This document shows, in pieces, positions 1 to 44,831 of a DNA stretch of 44,831 nucleotides. The translations under genes were made by a program, and so were the position numbers. Each line of letters starts with the position of its first letter. Position 1 is the stretch's first letter. The notes beneath the pieces are model-generated. The model saw only the letters and a list, made by a program, of their open reading frames with translations. It was not told the origin of the DNA and made no database searches. The stretch lies in assembly GCA_022567555.1 (NCBI GenBank), contig JADFGT010000004.1, positions 18,392 through 63,222 on the forward strand. The letters are read 5' to 3'. This DNA is from Armatimonadota bacterium. Lineage in GTDB: Bacteria > Armatimonadota > Fimbriimonadia > Fimbriimonadales > ATM1.

Positions 1-472
1 CTTTGACAGGGGTGTTGTTTGGGTGATGCTCCTTGTAATGGTGGTCGTGCAGTTCGGACACCGCATCTCGGGCGCTGAATCGGGTTTCTGGTGGCAGATG
101 AACCAGTTGTTCTTCATGCGCCTCCAGTTCCCGCTCGGCGCGACCATGTTCGGCCTTCTGGCTGCTTATCTTGTGTCGGCCGCTTACCGCGCATTTCGAA
201 TCCGCACGTTCGACGCGGCTGTGCTTACGGCTATGGCGGCGCTCGTTGTGCTCACTCAGGTGCCGATGGGCCAGTTCGTTGGTTCGCTGATTTCGCCCGA
301 CGCCGTGCAGGTCGGCGCGGCCATAGACGCACAGGCGGCGCACGCCCGGAACTGGGCGTTGCTGATTGCGAACGACGCGGTGCAGCGCGCCGTCGGCTTC
401 GGTGCGTTTGTCGGCGCAATCGCGATGGCGATGCGGGTCTGGCTTTCGCTGGATAAGACGAGTTTGGAGTAG
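1..472 (+). CDS. C-terminal part of an integral membrane protein
   Basis: The reading frame is open from base 2 to a TAG at 470-472, so the gene starts left of the window and about 156 codons are visible. The visible part has hydrophobic stretches spaced like three or four membrane helices: one near the left edge, one around the LLAAYLVSAAYRAF segment, one around AALVVLTQVPMG and one near the C-terminus. There is no recognisable catalytic motif. I do not recognise the family. The next gene is convergent, and 473-624 holds nothing I can identify. Confidence 0.55.
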   Translation, partial: FDRGVVWVMLLVMVVVQFGHRISGAESGFWWQMNQLFFMRLQFPLGATMFGLLAAYLVSAAYRAFRIRTFDAAVLTAMAALVVLTQVPMGQFVGSLISPDAVQVGAAIDAQAAHARNWALLIANDAVQRAVGFGAFVGAIAMAMRVWLSLDKTSLE

Positions 473-624
473 GGGGTTTGTAGTTAATGCTTTGTTGTAT
501 GTCGTTTGCGCCTGGATGTGCGAAGACGTCGGAAGTGATGTTCGGACGGGGGCTGTCGGTTGTGCAGCGACGGCGGCATGGCTTGCAGTGGAGGCAGAAT
601 ATCCCGTACGATGCCGTGGGACGA

Positions 625-1908
625 TCAACCGCCTTCGAGGATGATCTCCGGCGGCGACACAGCGTTATCAGAGATTGAAACGAGCGCGGGCAGTTCCGCG
701 GCGGCGTTCGATGCGGCGCTCTCCGTTTGGGCGTGAATCGTGAAAACCGGCCGGCCCGCGGACACGCGGTCGCCGATCTGCAAATGCACTTCCAGTCCGA
801 CCGCCGGATCGATCTCGTCCTCTTTCCTTCTCCGGCCTGCGCCGAGGCCGCGCGCCGTTTCTCCTATCGCGGCCGTTTGAAAGGACCCGACAAAGCCGTC
901 TGCCGGCGACCCTACTTTCTTAATGACGGGTGCGCGCGGCAGGAGCGCGTCCGGTTCGTCCACGACGCGCGCGTCGCCGCCCTGCGCCGCGATCCATTCG
1001 CGCATCTTTTCGAGCGCGAGTCCTGAGTCAATCGCCCGTCCGACGTCGAACTCCGTCCCGGCCGCTTCCGCGGCTGCTTGCGCCAGCGCCCGCGTCACGC
1101 GGCCGAGCCTCCCCTTGCAGCCCGTTTTCAGCTCGTTGATCGCGGCGCGCACCTCGAGCGCGTTTCCGACGGCGGGCGCCAAGGGCTGGCTCATATCGGT
1201 GATGAGGGCCTTCATTCTTCGGCCGGCCCGTTCGCCTATGGCGACCATGGCGCTCGCCAACTCCCGGGCTCGCTCCGGGTCCGGCGTGAACGCTCCGCTC
1301 CCGCACTTCACATCCAGCACGATGACGTCCGCTCCGGCCGCCAACTTCTTGCTCATCACGCTCGCGGCTATGAGCGGCACGCTGTCCACGGTTTCGGTGG
1401 CATCGCGCAGGGCATACAGAATCTTGTCGGCGGGCGCAAGATTTGCGCTCTGTCCAGCGAGGGCGCAGCCGACTGAGCGCGCAATCTCCGTCATCTCTTC
1501 GGGCGAGAGGCCGGTGCGGAAGCCGGGTATGGCGCCAAGTTTGTCAAGCGTCCCGCCCGTGAAACCGAGCCCCCGCCCGGACATTTTCACCACGGTCAAC
1601 CCGCAGGCCGCGAGCAGCGGCAACAGGATGATGCTGACGGAGTCTCCGACTCCCCCGGTGCTGTGCTTGTCCACCAAAGGCCGCGGCAGAGACCCCAAGT
1701 CGGGCTGCTCGCTGGATTCGGCCATCGCGAGCGTAAGTTCCGTAGTTTCGTCTTCGTCGAGGCCGTTGAGGAACGCGGCCGTCAGCCAAGCGGCCGCTTG
1801 ATAGTCCGCAACGCGCCCGGCCACGAGTTCGCGCACAAACCATCTCAGGTCGCCCGGGCTGTGACGGCGACCGTCACGCTTCGCCGTTAGAAAGTGCTGA
1901 ATCGTCAC
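625..1908 (-). CDS. deoA: Thymidine / pyrimidine-nucleoside phosphorylase
   Basis: It splits thymidine (or uridine) with phosphate into base and (deoxy)ribose-1-phosphate, a cytosolic nucleoside-salvage step. The phosphate-binding motif DKHSTGGVGD lies near residue 80 and the family signature SGRGLGFTGGTLDKL near 110-124. The C-terminal alpha/beta domain ends in the usual hammerhead-like region (VHLQIGDRVSAGRPVFTI). Length, 427 aa, fits the family at 430-440. The frame is open further up to a TTG at 1953, but the family begins close to the T-x-x-KRDG segment, so I chose the GTG at 1908; there is no clear ribosome binding site for either. The gene is divergent from the S1 gene, and the roughly 100 bp between must hold both promoters. 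DeoA versus Pdp specificity cannot be told by eye. Confidence 0.93.
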   Translation of the reverse strand: MTIQHFLTAKRDGRRHSPGDLRWFVRELVAGRVADYQAAAWLTAAFLNGLDEDETTELTLAMAESSEQPDLGSLPRPLVDKHSTGGVGDSVSIILLPLLAACGLTVVKMSGRGLGFTGGTLDKLGAIPGFRTGLSPEEMTEIARSVGCALAGQSANLAPADKILYALRDATETVDSVPLIAASVMSKKLAAGADVIVLDVKCGSGAFTPDPERARELASAMVAIGERAGRRMKALITDMSQPLAPAVGNALEVRAAINELKTGCKGRLGRVTRALAQAAAEAAGTEFDVGRAIDSGLALEKMREWIAAQGGDARVVDEPDALLPRAPVIKKVGSPADGFVGSFQTAAIGETARGLGAGRRRKEDEIDPAVGLEVHLQIGDRVSAGRPVFTIHAQTESAASNAAAELPALVSISDNAVSPPEIILEGG

Positions 1909-2011
1909 TTCGTTGGTCCGGTGTCTGCTCTCTGATCCGCCCAATCTGTGCAATACTGTACCGTTGCATCCGGGATCGAAGAGAGAAGGTCCCCTCGAGA
2001 CGGAAATCGGA

Positions 2012-3697
2012 ATGTCTGACGATCAACCTCGTCCCGTGGAACCGGGGTCCGAGGCCGGCGGAGAAGCCGCATTCTCTGCGGGGGCCGAGGAGAAGCCGAG
2101 TTCCACCCAAGTGGAGACCGGCGGAGCGACCTCCGCCGAGCGCGTCGGTGCGCCGGACCCTCACGCGGAGGCGCCGCCGCCCGCCGTCCACGTGCCGAGC
2201 GGGACTGAAGGTCCGGTTCCGCCCGCGGACGACGCCGAGGCCGCCACAGGCCCGAAACCGATCAAGCCGGCAGGTCCAGGAGCGTCCCAACAGGAGACGA
2301 GGCCGAAGAAAAAGGGGTCGGGGATGGACGACTCCGCCGAGTTCGAGGCGGCACTCAATGCGTTCTCGGGCGAGGTCACCGGGACGGCGTACGATTCGAC
2401 ATTCCGCCCGCTTTCAAAGGGCGAACTCCTCACGGCCACCGTTATTCAGGTGGACAAGGATAAGGCGTTTGTAGACCTCGGCACGAAGGCCGAGGGCGTG
2501 ATCCCCCTGGACGAGTTGTCATCGGGGCTTGTGGAATCCGCGAGTGACGTTGTCAAGGTGGGCGACGAGATCAAGGTTGTTGTAATCGAAGCCCGAGGCC
2601 GTGAAGGTAACCCGATTGTCAGCAAGAAGCGGGCGGATTTCGAAGAGGCTTGGGACCGCATCCTTCGTGCCCATGAGCAGAAGGAGACGCTCCAAGCGCT
2701 GGTGACGGAGCGTGTAAGGGGCGGATTGGAGGTCGACGTAGGCGTCCGGGGCTTCGTGCCCGCTTCGCACGTCGGTTCCGGCCGGCTGCGGAATCTGGAC
2801 CGGTTCGTCGGCCAGAGCCTGCATCTCAAGGTCATAGACGTGGACCGCGAGCGCAGAAAGGTGGTTCTCTCGAACCGGCTGGCCGAGCAAGGGCTTCGCG
2901 AGCAACGAAAGCGGGAGATCTTCGAGACGGCCAAGCCCGGCGACGTCCTGGAAGGCACCGTGCGGCGGCTTGTGGATTACGGAGCGTTCGTGGACCTCGG
3001 AGGAGTGGATGGGCTCCTACACGTAAGCGAACTGAGTTGGTCGCGCGTAGAGCATCCGAAAGAGGTGATCAGAGAGGGCGAACGCATCAAGGTGATGGTG
3101 CTCCGGCTGGACCCCGCGAAGGGCCGCATAAGCCTCGGCCGCCGGCAAGTGCTCCCTGACCCCTGGGTTGCAATTCGGGACAACTATTCGGTGGCCCAAC
3201 GGCTGACCGTGCCCATCTCGCGATTGGTGCAAGCAGGCGCGTTCGTGAAGTTGCCGGAAGGGGCGGAAGCGTTTATCCCCGTGAGCGAGATGGCGCACCG
3301 GAGGATCGGCAAGCCGTCGGACGTTGTGAGTGCGGGTGACGAGGTAGAGGTGCAGATAATCGAACTCCGGCCGGACGAGCGCCGGATGGTGCTTTCTATG
3401 CGTGCGGTGCTGCCGTTCGAGGAGCGCGAGCCTCGGCAGGGTGAAGGGCGCCGGCGCCGAGGGCGTGAACGGACCCACGTGGGCGAGGCTGAAGTCGCGC
3501 GGGGCGCCACTATCGGAGAGCGCTTGGGTGCATTGAAAGGGCTGATCGCCGCAACGGAGGAAGAGGCGGAAGAATCAGCCGGCGAGCAGCCGCAGGAGCC
3601 GAAGGCCGAGGTGGAGGCGGAGAAATCAGAGAAGTCGGAAGAAAAGCCGGCGGATGACGCAGAGGGCGTCCCGGCCGAATCGAAAGGCGAAGAGTAG
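2012..3697 (+). CDS. rpsA: 30S ribosomal protein S1 with four S1 domains
   Basis: RNA-binding S1 protein that helps the 30S subunit hold mRNA. After a low-complexity, Pro/Glu/Ala-rich N-terminal extension of about 110 residues come four OB-fold S1 repeats. They begin near [59 protein letters not shown] and [19 protein letters not shown]. The third and fourth carry the classic GAFV core. Four repeats is the number seen in many Gram-positive and other deep-branching bacteria, against six in Proteobacteria. A charged, disordered tail (E/K/A-rich) ends the protein. The frame is open up to 1913, but ATG 2012 (MSDDQPRP) is the first credible start. coaE follows 50 bp downstream. The acidic tails at both ends are longer than usual. 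Confidence 0.92.
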
Positions 3698-3746
3698 GTT
3701 CGGAGGCGGGAGCGGCGGAACGCCCGGCTGTCCCCTTGAAGAAACG

Positions 3747-4334
3747 ATGCGTATCGCCGTGACCGGAGGCATCTGCGACGGCAAGAGCACGGTGCTCCGG
3801 ATGCTTGCCCGCTTGGGACTGCCGGTTGTGGCCGCCGATTCTTTCGTCCGTGACCTATACGCGAACCCGACGTTTGTTGCAGGCCTCGGACGGGAGCTCG
3901 GCGGCCAAGCTGTTTCCGGCGGGCGCGTCAATCGCGCCTGGGTTCGCGAGCAAACGCTTCTCGAACCCCATTTCCGCCGGCGTTTGAACGCCCTCCTCCA
4001 CGCTCCCGTTCTCAGGCTGCTTCTGGAGCGCATGGAACTGGAGGGAAGCGGTCCCTGCTTCGCCGAGGTGCCCCTCCTGATAGAGACCGCATGCCAAAAC
4101 CGGTTCGACCGCGTATGGGTCGTGGATGCCGGGGCCAAAGAAAGGATGCGGAGACTGAAGGAGCGGTTGAGGGGCGACGAGGCGCAGGCCAGGGCCCTTC
4201 TGGCCACCCAACTGCCCACCGAGGCAAAACTGCCGTTTGCAGACCGGATTGTCCGAACCAACCGGCCGGTCGCTTCGGTCCTACTACTGGTGACTCGACT
4301 GGTTGCCGAGGTGCGTGGGCGGCAATGTGCCTGA
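3747..4334 (+). CDS. coaE: Dephospho-CoA kinase
   Basis: Last step of coenzyme A synthesis: it phosphorylates the 3'-OH of the ribose of dephospho-CoA with ATP in the cytosol. The P-loop is at the very N-terminus (TGGICDGKST, residues 6-15) and the conserved Asp of the AAD motif is D31. The CoA-domain segment with a PLLIETACQNRFDRVWVV stretch is in the right place. The usual P-loop is GGIGSGKS; here Cys-Asp replaces Gly-Ser, but GxxxxGKS is intact. Length is 195 aa, typical of the family. I placed the start at ATG 3747 so that the P-loop sits a few residues in; the frame is open back to 3654 inside rpsA, and the extra residues have no family match. It is 50 bp downstream of rpsA and probably co-transcribed. 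Confidence 0.93.
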   Translation: MRIAVTGGICDGKSTVLRMLARLGLPVVAADSFVRDLYANPTFVAGLGRELGGQAVSGGRVNRAWVREQTLLEPHFRRRLNALLHAPVLRLLLERMELEGSGPCFAEVPLLIETACQNRFDRVWVVDAGAKERMRRLKERLRGDEAQARALLATQLPTEAKLPFADRIVRTNRPVASVLLLVTRLVAEVRGRQCA

Positions 4335-4369
4335 ACTATGGTGCTGTGCTATACTCGCGCAGCATTTCG

Positions 4370-4584
4370 AACCGGACCGTTCGGCCGGCACTCGGAAGTG
4401 AGAGGCTGCCCGGGTTGGCCCGATTGGCGCCCGTGGCAGGCCGCGACCAGACCGGAGGGACCTGGGAAGCCGGGTCGCCCCGCATGGTTGAGGCGGGAGG
4501 GGCCCGAGCCCCCGTTGCGAGGGCATCAGGTTGGTTGATGCCCAAGCCGCCGGCGTATCGGAAGTGATTGCCGAACGTCCGGTT
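4370..4584 (+). ncRNA. Structured non-coding RNA or mRNA leader, unassigned
   Basis: No gene fits in this stretch between coaE and the next start at 4634. It is closed by a 15-bp long-range helix with one bulged C: 4370-4385 pairs with 4570-4584. Inside are three strong hairpins in a row: CCCGC/GCGGG (4479-4483 with 4493-4497), GGGGC/GCCCC with loop CCGA (4499-4512), and a perfect 8-bp GGGCATCA/TGATGCCC stem (4521-4543). The shape is multi-branched, as in a riboswitch or small structured RNA. I cannot match it to SRP, 6S, RNase P, TPP, c-di-GMP or cobalamin classes. It ends about 35 nt before the ribosome binding site of the envelope operon, so it may be a leader. Orientation is inferred from the neighbours. 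Confidence 0.42.
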
Positions 4585-4633
4585 TTCTGGAGAGAGGACT
4601 AAGAGACATCAGACAGAAGGAGGACCCGCAATA

Positions 4634-6397
4634 GTGACGAGGTTCAAAGACTCAGCGGTCGCCAGGCTCACTGGTAGGACGATTATCCTTGCCATGGTCT
4701 GGAACTTTTTGTTGTTCGCGTTGGCGCCGCCGAATGCATCGGCCCAGATCGCCAGCCGCAGGTCGCAATGGGCCGTGATTGATTTCATCAATAAGACAGA
4801 GCTTGGCGGAGCGGCCCTGGGCGGAACCGCCGCAGACGCGGTCGTCACCCATCTCATCGGCACCGGCGAGGTTGATCTGGTGAGCCGAGAGACTGTGGAT
4901 CGCGCGTATCAGGAGATGGGGTTGACCCCGCCGGTGACCAATAAACTGAGCATTCTCCGGCTCGGTCAATTCCTTCAGGTGCGGACAGTCATTGTCGGTG
5001 AAGTCCAGAAGGCCCGGATCAACAGGGGCGGCAACGGTAAGTCCGCCGACGTGGTTCTCGTCGTTCGAGGAATTGACATGGCATCCGGCCTGCCCGTGAT
5101 GGGCACGGCCATGCTCGGCCAGTCTTCCGAGCGCCCGGGCGACATCAGCGATGAGGCGCTTTTAAACGAGGCGATCGACTTTGCTGCCCAGAAGGCCGTG
5201 ATGGAACTCAGGCGGCAGCAGATCGGCGTCGCAACAGTTCTGGCCACGCCCAGCAAGTTCGTGAAACTGAACATGGGCGACCGGCACGGCGTGAAGGTCG
5301 GCATGCGAATGGTCGTCACGCGGGGCCGCGAGCAGGTGGGGATCATACGCATCTCCAAGACCTCGCCGGACTGGGCGGAGGCCGTCGTGGTGGAGCGCAT
5401 CAAGGGTGTGGCGCCGGGCGACCGCGCGCGGCCGATCTTTGACGAACTGCCGGAAGTCATTTTCACGGGCTCCCGCGGCGGCAAGACTCGCACGGTGCGG
5501 CGTGGGAATACGTCGCAGGCGATCATTGCCATCCTCGTGGTCGGTCTCCTGGCGTTGATCCTTGTGGATTCGGGCGGTGGCAATTCGCCGGGCAATTTGA
5601 CGACTGAGGCAGGACTTGCGGAAGACGGCATTTCGCCGGTTGTCAGCGCCCGGTGGAAGCCCGGCATCTTCAACCAGGGAGCCTGGAACCGGTTTGAGTG
5701 GCATATCTGGCGTACCGACTATCAGCCGACGGCCGTCGAGGTGGTTGACGGATCGTTCACCCAAGTTTTGGACCGGGTGGGGGCGCGCACTCGAGTCTGG
5801 CGCAACCCAGCCTTGCTGCCGGGAGGAACGACCTGCACAGAGGACCCAGGCCCAGACCCCCCCTGGACGGCGCCTGGCATCGTTCCGGGCACGTCTTATA
5901 TGTATCAGTTGTCCCTGATCTACCGGGTGAGCTCGCTGAGCCTGCCTGGCGCAGAAGGTGAAGAGGTGACAGACTGCTTCTTCACGTCCTCCCGCAAGAC
6001 GGCAAGGGGCCAGGCGACGCCTGTGGAGCAGACTCCCTTAATTCTGCCGGTGAACGGCGCGACTGACGTAAACAACATCACCCAGTTCTCTTGGCAGGGG
6101 GTCCCCGGAGCGGACCTGTACCTGGTACAGCTTTCTACTACGCCGACGTTCTCGTCCCGCTCGGTAATCAAGAACGTGGTTACGGTGGAGACGGTGCTCG
6201 GCGGCTTGGTGTCCACCGACCCTGTTGACATTTCAGGAATCTTCCCCGGCGTCCTGCGCCTGTACTGGCGGGTCGGCGCCAGGAACAGCGGAGATGTGCC
6301 GGGTCCGGTCAAGGATGTGTCGGGCGAGCGATTCGTGTTCAGCAGGCCGTTCCAGTTCAATCGTGTCGTCGGACCGCCTCCGCCGCCCAGTGACTAA
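4634..6397 (+). CDS. Exported CsgG-like protein with a membrane anchor and Ig/Fn3-like tail
   Basis: First gene of the long envelope operon. The start is the GTG at 4634, preceded by a strong AGAAGGAGGA ribosome binding site; the upstream extension to 4568 is not needed. A signal peptide ends near ASAQ. Residues about 45-195 resemble the CsgG/LpoB-type fold (AVIDFINKT start, then VDLVSRETVDRAYQEMG, then VRTVIVGEV), found in curli-assembly and TolB-N-like periplasmic proteins. A domain resembling the C-terminal part of flagellar FlgT follows (LNMGDRHGVKVGMRMVV). Then comes one transmembrane helix (AIIAILVVGLLALILV). The last roughly 240 residues contain two beta-rich, fibronectin/Ig-like modules and end in PPPPPSD. 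The role is inferred: an envelope-anchored scaffold or assembly factor for the surface proteins downstream. Confidence 0.7.
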   Translation: MTRFKDSAVARLTGRTIILAMVWNFLLFALAPPNASAQIASRRSQWAVIDFINKTELGGAALGGTAADAVVTHLIGTGEVDLVSRETVDRAYQEMGLTPPVTNKLSILRLGQFLQVRTVIVGEVQKARINRGGNGKSADVVLVVRGIDMASGLPVMGTAMLGQSSERPGDISDEALLNEAIDFAAQKAVMELRRQQIGVATVLATPSKFVKLNMGDRHGVKVGMRMVVTRGREQVGIIRISKTSPDWAEAVVVERIKGVAPGDRARPIFDELPEVIFTGSRGGKTRTVRRGNTSQAIIAILVVGLLALILVDSGGGNSPGNLTTEAGLAEDGISPVVSARWKPGIFNQGAWNRFEWHIWRTDYQPTAVEVVDGSFTQVLDRVGARTRVWRNPALLPGGTTCTEDPGPDPPWTAPGIVPGTSYMYQLSLIYRVSSLSLPGAEGEEVTDCFFTSSRKTARGQATPVEQTPLILPVNGATDVNNITQFSWQGVPGADLYLVQLSTTPTFSSRSVIKNVVTVETVLGGLVSTDPVDISGIFPGVLRLYWRVGARNSGDVPGPVKDVSGERFVFSRPFQFNRVVGPPPPPSD

Positions 6398-6462
6398 TCA
6401 GTGGCCTACGCGTCGTTCCGCAAAAAGGCCACACGTTGAAAGGCAAGCAAGGAGAGAAGGAG

Positions 6463-7344
6463 ATGAGAATGAGGTTGCTGAGATTCTTCGCGATAGCGAT
6501 CGTCACGTGCGCGGGATTCGCAACGGCGGCTTTGGGCGATGAGACCGGCTTCCCACGCATGAAGGGCCAGTTTATCGTCAAGTTGGACGCCAGTACGACC
6601 ATGGGCCAGGCGGAGGCGCTGGCGCAGGCCCATGGCATCCTTGTGAAGCGGGCCATGAGTACGCCCGGCCTCTTCCTTCTCGCCTTGCCGAACCCGGACC
6701 TGCCGGAGGAGCCGGTGGTCACCCAGGCGACGCTGGACGAACTGCGGCAGGACCCGCTTGTACGCGTGGCAATGCTGAACTACCTTGCCGAGGCATATCA
6801 GACACCGGACGACCCGCTCTTCGGCACAGGGACCGCTGAGCAGTGGAACCTGTTTCAGATCGGACTGCCGGGTGCCGACGGGGCATGGGCTGTAACTCTG
6901 GGCGAGCCGGACGTAATTGTGGCCGTTCTGGACACGGACTTTGACGCCAGTCCAGAACTGCCGATTGTCGTAGCCCACGAGGACTTCTTTGACGCGGCGG
7001 GCCAGATCCGACTCCTGCCTGGCTGGAACACATTCAACCAGAACCAGGACGTGACGCCGCCGTTCCCCGTAGGCTACTTCTCGCACGGTACGATGGTAGC
7101 GAGCGCGATCGTAGCGGGCACCAACAACGGCATAGGCATGGCGGGCGTCACCTGGGAGGGCGTGAAAGTGTTGCCGATCCGCATCATGAACGACCAAGGG
7201 GGCCTTGAGTTTGCCCTGATCTTCGACGGCCTCCAATTCGTCATTAACTGGAACAACGACCCGGCCAATACGCCGATCGTGGCGATCAACATGAGTTATG
7301 GGGGGGGGGGCTCCATCCGATCGAAGACGAGCTGCTCCAGGTAA
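6463..7344 (+). CDS. Secreted subtilisin-family (S8) protease, 5' part of a frameshifted gene
   Basis: N-terminal half of a secreted serine protease. The start ATG at 6463 follows AAGGAG at good spacing; a signal peptide ends near the AALGDE segment and a propeptide-like region follows. The S8 catalytic Asp lies in VAVLDTDFDAS and the catalytic His in YFSHGTMVAS. After an 11-G run (7300-7310) the frame changes and stops after ten more codons (SIRSKTSCSR). With 12 or 9 G the frame would continue without a break into the second half, which begins at 7311. This could be a true mutation, a slippage-prone on/off tract, or an assembly error. Neighbouring genes of the operon are intact. Confidence 0.85.
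   Translation: MRMRLLRFFAIAIVTCAGFATAALGDETGFPRMKGQFIVKLDASTTMGQAEALAQAHGILVKRAMSTPGLFLLALPNPDLPEEPVVTQATLDELRQDPLVRVAMLNYLAEAYQTPDDPLFGTGTAEQWNLFQIGLPGADGAWAVTLGEPDVIVAVLDTDFDASPELPIVVAHEDFFDAAGQIRLLPGWNTFNQNQDVTPPFPVGYFSHGTMVASAIVAGTNNGIGMAGVTWEGVKVLPIRIMNDQGGLEFALIFDGLQFVINWNNDPANTPIVAINMSYGGGGSIRSKTSCSR
7300..7310 (+). repeat. Homopolymeric G tract (11 G) inside the subtilase gene
   Basis: Eleven consecutive G directly after SY codons (AGT TAT). Tracts of this length are prone to slipped-strand mispairing in replication and to error in sequencing. Nine or twelve G would keep the protease in frame; eleven does not. Confidence 0.95.
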
Positions 7345-9557
7345 TCGCCAACCAGGGAACGTGGCCGATCGCGGCCGCCGGAAATAGCCGGCCGTTCTTC
7401 CCCGCGGGCTATCCCGCCAGTTTGCCGCAGGTGGTTTCTATCGGGGCCACGCGCTACGTTTCGCCCGCGCTCGAAAAAGGGTTTTTCACGAGCTATAGCA
7501 GTTTCGGCCTGCCGGACCGGTCCCGCAAGGTTGACCTGGCGGCCCCGTCCGCTGACTCAACAGCGCCCGTCGTTTCGATCAACTATGGGGGCGGCTACAC
7601 GGGCGGCGGCGGCACGTCCTATGCCTGTCCCACGGCGGTCGGAGCGTTCGCGCTCGCCGCGTCCGCCGGCATAGTGCGCTCCGAGATCCTCGACGCCTTC
7701 AAGGAGACGGCCGTCGTGAAGCCCGGCGACCCGGTGCCGAACGTGGATACCGGTTGGGGCGAAATTGATGTGGCGGCCGCCGTGGCAGCCGCTTCTGCGG
7801 GTATCAGGGGGATTGAGCCGGAGGAGGGGGCAGAGTTCCAGTATGAGACAGTTCGTTTCAAGTTCCGCCTGATTGATATCCGAACGGACAGCCCCGCGCC
7901 GGTGGTCACCATTGAGAGAACCGACGGCGGTTTCACTGCAGTTGTCCCCCCCGCCAACTATACGCTTCTTCCGGACCCGGCTAATCCGAGAATCTCTTGG
8001 ATCGAAGGCGAGGTCCGCTTAGTTGACGGGTCGGGAGGCGCCGAGGGCGGGTGGCGGATCAAGGTGGAGGGCACCGAGGTGCTCCCGGAGGTCACGGTCT
8101 ATTCGGACGAGCAGACCGTCGAGGTCGAGTATTTCGTCATCGCGGCTGGGCTGAACATGATCACGATCCCATATAGCCTCGCAGGCTCTTCCTCGCCGCC
8201 GGGCGGACGCAAACCGGAGAGTTTCTTCGATCCGGGCTTCACGATGTTCCGGTATGTGCCGGCGGTTGACCCGATGGGCAACCCGATCGGAAGTTACGCG
8301 CAGTACAGCGCGGCCGGTCCCAACACGCAAGATGCCGGATTCACTCCGAATTCCGCCGAAATAATCAAGCGGACCCAGGTCGGCGGCACGCCGATTGACA
8401 CACCTCAACAGGGGCCGTGGGGCGTAGGCTGGTGGCTGAACTCCGTGAGTGACTCCAGGATGGACCTCGAACTGGGTCCGGAAGAGGGCGTGAAGTATTA
8501 CAGAATCAAACTGGAGCCGGGCTGGAACCAGTTCGGAAACCCATACGAGTTCTTCGTGGACTGGAACACCGCGATGATCGTCGAGATTCCAACACTGCGG
8601 ATTCTGACGATTGACGAAGCGGTGGCTGCCCATATTCTTCTGGCGCAAGTGTTCCGATACGAACTGCTGCTCGGCGGAGCGAAGGCGTATACGTGGCGGA
8701 GCCCGCCCGACGGCCAACTGTATCCGTTCGAGTCGCACTGGGTCTTTACTTTCCAGGAGTGCTGGCTCCAACTTACTCCGATCCCGGCGCAGTTTCGCAG
8801 CCGCGGCCCCGCAGACCCGAGGGTGCGGGGCGACGGCTGGCTCATGCAGCTTACGGCCTCCTCAGGGGAAGCGCAAGATCCGGCGAACTATTTCGGCGTA
8901 ACGATGGACCTCAATGAGTCGTTTGATCTGGTGGCGGACCCGCCGGCTTCGCCGGGCGGCATCTCCCTTTGGTTCAACAGGGAGGGTGAGATGCCCCCGC
9001 TGGCACAGGACCTGAGGGCGCTGTCCTCCGGGCGCGAGACCTGGAGTTTCACCGTCAGGCCGAACCAGCCGAACGCCGATGTGATAATCCGCTGGAACGA
9101 CGTTGTGACGCCGACGAGAAGAATGCGGATGACCCTGAGGGACGAGGCCACTGCGCGCGTGCTGACGATGCGCACGAACGGAACGTATACCTTCCGCTCC
9201 AGTGAGAACATGACGCCGCGCACATTCACCATCACGGTGCAGCCCGAAGCCGTAGGCAGGCTGGTGATCGGCGCGGTGCGCGTGGCCGGAAACAGCCGGG
9301 GAGGAGGCGGGTACTCAATCCAGTACAGCCTGAACGTGGCCGCCGACGTCTCCATTCGCATCCTAAGGACCGACGGCCGCCTCGTGGCCGACCTGGAGTC
9401 GGCGAGCCGCTCCGCGGGATCGAACGCGGTTGTGTGGGACGGCCGTGACGAGCGCGGCGTGTCTGTTGCGCCCGGTGTTTACATGGTCCAGATAACGGCT
9501 GAAACGGCCGAGGGCGAGCGGGCGAGAACGACCACGCCGATCACCGTGATTCGCTAA
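7311..9557 (+). CDS. Subtilisin-family protease, 3' part: catalytic Ser, surface modules and FlgD-like Ig tail
   Basis: Continuation of the protease in the frame restored after the G tract; an independent start codon within this frame would be the TTG at 7422. The oxyanion Asn is in AAAGNSRP, just before 7422, and the catalytic Ser in GGTSYACPTA. Together with the Asp and His upstream this completes an S8 triad, so the two parts were one gene. Downstream are beta-rich modules with repeated GWNQFGNPY and LNMITIPYSL patterns, shared with the next gene. The C-terminus is a FlgD-like Ig domain (YSLNVAADVSIRILRTDGR ... GVYMVQITAE). Such tails are common on secreted proteins of Bacteroidota-like and Armatimonadota-like groups, where they serve in cell-surface sorting or attachment. 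The next start is 18 bp away. Confidence 0.85.
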   Translation, partial: LHPIEDELLQVIANQGTWPIAAAGNSRPFFPAGYPASLPQVVSIGATRYVSPALEKGFFTSYSSFGLPDRSRKVDLAAPSADSTAPVVSINYGGGYTGGGGTSYACPTAVGAFALAASAGIVRSEILDAFKETAVVKPGDPVPNVDTGWGEIDVAAAVAAASAGIRGIEPEEGAEFQYETVRFKFRLIDIRTDSPAPVVTIERTDGGFTAVVPPANYTLLPDPANPRISWIEGEVRLVDGSGGAEGGWRIKVEGTEVLPEVTVYSDEQTVEVEYFVIAAGLNMITIPYSLAGSSSPPGGRKPESFFDPGFTMFRYVPAVDPMGNPIGSYAQYSAAGPNTQDAGFTPNSAEIIKRTQVGGTPIDTPQQGPWGVGWWLNSVSDSRMDLELGPEEGVKYYRIKLEPGWNQFGNPYEFFVDWNTAMIVEIPTLRILTIDEAVAAHILLAQVFRYELLLGGAKAYTWRSPPDGQLYPFESHWVFTFQECWLQLTPIPAQFRSRGPADPRVRGDGWLMQLTASSGEAQDPANYFGVTMDLNESFDLVADPPASPGGISLWFNREGEMPPLAQDLRALSSGRETWSFTVRPNQPNADVIIRWNDVVTPTRRMRMTLRDEATARVLTMRTNGTYTFRSSENMTPRTFTITVQPEAVGRLVIGAVRVAGNSRGGGGYSIQYSLNVAADVSIRILRTDGRLVADLESASRSAGSNAVVWDGRDERGVSVAPGVYMVQITAETAEGERARTTTPITVIR

Positions 9558-9574
9558 GTGAGGAGAATAGAACG

Positions 9575-12322
9575 ATGAGAATCGAAGCGCGAAATTGCAT
9601 GAAACTGACCGCCGCTGCAGCATGTGTCATGGGGCTGGCCGCGACGGCCGCGGCGCAGCCGTGGTGGGACAAATGCTTCGACCCGATGAACACCGCGCCG
9701 CTGTCCCCGGACTGGGCTGTGGCGACGGTAGGCAACTCGATGATGGTCGTTGGGATCGGCTTCAGCGGGACGGCCACTTGGGGTCCGAACAGCCCGTGCG
9801 GAGCGCCGCCCGGAAACACTGCCCAGCCGGTAATTGGCTACATCATGCTGCGGATGGGCTCCACCGGAAGCATGCACAGCCCTGATGACACTTTGTGTGC
9901 CATCACCACCGGCGCCCCGTTCGCGGGCAACAACTGGAGTTACGCGACGATACGCGTCGTTGCAGGCGACGGGTCCGTGGACGACTCAAAGTTTGGCGAC
10001 GGCGGCTGGAATCTGTTTATCGGACCGCAAGCCTCGTTCCGAAGGATCCTCGCCATGCAGGAAGTTGCAGGCGGTGTGGAGGCTCAGTTGGTCGTACGTA
10101 GTGTCGGCGCATCCATTCGGTTTGAGTGGACGCTCACGAACACCAACGAAGACCAGGTTCAGGTCGGTCTGCGTCACACTTCTTGGCTGGGCATGCTGAA
10201 CAACAGCCGGGGGTTCTCCGGCTTCGGAGAGAACAACTACACATTGATGCCCTCGGGCCGCCCGCTGCGAATACATACAAACTTCGTACGGTCGGAGGAC
10301 CCGGTCAACTTCCCGGATCGTGTGGAATTCCTTTTCCGGCAGTCGGATCCATATCCGAGTTTGAGGGTGCTCACCGAGCCGGACCCTTTGCACCCGGACC
10401 AGGAGCGCGCCGACCGTCTTGTTATCGGCGACTGGTTATTCGTCGCAAGCCCGCTCTGGGAATCCGTGATACTGCCCGACGCGGCCACATTCGACACGAC
10501 GTTTGCTCTCTTCTTCGAGCCGGTGCAGGTCGCACCCGGCCAGTCCCGAACGATTGTCTACTACCTGGAACCCGCGTGGGCGAACAACGACGTGGACTTG
10601 GGCACGGACGGCGCGTTCGCCCTCACGTCCGAGGACCCGCAACTGATCACTTTCGACCCGAAGGGACTGAACCAACTGGATCCAAACCCGTTCTTCATCA
10701 CCGCTTGGGTGGACAATCAGTACGGCCAATTCGGCACATCGCAGGAACTGACGATGCGCAACGTGGAATTGTCGCTCGCTCTGCCGCAGGGCTTGGACTT
10801 TGCGCCGGGCGAGTCGGCCACGAAGAGCATCGCCGAGATCCCCCCGACGGGCGTACGAAGCGTGCAGTGGCAGGTCGTGGCCAACGGGTTGGAGACCGGA
10901 GACCTCCGATATAGGGTGACTTGCTCCGCCGGGCAGCCCGGTGTCAGCAAGGCGCTGAGCGATAATGTGATGGTGGCGGCGACGCCGGTCAAGGACTTTT
11001 TCGTCGGCCCGCAATTGATCGGCTTCCCGTGGCAGTTCACCAGCACGACGCTTACCGACATTCTGGGGCTGGGTTCGCCGGCCGACTTCGTTGCGTTCAA
11101 CTGGGACGTAACAGCCCAGAGTTACGCAGCCGCGATCGAGGCCGAGCGCGGCCGTGGGCAGTGGATCGTTGCCACCAGCGACTTCCCGGCGCACGTCCTG
11201 AACGGCGCTTCCTCGTTCGGTGACGAGGTGCCCGGCGAGTTCCACTTCATCCTCCGCCGAGGCTGGAACCTGATCTCCAACCCGTATCCGTATCCGGTCC
11301 AGCTGATTCATATGCTCGGAATGAGTGCGCGCGACCCGACCAATGTGTTCACATGGATTGAGTTGACGCAACTTGGGTGGATTCGCAGTGTGCTCTTCAG
11401 TTACAACACGATCATCGGGAGTTACGAGTTCTCGTCGGACCCGCAACAATTGCTCCTCCCGGGAGTTGGCTACTGGATCTACGTGAACAGTCCGGACAAC
11501 ATTCGACTGATCTGGCCGCCTGTATACGCACCGAATCTGCCCGGGTCGCCCCGGTCTGAACAGAACCCGTGGTCGGGACAGGACAACCAGTGGCGATTGC
11601 AGTTGGTGGCGCGCGGCGAGGGCCAGGGCGATCTCAGCAACTACATAGGGGTCGCGCCCACCAGAGGCGAGGCCGAAACGCTCTCCGTTCCTGAGCCTCC
11701 GGTTGTGCCCGACTCTAAGTTCCGGCTGGCGTTCGTGAAGAACAACCCGGCCGGCGAAGAGATGCGCTGGGCGCAAGACATCCGCGTAAGCGGCGGGCGT
11801 CACACTTTCGACATGGAGTTCGTGGCGTATGAGGCGGGAACCTACTCGATCTCCTGGCCTAACATAAGGCAGCTGCCGAGGAACACACGCGTGAGGATCA
11901 TGGACCTGCAGAGCGGCCAGTCGCGAGACCTGCGCATGAACTCGGCGTACACATTCACGATGGACGCAGCCGGCGTGCGCAAGTTCGAGGTGTCGATCGA
12001 GGCCGGCGCGGTCTCAAGGCCGGTAATCGGCAGCGTGCTCATCTCGTCGTCCACGCGCGACAGAACCGGACCGGTCACGATCCAATACGCGCTCTCGGCC
12101 GGCGCCGAGGTTTCGGTCCGGATTCTAAACACGGCAGGCCGTGAGGTGTACACCATCACTCGCGGCCGGTCTGAGAACGCCGGTGTGAACACGGTCAGTT
12201 GGTCGAAGCGCACGAACTCCGGCCGAGCGGTTGCGCCCGGCAACTACATTGTCGAGATCATTGCCGAGACGCCGGAAGGTGAGCGGGTCCGCGTCACTCG
12301 GCCCGTCATCGTGGTCCGCTAA
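9575..12322 (+). CDS. Large secreted surface protein with FlgD-like Ig tail
   Basis: A 915-aa exported protein of unknown role. The start ATG at 9575 follows GGAGAATAGAACG. A signal peptide ends near AAAQPWW. The middle holds beta-rich segments and two copies of a surface module typified by IGFPWQF and RRGWNLISNPYPYPV, related to those in the preceding protease. The last 85 residues form a FlgD-like Ig domain (QYALSAGAEVSVRILNTAGR ... NYIVEIIAET) that is clearly paralogous to the end of the protease. Shared tail, shared modules and an 18-bp gap suggest that the two are exported by the same route and act together at the cell surface. No enzyme motif is visible. Confidence 0.8.
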   Translation: MRIEARNCMKLTAAAACVMGLAATAAAQPWWDKCFDPMNTAPLSPDWAVATVGNSMMVVGIGFSGTATWGPNSPCGAPPGNTAQPVIGYIMLRMGSTGSMHSPDDTLCAITTGAPFAGNNWSYATIRVVAGDGSVDDSKFGDGGWNLFIGPQASFRRILAMQEVAGGVEAQLVVRSVGASIRFEWTLTNTNEDQVQVGLRHTSWLGMLNNSRGFSGFGENNYTLMPSGRPLRIHTNFVRSEDPVNFPDRVEFLFRQSDPYPSLRVLTEPDPLHPDQERADRLVIGDWLFVASPLWESVILPDAATFDTTFALFFEPVQVAPGQSRTIVYYLEPAWANNDVDLGTDGAFALTSEDPQLITFDPKGLNQLDPNPFFITAWVDNQYGQFGTSQELTMRNVELSLALPQGLDFAPGESATKSIAEIPPTGVRSVQWQVVANGLETGDLRYRVTCSAGQPGVSKALSDNVMVAATPVKDFFVGPQLIGFPWQFTSTTLTDILGLGSPADFVAFNWDVTAQSYAAAIEAERGRGQWIVATSDFPAHVLNGASSFGDEVPGEFHFILRRGWNLISNPYPYPVQLIHMLGMSARDPTNVFTWIELTQLGWIRSVLFSYNTIIGSYEFSSDPQQLLLPGVGYWIYVNSPDNIRLIWPPVYAPNLPGSPRSEQNPWSGQDNQWRLQLVARGEGQGDLSNYIGVAPTRGEAETLSVPEPPVVPDSKFRLAFVKNNPAGEEMRWAQDIRVSGGRHTFDMEFVAYEAGTYSISWPNIRQLPRNTRVRIMDLQSGQSRDLRMNSAYTFTMDAAGVRKFEVSIEAGAVSRPVIGSVLISSSTRDRTGPVTIQYALSAGAEVSVRILNTAGREVYTITRGRSENAGVNTVSWSKRTNSGRAVAPGNYIVEIIAETPEGERVRVTRPVIVVR

Positions 12323-12345
12323 CGCCGTCGCAACAGGAGAAGCCG

Positions 12346-12996
12346 TTGACAGGACGCTTGCTCCACATTCGGCTCAGAGGCCCGGGCCGGAGCCTCATGG
12401 CTCTGGCCCTGGTCGTTTGTACCGCGGCCGCATTCGCGCAGCCGCAGGCAGAACCTCGTTCTCTGCTGATGTTCCAGTTCGGTCTGGGCGACAACGCGTT
12501 CTCGCCTGAGGGTTACAAGACCGACGCCGAAATGACCCGGCTTTTCCGGCAAGCGCTTGCTAATGACAAACGGTTTCGCGTGAGCCTCTTCTCTCGGTCG
12601 CATCCGGCGGTCAAGCGTGCGCTCGCCGAGGGCTCGATCTCTGCGGGTGTGCTGTGGCCCCCGTTCACGGGAAAGAGCCGGGGCCGATATACAGCGCTCT
12701 CGCTCAGCGCGTTGATGCGGGCGGACCTGGCTGTGGCGGGCGTCGTCGAGTCCATTCAGTTCGATGGAGAGAAGAAGCAGAGCCGTCTGGTCGCTTCCAT
12801 TCTTATCTTCGACGTAAAGTCTCGGAAATTGCTCGGTAATGTAGTGCTGTCCGCCGTGGGGTCGGGAGAAACCGAAGCGGCCGCCGCGACTGCCGCGGTA
12901 GCGAAGTACATCGAAATTGTGGTGCCCCAAGTTATCGCGGTGTTGACTGCGCGGCCGAAGGAGAAGGAGCCGCCGGCGGGCGGCAGATACCGATGA
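12346..12996 (+). CDS. Small exported CsgG/TolB-N-like protein
   Basis: 216 aa, starting at a TTG (12346) with a good CAGGAGAAG ribosome binding site. A signal peptide ends near FAQPQ. The mature part alternates beta strands and helices (SLLMFQFGLGDNAF, LFRQALANDKRFRVSLF, DLAVAGVVESIQFD, ILIFDVKSRKLLG). This is the pattern of CsgG-like or TolB-N-like domains, in which a conserved pathway output is summed from several components. That assignment is by pattern only. The TGA overlaps the ATG of the LptD-like gene (ATGA), a sign of translational coupling. Confidence 0.6.
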   Translation: MTGRLLHIRLRGPGRSLMALALVVCTAAAFAQPQAEPRSLLMFQFGLGDNAFSPEGYKTDAEMTRLFRQALANDKRFRVSLFSRSHPAVKRALAEGSISAGVLWPPFTGKSRGRYTALSLSALMRADLAVAGVVESIQFDGEKKQSRLVASILIFDVKSRKLLGNVVLSAVGSGETEAAAATAAVAKYIEIVVPQVIAVLTARPKEKEPPAGGRYR

Positions 12997-14924
12997 AGCG
13001 CTGGGCAGGCGCACTCACTCTATTGCTCACAGTGGGTTGGGCGACGCCGGCCTGGGCCGTGGGCTCTATACGTCTCGCGGCCTATCCTGCGATCTCGGTC
13101 GCCGACGGGCGAAGCACAATCACCATCACCGCGGAGGTCCGGACAAGCAGCGGGTCGAAGGCGGCGGACGGCACCGTCGTTCGATTCAGCACAAACCTGG
13201 GGACTTTTCGGGAAGTGGACGTCAGCACCATTGCAGGTGTCGCCCGTGCGGTTCTCGTGGCGCCGAGCATTCCCGGAGTCGCCAAAGTATCGGTCAGTGT
13301 GCCCGGAGTCGCAACGAGTACGCTGGATATCGAGTTTGTGAAGGACCGTTCGGTGCTGGCCTCTGCCAGGCAGCATCTGGAAATTGTCGGTCCCGAATAC
13401 TTGGCCTATCACCCGGACCTGCGGCTTGTCTCCGCGACGGGCAGCGACCGGGGCGCATGGGTGAAGTATCGGGACATCCGCATTGAGTCCGACGACATGC
13501 AGGTTAACCTCTCGACGCTTTGGGTCGTAGCCATAAACGCGAAACTTACCGTCGGTGACAAGAGCCTGGAATGCCCGCGCCTGAAGTACAGTCTGAACCG
13601 CAGGCAGGGAACTGCGATTACGACCGCGGACGGCCGCCCGGGGTTTTACGGCCTAACGGCCGCCGAGCCCGGCGAGGTCGGGCGCAAGATGGCCGAGAAC
13701 GAGTTCGAGTTCGAAGACGTCGGCCTCGCCTCGACAAGCGTGCACGGCGATCGCATCATCGCTTTCCCGAACCGGGAGATTCAGTTCCACCGCGCCCGGC
13801 TTTACGTCGGCGACGTAAAGGTGATGAGTATGCCGCTCTACTCGATGCGGGCGAACACGGAGCCCGGCTCGCTCGGCGACAACGTGGTTAGTTACGCAAA
13901 CGGCGGCTTGGTGATTGACTATCCGTATTATGTGAAACTCTCGCCCAGCCAAACAAGCGTATTTCGCCTCAGGTCCGGCCAGAGCTACGGCCGGGGAGCA
14001 ACCGCAAGCGGCGGCGTCTTCCTGGATTGGGAAAACAAGTATTCGCGCGGCGACAGCATCGACGGATCGGTGGTTCTCGCCGGCATCGGCCGTAAAGACA
14101 TGGGCCTCAGTTGGCGTCACACACAACGGTTCGACAGCCGAACCACGATGCACGCATTCCTCGATTTTCCCAGTTTCCGCACGATGTACGGCGCCCTGAA
14201 CGCATCGCGCGGTTTCGACGGGTTCAGCGTGAATCTGACGGGCAGCAGCATGCGGTCGCTGCGCGGCAACACTTTCGAGAGCCAACGCCTGGACCTTTCG
14301 GCGGAAACTAACATGAAGCGATTGGGAAACCTGCCGCTGAACTATACCGTCGGGGTAACGGCTAACACATCGAGGGCTGTCTTGGGGACGACGCGCACGA
14401 GCCAAGAGGGATTCGGCCTGCGCAGCCGCTTGGTGCTTCTGCCCCAGCCGCTATGGGAGGGCGCAAACCTGAGTGGAGCAGTGACCGTGTCTAAGTTGTG
14501 GGGGACGAACACCGGTTCCGGCCCCGGGATCCTCGGCACACTGACCGTGGCGACTCCGTTCGGCCGCAACGGTTCTTTCCGCTTTTCTTATGACTACGCG
14601 CAGGATCCGTTCACCTCGTCGCTGACCGGCAAGCATCGGGTCAACGCAGAACTGTATTTTGACGCGGGCGACGTATCGCTGAGCCTCTTCGGCGCGAAGG
14701 GTCTGGACCTGGACAGCACGACATTCTACGCGGACGGATACCTGAACGTGAGCGGCCTCTGGCGGATCGGCACTCTCATCTCCTACGACCGGTTCATCGG
14801 CAGCACGGTCACCGACGAGACGATGATTCTCGGCTACCTTGTCGGAATGCGCGAGATCAGGCTCACCTACTCCAGAAGCACAGGCCGCTTCGGCTTTGAA
14901 CTTGTGAATGCTCCTTTCCGTTAG
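12993..14924 (+). CDS. LptD/OstA-like outer-membrane protein with N-terminal Ig (big-1-like) domain
   Basis: 643 aa with a signal peptide ending at AWAVG. Residues about 25-120 form an invasin/big-1-like Ig domain (SVADGRSTITITAEVR, then TNLGTF and GVARAVLVAP). A beta-jellyroll segment of OstA type follows (RDIRIESDDMQVNLSTLWVV, then LKYSLNRRQG), as found in LptA and the LptD N-terminus. The last roughly 380 residues are a predicted barrel with alternating, aromatic-terminated strands, ending FELVNAPFR. LptD places lipopolysaccharide in the outer leaflet with LptE. Here the Ig domain ahead of the jellyroll is unusual, and no lptE, lptA or msbA is adjacent, so a specialised paralogue is possible. 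Translationally coupled to the gene before and overlapping the next gene by 17 bp. Confidence 0.65.
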   Translation: MKRWAGALTLLLTVGWATPAWAVGSIRLAAYPAISVADGRSTITITAEVRTSSGSKAADGTVVRFSTNLGTFREVDVSTIAGVARAVLVAPSIPGVAKVSVSVPGVATSTLDIEFVKDRSVLASARQHLEIVGPEYLAYHPDLRLVSATGSDRGAWVKYRDIRIESDDMQVNLSTLWVVAINAKLTVGDKSLECPRLKYSLNRRQGTAITTADGRPGFYGLTAAEPGEVGRKMAENEFEFEDVGLASTSVHGDRIIAFPNREIQFHRARLYVGDVKVMSMPLYSMRANTEPGSLGDNVVSYANGGLVIDYPYYVKLSPSQTSVFRLRSGQSYGRGATASGGVFLDWENKYSRGDSIDGSVVLAGIGRKDMGLSWRHTQRFDSRTTMHAFLDFPSFRTMYGALNASRGFDGFSVNLTGSSMRSLRGNTFESQRLDLSAETNMKRLGNLPLNYTVGVTANTSRAVLGTTRTSQEGFGLRSRLVLLPQPLWEGANLSGAVTVSKLWGTNTGSGPGILGTLTVATPFGRNGSFRFSYDYAQDPFTSSLTGKHRVNAELYFDAGDVSLSLFGAKGLDLDSTTFYADGYLNVSGLWRIGTLISYDRFIGSTVTDETMILGYLVGMREIRLTYSRSTGRFGFELVNAPFR

Positions 14925-16632
14925 CGTCCTGGCCGCCGGCTCGGTTGCCGGCGGGTTCGGCCAGTTCGCATTCACACACCAACACGTCCTCGCCACCTTT
15001 GAGGTCGGTCCGGCAGCGTTCCGGGCCAACGCGCCTTCGGCAGTAGAGATTCGATTTGGGCCGGAGCGCACGGGATTCAACGCGCGGCGCCTCACGCGCT
15101 ACATGAAGACACTGAGCATGCGCCCGGAGCCGCGCGCTCCGCTGCGCATAGCGTTTGAAACGACCTCGTTGGGATTCTCGCTCGAGTTCCGGGACGGTCT
15201 GCGTTTTGAGGCAAGCGGCATCGTGCCGCCCTTCATCACGTGGGCTGAAGGAAGCGTGGGCCCGGGCGTGCCCTCCGCGCCCAGCCGGTGGGCATTGCTG
15301 TCTTGGCCGACGCCGCATCCGCCGATCCTACTTGTCTTCCCGACGAGGCCGGCGAGCCTGATCGCGCGAAGGACCGAACGAGGGTTCGTTCTGGAGGCTC
15401 AAGAGGGCTATTCGGGTTGGGTGCGAGTGCGCGCGCCGTTCGGGATGACGGAGATTGCCGCGACGAGCGCGTCCGAGCTCGGACGCCTCGTGGAGAGAAT
15501 AACCCCGCACTTGGAGCGTCTCACGGCGCCAGCGCCGAAACTCGTTGGGTTCTCGGTTGAGGAGGATTCGAACGGGCTGACGGCAGTGTGGCGTTTCGAC
15601 CGGCCGGGGGCGCTGGTGCCCGCCCCGCTGATAGCCCGGCGCCGCTCCGGCAACGTGAAACTGCTTTCGGGCTTGCGCCGCGCCGGTGCGAGCGAGTCCG
15701 GCGACCTGTGGGAGTGCGAAGGGACCGAGTTGAACGTTCGGTTTCTGGCGCGGAGGTTGCCGCCCGGCGCTGCGGTTGTCCGTCCTCCGTCGTCTCCTCC
15801 TGCGCTGCCCGCCACGGTCTCGCACATTGACGCGGAATCGGTCGCGGACGCGGCGATGCTGCGGCTCTCAGGGCTCGCCGACGAACTTCTGACCAACAGC
15901 CTGGCCACGGCCGTTCAGGCCTTCGGAGAGGAGCGCAGGCGAGACCGGGAGCCGGTGACCGGCAGTCCCATCATGTTCGATCGTTCGGGCAGGGGCTCGC
16001 GTCTGGCGGCTGCGCACGCTCTGGCGGTCGCTGCTGCGCTCGGGGAGCCGGTATCTTCCCAGGACGGCCTCTTGGGGAGCATTGACTGGGTGACCTGGCT
16101 TCCGGCGGGTCAAGATGAGAGAGAGCGTCTCGAAGCGGCGGCGATTCTGGCCGTGGCCGCCGCGCTCAGCAATTCTCCGGAAGACCGCGTGCTGGGGGCG
16201 ATGGCTGAGACTGCGGTTGCGGCCTCCGGCGGGCCTCTTCTGCATCCGTTCCACATCTTGCGGGCTTGGATCTATCCTCACCCGTCGCGCCTGTCGCTTC
16301 GGCCGCCGGGTTGGTGGACGGCGCTTCAGTCGCCGGTTCGGACCCTTAGTGCGGGAGTGAAGGCGAGGGCCGAAGGCAACAGCGTCCTGATCGAAGGGCT
16401 GGCTCTTAACACAGATCCAATCGAGGTCCGGTTTCGCAGCGATGCCCCTCTGGCAGCGGCGGACAGCCTTAACCTAAGCGACGTACAGATTCGGGAGGAC
16501 GCCGGTGAGTTCCGTTTCTTGCTGCGGCCTGACAGGCCGGGCGTTTGGCGGCTTAGACTGTCCCGGCCGTCTTCCTCGGCGCCCATTCCGATGGGGGCCC
16601 CAGGTCCTGGTTATAGTGAAGCCCCACGTTGA
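14908..16632 (+). CDS. Unknown exported protein, last gene of the envelope operon
   Basis: 574 aa. ATG 14908 lies inside the 3' end of the LptD-like gene (17-bp overlap). A signal-peptide-like start (LLSVSVLAAGSVAGGFG) is followed by a beta-rich first half (two or three possible Ig-like or sandwich domains), an Ala/Leu-rich helical segment at about 325-450 (LRLSGLADELLTNSLATAV; EAAAILAVAAALSNSPED), and a short beta domain at the end. I recognise no family. Coupling to the LptD-like gene suggests a shared envelope role. Its last 80 bp overlap the 3' end of nadB on the other strand, which is unusually long for convergent genes; one of the two stops may not be the functional end. Confidence 0.6.
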   Translation: MLLSVSVLAAGSVAGGFGQFAFTHQHVLATFEVGPAAFRANAPSAVEIRFGPERTGFNARRLTRYMKTLSMRPEPRAPLRIAFETTSLGFSLEFRDGLRFEASGIVPPFITWAEGSVGPGVPSAPSRWALLSWPTPHPPILLVFPTRPASLIARRTERGFVLEAQEGYSGWVRVRAPFGMTEIAATSASELGRLVERITPHLERLTAPAPKLVGFSVEEDSNGLTAVWRFDRPGALVPAPLIARRRSGNVKLLSGLRRAGASESGDLWECEGTELNVRFLARRLPPGAAVVRPPSSPPALPATVSHIDAESVADAAMLRLSGLADELLTNSLATAVQAFGEERRRDREPVTGSPIMFDRSGRGSRLAAAHALAVAAALGEPVSSQDGLLGSIDWVTWLPAGQDERERLEAAAILAVAAALSNSPEDRVLGAMAETAVAASGGPLLHPFHILRAWIYPHPSRLSLRPPGWWTALQSPVRTLSAGVKARAEGNSVLIEGLALNTDPIEVRFRSDAPLAAADSLNLSDVQIREDAGEFRFLLRPDRPGVWRLRLSRPSSSAPIPMGAPGPGYSEAPR

Positions 16633-18073
16633 ACGTGCGCTCCCTCGCGGCCTTAACGATGAGGCGTCCGCACTCCAATAGGTTGGCCGCTTCGGCGCCG
16701 CGAACGTAAAACGCGTCGGTGGGTTTCACCGTTTCGATCATCTCTTGGATCTCCTCGTCCGCGTGGCGCAGCGCGCGGTGGCGGCGCACGATGCCGACCT
16801 TTTCCCACATGATGCGCCGGAGGCGGCGCACGACGCCCTCGCGGTCAATCGGGCCCACGACGGGAACCTTCGACACGGCCGGTTCGCCGGGTTCGATGCT
16901 GCCGGGGTTCGCCGAGGCGTGCTCGGACGCCGACCAGGCGAAACCGAGCGCCTCAAGCAGGCTGTTGCTGGCCAGGCGGTTCGCTCCGTGCACGCCCGTA
17001 TTTGCGACCTCGCCGGCCGCGTAAAGACCTGCGATCGAAGTGCGGCCGTGCAAGTCGGTCGTGACGCCGCCGCATTGGTAGTGCGCGGCCGGCACGACTG
17101 GGATCGGTTCGCGGATGATGTCTATGCCCAGCTCGGCCAGCGTTCCCAAAATCATCGGGAACTTGCGCTTCACATGCTCGGCGGGCAAGTGAGTCATGTC
17201 CAAGTGGACGAACGGGACGCCCTCCCTGAGAGTCTCGGCGTGAATTGCACGTGCAACCACGTCGCGCGGAGCCAGTTCGCCGCGCTGGTCATAGTCATAC
17301 ATGAAGCGACGGCCGTGAATGGTGCGTAGGATGGCGCCCTCGCCGCGCACGGCCTCGGTGATAAGGAAACTCCGTAAGCGGCGGTGATAGAGCGTTGTGG
17401 GATGGAACTGGATGAACTCCATGTTCTCGATGCTCGCCCCCGCCGAGGAGGCCAACCCAACACCGTCGCCTGTGGCGATGGGCGGGTTGGTTGTGAACCG
17501 ATAGGCTCGGCAGCAACTTCCCGCCGCGAGCAGCGTGGCGCGGCTTCGCACTTCAATGGCCGCTGCCTCTTTTGGGCGCATGACGGCGCCGGTGCACCTG
17601 CCGTCGCGCAGGCAAAGCGCCTCGCAGAACGCGTATTCCCATGTCGTGATGCGAGGCTGCGCGCGCACGGCTGCGGCGAGGGCGCGCTCGATCTCCATGC
17701 CGGATTGGTCGGAGCGATGGACTATCCGGCTGCGGCTGTGGCCAGCCTCGCGGCCGAGGCTCAGTCCCGCCAGGCTCCGCTCGCCGGGCGGGTCAAACTG
17801 TGCGCCGACGCCGATTAGCCACTCCATCCTCAGGCGCGCGTTCTGCATCAAGAAGCGCACCGCCTCGGGATCGCAGAGCCCCCCTCCCGCCTCGATCGTG
17901 TCCTCTTCGTGGAGGGACCAGGAGTCATCCTCGCCCACGGCCACCGCGATGCCGCCCTGGGCTTGAGCAGTGTTCGTGTCCGACAGTTCAGACTTCGTGA
18001 CCACGAGCACGCTACCGTGCTCAGCGCACCGCAGGGCGAAGGTGAGTCCGGCGATTCCGCTGCCGATGACCAA
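16553..18073 (-). CDS. nadB: L-aspartate oxidase
   Basis: FAD enzyme that oxidises L-aspartate to iminoaspartate, the first step of de novo NAD synthesis (with NadA and NadC, not in the window). The Rossmann motif GSGIAG is at residues 4-9, then TNTAQAQGGIAVA, the HRSDQSGMEI segment, and the covering-domain motif YQCGGVTTDLHGRTS. TGVHGANRLASNSLLEAL is a clear NadB signature. 506 aa from the TTG at 18073. Family members have 8-12 residues before the dinucleotide fold. The frame here stays open upstream (THDCDF) to an ATA at 18097, which lies 7 nt after a GAGGAG motif in the end of rex, whereas no ATG, GTG or other TTG is available. The true start may therefore be non-canonical. It directly follows rex, a sensible NAD(H)-linked pair. 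Confidence 0.93.
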   Translation of the reverse strand: MVIGSGIAGLTFALRCAEHGSVLVVTKSELSDTNTAQAQGGIAVAVGEDDSWSLHEEDTIEAGGGLCDPEAVRFLMQNARLRMEWLIGVGAQFDPPGERSLAGLSLGREAGHSRSRIVHRSDQSGMEIERALAAAVRAQPRITTWEYAFCEALCLRDGRCTGAVMRPKEAAAIEVRSRATLLAAGSCCRAYRFTTNPPIATGDGVGLASSAGASIENMEFIQFHPTTLYHRRLRSFLITEAVRGEGAILRTIHGRRFMYDYDQRGELAPRDVVARAIHAETLREGVPFVHLDMTHLPAEHVKRKFPMILGTLAELGIDIIREPIPVVPAAHYQCGGVTTDLHGRTSIAGLYAAGEVANTGVHGANRLASNSLLEALGFAWSASEHASANPGSIEPGEPAVSKVPVVGPIDREGVVRRLRRIMWEKVGIVRRHRALRHADEEIQEMIETVKPTDAFYVRGAEAANLLECGRLIVKAARERTFNVGLHYNQDLGPPSEWAPRKTAGTV

Positions 18074-18101
18074 GAAGTCGCAGTCGTGGGTCCTTATTGC
18101 C

Positions 18102-18728
18102 CTACTCCTCGATGTAATGCGCCAAGACCGCGAACTCCTGGGTGAACACGATGTCGCGGACCATGCAGTTCTCAGGCACCCGGACGTGCGCGGGCGTGAA
18201 GTTGAGTATCCATCGCGCGCCGCCTTTGATCGCGGCGTCGGAAGCCTTTTGGGCCTCTGAGCCGGGCACCGTTAGAACGGCGATCTTGAGATTAAGTTCC
18301 CTCATCCGGTTCGGAATACCGTCGGCGTCTTCGATCTCTATGCCGTTCACGCGACGCCCGATCTTCTTCTTGTCAGTATCGAATAGGGCGGTCAGTTCGA
18401 AACTGTAGTCGTTCAGGCCGGGATAGGCTGCCAGGGCCTGGCCGAGACGGCCCGCGCCGATGAGGGCGAAGCGCTGCGTTCGGTCCAGGTGGAGGATGGT
18501 GGCGATTCGGGCCCTCAGTTTGGCGACTTCATAGCCGACGCCGGGCTTGCCCATCTCGCCGAAGTGGCTGAGGTCTTTTCGGAACTGGGCGGCGGAGATG
18601 CCGCACTCCGCCTCGATCTGGGCGCTGTTCAGGTTGTGGACCCCACGAACCTGGGCCTCGCCGAGAATCTTGTAATAGGTGGCGAGGCGCGTTAGGGTAG
18701 GGATCGGGACTCTGCTGTCATCCGCCAT
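18102..18728 (-). CDS. rex: Redox-sensing transcriptional repressor Rex
   Basis: NADH/NAD+-sensing repressor; it leaves DNA when NADH is high. 208 aa, the usual size. An N-terminal winged-helix domain (VPIPTLTRLATYYKIL, then AAQFRKDLSHFGEMGKPGVG) is followed by a Rossmann domain with GAGRLG at residues 91-96, then the domain-swapped C-terminal helix (MVRDIVFTQEFAVLAHYIEE). Its stop is 28 bp before the annotated TTG of nadB, and the reading frames of the two nearly touch, so they are an operon. I see no clear TTGTGAA-type Rex operator in the promoter region upstream of 18728, so autoregulation is not shown. Confidence 0.95.
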   Translation of the reverse strand: MADDSRVPIPTLTRLATYYKILGEAQVRGVHNLNSAQIEAECGISAAQFRKDLSHFGEMGKPGVGYEVAKLRARIATILHLDRTQRFALIGAGRLGQALAAYPGLNDYSFELTALFDTDKKKIGRRVNGIEIEDADGIPNRMRELNLKIAVLTVPGSEAQKASDAAIKGGARWILNFTPAHVRVPENCMVRDIVFTQEFAVLAHYIEE

Positions 18729-18861
18729 ATTGGGGAACCGGTTGGCGGATTCTACCCGCGCGGGGTTCGGGCCGGGCCGCCTGGCGGTGCGCCTCGGACG
18801 CTCTCACGCGGGGGGAGAGGGAGCCGGGGGAGACGGAGCGGTGGGGAGAGGGAGCCTGGAA

Positions 18862-18896
18862 CTCCCTCCTCGTTTCGCGAAGCGAAAGGGGGAGGG
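18862..18896 (+). repeat. REP-like palindrome in the 323-bp intergenic region before tRNA-Val
   Basis: CTCCCTCC and TTTCGC pair with GCGAAA and GGGGGAGG around a GAA loop, a stem of about 14 bp. The surrounding 18790-18960 is rich in GGGGAGAGGG-type words; a similar word cluster occurs at 41085-41117. Apart from this and the tRNA promoter, the stretch 18729-19051 shows nothing. Confidence 0.55.
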
Positions 18897-19034
18897 CTGG
18901 GGAGAGGCGTTGCCGTTTCGAGTTCGAGGCCCCCGGCAGGCTGCTCGTACTCCCCGTCTCCAGGGCTGACAGGGCAAGGTCGCAGGAAGACTGGCGTTCG
19001 GGGCGGCCTGGTCTCGGTCGCGAGGGAGGTGAGG

Positions 19035-19040
19035 TAGAAT
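19035..19040 (+). promoter_or_regulatory. Probable -10 box of tRNA-Val, also serving the integrase
   Basis: TAGAAT 12 bp before the tRNA. The -35 region is not consensus. Because the integrase start lies only 70 bp after the tRNA, read-through from this promoter is the only evident source of integrase mRNA in the integrated state. Confidence 0.45.
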
Positions 19041-19051
19041 TTTTGCCGCAC

Positions 19052-19127
19052 GGGCGGTTAGCTCAGTTGGCAGAGCACTACAATGACACTGTAGGGGTCG
19101 CTGGTTCAAGTCCAGTACCGCCCACCA
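19052..19127 (+). tRNA. tRNA-Val (anticodon GAC)
   Basis: The cloverleaf is complete. Acceptor GGGCGGT pairs fully with ACCGCCC. The D arm is GCTC/GAGC. The anticodon stem CTACA/TGTAG carries a 7-nt loop ATGACAC, giving anticodon GAC (reads GUC, valine). The T arm has TTCAAGT, the discriminator is A and CCA is encoded (19125-19127). Its 3' 67 bases are the left attachment site of the integrated element; the gene is intact. Confidence 0.97.
19061..19127 (+). repeat. attL: 67-bp repeat, tRNA-Val 3' part
   Basis: Identical base for base to 34985-35051. It covers the D arm to the encoded CCA. Similarity stops abruptly on both sides, which is the signature of tyrosine-integrase insertion in a tRNA gene. 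Confidence 0.97.
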
Positions 19128-19196
19128 GTGAACCCCAATTTGAACCTAAAACGGCCGGTTTTCCACACTTCGCGGAACCGCAAAGGAGAACCGAAA

Positions 19197-20129
19197 GTGA
19201 AACTTGGCCGCTTATGTACCGCAATTCCGGAGGCTGTCAGCCTCCCCGACGCAAGCACCGCCTACCTGATCTCCCAGGATGCCGCAGGCTGCACGAAAGC
19301 GACGCTGGAAACGACCCGCTACGCCTTCCTCAGCCTCTCGCGGTTCCTGGAGTCCATAGGCGTAGACGACCTGCGAAACTTCGGACCTAACGAGGTCCGC
19401 CAATACATCCTTCACGCAAGGGGAAAGGGTCTCGCGGACCGGACCGTCCAAGGCTATCTGTTCCGCCTGAAAGCCTTCACTAATTGGTGCGTACGAGAGG
19501 ACTACCTGCCGTCCAATCCGTTCGACAATGTACGAATGCCGAAGGTAGAGAGGAAGATCATAGCGGCGTTCACACCCGCCGAGATCAAGAAACTGCTCTC
19601 AGGCACCAGCCGCAAGGACCCACTCTCGATACGGAACCGCGCGCTGGTGCTCGACCTATTGGACACAGGCCTCAGAGCGTCGGAACTCATCTCCCTTCGC
19701 GTCGGAGACGTGGACCTGTCAACCGGCATGGTCACGGTCACAGGCAAGGGTAGAAAGCAGAGGCAGGTCAGGCTCGGCGCTCAGGCGCGAAAGGCGCTCC
19801 TGCGGTACCTGAGGATTCGTGGGGGTGAGGAAGGCGAACCCCTATGGATCGGTGTCCGAGGTCCCCTAACGACCGACGGTTTGCACGAGGTCCTGACGAA
19901 ACTCGGCAAGAGGGTCGGCGTATCCCCGTGCAACCCGCACAAGTTCCGCCGGACCTTCGCTCTGAACTGTCTCCGAAACGGCATGGACCCGTTCAGTCTG
20001 CAAATCCTGATGGGTCACTCGGATATGCAGATTCTGAGGCAGTACCTGGCGCAGACCCAGGCCGACATTCAGAGAGCGCACGAGAAGCACTCGCCGGTAG
20101 ATCGGATGTTTGACCGGCGGAACGCCTGA
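19197..20129 (+). CDS. Tyrosine recombinase / integrase
   Basis: Cuts and joins DNA at the tRNA attachment site. From GTG 19197 (preceded by AAAGGAG, 8-nt spacing) it is 310 aa. The frame is open back to a GTG that abuts the tRNA CCA at 19128, but that start has no ribosome binding site. The N-terminal SAM-like core-binding domain is about residues 15-115. The catalytic set is complete: R160 (TGLRASEL), K184 (TGKGRK), H248 and R251 (HKFRRT), H274 (MGHSDM) and Tyr Y283 (RQYLAQ). It resembles XerC/D-type phage integrases. No excisionase is recognisable nearby. The bases 20130-20348 after it hold no evident gene. Confidence 0.95.
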   Translation: MKLGRLCTAIPEAVSLPDASTAYLISQDAAGCTKATLETTRYAFLSLSRFLESIGVDDLRNFGPNEVRQYILHARGKGLADRTVQGYLFRLKAFTNWCVREDYLPSNPFDNVRMPKVERKIIAAFTPAEIKKLLSGTSRKDPLSIRNRALVLDLLDTGLRASELISLRVGDVDLSTGMVTVTGKGRKQRQVRLGAQARKALLRYLRIRGGEEGEPLWIGVRGPLTTDGLHEVLTKLGKRVGVSPCNPHKFRRTFALNCLRNGMDPFSLQILMGHSDMQILRQYLAQTQADIQRAHEKHSPVDRMFDRRNA

Positions 20130-20348
20130 TCGGATGGTTGCACGCGGAGCCGCAGGGGACCACGTGCCGGCTCGGCGCGAGGGGAGGTTCTCGATCACTC
20201 TTGATCGTGAACAACACCCGTTCCGGATCACCCGAGTGAGCAGGCAGAGTCTCGACTGGAGACAAGCAGGAGAACCGGGACCGGAAGTCGAAGGGAGCCA
20301 TCTGGACTGATTGAATGACCGGTCCGCAAGAGGGGAATATAGAATATC

Positions 20349-21302
20349 ATGGCAATTCAACTTGTATCGAAGGAGCGGTTATTGAAAGGTTTGGCGAAGG
20401 TAGGACTCGCCATGCTCGCTGCCCCGTTCCTGCAAGGCGGATGCTTCTCTGGAGGGGACGGAGCGGGTGTGACGAATATCTGGTTCCAGTCGAACCGCGA
20501 CGGTGACTATGAGATATACCGTATGGACGCCAACGGTTCGAACGTTACGCAACTGACCGCCAACAGCGTTTTTGACATAGACCCCGCCGTGAGCCCCGGT
20601 GGGTCGAAGATTGCTTTCGTCAGGGACGTTCCGACTGGCGGTGCCTCTCCCTCCGGTGGTCCTACTTTGGAGGACGGCACTTATAGTCCGGATGGAAAGG
20701 TCACTGAAATCTTCATAATGGACGCGAACGGCACCAACGTGACGCAACTGACCAGCAACGGAGTGTTTAATGGACAGCCGTCGTTCAGCCCGAATGCCCA
20801 GGAGATTGTGTGGAATAGGAGTAGCGAGATCTGGAAGATGGATGCGGACGGGTCGAACCCGACTCAATTGACGAGTGGGTTCTCTGACCACGATCCGTCG
20901 TACAGTCCAGACGGAAGCAAGATCGCCTTCGTGAGGAACAGTGACATCTACGTGATGGACGCCGACGGCAACAACGTCACCCAGTTGACCAATACAGATA
21001 ACAACGATCATCCCTCTTGGTCACCGAGCGGAACCAAGATCGTGTTCGAGCGCAATCTTGGCAACAATGAGATCTACGTCATGAACGCCAACGGAAGCAA
21101 CAAGACTCAAATCACCAGCAATGGTGACAATAACTTCGATCCTGTCTACACACCGGATGGGAGAATGATAGTCTGGGAGAGGATCGCGCCAGGCGACGAT
21201 AACGACATCTGGATCATGCGAGCCGACGGGAGCAATCCGATGAACTTGACCAATGACGCGAGCAACAGGGACGAGTATCCGGCGGTGAGAGGTTTGCCGT
21301 AG
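20349..21302 (+). CDS. TolB-like PD40 beta-propeller lipoprotein
   Basis: 317 aa. The N-terminus is hydrophobic and ends in LQGGC, a plausible though imperfect lipobox with Cys near residue 33. Six repeats follow, each with the PD40 pattern: a D-x-D/N-G-S/T-N turn before T-Q-L-T, then the x-P-S-x-S-P-D-G-x-K-I-A-F core. TolB-type propellers bind partners or peptides at the membrane. Here the protein is probably anchored outside the cytoplasmic membrane. Its neighbours are another PD40 protein and an HtrA-like protease on the same strand. The GAGGGG before the start is about 15 nt away, which is long. The terminator at 21336 follows. Confidence 0.85.
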   Translation: MAIQLVSKERLLKGLAKVGLAMLAAPFLQGGCFSGGDGAGVTNIWFQSNRDGDYEIYRMDANGSNVTQLTANSVFDIDPAVSPGGSKIAFVRDVPTGGASPSGGPTLEDGTYSPDGKVTEIFIMDANGTNVTQLTSNGVFNGQPSFSPNAQEIVWNRSSEIWKMDADGSNPTQLTSGFSDHDPSYSPDGSKIAFVRNSDIYVMDADGNNVTQLTNTDNNDHPSWSPSGTKIVFERNLGNNEIYVMNANGSNKTQITSNGDNNFDPVYTPDGRMIVWERIAPGDDNDIWIMRADGSNPMNLTNDASNRDEYPAVRGLP

Positions 21303-21335
21303 CGTCCTGACTCGCACTCAGGCACGCTTCCTACA

Positions 21336-21366
21336 AGGGGTTCCCCGAAGTCGGGTAACCCTTTTC
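21336..21366 (+). terminator. Rho-independent terminator after the first PD40 gene
   Basis: GGGTT and CCCGA pair with TCGGG and AACCC around an AG loop with one mismatch, followed by CTTTT. It lies 34 bp after the stop at 21302. The rest of 21367-21538 contains a TAGAAT box at about 21464 that could start the next transcript. Confidence 0.65.
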
Positions 21367-21538
21367 CATCGGTGCGGGACCCGAAAACAGAGACGAAGTC
21401 AGCCTGTAGGGTGCCGATCCGTCCTGTCCCCGCTCCATAGAGGAGGTTTCCAGGCGAAGGGGTAGAATGTACTCCTGATTACGTTGGCGGCAGGGTTAGG
21501 CTCCTGCCTGGTCCTGTGCCTACGAATGGAGGCAAAGC

Positions 21539-22837
21539 ATGACCGCACTCTGTATGGCAGCAGCACTCTCGGCCATTTCTGCTACCCACGGTGGAGGGGT
21601 TTGGGAAGGCGGAAACCTGACGAGGATTGCGTTCGCAGGCAACGGTGGGATATGGACTATGAGGCTTGACACGACCGGGAGAACGCAAGTGACTTTCGGT
21701 CCTGACGCCAACCCTTCCTTCAACTCTGACGGCACCAGGATTGCGTTCACGACTTGGGATCCTAACACCCGCACAATCGATATTTACGCAATGAATGCGG
21801 ATGGTACCGATCAGATAAGGCTTACGAACATGGGAGACGCCGATGACCCCGAATGGAGTCCCGACGGTTCAAGAATTGCGTTTTTCCATGGCAGCGGCGG
21901 TACGGCTTCCTTTGATATCTATACGATGAACCCGACTGGTGGCAACGTCACCAGGATTACGAGATTCGACCGAGCGGAGATTGAGCCAAGTTGGAGTGGC
22001 GACTCTAACCGAATCGCATTCACTCACGACGGTGACATATATGTAATCAATGCTGACGGTACAGGTGAGACTCGCCTTACATCCGACCCAAGCAATGACC
22101 GCGAGCCCGCATTCTCCCCTGACGGAACCCTAATTTCCTTCTCCTCAGATCGTTCTGGCACCACTCAAATATGGATTATGAACTCTGATGGTAGCAATCA
22201 GCACAGGCTGACTTTCGGACCCATCGGACACCAATCTACCTTCACCCGCGACGGCGAGAAGATTATCTTCCAAGGGGACGGCTCCAACTTACACATGATG
22301 AACGTTGACGGCTCCGAACTCACGAGAATGACTTTCGGCGAGGGTGAGTCAGAACCGGACGTAGGACCGGTCGCCGCAGAGATTCTCGTGGATTCGCTTG
22401 CAGTTCTACGCGGTCTGGTGATCGCCGGTGGCCTTCAAGAGATACTCGTGAGTGATGACATGTATCTGTTCGTCAGACCGTGGTTTGTATTGACCACACA
22501 GGAATCCCCGGTGCAGGTTCGGGTGGAAGGTGTGTCCCCGTTCGAGAACATCACTGACCTGAGATTCGTCCTGGAGGCCGGGATTTCCATTCCGAACATC
22601 GGACAGAGCATTGACCTGTTCAACTTCCAAACGAATCAGTGGGAACAGATGGACACACGTCCCGGCACTCTCGGCGATTCGGTAGTAGAGGTCACGGTAT
22701 CTCTGGACCCCAGCCGTTTCGTGCAGCCGGGGACCGGTACCGTAAGAGCGCTTCTCCGCTGGAAGGAGTCCGGACCGATTCTGATTTACCCCTGGCACGC
22801 GCGAATTGACCAGGCCATCTGGTACGTTCTGAGGTAG
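21539..22837 (+). CDS. Exported PD40 beta-propeller protein
   Basis: 432 aa. ATG 21539 follows GGAGGCAAAGC. A signal peptide (CMAAALSAISATHG) is followed by six PD40 repeats with the D-x-D/N-G-T/S turn and SPDGSRIAF-type strands. A C-terminal beta domain of about 140 residues (GLVIAGGLQEILVSDDMYLF; VQVRVEGVSPFENI) ends in YPWHARIDQAIWYVLR. The same ending recurs as a relic at 24692-24739. It could be a sensor or substrate-binding partner of the neighbouring protease; that is inference. Confidence 0.85.
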   Translation: MTALCMAAALSAISATHGGGVWEGGNLTRIAFAGNGGIWTMRLDTTGRTQVTFGPDANPSFNSDGTRIAFTTWDPNTRTIDIYAMNADGTDQIRLTNMGDADDPEWSPDGSRIAFFHGSGGTASFDIYTMNPTGGNVTRITRFDRAEIEPSWSGDSNRIAFTHDGDIYVINADGTGETRLTSDPSNDREPAFSPDGTLISFSSDRSGTTQIWIMNSDGSNQHRLTFGPIGHQSTFTRDGEKIIFQGDGSNLHMMNVDGSELTRMTFGEGESEPDVGPVAAEILVDSLAVLRGLVIAGGLQEILVSDDMYLFVRPWFVLTTQESPVQVRVEGVSPFENITDLRFVLEAGISIPNIGQSIDLFNFQTNQWEQMDTRPGTLGDSVVEVTVSLDPSRFVQPGTGTVRALLRWKESGPILIYPWHARIDQAIWYVLR

Positions 22838-22925
22838 GCGCTCTCGTTTCGGTTCGGTGGCGGCACGGGTGTTCCGAAGGGTTGGCTCCGATTCGAGACT
22901 GACTGACCCACGTGAGCCGTACCTG

Positions 22926-22934
22926 TGATATACT
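22926..22934 (+). promoter_or_regulatory. Extended -10 promoter for the HtrA-like protease
   Basis: TGATATACT, an extended -10 (TGN) with TATACT at 22929-22934 and only a weak -35. It would start RNA near 22941, giving a leader of about 52 nt to the GTG at 22993. Confidence 0.5.
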
Positions 22935-22992
22935 GAAGTTCCACAGGGAGAGACAAGCACAGGGACGTAAAGGCAGGAAGGAGGGTAGCAAG

Positions 22993-24609
22993 GTGCGCCA
23001 CATCAATGCCAGGTCGGTCGGGGTAGCGCTTTTAGTGGCTGCGGTGTGCATCCGAGTCGCCGCACAGGAAGATCTGTCTGCGAAGCAGGTCTTTGAAGCC
23101 TCAAAGGACTCCATCGTCAAGGTCGAAACTGACAAAGTTATCGGCTCGGGATTCTTCATCAAGAACGGCGGTCTTGTTGCGACCTGCTACCATGTGATTG
23201 AGAATGCCGCCAAGATCGTGGTTACCGACGCGGATAAGTCTATTATGGAAGTCGAAGCCGTGTACTTCGATAAGGAAGCTGATGCGGCAATCCTGAAGCT
23301 ATCGGCGAAGTCATCCCGTCGGCCGCTTCCCATCGGCACGTACAGCGCCGTCTCCACAGGCGATGATGTTTTCGTCATTGGCTCACCACTCGGTGTGCTT
23401 GACCAGTCCCTTACGTCCGGCATTGTGAGCGCGAAACGAAAGGTAGCGGGGATTGAGCTCATTCAGTTCACGGCCGCCATTAGTGCAGGAAGTTCCGGAA
23501 GTCCAGTCATCAATAGCAAGGGTCAGGTGATTGGCTTCGTGAGCTTCAGTTTTGCTGCCGGGGAGTCGTTGAACATGGCAGTCAGTAGTACCTTTCTGGC
23601 GAGCTTGTTGACTGAGGAGCCTGTCCCTTTAGAAATCTTTGTTCAGACCGCAAAGCGAGCATCCGAAGAGGTAACTCCACCCTCGCCGCGAGAGCCTGCC
23701 AAGAGCAAGTCAGACGCAGCATTAAAAGTACGTGCGAGCGAGTCGTTCGCTGATTTCTTCGGCGAGATCGGCGACGTGTTTTTGAGGTGGCTTATCTGGT
23801 GGCAAAAAGACGGACATAGACAAGAGATATCTCCCAGTACGGTAACGAACAGATCTTTCGGGTACTATGACGAACTGACAAATGTTCTGCTACGATCGGA
23901 TCCATTCTTGACGGAAATCAGTGGATCTCCCTTATGGGACGCAGACCAGATTGAGGCGTTTTTTGAGTCTACGAAGGCTCTTAGGGTCATTGCGCTTGAG
24001 CATGCGGAAACCGAGAGTTATGCGTCAGTGGAGGCGCACTGGGGAACGAAAAAGTCACGGGACGCCGCGAACCAACGAATGCAAGAGTCGACCAGGCGCC
24101 TCAACGCCGCTTACAGCGCTTTCTACGATCGCTTCGGGGACAGAGACTGGTTCGACTGGAACAGCTTCCGAAGAAGGCTAAGTCCTCCGGTTTTTGCTTT
24201 TCTATTCGGCACATTAGGCGATGGCGTATTGCCAGACCCGCTCTTCAAAAGGGAGTGTTACGTAGGCTACGCTCCGTCTACTTCGCAATTGCGTACTGGC
24301 GACAGGATTACGGGGGTAGGCAGGTTGGGAAGTACCATGTACACGACCATAAATAACTGGCGGGACCTCGACCGGTTCTTTGAACGTAACCGCAGAGATC
24401 ACGGTGACTTGTATATCAATGTGCGATACCTACGTAGAGGGAGTTCTGGCGTAGCCAGCGTAGAAATACGAAAACACATTAATCTTCGCGTTCTTCATCG
24501 GCAGACCGGCCAATGCTCGATCGTTTGCGAGCCGATCGTCACTTCATCCCTCGGGAGCGGTCCCCCTCTTCTCCGCTGGTTTCCCATGATGACTCCCCAC
24601 CGACGATGA
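22993..24609 (+). CDS. HtrA/Do-like (S1C) serine protease with PDZ-like C-terminus
   Basis: 538 aa from GTG 22993, which has AAGGAGG at 8-nt spacing. The signal peptide ends near VAAQED. A trypsin-like domain has the full triad: H67 (TCYHVIE), D97 (EADAAILKL) and S168 (SSGSPV). The middle part (about residues 225-390) is unknown and rich in charged helices. A PDZ-like segment follows (SQLRTGDRITGVGRLGSTMY, then INVRYLRRG). HtrA proteins degrade or refold misfolded envelope proteins. Next to two PD40 propellers in a mobile element, a dedicated role is possible. The last roughly 25 residues (from about SSLGSG) lie in a patch of gene relics and may be an accidental replacement of the original end. 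Confidence 0.85.
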   Translation: MRHINARSVGVALLVAAVCIRVAAQEDLSAKQVFEASKDSIVKVETDKVIGSGFFIKNGGLVATCYHVIENAAKIVVTDADKSIMEVEAVYFDKEADAAILKLSAKSSRRPLPIGTYSAVSTGDDVFVIGSPLGVLDQSLTSGIVSAKRKVAGIELIQFTAAISAGSSGSPVINSKGQVIGFVSFSFAAGESLNMAVSSTFLASLLTEEPVPLEIFVQTAKRASEEVTPPSPREPAKSKSDAALKVRASESFADFFGEIGDVFLRWLIWWQKDGHRQEISPSTVTNRSFGYYDELTNVLLRSDPFLTEISGSPLWDADQIEAFFESTKALRVIALEHAETESYASVEAHWGTKKSRDAANQRMQESTRRLNAAYSAFYDRFGDRDWFDWNSFRRRLSPPVFAFLFGTLGDGVLPDPLFKRECYVGYAPSTSQLRTGDRITGVGRLGSTMYTTINNWRDLDRFFERNRRDHGDLYINVRYLRRGSSGVASVEIRKHINLRVLHRQTGQCSIVCEPIVTSSLGSGPPLLRWFPMMTPHRR

Positions 24610-24685
24610 CCGCGTGCGCACACGCCACTCGCGCATATACCATCGGTGATATTTCCGGCTTCGACGGAAGGAGACCGGACGACTA
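24544..24685 (-). pseudogene. Relic of a Zn-ribbon protein gene, C-terminal part
   Basis: The minus-strand frame reads RRSRKYHRWYMREWRVR. It matches RRSREYHRWYMRDWRAR in the intact protein at 25986-26234, and it runs to a TGA at 24544. The DNA 24621-24651 matches 26024-26054 at 30 of 31 bases. The N-terminal Cys pairs are missing. Confidence 0.65.
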
Positions 24686-24691
24686 CTGTCC

Positions 24692-24739
24692 TACCCCTGG
24701 TTGGCACGGATTGACCAGGCCGTCTGGTACGTTCTGAGG
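24692..24739 (+). pseudogene. Relic of a PD40 protein C-terminus
   Basis: Reads YPWLARIDQAVWYVLR, nearly the same as the last 16 residues of the PD40 protein ending at 22837, at both DNA and protein level, but without its stop codon. It is a leftover of a duplication or of a lost PD40 gene. Confidence 0.6.
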
Positions 24740-24807
24740 TTGGCAATTCAGGCCGTGCAGGGAGCCGAGGGGAAGCGGCTCAAGCATAAGCAAGACACAC
24801 AACGGAA

Positions 24808-25689
24808 CTAACCGAAGGTTGCGCCACCCGTAATTGCCTTTGCAATGTCTTCGTCGTCTCGCTGACGAAAATCGTTGAAACAACTCGAATCAAGGAACTC
24901 CTGCAATCTCCATGCCGGAACCACCCCCGCCATTCCCGTATTAGATTGCACAACATAGCCCTCCTGCACCGCTGTTTTGCCGTTCTTTTCCAGAACCGGA
25001 TCGTAAGTTTGGATGTGGCACCAGTCCACCCCCAAGAGCCACGGTCCCATCGGATAGTGCACGGGGTCGTACTCAAACATCTCCCGCTCCATCGGCCAGA
25101 AATAGACAAACACCGGGGAACCGCTATAGCCTGAAAGAGAGCGCATTTCAACCAGAAAACTCTCCTGCTCGATTCCGAGTGGGGTTGTAAGCGGTTCATC
25201 AGGCATCATGCTAATGTTGCCAAACCGCGCAGACGGCAGGTTCGCTTGCTTGCCATCATGTCCAATGAAACGGCCAACCATAAACACGTCGTCTCCTGCC
25301 CCTACGCCCATATCCTCAATGCGCTTACCCGTGATGAAGTGCTCTGTCCCCACGTGAACAAACTTCATCTTGGCATCGCTCATCCCCTCCAAGGGGAGAA
25401 CGGCCACGTCATCTCCGTCGGGATGTTGGTGCCAGTCATCGCACGCATACCCCTGTATGATTGTCCCACGGTCGGTTGCATTACATCTTATGACTGGCGA
25501 ATTGCCTAAGTTCCTATTCACGACATGGCCTGCCGTAACAGCATATGTGTGGTACCAGCCCTCATGCACTGCAGACCGCGTGGACGCAATGAAGCCTGTA
25601 CCGCCCGCTTTCTCCCCACTGTGAGCATCTGCCTCAGAGGGATAGAGGTAGATAGAGCAGTCAAGCGCCCAATTAGGAATACGCGGCAT
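24808..25689 (-). CDS. Trypsin-fold serine peptidase, second protease of the element
   Basis: 293 aa from ATG 25689 (MPRIPNWALDCSIYLYP). The frame is open to a GTG at 25809, but the extra 40 residues look like translated spacer. The triad is H55 (TAGHVV), D94 (DGDDVAVLPL) and S189 (GYSGSPVF). There is no signal peptide, so it is probably cytosolic, unlike the HtrA-like protein in the same element. Cytosolic trypsin-like domains on mobile elements are known from bacterial conflict systems, where they cut partner proteins; whether that applies here is inference. It is last in the minus-strand gene block. The bases 25690-25985 before it show no other gene. Confidence 0.8.
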   Translation of the reverse strand: MPRIPNWALDCSIYLYPSEADAHSGEKAGGTGFIASTRSAVHEGWYHTYAVTAGHVVNRNLGNSPVIRCNATDRGTIIQGYACDDWHQHPDGDDVAVLPLEGMSDAKMKFVHVGTEHFITGKRIEDMGVGAGDDVFMVGRFIGHDGKQANLPSARFGNISMMPDEPLTTPLGIEQESFLVEMRSLSGYSGSPVFVYFWPMEREMFEYDPVHYPMGPWLLGVDWCHIQTYDPVLEKNGKTAVQEGYVVQSNTGMAGVVPAWRLQEFLDSSCFNDFRQRDDEDIAKAITGGATFG

Positions 25690-25985
25690 AGCCTTCTTCC
25701 AAACGTAGTACGGTTCCCCGCGAAGGGAGTACCGTACTTGGTAACCGGAATATCGTGGATTATTACATGTTGTATTCAAACTGTGGTAAACCGCGCTGAA
25801 AGTACCCACTCTGACCCGTTGGGAAACTACTCGACCGTTGTCTCCTTTTGCTTCGCGGCCTGCCTGGGTCTGGGATTTGCCTTTGGCGACTCCGAAGCCG
25901 CCTCCTCAAATTTCAGAGGCCGCAGTGACGCAGGCGATATTCGCACGTGTGTGCCTGGGAGAGCCGACCAGTCGAACCACTCTGA

Positions 25986-26234
25986 TTATCCAGGTCTCTC
26001 AACATTTCCCAGGCGCTGCCGCGCACGCCAATCGCGCATATACCATCGGTGATACTCTCGGCTGCGCCGACCACGCCTGCGTTCCCGTACTCTGTCCCGA
26101 TTCCTCAGGTTGTACTCTCGTGACGCCTTTCTCCAGCACCCCATACAGGCAGAGCGGTAGCCGCTTGGAGCGCATATATCAGGGTAGAATTCCGTGAGCG
26201 GCAACTCCCTGCCGCACTTTGTACACCGCTTCAT
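25986..26234 (-). CDS. Small Zn-ribbon protein of mobile elements
   Basis: 82 aa from ATG 26234 (MKRCTKCGRELPLTEFYPD); an ATG at 26270 is also possible, and neither has a clear ribosome binding site. Two Cys pairs (CTKC and CMGC, 20 residues apart) form a likely zinc site. A basic, Arg-rich C-terminal helix follows. The pattern CxxC, elxxFy, gyrsxCxxC is common in small phage proteins related to HNH or recombination-endonuclease-VII-type nucleases, but the catalytic HNH part is absent here. Perhaps DNA-binding. A relic of a second copy lies at 24544-24685. Confidence 0.6.
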   Translation of the reverse strand: MKRCTKCGRELPLTEFYPDICAPSGYRSACMGCWRKASREYNLRNRDRVRERRRGRRSREYHRWYMRDWRARQRLGNVERPG

Positions 26235-26381
26235 ATCTTCAAGAAAACCCTCACGTTTGTGTGTGTCCATGTGTTCTGTGTGGAATCCATCCGAAACGTC
26301 CGTCTCTGTCGTCTACAGAGGAGCAGGAACGGCATTCTCGGGGTCATTTAGAGTCGCCTATACGTCAGCGTGGACCCCTGT

Positions 26382-27611
26382 TCACGCCGACCATGAGCAC
26401 TGGCCGTCTGCGGACCCCGCAATGTGAAAGAGAGTCGTCCTAAGATGCTTCCCGGCGGGTATCAAGACTCGATTCCTAATGAGCCACTGAATCCCCTTGC
26501 CTGCTTGCTTTTGAGACACACCGCACCACACGGAAGCAAACCGCCACGAGAACGGCGAGGGGTCGCCGGGAGTGTGTATCCACTTGCAGCCGAGCAGGAA
26601 TCGGAACCCCTCACACACCATTTGCGCGGACCACGGCGCATCCCCAGGAAGTTGGACCTCCGGCACGGGAGCAAGCGGTAGGACGCGTGCCTCCACCAGC
26701 AGCCGAATCCCCCACACGGCCAATTCAGGCCTTCGGTCGCGTAATCGGACTGTGTGTCCATACGCTTGCGCCGCTCTCACCTCCGCGAGCGTGTAGAACT
26801 CCACTCCTTCTCGTCGGTGAAAGTCGTGGTACACGATCACGCCGTTGTCGCCGCGATAGAGACTCCCCGATGGGTTCTTTTCCTGATGACCGGGGAGGAC
26901 ACAGCAGAAGGCATGACCGAGCCTGCGTTCTTTGATTCCGAGAACAGGCGCGACCTTCCACACGATTTCCTCTGTGCTGTAGAGGGAGCGCAGTGCGTCG
27001 CCTGTGATGGTTCCTGTCTCGCATACTCCGGAACGGGAAGCGAGTAATGAATATTCTCTTACTTGCTTCCGTGTCCATGTATCACTGCTACCGGTCCCCA
27101 CATCGGGTAAATAAGCATGCGGCAGATCATCAATCTCCACCTGCAAAGGTGTTAGGAAGTCGCTCCAGGTGTATCGTTCCCCATTCGGATGGATACTCGG
27201 CGGGAGGATCGCCAATTGACCGTACAGCAAGTCCCCCCAATCGAACTTCTTGACCCGGACTCGCTCCGAGCCGGTGACCTGATAGAACGAGCGGAACCCC
27301 CGAGGTGTAATAACCTGCGGTGACGGAGGAACTGGAAGAGAGAAATTCTCCGAGTAATCCACGTCCACTGCGATAAGATTCCCCGATGCCTTTCCCGTGA
27401 TTACCGCGACTCCGCAGTTCGGGTCCCTGGCGAACCAGTCCCTTATTTCACGCTCGTTTGTCGGCTTGTCGCGCCTTGCGGTCCAGCTGCCGTTCGTGAG
27501 TAGTTTCGTGTACGGATGCTTCGTTCCAGGCTTCATAGGAACGAGTCTCCAGCCTCGGTTCGCAAGCAACGTCAGTTCTACAATCTGGTCGGTCTTGGTG
27601 GTAGTCCTCAC
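26382..27611 (-). CDS. Bifunctional primase/polymerase (Prim-Pol) of the element
   Basis: 409 aa. The N-terminal Prim-Pol domain has the catalytic Asp pair D83/D85 (LIAVDVDYSENF) and the PPSIHPNGERYTW motif with H141. A degenerate zinc-ribbon-like middle follows (FCCVLPGHQEKNPSGSLYR, then YHDFHRR), as in many phage and plasmid primases. The C-terminus (SVWCGVSQKQAGKGIQWLI) looks like a winged helix. The role is priming and possibly extending DNA on the excised element. It overlaps the nuclease gene upstream by 4 bp (ATGA type), hence translational coupling. No helicase domain is seen, so a host helicase would be needed. Confidence 0.88.
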   Translation of the reverse strand: MRTTTKTDQIVELTLLANRGWRLVPMKPGTKHPYTKLLTNGSWTARRDKPTNEREIRDWFARDPNCGVAVITGKASGNLIAVDVDYSENFSLPVPPSPQVITPRGFRSFYQVTGSERVRVKKFDWGDLLYGQLAILPPSIHPNGERYTWSDFLTPLQVEIDDLPHAYLPDVGTGSSDTWTRKQVREYSLLASRSGVCETGTITGDALRSLYSTEEIVWKVAPVLGIKERRLGHAFCCVLPGHQEKNPSGSLYRGDNGVIVYHDFHRREGVEFYTLAEVRAAQAYGHTVRLRDRRPELAVWGIRLLVEARVLPLAPVPEVQLPGDAPWSAQMVCEGFRFLLGCKWIHTPGDPSPFSWRFASVWCGVSQKQAGKGIQWLIRNRVLIPAGKHLRTTLFHIAGSADGQCSWSA

Positions 27612-28111
27612 GGCTTCTCACCCCTAAGCCGTCTCTGAGTCTCGAACCAATGACTCGGGTCTATCGCCTGTCCTGCTCCGCCGAGTACGCGGACCAATTC
27701 ATCTTGCGAAATCGCACAGGGTTCGTATCCAACTCGGCCGAACCACATTTCGTCAGAGTTATCTGGAGACGTTCCACTCAGGCGAAGCGTGAAGACGCCT
27801 GGAAACCGGATCGGACGCTTGCCACGTAGAGTGTCGAATTGCTCCCCGTCCACACGCCGGAGCGCCTGATCCAGCAAATGTAACAGTTCCTGCTGAAACC
27901 GGTTTACTCTTCCGCTGCGGGTCTTGACTTCCACAGGGAAAAGGGTCGCGTCGCCGAAGCGAAATACGCAGGCGTCAATGTCCGAAATGTAGATTGAAAA
28001 GTCCCGAGAGTCGAGCAGCGGGTGGTTTCTTGTCCACGCCGACCAGGGAGTTTCCTCCCCAAACACCCGCTTACGTGTTCGGCTCCCGGACGCTGTGTAA
28101 GACTTATCCAA
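27608..28111 (-). CDS. PD-(D/E)XK-type nuclease
   Basis: 167 aa from TTG 28111, which follows AAAGGTGA at 6 nt; a GTG at 28141 would add ten residues. The core shows the fold's signature: D46 in ISDIDACVF, then a beta hairpin and E61-x-K63 in FPVEVKTRSG. This is the D...ExK active site of Holliday-junction-resolvase and restriction-like nucleases. The rest has no family I recognise. Coupled to the primase, it is probably part of DNA replication or processing of the element. Confidence 0.65.
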   Translation of the reverse strand: MDKSYTASGSRTRKRVFGEETPWSAWTRNHPLLDSRDFSIYISDIDACVFRFGDATLFPVEVKTRSGRVNRFQQELLHLLDQALRRVDGEQFDTLRGKRPIRFPGVFTLRLSGTSPDNSDEMWFGRVGYEPCAISQDELVRVLGGAGQAIDPSHWFETQRRLRGEKP

Positions 28112-28230
28112 TTGTGAATCACCTTTCTGGCGGCACGCCACCCCTCAAGTCCCGGCAGGTGCCGCAGTGAGATAGGAGCGGCTTATCGCCACCCCTTCAC
28201 AACTACATCAGTGGGGATTTGCGAGAAATC

Positions 28231-28262
28231 GGGGGTTTTGGGGGTATTTGCGGGGGACGGGG
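28231..28262 (+). other. G-quadruplex-forming motif
   Basis: Four G runs (28231-28235, 28240-28244, 28252-28256, 28259-28262) with loops of 4, 7 and 2 bases. It fits the G3+N1-7 rule. It sits between the sigma-like gene and the nuclease gene, on the non-coding strand of that block, and the mRNA would carry the C-rich form. Confidence 0.8.
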
Positions 28263-28278
28263 TGACGTTTTCACGTCA
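28263..28278 (+). promoter_or_regulatory. Perfect inverted repeat next to the G-quadruplex motif
   Basis: TGACGT-TTTC-ACGTCA, 6-bp arms. A candidate protein-binding site or RNA hairpin just downstream of the sigma-like gene. Confidence 0.5.
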
Positions 28279-28307
28279 ACGGCCTCCCCTGTGTCCGGAA
28301 GTGAGAC

Positions 28308-29465
28308 CTATCGCCTTGCCAGTTCAACCAGCGCGTCCCTCACCGGCATCGGCTCATCGAAGGCTCGGAAGATGAGGTCCTTCGCCTTAACCTTGGCGAG
28401 CATCACCTCTACCTCGTCATCGGTCAATCCCTTGGCTAAGCGCGGCTCGCGGTGGACTACTATGCGCAGGCGTCGCTTCGCGTCCTCATGCAAGTCTGCC
28501 TGAGCCTTATCGCATACCAGTCGAAAGATAGCGGTCTCGTCGTTGGGGTCCTGGCCTCTCTCTCTAAGGTCAATTGCGGCGGCCAGTGCGCGCCAGGAAT
28601 ACTTCTTGTTCCAACTGCGAAACAATGGAACGAAGACGACGTAGTACCTGTCCTGCTGGGTGTCCCAGGCCTCCCAAGGTTCCCGATTCTCGCTCAGCGC
28701 ATATAGACGGTCGCTGTCCCGTTCGCACACGAGAAATCCCTTTCCCTTCAGTTCGTGAAACTTCTTGAGGAGTTCGTCCCGGTCGAGGCGTAGCCGCCTC
28801 TGAATCGTCAGTCTCGTTCGGTCCCACCTTATCTCTTTGACAACGGCTTTCTGCGATTCACTCAATTCCCGCCACGCCTTGCTTTCAAAATACCAAAGCA
28901 TGGCGTTGGCAATCGCTTGTGTAAATCGTTCACAAACGTCAAACAAGTGCTCATCGAAATCTTGCGGGTCACCGCCTCCGAATGTGATGAAAAAGCCGTA
29001 ACCCCTCCGGCGCCTTACAAGATACATCATCGTATCTATCCGGATGAATTCTCTGAGAATAGGGTATTTCACCTCAAATTGCCACCAACCAATCTTTCGG
29101 GGCAATCCGCCTATGGGTCGCTCGCCTTCGTAAAGCCAAACGTATCGGCGTTTGGCCGCGATCTTGCGGCGCTCTTGCAGCGCAAAGTCCAGTCCGGCAA
29201 GAATCTTCGCGCGGATCTCGTGCTCTTGCTGAAAGAACTCTTGGCACGCGTACTTGACCGTCATGCTGGCCCAGGTAGTGAGCATCCCCTTGCGTTCGTC
29301 AAACGGGTTCTTGAGCGCGCGCAGAATTGCAATGCCGTGCACGTCCTCTTTATCATCTTTGGCAAGGATTCTGCCAAACTTGTACATGGGGACGTACTTT
29401 AGTGCGTGGTCTATCGCCTCCAGGTGGCTCTGTCGGAGTTCTGGCGGCATATCTCTACCGTTCAT
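28308..29465 (-). CDS. Sigma-70 region-2-like protein of the element
   Basis: 385 aa from ATG 29465; a GTG at 29492 is open upstream. Residues about 30-75 match the pattern of sigma region 2. An acidic EDV is followed by a helix, then NPFDERKG and MLTTWASMTVKYACQEFFQQE, like the FDP-x-rG-x-F-x-twa signature that binds core RNA polymerase and melts the -10 box. A long helical rest follows with several charged, paired segments (ESQKAVVKEIRWDRTRLTI reads like a region-4 or helix-turn-helix candidate). I infer a divergent sigma factor or a phage-type regulator. It is first in the minus-strand block and could switch on the genes behind it. Confidence 0.5.
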   Translation of the reverse strand: MNGRDMPPELRQSHLEAIDHALKYVPMYKFGRILAKDDKEDVHGIAILRALKNPFDERKGMLTTWASMTVKYACQEFFQQEHEIRAKILAGLDFALQERRKIAAKRRYVWLYEGERPIGGLPRKIGWWQFEVKYPILREFIRIDTMMYLVRRRRGYGFFITFGGGDPQDFDEHLFDVCERFTQAIANAMLWYFESKAWRELSESQKAVVKEIRWDRTRLTIQRRLRLDRDELLKKFHELKGKGFLVCERDSDRLYALSENREPWEAWDTQQDRYYVVFVPLFRSWNKKYSWRALAAAIDLRERGQDPNDETAIFRLVCDKAQADLHEDAKRRLRIVVHREPRLAKGLTDDEVEVMLAKVKAKDLIFRAFDEPMPVRDALVELARR

Positions 29466-29710
29466 GGCGCTTCCGGTTCCATGGTGACCCACAGGGCTAG
29501 AGGCTCCCGTTCGGCGTATCGGGAGCCTCGTCTATCTTCCATCACAGGGGACCGGAATCCTGCTCGGAGGACAGAGTGCGGCCGGGTTCTCCCGCGCACG
29601 AGGCCGGTCCGTGGGTCGTAGGGTGCCATACCGGTGTAACCTCCTGTTTCCGACGTAAGACCCCTCCTGCAAACCCCTCGGTCTGTCCTAACACCGCCTC
29701 TAATTCTCAC

Positions 29711-29785
29711 CGTATTTCAGCACCAAAGTAGCGGCCGCTAAGCCGAGGGTTTCCGTCCGTGTTTCAGCATCAAAGTCACGGCCGC
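29711..29785 (+). repeat. Two iteron-like 28-bp repeats
   Basis: 29711-29738 and 29758-29785 are the same length with about four to five mismatches. Both read cgt-ttcag-ca-caaagt and end in cggccgc. Confidence 0.6.
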
Positions 29786-30157
29786 GGAAACAGCCGTATG
29801 AGGGACCGTAAACCAGGTACGAATCTACGGCCGTAAGACTTCCCGGTTTTCCCGGTCTACGTGTGCGCGAAACGGCGGCCTCCGTCGGCGCATGACCGGC
29901 GAATCCCCTACGTGTGCGGAAACCCCGAATCGGCCTCCAAGTCGCTATCCTTTGAGAGATCCCCCGTCCCCCGTGGGGGATGGTGTGGGGGCCTCGAAAG
30001 ACCGTCTCCCCGGGTAGACCTTTCAACCCCTGCAGGACGCCGGCCGCAATACCCCTTCTGCACCGCTACAGGCGGCCTTTCCCTGCGTTTTATTGAGTTA
30101 CCCACTTTCCAGAACACCACCCTGACCGTTTGAGGGCCAGTTTGAGGCCTTCAGCCT

Positions 30158-30178
30158 GCACAAACGCCGTGTTTGTGC
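30158..30178 (+). other. Perfect hairpin, 8-bp stem
   Basis: GCACAAAC-GCCGT-GTTTGTGC. No U-run follows, so a terminator is unlikely; it is more likely an origin or protein-binding structure. Confidence 0.5.
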
Positions 30179-30503
30179 TTACCTGAGAGATCAGGGAGAG
30201 GCGCCTCCCGCGCGTATGCATATATTTCAGAAATGGGACTCCTTGTTTACTAACACAATCGAGGGTCGTTTTTAGAAATCTAATACAAGACTGGGACCCC
30301 TATTCGTCGGTCCGTATTGAGGGAAGCGGGACTCCTCTCCCGCGAGAGATCGAGGCCGTGGATGGACCCCCCCAGGATAACACACCAATCTCGGAATTTT
30401 ATCCTCCTCTTCGCTTTCGTCTCCATTCTGCTATCATTCGGACACAATACAGGACAATCAGAATTTATGCAGACTGAGTGCGCGTTGCGCAAAGGAGGAA
30501 TCG

Positions 30504-31019
30504 GTGCGACGAATTCGATATTTAGTGGCGATGAGTCTCGACGGGTACATCGCCGGGCCGCACGGGGAGGCCGACTGGATCATCACGGATCCAGAAATTG
30601 ACTTCGGTGACATCTATGCACAGTTCGACACGATTCTCGTAGGCCGCAGGACTTTCGAGCTCATGGTACGGACCGGGCGCGCGACGATGCCAGGAATGAA
30701 GACCTTTGTGTTCTCCACCACTCTACGCCAACCGGACTATCCGGACGTCACCGTCGTTGGAGAGAACACCGAGCAGACGGTGGCCGCGATGCGTGCAGCG
30801 TCGGGCAAGGACATTTGGCTGTTTGGTGGAGGCAATCTGTTTCGTAGCCTTCTTGAGGCTCGCCTGGTGGATGCTGTGGAAGTCGCGGTTATTCCGGTCT
30901 TGTTAGGCAGGGGGATCTCGCAACTGCCGCCTCCTTCGAAGCAGACCACGCTACAATTGACTGGGCACCGGATTTACAAGACGGGCATTGTCAATCTGGA
31001 GTACGCCGTTAGCACATAG
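30504..31019 (+). CDS. Dihydrofolate-reductase-like (RibD C-terminal domain) protein
   Basis: 171 aa; the GTG start at 30504 follows AAAGGAGG at about 6 nt. The fold shows RRIRYLVAMSLDGYIAG at the start, the NADPH-site GRRTFELM and KDIWLFGGGNLFRSLLEA, and a DAVEVAVIPVLLGRG segment: the family of YyaP/YwjB-type NADPH reductases related to DHFR and RibD. Substrate unknown. Such proteins sometimes give antifolate tolerance, but it is not a classic FolA. It stands alone between two copies of a short repeat (about 30330-30370 and 31105-31140), like a cargo cassette. Confidence 0.9.
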   Translation: MRRIRYLVAMSLDGYIAGPHGEADWIITDPEIDFGDIYAQFDTILVGRRTFELMVRTGRATMPGMKTFVFSTTLRQPDYPDVTVVGENTEQTVAAMRAASGKDIWLFGGGNLFRSLLEARLVDAVEVAVIPVLLGRGISQLPPPSKQTTLQLTGHRIYKTGIVNLEYAVST

Positions 31020-31142
31020 GCTGCCTAATTACGGTATGCAGCTGAGTCCGTAGGCGTGCGTGTGCAAGTATGATTTCGGCGGTTCCAGCGACACTCCAGG
31101 CCTGTTTCCCGCGAGGGATCGAGGCCGTGGGGGGACTCCACA

Positions 31143-31250
31143 GTAGGGGACCTCTACCCCGGGGGGTCAAAAGGAGGGTCCGCAACTAACACAGGAAAAC
31201 ATATCGGAATAGTCGGCACGTCTCCCTCGTAGCGGACCCCGGCCGGGGGG
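31143..31250 (+). repeat. Intergenic repeat, copy A
   Basis: About 108 bp that match 34483-34591 at roughly three of four bases by eye, beginning gtagggg and ending cgtctccctcgta and a ccggcc-gggggg run. A CTAAC half-site lies at 31186-31190. No gene falls in 31020-31299. Confidence 0.65.
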
Positions 31251-31299
31251 ATGGCGCCGGGGATCTGATTTCGGAGGCAGGGTAGGCTCCCATTTACAC

Positions 31300-32112
31300 A
31301 TGCTTCGATTGGGAACGTCGTCGTGGACTGCTCAAGGATGGGAGAGAGCCTTCTACCCGCCTGAAACACCGCAGCGTGACTACCTCCGGCACTACGCGAC
31401 AAAATTCGATACAGTAGAGATAGACGCGACATTTTACGCGATCCCGTCTCGAACGACTGTTGACGGATGGAGAACCAAAACCCCTCCCAATTTCACGTTT
31501 GCCGCGAAGGTCCCGAAGGTCATCACTCACGAAAAGATGCTTGTTGACTGCGAAAGGGAACTCGGAGTATTCATAGAAGTCATGTCCAGACTCGGCACGA
31601 AACTCGGTCCGCTCCTGTTCCAGTTCCGCTACTTCCGCAAAGGAGAATTGGAACTGTCCGAGTTTTTGGATCGCCTTTGTCCTGTCCTGGATCATGTACC
31701 GGAAGGGGTGCGGGTTGCGGTGGAGGTACGGAACAAGAAGTGGCTTGCGCCGGAGTTATTGACGGCACTCTCGGAACGGAATATGGCGCTTGCTCTGGTT
31801 GACCATCCATACATGCCTTATGCTTCTGAGTACCTGGAGCGCGGGAAGGAACTCATCACAGCGGACTTCACCTTCATTCGACTAATCGGACACCGTCAAA
31901 AGACCGAGCAGAAACTGGCTGATGAACTTGGCGAAGTCAGTTTCGAGCGCAGCGTCATAGATCGCTCACGTGAGTTAGCCTCCTGGTCCGAACTGATTCG
32001 CTCTTTAGACCATGACCGCTTTGCGCTGTTCGCTTACGTCAACAACCACTACTCCGGCTTCGCGCCGGACGACATCCGGAGGCTGATGGACCTGGTGAAA
32101 AGCTCCGAATGA
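31300..32112 (+). CDS. DUF72 (YecE-like) family protein
   Basis: 270 aa, TIM-barrel-like. The N-terminus has the family pattern LRLGTSSWTAQGWERAFYP, then LRHYATKFDTVEIDATFYA and the FAAKVPKVITHEK segment. The biochemical role of this widespread family is not settled. The start ATG at 31300 lacks a good ribosome binding site. It may be co-transcribed with the oxidase gene 118 bp downstream. It lies in the segment bounded by repeat copies A and B. Confidence 0.9.
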   Translation: MLRLGTSSWTAQGWERAFYPPETPQRDYLRHYATKFDTVEIDATFYAIPSRTTVDGWRTKTPPNFTFAAKVPKVITHEKMLVDCERELGVFIEVMSRLGTKLGPLLFQFRYFRKGELELSEFLDRLCPVLDHVPEGVRVAVEVRNKKWLAPELLTALSERNMALALVDHPYMPYASEYLERGKELITADFTFIRLIGHRQKTEQKLADELGEVSFERSVIDRSRELASWSELIRSLDHDRFALFAYVNNHYSGFAPDDIRRLMDLVKSSE

Positions 32113-32230
32113 CGGCACACACTCAGACGTGGCCGCCGCGTTGCTTCGAGGAGATGTCATGTGAACAGAATGACCAGGTGCCGCAGGATCGGAAGTATAT
32201 CGCTCGGGCTCCGGATTCGCTTGAACCAAA

Positions 32231-33388
32231 ATGAACGACCCACCAGAGGAAGCTTCGCGTAAGAGTACTCCAGAACAATCTGGAAGTAGACCCGACCCTG
32301 ACCGCATGGATCGGGCCGTCTGTCTTGCAGATTACGAGATTCTTGCTCGCAAGTGTCTCCAACATATGGCCTACGAATACGTCGTCGGAGGAGCAGCGGA
32401 TGAGATCACCCTACAGGCTAATCGACAGGCATTCGACCGAATCAGGTTGGAGCAGCGCGTTCTTGTGGATGTTTCTAAAATTGATACGCGTCTGACACTA
32501 TTTGGACAGCAACTGGAGTTTCCAATTGTGCTGGCACCGACTGCGTTCCACTGCCTCATCCAAACTGAGGGTGAATTGGCGACCGTGCGCGGAGCCAATG
32601 CCGCCGAAATCACGCTCGTGGTTAGCTCCTTGGCGAATGTCACGATTGAAGCAATTGCTGCCGAGGCCACACGGCCGCTTTGGTTCCAGCTCTATGTGCA
32701 ACCGGACCGTGGATTCACGCGTGCTCTCGTACAGCGAGCAGAAGCAGCGGGTTATCAAACTATTTGCGTGACGGTGGATACTCCGGTATTTGGGGCACGA
32801 AACCGCGAAGCTCGTGCACAGTTGAAGTTTCCGACAGGCATGGAACCTGTAAACTTGAGGGGCCTGGAGCTTCAGCACGGTACCGGATGGATAGGATCGG
32901 GAGTGGGGGACATCTATTCACCCGTATTAGATGCTGCGCTCACGTGGAAGGACATCGAGTGGTTGCGTTCTTTTGTGCAAATACCGGTTGTACTGAAAGG
33001 GATTACGGTAGCCGAGGATGCTGAAATCGCTGTCAAGGCGGGAGTTGACGGACTGATTGTGTCAAACCACGGGGCGCGTAATCTCGACACCTCGCCGGCG
33101 ACTATAGATACATTGCCGCGGGTCGTGGCCACAGTCGCCGGTCGCATTCCGGTCATGATGGACGGAGGTGTGCGCCGTGGCACCGACGTATTGAAGGCGC
33201 TGGCGCTAGGAGCGGATGCAGTACAAATTGGACGGCCATATCTTTTCGGACTCGCCGTGAACGGGTCTGACGGCGTCAAGCAGGTAGTGGACATCCTTCG
33301 GAGAGAGTTCGAAATGGCAATGGCGCTGACAGGAAGAACTTCGCTCGCCGAAATTGACGAGTCCGTTCTATGGCGTGATACCATCTGA
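32231..33388 (+). CDS. FMN-dependent alpha-hydroxyacid oxidase/dehydrogenase
   Basis: 385 aa TIM-barrel flavoprotein of the glycolate/lactate oxidase family, oxidising 2-hydroxyacids to 2-oxoacids. It shows FPIVLAPTAF (FMN site), WFQLYVQPDRG, the active-site SNHGARNLD with the catalytic His and a substrate-binding Arg, and the phosphate-binding MDGGVRRGTDVLKALALGAD. The usual SNHGGRQLDG reads SNHGARNLDTS, a small change near the active site. The first roughly 25 residues are polar and extra. Substrate is not predictable; lactate-type enzymes are the nearest by pattern. It could be an oxidase or a quinone-linked dehydrogenase. Confidence 0.92.
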   Translation: MNDPPEEASRKSTPEQSGSRPDPDRMDRAVCLADYEILARKCLQHMAYEYVVGGAADEITLQANRQAFDRIRLEQRVLVDVSKIDTRLTLFGQQLEFPIVLAPTAFHCLIQTEGELATVRGANAAEITLVVSSLANVTIEAIAAEATRPLWFQLYVQPDRGFTRALVQRAEAAGYQTICVTVDTPVFGARNREARAQLKFPTGMEPVNLRGLELQHGTGWIGSGVGDIYSPVLDAALTWKDIEWLRSFVQIPVVLKGITVAEDAEIAVKAGVDGLIVSNHGARNLDTSPATIDTLPRVVATVAGRIPVMMDGGVRRGTDVLKALALGADAVQIGRPYLFGLAVNGSDGVKQVVDILRREFEMAMALTGRTSLAEIDESVLWRDTI

Positions 33389-33738
33389 CCGGCTGGATTG
33401 GATATACAAGTGCGGCTTCCGGTTGTGGCGAGCCTACGCACACGGAAAGCTGAGATCGGTCTCCCAGTAGCTATTCCACGAAAAAAACCCCGCCGGCCGG
33501 GAGGGTGGTGTCTGTCACGACCTGCGGGGCGATCTCAAGAGATTTGGATCTCAGCACCCATTGTATCTCGATCGGGGAAGGCCGTCAACTGCGAAATGTA
33601 CCAGGATCAAGTTGAAAGAGCGAGACTAAGACGGTGCAGGTCGTCACGGCCGCCGCCGAGTGAGACGCTGGGATAGCATAGACAGAACGACTGCCGGGAT
33701 CTCCTGGCAGTCGTCTCTTCGAAAGGAGGTCGGGACAG
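33389..33738. other. Gene-free 350-bp stretch between convergent genes
   Basis: It contains a 9-bp perfect hairpin at 33687-33714 (ACGACTGCC/GGCAGTCGT), probably a terminator for one or both directions though without a strong U-run. On the minus strand a GC-rich stem is followed by seven T (33481-33512), a candidate terminator for the PEP-CTERM gene. Confidence 0.4.
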
Positions 33739-34323
33739 TTACGTCCGTCGCCTGCGGCGTGCCAACAGCGCCACTCCGGCTCCGAGTACCAGAAGTGTTG
33801 CCGGTTCCGGGACCAAAGTGCGGCTGAACTGAACAACCCGCCATGGCTGTTGAGGATTACCCGTCGCAAGAATGTAGCGCGTCTGATAGTGCCACTCGTC
33901 GAGCAGTAAGGTGCCTGTCAAGTCGGCTCGGTAGGACATATTGTGTACTGACCCGTCAACAGGCAAGTCGCTGCTGTCAGGAATCGGATCCGCCGGGTTC
34001 GCCAGTTCGGCGGATTCCAGCAACACAAAACCGTCGCGGTGGCCTGCATGAACCCAGCCGGGAGGAAGGCTAAGATTGGTCACTGCCGCAGGCCGCATAG
34101 GTGAAATTTTCAGGTAGTAGAAATCCAGGAAGGCAGGGTCACCATTTGCAGGATCGTAGCCAGAGGTATCAATCTCAATTGAAACGTCAAATAGGCTTCC
34201 GCCTGCGTCCGTTACAGTAACCTCGTAGGACGTACCAAATGGGTCTGTATCGAACAGCAGGAATGCCTCGCTGGGAACGGAACCTGCGGCCACCGCCAGT
34301 CCACAGATGATCAAGCGCAACAT
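33739..34323 (-). CDS. PEP-CTERM sorting-domain protein
   Basis: 194 aa from ATG 34323, which follows AAAGGAGA at 8 nt. The signal peptide ends near PSEAFLL. A beta-rich mature domain follows. The C-terminus is the full tripartite PEP-CTERM signal: the VPEPATL motif, a short hydrophobic helix and RRRRRT. Such proteins are cut and sorted by an exosortase (EpsH/XrtA), which is not in the window, so the element relies on the host for sorting. Role of the mature part unknown; a surface or matrix protein is typical. Confidence 0.9.
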   Translation of the reverse strand: MLRLIICGLAVAAGSVPSEAFLLFDTDPFGTSYEVTVTDAGGSLFDVSIEIDTSGYDPANGDPAFLDFYYLKISPMRPAAVTNLSLPPGWVHAGHRDGFVLLESAELANPADPIPDSSDLPVDGSVHNMSYRADLTGTLLLDEWHYQTRYILATGNPQQPWRVVQFSRTLVPEPATLLVLGAGVALLARRRRRT

Positions 34324-34482
34324 GTCAACAATCTCCTTTCCAACAAATCTTACTTCTGAATCGAACCGCGCAACAGCCAGCGACTGTGAAAGTCTGAACA
34401 TTATATTCGATATCCACCATGGATTCCCGAGAAGCGAAAAAACCTGTCAATAGTACGGGGCTGCCTAAGTTGACCTCCCGAA

Positions 34483-34591
34483 GTAGGGGTTCCTCACCCC
34501 CAGAGGTCAATAGGAGGGTCGGTAACTAACAGCAAAAGGATATTGGCATCCTCGGCGCGTCTCCCTCGTATCGAACCCCCGGCCTGGGGGG
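34483..34591 (+). repeat. Intergenic repeat, copy B
   Basis: Diverged partner of 31143-31250 in the same orientation. A CTAAC half-site is at 34526-34530. The two copies bound the DUF72, oxidase and PEP-CTERM segment. Confidence 0.65.
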
Positions 34592-34610
34592 TGCGTACCC
34601 CACGTCGCTG

Positions 34611-34877
34611 TCACGCCTTACGGGTAGGCGACGTGCTTCTCTTGTGCGCCTTCCGCCTCGCTCGCTTCCGCCAGGTCACCTGGAGCCTGACGCTTCCCCC
34701 CAATGCGCTAACGAGGCGCTCCAGGACCGCCAGGGAGATACCCTCTCTCCCCGACTCCAGATTGGCGATCCGGGAGCGATTCACCCCAAGGCGATCCGCA
34801 AGATCGGCCTGGGTCCACCCGAGCGCCTTCCGCCTCTCGTAAACCGTCTGTCGAAGGGTCTTCTGCCGGTCAATCAG
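34611..34877 (-). CDS. XRE-family helix-turn-helix regulator with a damaged or unusual start
   Basis: About 88 aa. A clear Cro/CI-type HTH is present: LRQTVYERRKALGWTQADLA, then RLGVNRSRIANLESG, followed by LERLVSALGGSVRLQVTW. This C-terminal strand is often seen in antitoxin-type XRE proteins (HigA- or HipB-like). No toxin partner is adjacent. No ATG, GTG or TTG is available before the HTH; only CTG 34877 or ATT 34874 are in frame after a TAA at 34887-34889. An ATG at 34893-34891 lies just upstream in another frame, and removing one T from the TTTT run would join it to the HTH frame (MLTFLLIDRQKT). So the gene is either recently frameshifted or uses a rare start. A palindrome (34886-34901) covers that ATG. 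Confidence 0.65.
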   Translation of the reverse strand: MIDRQKTLRQTVYERRKALGWTQADLADRLGVNRSRIANLESGREGISLAVLERLVSALGGSVRLQVTWRKRARRKAHKRSTSPTRKA

Positions 34878-34885
34878 GAGAAAAG

Positions 34886-34901
34886 GTTAGCATTTTCTAA
34901 C
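34886..34901 (+). promoter_or_regulatory. Operator-like palindrome
   Basis: GTTAG-CATTTT-CTAAC, perfect 5-bp arms, between the XRE gene start and the -35 box of the outward promoter 7 bp away. A natural binding site for the XRE protein, controlling both itself and the promoter. Confidence 0.6.
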
Positions 34902-34907
34902 AAACAC

Positions 34908-34936
34908 TTGACATTCGCCGTAATTTGGCCTATTAT
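34908..34936 (+). promoter_or_regulatory. Consensus-like sigma-70 promoter pointing out of the element
   Basis: TTGACA (34908-34913), a spacer of exactly 17 bp, then TATTAT (34931-34936). RNA would start near 34943 and run across the attachment site. In the circular form it would then reach the integrase GTG, about 150 nt away. Confidence 0.8.
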
Positions 34937-34984
34937 GTATAGGCGTTTTCGCAGGTTCAAGACCCACCGCGCCAGGTTCAAACG

Positions 34985-35051
34985 GCTCAGTTGGCAGAGC
35001 ACTACAATGACACTGTAGGGGTCGCTGGTTCAAGTCCAGTACCGCCCACCA
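34985..35051 (+). repeat. attR: 67-bp repeat of tRNA-Val 3' part
   Basis: Identical to 19061-19127. The 5' acceptor strand is missing (the bases before it are GTTCAAACG), so it cannot fold as a tRNA. The stretch 35052-35298 after it has no gene I trust. Confidence 0.97.
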
Positions 35052-35298
35052 TCCCAAACGTACGCTGAACGACTCTCGCTGCTGAATTCACCGACGAACA
35101 GAGAGGACACGAATAACGGACACGACGCATTACCGGGTTGACATGGCAAGACTTTGGCGCGCAGGGACCTGGCTCGCCTTGCTGCGGGCGACCGAACGTC
35201 CAAGCCCGGGCCTTGAGTTTCGTGTAACAATCGGTTCCTCGTCCATGCGCTTACAGTCGCCAGAAAGGAACCGCCGCGCGGACCGCCGTCAGATCCGA

Positions 35299-36318
35299 AT
35301 GCGCGGTATGCGGTCGCTTCTCGCCCTTGCGTTATGCGTGGCGGCCGTTGCCTGCGCGGACGAACTGGTTCTGACGAACGGCGACAGATTGACCGGGATG
35401 TTGGAGAGCATCGTGAGCGGGAAGGTCACGTTCCTATCGGACCTTTTGGGCAAAGTGACAGTCGAGGTGAATAACGTCCAGACGTTTTCTACCGACGCGC
35501 CGGCCGAAATCCACCTTCGCGACGGACGCGTCATCCGAGGCGTCATCTCCGCTTCCGGCGCCGGATGGATCGCCGTACACACGCCCGGCGCGACGCCGGA
35601 AAGAGTCGCAATTGAAGATATCGCCTCGCTGAACCCGCCGCCCAAGCCGAAACCGCGATGGAAGGGGGACGTGAGCGCCGGCATGACCTTCGTGCGAAGC
35701 GACGCGGACACTGAGAACGTCAACATAAGCCTAACGCTCGACCGCGCCGGGGAGAAGGACCGCATTACGTTTCACTCGGTCTATCTTTACGGACGGCAGC
35801 GTGACCCCGCGACCGGAACGAACATCACGACCCAAGCCACGTGGTATGCAACCGGTGAGTATAAGTATCTCCTTCCGAATCGGTTCTTTGTCTATGCGCA
35901 CAGCCGGGCCGAGCAGGACCGCATTCGGAGCCTGGACATGAGGCTCATCGCCGGCTTGGGTGGGGGCTACCGGTGGGTGCAGCGTCCCGGTTTCAGCCTG
36001 TTCACCGAGGCGGGGCTCTCCTGGCTGCGAGAAGAATTCTCCGGTTCGCCCGGAAACGAAAGTGTTGCCGGCCAGTTCGCTTACAATGTGTCTGTCGAGT
36101 TGGGGGATCGAATGCAACTTGTGCACAAGCTGTCCGTTTATCCGAACCTGCAGGACATCGGCGACTACTTCCTTACGACGGAGTTGGACGTGCGGACAAC
36201 GCTGACTTCCAGCCTGTTCCTTAATCTGAAACTGGTGTTCGACTTCGATTCGACTCCCGCGCCCGGCGCGCGGAAGGACAGCATAAAGTACCTGTTGGGC
36301 GTCGGCCTGAGGTTTTAG
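35299..36318 (+). CDS. DUF481 outer-membrane protein
   Basis: 339 aa from ATG 35299; ATG 35308 is equally possible and the frame is open to 35143. A signal peptide ends near VACADEL. Residues about 20-110 form a small beta domain with twice-repeated LTNGDRLTGML and HLRDGRVIRGVI strands, as in other secreted proteins with an adhesion-like RNP/SH3-like fold. A DUF481 beta barrel follows (VSAGMTFVRSDADTENVNIS, ending YLLGVGLRF). DUF481 proteins (YdiY-like, 'salt-induced outer membrane protein') have no settled function. It is the first host gene after the element, and the outward promoter of the element may reach it. Confidence 0.8.
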   Translation: MRGMRSLLALALCVAAVACADELVLTNGDRLTGMLESIVSGKVTFLSDLLGKVTVEVNNVQTFSTDAPAEIHLRDGRVIRGVISASGAGWIAVHTPGATPERVAIEDIASLNPPPKPKPRWKGDVSAGMTFVRSDADTENVNISLTLDRAGEKDRITFHSVYLYGRQRDPATGTNITTQATWYATGEYKYLLPNRFFVYAHSRAEQDRIRSLDMRLIAGLGGGYRWVQRPGFSLFTEAGLSWLREEFSGSPGNESVAGQFAYNVSVELGDRMQLVHKLSVYPNLQDIGDYFLTTELDVRTTLTSSLFLNLKLVFDFDSTPAPGARKDSIKYLLGVGLRF

Positions 36319-36389
36319 CCGCCGGGAACGCGCGGGCCGGCGAAGCAGCCGCGAACCACGGAGGACGCAGGGATGGTGCTCTCCGGCCG

Positions 36390-36983
36390 CTACGCTAGGT
36401 ACGGCTTCCAGATGTGGGTTATCAGGGGGCCGAGGCGGGTCATGGGGTCGGGGGACCGCTTCGCCTTGGAGAGCAGGAACAGGCCGTGGACGTAGGCGAG
36501 GCAGGCACCGGCCAACTCCTCGATTGGCGTGTCGGGCAGGAGGTCCATCTCGGCGACCGCCAGTCGGAATGACGCCGACAGTTTCCGCTCCACCAGTTCC
36601 AGCGTCTCCGCCGCCTTCTTCCGCATCTCTTCTGGGACGCCCGCGCCTTCGGCGCAGCAGTTGGCGGCCAGGCAGCCGAGAACCGGGTCCTGTTTCTGCA
36701 GTTGCGCCGTGATGACCGTGATCAGGCGCAGTGGGTGCTCGAGCGGGTCGTAGGCCGGGGAGAACGCCTCATTCACGACCTCCTGCTCGAAGCGCCGGCT
36801 GTACTCCTCCATCACGGCTTCTCCGAGGACCTCTTTCGACTTGAAGAAGTGGTAGAAACTGCCCTTGCCGACCTTGGCCGCCTGCATGATGGCCTCGACA
36901 CCCACATCCGTGTAGCCCCGCTCGCCCATGAGGTTGAGCGCGCTGTCCAGAATCCGCTGCTTTGCGTCCGATTGCCTGCCCAT
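36390..36983 (-). CDS. TetR-family transcriptional regulator
   Basis: 197 aa. The N-terminal HTH is typical: AKQRILDSALNLMGERGYTD, then IMQAAKVGKGSFYHFFKSKE. The C-terminal ligand domain (AcrR/TetR_C type, with GCLAANCCAEGAG) resembles that of reductive-stress or solvent-sensing TetR proteins, but the ligand is unknown. It is divergent from the amidohydrolase gene. A perfect 9-bp palindrome touches its start codon, so autorepression is likely. Confidence 0.93.
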   Translation of the reverse strand: MGRQSDAKQRILDSALNLMGERGYTDVGVEAIMQAAKVGKGSFYHFFKSKEVLGEAVMEEYSRRFEQEVVNEAFSPAYDPLEHPLRLITVITAQLQKQDPVLGCLAANCCAEGAGVPEEMRKKAAETLELVERKLSASFRLAVAEMDLLPDTPIEELAGACLAYVHGLFLLSKAKRSPDPMTRLGPLITHIWKPYLA

Positions 36984-37008
36984 ATACTGTACCGTTCGCT
37001 ACAGTATA
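36983..37008 (+). promoter_or_regulatory. TetR operator candidate
   Basis: TATACTGTA-CCGTTCGC-TACAGTATA, perfect 9-bp arms. It overlaps the first base of the tetR start codon (36981-36983) and lies about 155 bp before the amidohydrolase start. Confidence 0.8.
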
Positions 37009-37056
37009 GTAGACGCCGGGTTCGGCGTAGGAGTTTCACGCCATAGCCGACGAATC

Positions 37057-37088
37057 CGACTGACGACTGACGGCGGGCGACTGGCGAC
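37057..37088 (+). repeat. Degenerate 7-bp tandem repeats
   Basis: CGACTGA/CGACTGG-type heptads, followed by AACCACA-type heptads to about 37112. A related heptad array lies at 43160-43195 in the opposite sense. Confidence 0.5.
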
Positions 37089-37162
37089 AAACCACAAACC
37101 ACAACCTACAAACTCCCCTCGGCTTGACACTTGGATGCAGACGGCGCAATGATGGGCCCGTC

Positions 37163-38782
37163 ATGTTGAGCCTACTGGTTGCCTGCCTTCTGACCCCCCA
37201 GCCCGCCGACCTCGTCATCGAAAACGCCCGAATCTGGAGCGACGGGCGGGTCGGCTTCGCCGAGTTTGCGGCCGTGCGCGACGGCCGGTTCGTTTACGTG
37301 GGCCCGAAAAGAGAGGAGTTCATCGGAGAGGGAACGGAGCGGGTGAACGCCAGGGGGCGGGTCGTCCTGCCCGGGCTGATTGACTCGCACGTTCACATGA
37401 TGGGCGGCGGCGCCAGCCTCACGCAACTGTATTTGCGCGACGCAAAGGACAAACCCGACTTCATCCGACTCGTCGAGGAATGGGCCGATGGTCTGCCGGC
37501 GGGCAAGTGGGTGCTGGGCGGGAGGTGGTCGGTCGAAAGTTGGGCCGTCCGCGAGCAACCGACCAAGGAGTGGGTTGACCCTGTGACGGGCGACCGGCCG
37601 CTCTATCTGTCGCGGATGGACGGCCACTCGGCGCTCGTGAACTCGGCGGCGCTGCGCCTGGCGGGGATCACGAAGGATGGTCCACCGGACCCGGAGGGCG
37701 GCGTGATTGACCGCGACGCTGAGACCGGTGAGCCCACCGGCATCCTGCGCGAGTCCGCGATGGGGATCGTTTCGCGGCACATCCCTGCGACCACCTTCGA
37801 CGACAGGGTGGAGGCGTTGAAGCGGGCGATGGAGGAGGCGAACCGGAACGGCGTGACGGCGGTCAGCGACATCCCGGGCCTGGGCAGCCTGCCTGTCTAT
37901 GAACGTCTGGCGGAGTCGGGCGATCTCACCGTGCGCTTCTTCCTTTATCCGACAGCAGGCGACTGGCAATCGGCGGCGGAAACCGTTAAAGGTTTCAAGG
38001 CGAAGAAAGGCTGGGTCGAGGTCAAGGGTTTCAAGGCGTTTGTGGACGGCAGTTTGGGCTCGCGGACCGCATTCATGCGCGAGCCTTTTTTCGGCAACGA
38101 GCCGGGGCGCGAGAACTGGCGCGGCCTCCTGACGGAAGGAGTTGAAGACGGACGGTTTGCCCGCAACGCCGCCGCCGCCCGCGACGCGGGGATGCAGACA
38201 ATCGTGCACGCCATAGGAGACGAGGCGAACCATATTCTTTTGAACACCCTCGCAGACGTTTATCAAGACATCGCCAAGGCGCGCTGCCGCAGCGAGCACG
38301 CCCAGCACCTGTTGCCCGAAGATATCTTTCGTTTCGGCGAACTCGGACTTATCGCCTCGATGCAGCCTTATCACAAGGCGGACGACGGGCGGTACGCAGA
38401 GGATTACATAGGCGCGGAAAGGTGCAGATCGAGTTACGCGTTCAAGTCGCTTCTGAACGCGGGCGCGGTATTGGCGTTCGGTTCCGACTGGCCGGTCGTC
38501 TCCATCAATCCTTTCTTGGGGATAGAGGCGGCGGTTACGGGCCGCACGCTCGACGGGAAGCTCTGGCAGACGCAGGAGAACATCAGCGTGGGAGAGGCGC
38601 TTCGGTGCTATACGTCTCGCGGGGCGTATGCGGCGTTCGCCGAGGACGAGATAGGCAAAATCGCGCCCGGATTCCGCGCTGACTTCGTCATCCTGAACCG
38701 TTCGCCGTTTGATGCGAACCCGCAATGGTCGGAGATACGCCCGACGGCGGTGTACGTCGAGGGAAAGCTGGTGTTTCCGTAG
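37163..38782 (+). CDS. YtcJ-type metal-dependent amidohydrolase
   Basis: 539 aa from ATG 37163 (frame open to 37124). It hydrolyses an amide or imide of unknown identity. Amidohydrolase-3 family: DLVIENARIW start, metal-binding DSHVHMMGGG, LYLSRMDGHSALVNSAAL, later His in VHAIGDEANH, and the metal Asp in FGSDWPVVSINP. Near the N-terminus LLVAC resembles a lipobox, but the segment before it is only five residues, so export is uncertain. TTGACA at 37124-37129 may be its -35. The divergent TetR may regulate it. Confidence 0.9.
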   Translation: MLSLLVACLLTPQPADLVIENARIWSDGRVGFAEFAAVRDGRFVYVGPKREEFIGEGTERVNARGRVVLPGLIDSHVHMMGGGASLTQLYLRDAKDKPDFIRLVEEWADGLPAGKWVLGGRWSVESWAVREQPTKEWVDPVTGDRPLYLSRMDGHSALVNSAALRLAGITKDGPPDPEGGVIDRDAETGEPTGILRESAMGIVSRHIPATTFDDRVEALKRAMEEANRNGVTAVSDIPGLGSLPVYERLAESGDLTVRFFLYPTAGDWQSAAETVKGFKAKKGWVEVKGFKAFVDGSLGSRTAFMREPFFGNEPGRENWRGLLTEGVEDGRFARNAAAARDAGMQTIVHAIGDEANHILLNTLADVYQDIAKARCRSEHAQHLLPEDIFRFGELGLIASMQPYHKADDGRYAEDYIGAERCRSSYAFKSLLNAGAVLAFGSDWPVVSINPFLGIEAAVTGRTLDGKLWQTQENISVGEALRCYTSRGAYAAFAEDEIGKIAPGFRADFVILNRSPFDANPQWSEIRPTAVYVEGKLVFP

Positions 38783-38924
38783 ATCTCCGGTCAGATTCGG
38801 AACGACCGGCCCCGCATCAAGAAGGACAAGGGTCCGCAGGGGCCGAAACCTGCGATAATCCTGAGTTGCTGGGCGGGCCCTGCTAAGGGTCGCGGCCGGT
38901 GCCTGGACGGTGCAAGGGAAGATC

Positions 38925-41075
38925 ATGTACGCGGCGATTCTGCTAATGGTGCTGGCCGCGCAAGGGCCGGCCGACCTGAAGGCCGACGAGAGGCTTTCGG
39001 CGAACGTCACGGTGCGCGCCGACGCCGAGATGGTAGGCGACGTGATCGGAAGGATGTCCGATGCGCTGGGTGTTCGGCTGAGGACGTCCTCCGAAATCGA
39101 GCAGGACCTTATCGTTTTGTTCGCGCAGGAGCGGCCGGCGCATGAGGTGCTGTCCGTCATCGCGGAGCACTTTGAGTGGGAGTGGCGGAAAGCGGAAGAG
39201 GGTTATCGGCTTGTCCAGACATCCGAAGCGAAGAGAGAGGAAGAGCGGCGGCTTCGCGAGTTGATTCTCGAGCCTTACCTAAAGATCGGCCAGTCGGCGA
39301 AGAAAGCCCTCGAAGAAGGCGAGTCCGACAGGGAGAGACTGCTCAAACGTTGGGGCGAGATCCAAAAGAGTTTGAGCGAATTGCCAGGATATGATGAAAT
39401 GCAAGGTCGGCCTCCGGAGCTCGCGGTGCGTGCCGCGCTCGACCGGGAAAAGCGAAGCTTGGTGATCAGGGTCAGTTCCAAGTGGCGGCTCGTTAGCACG
39501 GTTTTGGCGGAGATGTCCGATGACGAGTGGTGGGCACTGGATCGCGACTTCAAACTCGTCTATTCAACGAATCCGACTCGATGGCAGCGACCCATAAGCC
39601 GCAAGGCGTTGCCCGCCGCCCGGCAGTTGATCCTTGACTTGGCGGCAGAGGCTCGCGGCGGCGCGAACAACCCGGACCCGCTGATGCCGATCGGCCTCGA
39701 TCACTTGCCTGAGGACGTCGCCGCGGTTCGCGTCGTACTTGAGCGTTCCGGATTCCCGACGCGCTCTCGCCGGGATGCGGTCTATCTGAGCGTCCAGGTC
39801 GCGCTGTTGGACGCGAACGGAGATGCGCTTGCCGTTGAAACCGTGGGCGCTGAAGCCCTGAACGCGGGCGGCACTGAAGCCGTGCAGACGCAGAAGCCGC
39901 CGAAGCACGCAAAGTTGGATGAGCCGCTGCGTCCCTCGGCCGGGCTTCTCCGGGCCAACCGGCCTTCGCTCGTTGTCAACGAAGCGACCCTGGCGAGCGA
40001 GCAGTCCCGAGTTGAATATCTCCGTCTTGGGTCGAAGGTTGACGTTCTATCGGACCTGGGGCGGCTGCTGAACCAGGTTGCGGCTTCAGCTGGAATCTGC
40101 GTGATAGCGGACCGGTACGACAACCTTGGCCGCGCGATTGAGCCCATCCAAACGCGCACGCTCGGGACGGCGCTGGGACACTTGGCGCAGCAAGGTAGAT
40201 ACGAATGGAGTTTCGACGGCACGTGGGCGCGCTTTCGCACTGAGGGATGGCCGCTCGCTCGCGCCTCGACCGTGCCGCGAAAGACGCTCTATGCGTTTCG
40301 AGACAAGGTGATGGGCGACGACGGGTACGCACTCGACGATCTGGCGTCGCTCGCCCTCGCCGTGACCGACCGGCAGGCGTGCGCACCCTCTCTCTGTCGG
40401 TTGTGGGCGGGCTACTGGAGGCTTTTCAGCGTCGAGGACGGCGGCGCGACCCTATACCTCTTGCGCATGTGGGCTGAGTTGACGGCTTCGCAGAAGGCAG
40501 CGCTCTTGAGTCGCCAGCCGTTGTCCTTCTGGTCGCTGTCGCCGCTTGCGCGGAGGCAGCTGGAGGCGACGATCTATCGTCTCTCTCCCGACCGGACATA
40601 CATCTACGGTGGAGGGACCTGGTTGGGGCGAGCGTTGGACCGGCCGTCCAATTCGTGGTACATGGAGCGGCAGTTTCGAGGACAGTGGGGGAAGGATATC
40701 ACCCAACTTCTGCCGGACGGGCTCCCGCAGGATGGGGAGTTTCGGCTGTCGGCGACCGCCGTTCTCCCCAAGGTTTTCATGAAGGACAATTGGGGGAACC
40801 TTTACCTCGCAGGACCGGGCACAGTGGCTGAGTGGCGTGTCTTCCGCGAACGTTTCGGGGACACACCGGTTTCATATACATACCGCGCCGGCCAAGGAGT
40901 AGGGATTGCGTTCACGTTCGAACTTGGCGATTCCCTTTCTCTGGTAGATCCTGTATGGACCTCGCATCCGCTTCCCGGGTCCAAGTTCGGGGAGGTGACG
41001 ACTTTGCCTGCAGAGATGCAGAAGCAAATTGAAAAGGAATTGTCGGAAATGAGAACCTGGAGCCCGCCGCCTTGA
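38925..41075 (+). CDS. Unknown exported protein with STN-like N-terminal domain
   Basis: 716 aa from ATG 38925, after AAGGGAAGATC. A signal-like start (MYAAILLMVLAAQGPADL) is followed at residues about 20-95 by a secretin/TonB short N-terminal-like fold: VTVRADAEMVGDVIGRMSDA, then HEVLSVIAEHFEWEWRKAEE, like STN modules that dock receptors. A coiled-coil-prone stretch (REEERRLRELILEPYLKIGQ) and a large remainder without known motifs follow. A second STN-like unit may lie near VDVLSDLGRLLNQVAASAG. There is no secretin pore or TonB barrel. It may be a lineage-specific envelope protein. Confidence 0.6.
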   Translation: MYAAILLMVLAAQGPADLKADERLSANVTVRADAEMVGDVIGRMSDALGVRLRTSSEIEQDLIVLFAQERPAHEVLSVIAEHFEWEWRKAEEGYRLVQTSEAKREEERRLRELILEPYLKIGQSAKKALEEGESDRERLLKRWGEIQKSLSELPGYDEMQGRPPELAVRAALDREKRSLVIRVSSKWRLVSTVLAEMSDDEWWALDRDFKLVYSTNPTRWQRPISRKALPAARQLILDLAAEARGGANNPDPLMPIGLDHLPEDVAAVRVVLERSGFPTRSRRDAVYLSVQVALLDANGDALAVETVGAEALNAGGTEAVQTQKPPKHAKLDEPLRPSAGLLRANRPSLVVNEATLASEQSRVEYLRLGSKVDVLSDLGRLLNQVAASAGICVIADRYDNLGRAIEPIQTRTLGTALGHLAQQGRYEWSFDGTWARFRTEGWPLARASTVPRKTLYAFRDKVMGDDGYALDDLASLALAVTDRQACAPSLCRLWAGYWRLFSVEDGGATLYLLRMWAELTASQKAALLSRQPLSFWSLSPLARRQLEATIYRLSPDRTYIYGGGTWLGRALDRPSNSWYMERQFRGQWGKDITQLLPDGLPQDGEFRLSATAVLPKVFMKDNWGNLYLAGPGTVAEWRVFRERFGDTPVSYTYRAGQGVGIAFTFELGDSLSLVDPVWTSHPLPGSKFGEVTTLPAEMQKQIEKELSEMRTWSPPP

Positions 41076-41134
41076 TGCGTCGCTCCCTTACCCTAACCCG
41101 CTCCAGCGGGGAGAGGGGATCGGGAACTGACAAT

Positions 41135-41284
41135 TGGTTGTGGCGGGGGGGGAACCACCTTCCAAAGTCGGTGCACTCCAGGCTTATGCGATTGCAGCCT
41201 GCATTCTTATCCGGCCGCGCGGGTCGCCGGTGGGCGGGTTGCCGCGCGGCCGGCCTGATTGAGTCTCGACTCGGTTGCCGCAGG
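41135..41284 (-). pseudogene. ssrA: Diverged second copy of the tmRNA 3' half
   Basis: About 150 bp that align with the 3' 153 bp of the intact tmRNA gene, including the encoded CCA end, the TCCAAAGTCGGtGCACTCC block and the CCGCGCGG stem-loop. The T loop is broken (the TTCGATTC core is lost) and no tag frame or 5' end is present. It is in the same orientation as ssrA with the porin gene between, as expected of a displaced 3' end after an insertion in ssrA. Confidence 0.8.
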
Positions 41285-41339
41285 TCCTGCTTTGGTGCGA
41301 GCGCGGACGTTCGGCGCGCTATCGTCGCGCGGGGCCGGA

Positions 41340-42524
41340 CTATGACTTGAAGTACCAGCCTCCCATCAGATAACCGAACGTCAGGTTGCCCACGTTGCCG
41401 CCTTGAACGCTATTGACAAAGGAGCCCGGCATGAAGAGGCTGAAGCCGGCGTCGAGATACCAGTCGTCTCCGCCATTGAAGCGCCCTCGAATATCCCACT
41501 CGGAGCCGACGTTTCGCCCTGAGGCGCCGGACGGGTCAATGAACTTCGCTTGGCCTCCAGCGCCGTACCAGGCGTCTCGCATATCGTACAGCCGGAACGT
41601 GTGGCAGGAAGTGTCGAACTCGAACGGACCCGGCGGGTCCCACTCCAGGCCGGCAGCGTAGTGCCTGACGTTGCGCAGGCCTTGAAGGTCGGCGTAGCCA
41701 TACTTGTCATGGTTGGTGGGATACAGGTTGTCGAAGGTGTGCGTGCCTCCGCCCCCCCCGGATGCCCAGTTTGTCTCGACGTACCCTCGAAGATTGGGCG
41801 AGAACCACATCCCGACGTTAGCCGAGCCGTGCCACGCCTGCAAGTCGCCGCCCGGCGTCGTGCCGGCCTGTGCGGACAACTCGAGCGTGTGGTCGAATTG
41901 GCGGTGCGTCCCTCGGTCAACGAAGTTGAGCGTGTACACGTTGGTCGAGAGGCCGAACTGCCTGTCCTGCTTGTAGAAGAGGTAGACGTGGTCGCGCTGT
42001 TCGTTTCGGACGCCGATGCCTCCCAGCATGGCGTTCTTCGAGTATTCGCCGTTGGGGGCGATGCCGAGTTTGCCCAAGAAGAAGTCCCATCCTGCGCCCC
42101 GGCCTCCACTTTTCCAGCGGACCGCGTCGAACGTCCGGCCGATATTGTCCCAATCGTTCGGGCCGACCAGTCTCTGGTTATCCACTTTTATGGGCTGCCT
42201 TCCCAAGCGAAACCTTTCCCCCTGATCGTCGGCGTGCGAGAAAAATGCCTCGCGGATGTTGTTTTTCTCGAAGCGGAAGTTTCCGGCCGGTGTCCAGTCG
42301 TGACTGTACGAGTGCTGATAGACGACGCGAACCTTCCATTCGTCCGGAAGTTCTCCTTCAAAGCCGAGGCGGACGCGGTTGTGCAGGCTGGCCGTCACGT
42401 CGGCGAGCCCCTTGTCAAAGTCGAAGTTGACCCGGTGTTCGTACCGGTCGCGAATCTGGACGATAGGTTTCCAATCGCCGAACCCATCGAGGGGCATTGG
42501 TGGGAGAATGATGAACGGAACCAT
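41340..42524 (-). CDS. Alginate-export-like outer-membrane beta barrel
   Basis: 394 aa; ATG 42524 follows AAGGAGGATAGCGCTC. Barrel features: amphipathic strands, GRQPIKVDNQRLVGPNDWDN, which is the alginate-export (AlgE-like, PF13372) signature, and an aromatic C-terminus (GWYFKS). The N-terminal segment MVPFIILPPMPLDGFGDW is too short for a classic signal peptide, so the start may be misplaced or the leader lost. It would export or import an acidic or neutral polysaccharide or other small polar compound. It lies between the two tmRNA-derived segments. Confidence 0.8.
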   Translation of the reverse strand: MVPFIILPPMPLDGFGDWKPIVQIRDRYEHRVNFDFDKGLADVTASLHNRVRLGFEGELPDEWKVRVVYQHSYSHDWTPAGNFRFEKNNIREAFFSHADDQGERFRLGRQPIKVDNQRLVGPNDWDNIGRTFDAVRWKSGGRGAGWDFFLGKLGIAPNGEYSKNAMLGGIGVRNEQRDHVYLFYKQDRQFGLSTNVYTLNFVDRGTHRQFDHTLELSAQAGTTPGGDLQAWHGSANVGMWFSPNLRGYVETNWASGGGGGTHTFDNLYPTNHDKYGYADLQGLRNVRHYAAGLEWDPPGPFEFDTSCHTFRLYDMRDAWYGAGGQAKFIDPSGASGRNVGSEWDIRGRFNGGDDWYLDAGFSLFMPGSFVNSVQGGNVGNLTFGYLMGGWYFKS

Positions 42525-42688
42525 GAGCGCTATCCTCCTTGATCATTGGTTTCAGGTAGTTCACCTGCCGGGGCGTAGGGGCCGCCGAGTCCACGCGGCG
42601 TACCGGACCCCCCGTGTCGGTAGCGTACCCTAAGTTTCGCCATGCTAACGGGGGTTCGGCCGCCGGTCCTGGGCGCCCGGGTATAGGG

Positions 42689-43045
42689 TGGTGGAGGCGG
42701 GGGGAATCGAACCCCCTTCCAAAGTCGGCGCACTCCAGGCTTCTACGAGCATAGCCTGCCTTTATTTCTCGCCGCGCGGATCGCCTGCAGGCGGGCTGCC
42801 GCGCGGCCAGCCTGATTGAATCTCGCCTCGGTCGCCTCAGGCGGTGGCTTCCAAAGGCCAGCCGGATTTGACGGCGTCCTTAGGTGGGCCTACCGGCTCG
42901 GCCTGCCCGGACGGCTGCGCTATTGCTTACGCAGCGTATGCGTAGTTATCCGCAGTTACCTTGTTTGCCGCTTTTTTACGAGGCCAACGGCGTCCTCGGC
43001 TCGCTACCACGGAGTCGAACGGCTCTGTCGAAACCGGTCGCCCCC
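42689..43045 (-). ncRNA. ssrA: Transfer-messenger RNA
   Basis: 357 nt including the encoded CCA. The 5' end GGGGGCGACCGGTTTCGACAG is a classic tmRNA start. The 3' end has the tRNA-like T arm with TTCGATTC and CGCCTCC-A-CCA, which pairs with GGGGGCG. The tag frame reads GCA AAC AAG GTA ACT GCG GAT AAC TAC GCA TAC GCT GCG TAA, giving (A)ANKVTADNYAYAA, with the YAYAA end that fits ClpXP-type recognition. It rescues stalled ribosomes with SmpB, which is not in the window. The stretch 42525-42688 downstream has no gene. Confidence 0.97.
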
Positions 43046-43159
43046 ATCGCTTGATTCCATATTATACAACGTGGGGGGATTGAAGTGCGTTCCGGCCGTT
43101 CGGTCTGACCGGACGATCTGGGCCATCGTTTGGTCCCGTTTCTCTCGGTGATCTCTGAT

Positions 43160-43195
43160 CGCCAGTCGCCAGTCGTCAGTCGTTAGTCGCCCATC
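43160..43195 (+). repeat. Degenerate 7-bp tandem repeats
   Basis: CGCCAGT, CGCCAGT, CGTCAGT, CGTTAGT, CGCCCA. In reverse complement these are the same kind of ACTGGCG/ACTGACG heptads as at 37057-37088. It ends 19 bp before the next start. Confidence 0.6.
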
Positions 43196-43214
43196 GCGTA
43201 AACTGTGGGTCGTC

Positions 43215-43931
43215 ATGATCATGGTGGCCCTTGCGCTGCTCAGCCTCCAGATGCCGTGGAAAGTGGACGAGACTCTCCAGGCGATGCGCGGCGCCTACTC
43301 CGGCCTGGCGGCGATTAGCGGGGTCCTTGAGGAGACCATCGAAACCGATGCCGGCACGAGCAGCGCCCAATGGTCGTTTGCGGCCAGACGGCCCGGAACG
43401 GCGGTTGTGACGTTTGTGGACGAGGGCAAGCCGGTTAGGCGGGCTTACGTGCATGGCGACGAGTACGTACTTTTGCAGGTGGAGAAGGGGGTGGCGCTCA
43501 CCGGCAAGGGCGGCCCCCAGGTCGCGGCGTCACAGGCGCCCGGATTGAACTTCTTCTTCTTTCCGGAACGAATCGGGAGGAGACCGGGCCAACTGTATGA
43601 GAACGTCGCCGTCCGGTGGGCGGGGGAGGAGGTCACGCCGGCAGGCCGCGCGGCGGTTCTGGCGTGGGATGTTTCGCATCTGGCGCCCTCGGCGTCCGCC
43701 GAGCCGGGCGAACCGGTCATCGTTGAGAGACGTGTGCAGGTGCGCCTGTTCGTTTCCACGGATACCGGGCTGGTGCTCGGTCAATGGACGCGCACGGACC
43801 CCGGCGACGGTTCGCCGCCGAGCGTGCGGGCATGGCGTGTGACGGACCTGCGGCTGGACGGCCAAGTTGATGAGACTGCGTTCGCGTTTAAGATTCCTGC
43901 AGGCTATCGCGTCCAGCCGGGCGCCCGTTAG
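43215..43931 (+). CDS. LolA/DUF2092-like exported protein
   Basis: 238 aa. A short hydrophobic start (MIMVALALLSLQ) is followed by LQAMRGAYSGLAAISGVLEE, which is the usual beginning of outer-membrane lipoprotein carrier (LolA) and DUF2092-type folds. Beta strands with ARRPGTAVVTFVDEGKP and YVHGDEYVLLQVE are those of the half-barrel, and VSTDTGLVLGQWTRTDP is the strand-turn that follows. Probably a periplasmic carrier or sensor of lipidated or hydrophobic molecules; its exact role is unknown. The oxidoreductase begins 39 bp downstream. Confidence 0.65.
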   Translation: MIMVALALLSLQMPWKVDETLQAMRGAYSGLAAISGVLEETIETDAGTSSAQWSFAARRPGTAVVTFVDEGKPVRRAYVHGDEYVLLQVEKGVALTGKGGPQVAASQAPGLNFFFFPERIGRRPGQLYENVAVRWAGEEVTPAGRAAVLAWDVSHLAPSASAEPGEPVIVERRVQVRLFVSTDTGLVLGQWTRTDPGDGSPPSVRAWRVTDLRLDGQVDETAFAFKIPAGYRVQPGAR

Positions 43932-43970
43932 ACGGAAGGTGTAGCGCTCGCGCGTGCCGAAGTGGAAGGC

Positions 43971-44831
43971 ATGGCCAAGCGCAAGGTTCGGATCGGCCTT
44001 ATCGGCTATCAGTTCATGGGAAAGGCGCACTCGAACGCGTATCGCCAGGCGCCCCGCTTTTTCGATATGGAGTGGACGCCCGAACTGAAGGTGATCTGCG
44101 GCCGGCACGAAGGGCCGTTGAAGGAGGCCGCCGAGAAGTTCGGCTGGCAGGAAACGGAGACCGACTGGCGGAGAGTGATCGAGCGCGAGGACGTAGACCT
44201 GATTGATGTCTCGACGCCCGGGCATCTGCACGCGCCGATTTCAATTGCGGCGGCTGAAGCGGGGAAGATCGTTTGGTGCGAAAAGCCGCTTGCCAACACT
44301 TTGGACGAAGCGATACAGATGCGCGAGGCAGTGGAAAAGGCCGGTGTGTATCACGCCATCTTTCACAACTATCGCTTCTGCCCGGCGGTCGCTCTGGCGA
44401 AGAGAATGATTGACGAGGGGGCTTTGGGTCAGATATATCATTTCCGGGGCGTTTATTTGCAGGATTGGATCGCTTCGCCGGACTTTCCTTTGGTTTGGCG
44501 GTTGCAGAAAGAGTACGCGGGGTCGGGAGCATTGGGAGACATTGCAGCGCACAGCATTGATTTGGCGCGGTTCTTGGTGGGTGAGATCGAGAACGTATGC
44601 GGCCGGTTGAAAACGTTCGTTGAGGAGCGCCCGATCCTGAAGGAGACTCCAGACATGCTCGGCGGGAAGGTCGCGTATGAGGCGGGTCGAGGGAAAGTAA
44701 CGGTTGACGACGCTGCGGTGTTCATCGCAGAGTTTTCGAACGGCGCAATGGGCACGTTCGAGGCGACCAGGTTTGCAGTTGGACGCAAGAACTACAACCG
44801 TTTTGAAATAAACGGCTCTCGCGGCTCTCTG
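43971..44831 (+). CDS. Gfo/Idh/MocA-family oxidoreductase, truncated by the window
   Basis: The first 287 codons; the frame is open to the last base. NAD(P)-dependent sugar or inositol dehydrogenase type. The Rossmann motif is [12 protein letters not shown] near residue 9, where the second Gly of GxGxxG is replaced (G-Y-Q-F-M-G, common in the family). The catalytic Lys is in CEKPLA; the substrate domain shows HNYRFCPA and [17 protein letters not shown] 43971 was chosen; a GTG three codons upstream is also possible. Substrate not predictable. Confidence 0.93.

Follow-up and report, generated by a model that had tools for sequence, protein, structure and literature searches.

A right-end promoter that may drive the integrase of a small tRNA-Val element only after circularisation: a further candidate for a known arrangement

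ICEclc is a large conjugative element that resides in tRNA-Gly and has a weak integrase promoter of its own. Excision of ICEclc brings the strong outward-facing promoter of the other end before the integrase gene intB13 (PMC2704930, PMC6561031, PMC2892462). A study of ICEKp1 determined that the integrated element has int transcribed from the tRNA-Asn promoter and that a sigma-70 promoter at the 3' end drives int after excision, and this switch was tested by 5'-RACE and reporters (PMC13023037). Leader stem-loops and a tRNA terminator that is displaced by the insertion were also described for ICEKp1 (PMC13023037).

In this report we examine a 15.9-kb integrative element that is inserted in tRNA-Val(GAC) at positions 19061-35051 of a 44.8-kb stretch of DNA from an Armatimonadota bacterium (the window; 44,831 nucleotides). 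The element is bounded by a 67-bp direct repeat of the tRNA 3' end without a single mismatch, and ARAGORN and Rfam assign the attL copy to the complete tRNA and find the attR copy without the first nine bases. The tyrosine integrase gene and the adjoining tRNA attachment site lie on the same strand, as expected of elements of the ICEclc/ICEKp1 type. No conjugation genes (relaxase, coupling protein, type IV secretion system) were found among the main proteins of the element that were scanned with Pfam, NCBIfam and PADLOC, and a viral contig search returned nothing beyond one weak match. A second tRNA-Val prediction at 19183-19275 on the minus strand was discarded as a false positive without Rfam support. 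The features of the element are collected in Table 1.

Table 1. Features of the element and their positions in the window
Feature	Position	Strand	Basis or remark
tRNA-Val -10-like box TAGAAT	19034-19039 (approximate)	+	comparison with same-family genomes
tRNA-Val (GAC), complete; integration target; left att copy from 19061	19052-19127	+	ARAGORN, Rfam RF00005
attL repeat, 67 bp	19061-19127	+	identical to attR
TTGAACCT, candidate arm-type site, inverted relative to right-end copies	19140-19147	+	end enrichment
Leader hairpin able to pair the integrase ribosome-binding site	19156-19194	+	weak statistical support
Tyrosine recombinase/integrase gene, 310 aa, GTG start	19197-20129	+	Pfam PF00589, E 8e-33
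Prim-Pol (primase/polymerase) protein; core gene common to sibling	26382-27611	-	PF09250, E 9e-21
HTH (XRE/HipB-like) open frame without ATG, GTG or TTG upstream of the domain	34614-34886	-	profile and ORF inspection
Palindrome GTTAG-N6-CTAAC beside promoter	34886-34901		near chance expectation
Outward sigma-70-type promoter TTGACA-17-TATTAT; predicted start near 34943	34908-34936	+	sequence scoring
Opposite-strand promoter TTGAAC-17-CATAAT overlapping the outward one; faces HTH frame; predicted start near 34925	34932-34960	-	promoter scan
AGGTTCAA, two direct copies (34953, 34974) 21 bp apart; candidate arm-type sites	34953-34981	+	end enrichment
attR repeat	34985-35051	+	tRNA-Val fragment without first nine bases; repeat comparison, Rfam

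The same genome holds a sibling element of the same layout, in which an 88%-identical integrase lies behind tRNA-Val(CAC). Its integrase end is on contig C140 (8418-9490 in genome G000) and its right end is on contig C69 (4330-4404), where a second copy of the tRNA-Val(CAC) end is found; the two contigs overlap by 101 bp within the same Prim-Pol gene, and the sibling is thus about 7.7 kb long. The sibling shares with the window element the PD40, Cys-rich and Prim-Pol core genes (the last 87% identical in DNA), the candidate arm motifs, the tRNA-Val target and a right-end promoter candidate, but it differs in the anticodon of its target and in its promoter hexamers and lacks the HTH frame and the cargo at 31-34 kb. 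The two integrases (window 19197-20126 and L010) are 99% identical over residues 101-310 and 64% identical over residues 1-100 (95% versus 67% in DNA), a mosaic pattern that looks like an exchange of the catalytic part from one element to another. In the window, a 110-bp repeat with 80% identity between its copies (31142-31250 and 34482-34591) brackets a 3.3-kb cargo block that holds a DUF72-like frame, an LldD-like dehydrogenase and a PEP-CTERM protein. This repeat matches one place near the right end of the sibling, and cargo was apparently gained at the right end of the window element. Further repeats similar to it occur at 22761/24666 and 24612/26013. Two trypsin-like proteins (22912-24609 and 24808-25809) weakly match the PADLOC protease-type defence models RT-Protease_XI and PDC-S45 and are possibly defence cargo.

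The integrase is XerC/XerD-like but scores under the curated cut-offs of these proteins. Its GTG start at 19197 has an AGGAGA ribosome site and aligns with the ATG of the sibling integrase, both of which support it; it lies 70 bp from the end of the attachment site at 19127, in agreement with an earlier reading made from the sequence alone (the sequence-only reading). No strong separate promoter, which would have spoken against that reading, was seen by sequence in 19128-19197, where the best score is 5.3 as opposed to 17.1 at the right end. In six further same-family genomes the gene rex is the neighbour of tRNA-Val(GAC), and a box of the TAGAAT/TACAAT/TAAACT/TAGACT type lies 7-14 nt upstream of the orthologous tRNA-Val in all six; the tRNA promoter therefore belongs to the chromosome. 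A clean empty site was not found, as the right flank of the window has no match in the same-family genomes that share the rex/tRNA-Val neighbourhood. There is no predicted intrinsic terminator between tRNA-Val and the integrase. Since no comparable promoter lies between attL and the integrase, read-through from tRNA-Val would be the sole evident source of integrase in the integrated state. The earlier claim that the integrated gene can be read only from the tRNA-Val promoter is, with the conserved -10 box, plausible. The leader hairpin over the ribosome site is present in both siblings, but shuffled sequences match its pairing in 8-14% of cases, so that it is only a hint.

At the right end, TTGACA (34908-34913) and TATTAT (34931-34936) lie on the plus strand with a spacer of 17 nt, 48 bp inside the element, and are directed outward across the attachment site. 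The site agrees with the consensus at 11 of 12 positions and is the only one of this quality in the window, for which first-order Markov sequences based on the whole window give an average expectation of 0.05. When the 150 bp next to the attachment site were randomised 20,000 times at matched composition, 7 of the resulting sequences contained such a site, and the weighted score falls in the top 0.5% of random 150-mers from the locus. The exact TTGACA-17-TATTAT occurs at only two sites in the 2.95-Mb genome; when one mismatch is allowed there are nine sites, whereas the reversed pattern gives none, so the host appears to use promoters of this type. The sequence-only reading had described a near-perfect sigma-70 promoter that points outward at the right end, and as a sequence this site is confirmed and is rare by every control.

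In the integrated element tRNA-Val immediately precedes the integrase, and run-on transcripts from the tRNA promoter would be the only ones to reach the gene. Recombination between attL and attR upon excision would bring the outward promoter to a distance of about 185 bp before the integrase start (48 bp, the 67-bp attachment site and 69 bp), and in the circle the promoter would read straight into the gene. The circle would then have a larger supply of integrase, which would promote re-integration in the manner of ICEclc and ICEKp1. Beside the anatomy, the recurrence in the sibling and the rarity of the promoter, which are observed, we infer the activity of the promoter, the excision and the direction of the effect. 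That the right-end promoter drives the integrase only after circularisation is our best reading of the sequence and is probably correct.

The right end of the sibling carries TTGCAA-17-TATACT 41 bp from attR, offset by about 8-10 bp from the promoter of the window in the alignment. The weighted score of this candidate has p=0.0125 on local composition, and its 9/12 match is reached by 14% of composition-matched shuffles on simple counting. Between attL and its integrase the sibling has no promoter score above 6.6. The right-end promoter of the sibling is weaker than that of the window and is supportive, not decisive, evidence for expression of the integrase from the circle. Beyond its attR the sibling has a hairpin with a T-rich stretch after it. 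This resembles the tRNA terminator, moved there when the element inserted, and the right flank also contains a tRNA gene on the opposite strand. To the right of attR in the window we recognised no tRNA terminator, though a candidate is visible in the sibling.

The first search, of 151 genomes, recovered integrases with 33-49% identity from 24 genomes other than this one, and a phylum-wide search added more. For 25 elements, both siblings included, the right end was definable. A strong outward promoter is present at three of these: the window element, the sibling and L085, an element in tRNA-Pro from a different family (integrase 37% identical) in which TTGATA-17-TACAAT (p=0.0025 on local composition) lies 54 bp from attR. 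The remaining 22 have weak outward candidates at most, and a Fisher combination of all elements other than that of the window gives p=0.017 (local composition). An outward promoter at the right end is thus recurrent among the sequences compared, not universal, and as a general rule it was rejected. A TTGTCA-17-TGTTGT-like match that is repeated at right ends of one family of relatives (f8) overlaps the end motif of CACAACAT type and cannot credibly be taken for a promoter. Relatives of this integrase target many tRNAs (L077, L078, L082, L089, L122; L090, L091, L093, L094, L121, L123), and some have complete tRNA genes at both ends of the element. The tRNA is antiparallel to the integrase in some relatives, so that tRNA read-through is unable to supply integrase there.

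The ends of the elements also carry candidate arm-type recombinase sites. The motif AGGTTCAA/TTGAACCT occurs at a density of 1.85 per kb at element ends versus 0.061 per kb inside, a difference of about 30 times, and is inverted about the attachment site in the window and in the sibling, where AGGTTCAAACG adjoins attR and TTGAACCT adjoins attL. The loci behind this observation are 19128-19160 and 34950-34984 of the window together with L076, L085, L094, L108, L078, L024 and L010. The motif is similar to GGTTCAA of the tRNA T-loop. In the f8 relatives CACAACAT/CACAAGAT and their complements replace it at the ends with about 70-fold enrichment. In a genome of the same family (G001, L129 2239-2265), the candidate arm motif TTTTGAACCTGA lies behind tRNA-Val(GAC) with no close integrase and may be what is left of a related element that used this site.

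The outward promoter overlaps one on the opposite strand, and this raises the question of which transcript the site mainly serves. The site could be a bidirectional promoter for a leftward transcript that encodes the HTH protein, with outward activity as a by-product of a symmetric -10 box. The predicted starts are 18 bp apart, which is typical of bidirectional promoters in bacteria (PMC10268837), and inward promoters at the right ends of the relatives are at least as common as outward ones (9/25 at p<0.05). However, the outward side is far stronger (17.1 versus 11.7), and the HTH frame, which resembles HipB/Y4mF-type regulators with a score under the curated cut-off, has no ribosome site and no ATG, GTG or TTG before the HTH domain, so that it may be a regulator that has decayed or starts at a non-canonical codon. 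In the sibling an HTH gene is missing at this place while a promoter candidate is kept, and we regard this explanation as unlikely. The sequence-only reading had added repressor control through the palindrome beside the promoter. Palindromes with five-bp arms are expected by chance at about 1.25 per 100 bp, a second one (GCCTAT-5-ATAGGC) is found at 34928-34944, and the first is missing from the sibling; it was dismissed as an operator. With a palindrome at chance level, an HTH frame without a normal start and both absent from the sibling, repressor control is unsupported.

It is also conceivable that the promoter is a relic or a chance match in an immobile element, and that any expression of the integrase is tied to that of tRNA-Val. 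Most relatives have no strong outward promoter, the HTH frame looks decayed and cargo was apparently gained beside the right end, all of which would fit such an element. The local chance by counting is only about 0.04%, though, the attachment repeats are identical and the integrase is intact, as is its closest relative in the genome, and we consider a relic unlikely, slightly more so than a bidirectional promoter that mainly serves the HTH transcript. The constitutive outward promoter of ICEclc reads into the flank when that element is integrated (PMC6561031), and the promoter in the window could similarly work in the integrated state, either by reading across attR into the flanking host gene (start at about 35299-35308) or by making a tRNA-fragment RNA. 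No terminator-like site was seen between 34936 and 35300. In the sibling, by contrast, attR is followed by the terminator-like hairpin and the opposite-strand tRNA gene, so no host gene would be read, and outward transcription is expected from a promoter that serves the circle anyway; such a role in the integrated state is the least probable of these explanations. Slightly less remote, but still improbable, is a broader scheme for the Prim-Pol family in which circularisation would activate the integrase by means of a symmetric bidirectional promoter whose leftward output is a regulator transcript, while the leader hairpin over the ribosome site would limit how much the tRNA run-on message is translated. 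One 60-bp site would then couple integration state, replication phase and regulator level. The reading in which circularisation joins the promoter of one end to the integrase of the other fits the sequence, is repeated in the sibling and L085 and matches ICEclc and ICEKp1; the original proposal is supported in part, and its repressor control by the palindrome is not supported.

The window element resembles ICEKp1 of Klebsiella pneumoniae in having int beside a tRNA on the same strand and a far-end sigma-70 promoter that would reach int across attP, and the displaced tRNA terminator of ICEKp1 has a candidate counterpart in the sibling. ICEKp1 is conjugative and experimentally tested, whereas the window element is about 16 kb long, carries a Prim-Pol gene, has no conjugation gene recognised among the scanned proteins and is known from its sequence. 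The likeness to Pcirc/intB13 of ICEclc from Pseudomonas knackmussii lies in the right-end outward promoter, which is constitutive in ICEclc and is put before the integrase on circularisation; no counterpart of the proximal weak integrase promoter of ICEclc was recognised in the window element. If the promoter is active, keeping an integrase apart from its promoter suggests a simple and recurring solution that favours re-integration. The mechanism itself is already known from experiments on ICEclc and ICEKp1, and the window element appears to be a convincing but ordinary new example from a distant lineage. It would extend circle-dependent integrase promoters from the proteobacterial conjugative elements cited here to a small, non-conjugative-looking Prim-Pol family.

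Follow-up and report, generated by a model that had tools for sequence, protein, structure and literature searches.

A decayed copy of the 3' part of the tmRNA gene (ssrA), lying beyond a porin gene downstream of the intact ssrA, is probably, though far from certainly, the eroded scar of DNA that inserted long ago at the 3' end of that gene. We consider this the likeliest reading because a single event explains why gene and copy share an orientation, why the 3' edge of the copy is exact, and why relatives lack both copy and porin. The locus was examined within a window, by which we mean the whole 44,831-nucleotide stretch that was analysed (positions 18,392 to 63,222 of contig JADFGT010000004.1, from an uncultured Armatimonadota bacterium of the order Fimbriimonadales). 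The features of the locus, in window coordinates, are as follows.

37124-38782, plus strand: amidohydrolase, a second syntenic anchor, with a 70% homologue across ssrA in the same-family genome G003 (L054)
38910-41075, plus strand: 721-aa ORF beyond the copy, with no Pfam match
41135-41284, minus strand: decayed ssrA copy, T loop lost, aligning to the last 153 nt of ssrA and unrecognised by Rfam
41340-42524, minus strand: intact 394-aa ORF for an Alginate_exp-type porin (Pfam), between ssrA and the copy
42689-43045, minus strand: intact ssrA (ARAGORN; Rfam), with tag ADNYAYAA and an encoded CCA end at 42689
43215-43931, plus strand: 238-aa ORF between ssrA and the oxidoreductase, with a homologue at the same place in G002
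43962-44831, plus strand: GFO/IDH/MocA oxidoreductase running off the window, a syntenic anchor upstream of ssrA in G002, G003 and G004

A preliminary description of this DNA had paired an intact ssrA with a decayed copy of its 3' end, both on the minus strand, and this pairing was borne out by ARAGORN, Rfam and a search of the assembly. ARAGORN calls ssrA at 42689-43045 (minus strand), and Rfam RF00023 scores it at 167.2 bits. When the entire 2.95-Mb assembly was searched, 41135-41284 was the sole second ssrA copy found (80% identity to the last 153 nt of ssrA, E 1e-33), the third match being 27 bp of upstream flank. Aligned without gaps, the two are 79% identical over 150 bp, with 118 of the 150 aligned columns identical in register. 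The copy comprises the 3' part of ssrA only and lies on the same strand as, and downstream of, the intact gene, from which it is separated by 1404 bp (1557 bp start to start). The loss of its T loop, also described beforehand, is evident in the alignment to intact ssrA as a 3-nt gap and a run of C, and an Rfam search of the copy gave no match even at E 10. Changes hit conserved columns at the rate expected by chance (18 of the 32 changes, with 69 of the 150 columns conserved), and the copy has most likely decayed without constraint.

The edges of the copy are informative. At the 3' side the alignment reaches the CCA end of ssrA exactly, and beyond that end, as beyond the 5' edge of the copy, no homology was detected between the flanks of the two sequences. 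The 5' edge falls 150 bp before the ssrA end, further up than the T-loop/junction or anticodon-type subsites, which would count against insertion, although the crossover point may differ from the limits of the shared stretch.

We then compared the locus with those of the same family, where this genome is the only member of its genus among the genomes searched. Neither a second ssrA 3' end (2.0-10.2 kb read downstream) nor a porin beside ssrA was present in any of the six same-family genomes with an ssrA match; another family member, G007 (73% complete), gave no ssrA match. Gene order in G003 runs oxidoreductase, ssrA, about 4.5 kb of other genes, amidohydrolase, and the oxidoreductase is likewise near ssrA in G002 and G004. 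The complete ssrA of G003 (L054 9899-10247) scores 166 bits with Rfam, yet was missed by ARAGORN. An empty site in a close relative is a general criterion for a genomic island at a tmRNA gene; the downstream DNA of the six family members' ssrA genes aligns with neither flank here and offers no alignable empty site. At the relatives' ssrA loci we saw neither a tandem duplication of ssrA without the porin nor the porin in place without the copy.

Under our preferred reading, DNA would have entered the ssrA 3' end in a Campbell-type insertion, with one crossover falling within some 150 bp that both partners shared; the enzyme would most likely have been a tyrosine integrase carried on the incoming element. 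Such an insertion would keep one complete ssrA and displace a 3' part to the far edge; all mobility functions would later have disappeared, so that just 1.4 kb and a single porin ORF remain, while the spare ssrA 3' end was free to decay. The preliminary description had likewise placed an island in the ssrA 3' end. This agrees with the layout, with a copy that ends exactly at the ssrA 3' end, and with the lack of both copy and porin at ssrA in the six family members, but the interval is a mere 1.4 kb, it retains no trace of an integrase, and the repeat is far longer than the 22-34 bp found at relatives' ssrA loci. We found no integrase or integrase remnant in the 1404-bp interval, where no sizeable ORF other than the porin matches a family, and the four PF00589 matches of the genome all lie outside it, the nearest being that of the tRNA-Val island described below. 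The preliminary description took the integrase to be gone; none is there now, and its loss would belong to the insertion reading. As for the intact gene having been rebuilt and the old 3' end displaced, the layout fits, but the intact ssrA is not a mosaic and the copy is nearest to the genome's own ssrA.

The interval was said to hold a single porin gene, and indeed just one ORF there carries PF13372 (Alginate_exp; E 1.4e-28, 100.2 bits, above the Pfam cut-off of 25.2). AAGGAGG precedes its ATG, and it has no obvious signal peptide. Many Alginate_exp-type relatives (L035-L053, considered together with window 41340-42524) have a very short, partly hydrophobic N-terminus without an evident signal peptide, and several have a stop codon immediately before the ATG; missing signal peptides are odd for an outer-membrane barrel. 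The ORF is the sole match of its kind in its genome, and two family members, G003 and G004, carry porin relatives on contigs other than their ssrA contigs. Its best relatives are about 37% identical, none exceeding 37% among 291 Armatimonadota genomes (E up to 1e-40); it had no match on viral contigs, and a sequence search (E up to 1) matched no solved structure. A tree of 27 porins puts it on a long branch (1.48), placed weakly and apart from the family's other two. With this weak placement and a neighbour-like composition (GC 0.604, GC3 0.782), the porin is unsupported as a clear import, and the present data neither indicate nor contradict that it was imported. The suggestion that it is surviving cargo therefore stands in part: the porin is absent at ssrA in six family members, but its composition is that of the host, and it would have had to arrive with the insert.

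To see how often ssrA has been a landing site in the order, we read 87 stretches, 82 of them with a usable ssrA 3' end, covering 0.7-19.6 kb of downstream DNA, such that longer islands would escape. The five rows dropped were L231 (its fragments are tRNA genes), L232 (a repeat array), L229 and L230 (no complete ssrA) and L237 (no 3' end). A second ssrA 3' end lies 0.7-2.5 kb downstream in three of the 82 loci (G086, 34 bp at 85%; G061, 23 bp at 100%; G099, 22 bp at 100%), and all three fragments span about the T loop to CCA. Reversed-sequence decoys gave two weak matches in the same 82 loci, against the three real 3'-terminal matches and one internal downstream match. In G086 the order is ssrA, truncated integrase (phrog_1, E 2e-14), Fic gene, fragment; in G061 it is ssrA, Fic gene, fragment, with no integrase seen. 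One-gene remnants without an integrase therefore do occur at ssrA. By analogy, both the use of ssrA as a landing site in this order, once with a truncated integrase, and the remnant in G061 would favour insertion.

Several observations accompany this survey. Two genomes of one genus (L180, L192) have a near-identical Fic-domain gene between ssrA and the 3' fragment, with the truncated integrase in one only. L230 (G092) is a contig without a complete ssrA on which two ssrA 3' ends lie some 1 kb from each other. L229 (G085), also without a complete ssrA, has a 142-nt ssrA 3' part at the contig edge and a tyrosine integrase about 3.3 kb on; this part could stem from a second copy, from a break in the contig or from contamination. 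A literature search for Fimbriimonadales together with genomic island found no paper.

The window also holds a tRNA-Val island of textbook form (19052-35051). It is bounded by an exact 67-bp repeat of the tRNA-Val 3' part, at 19061 and at 34985 (34985-35051); its integrase starts at 19128, directly after the tRNA, and its contents include Prim-Pol, trypsin-like, DUF72 and FMN_dh proteins. The other RNA-gene insertion implied by the preliminary description is thus real. The exact repeat implies that long shared stretches occur in this lineage, which by analogy would ease the insertion reading at ssrA. ARAGORN calls another tRNA-Val at 19183-19275 (minus strand), inside the integrase ORF and without Rfam support, which is probably a false call. 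On the other side, the oxidoreductase has named matches mostly in Armatimonadota, the best being from Fimbriimonadales. The 721-aa protein has 17 matching stretches in this genome, its own included (best paralogue 51%), and weaker matches across the order; its family appears to be a lineage-specific expansion.

The main competitor of the insertion reading is a local partial duplication without any mobile element, in which replication slippage or unequal exchange placed a second 3' half of ssrA a short distance downstream, the porin being already there or arriving separately. We regard this as a real but lesser possibility. The copy is nearest to its own genome's ssrA (78.7% identity, against 60.5-66.2% to the six same-family ssrA genes). 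At the 32 differences between copy and ssrA, the relatives' majority agrees with the intact gene at 27 and with the copy at 3, with 2 ties, a count biased by conserved columns, which any decayed copy would lose. In a tree of the ssrA 3' part the copy groups beside its own ssrA, with a branch of 0.30 for the copy against 0.03; support is weak, however (UFboot 64), and all five constraint trees survive an AU test. Sequence comparison makes an origin within this lineage, from its own ssrA, the most likely one for the copy, as duplication would have it. The host-like composition of the porin is also as expected of a duplication, which stays a serious rival because the repeat is as long as 150 bp, the interval measures only 1.4 kb and no trace of an integrase is left. 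However, tandem copying should extend past the CCA, where no homology was detected, and an exact edge at CCA would be a coincidence. Furthermore, when 150-bp duplicates of similar age were simulated, 0.3-23% of them, depending on the rate, were as unlike as the observed pair, so a simple tandem duplication is disfavoured.

It is improbable that the 3' end of the intact gene is foreign, brought in by the element from a distant donor, and that the copy is the native end. The layout would be as in any ssrA island, and the AU test tolerates the arrangement (p 0.37). But the copy is no nearer to the six family members, and the 3' part of the intact gene is as near to them (74.5-81.8%) as its 5' part (71.0-80.3%; for G003, 81.8% in the 3' part and 80.3% in the 5' part), so the intact ssrA does not appear to be a mosaic with a distant 3' end. 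A foreign 3' end is accordingly unsupported by this two-part comparison and by the tree constraints. More improbable still is a 5'-truncated tmRNA retrocopy, for which reverse transcription would have started at the CCA and stopped after 150 nt, the product being inserted nearby, though this would account for a 3' edge that is exact, a 5' edge that is ragged and the missing integrase.

Returning to the insertion reading, the locus can be set against known ssrA islands. The tmRNA gene is given as the most enriched integration target in the Islander account (PMC4383910). Like the tmRNA-gene islands described there, this locus has a complete ssrA and a downstream 3' fragment in the same orientation with an interval between, and the fragment reaches the ssrA 3' end. 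Unlike them, it has no integrase within or overlapping the interval, only 1.4 kb between the repeats where a length of 2-200 kb is asked for, and a fragment that is 150 bp long and decayed. By two of the filters given in that account, those on integrase and length, the locus would be rejected, and hence not filed as an island. Nearer at hand, the remnants in G086 and G061 likewise retain just one cargo-like gene in the stretch from ssrA to a 3' fragment, with the integrase truncated or absent; they differ in carrying a Fic gene rather than a porin, and T-loop-to-CCA repeats of 34 and 23 bp. Such relatives show how these scars can shrink to one gene and a 3' fragment.

In the Dehalococcoides ssrA islands, as described in PMC2764846 and PMC3146451, downstream ssrA 3' repeats also mark inserted segments, many without an integration module (present in 16 of 31). 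Those islands have conserved 20-bp repeats, a serine recombinase and arrays with rdhA cargo, in contrast to the repeat of about 150 bp and the lack of an integrase here; on these accounts they would represent the same process on a larger scale. What we know of island insertion is left unchanged by the present locus: it would be an ordinary, weathered case of a known and common landing site, and, for an order that has received little study, an example of traffic at the tmRNA gene.
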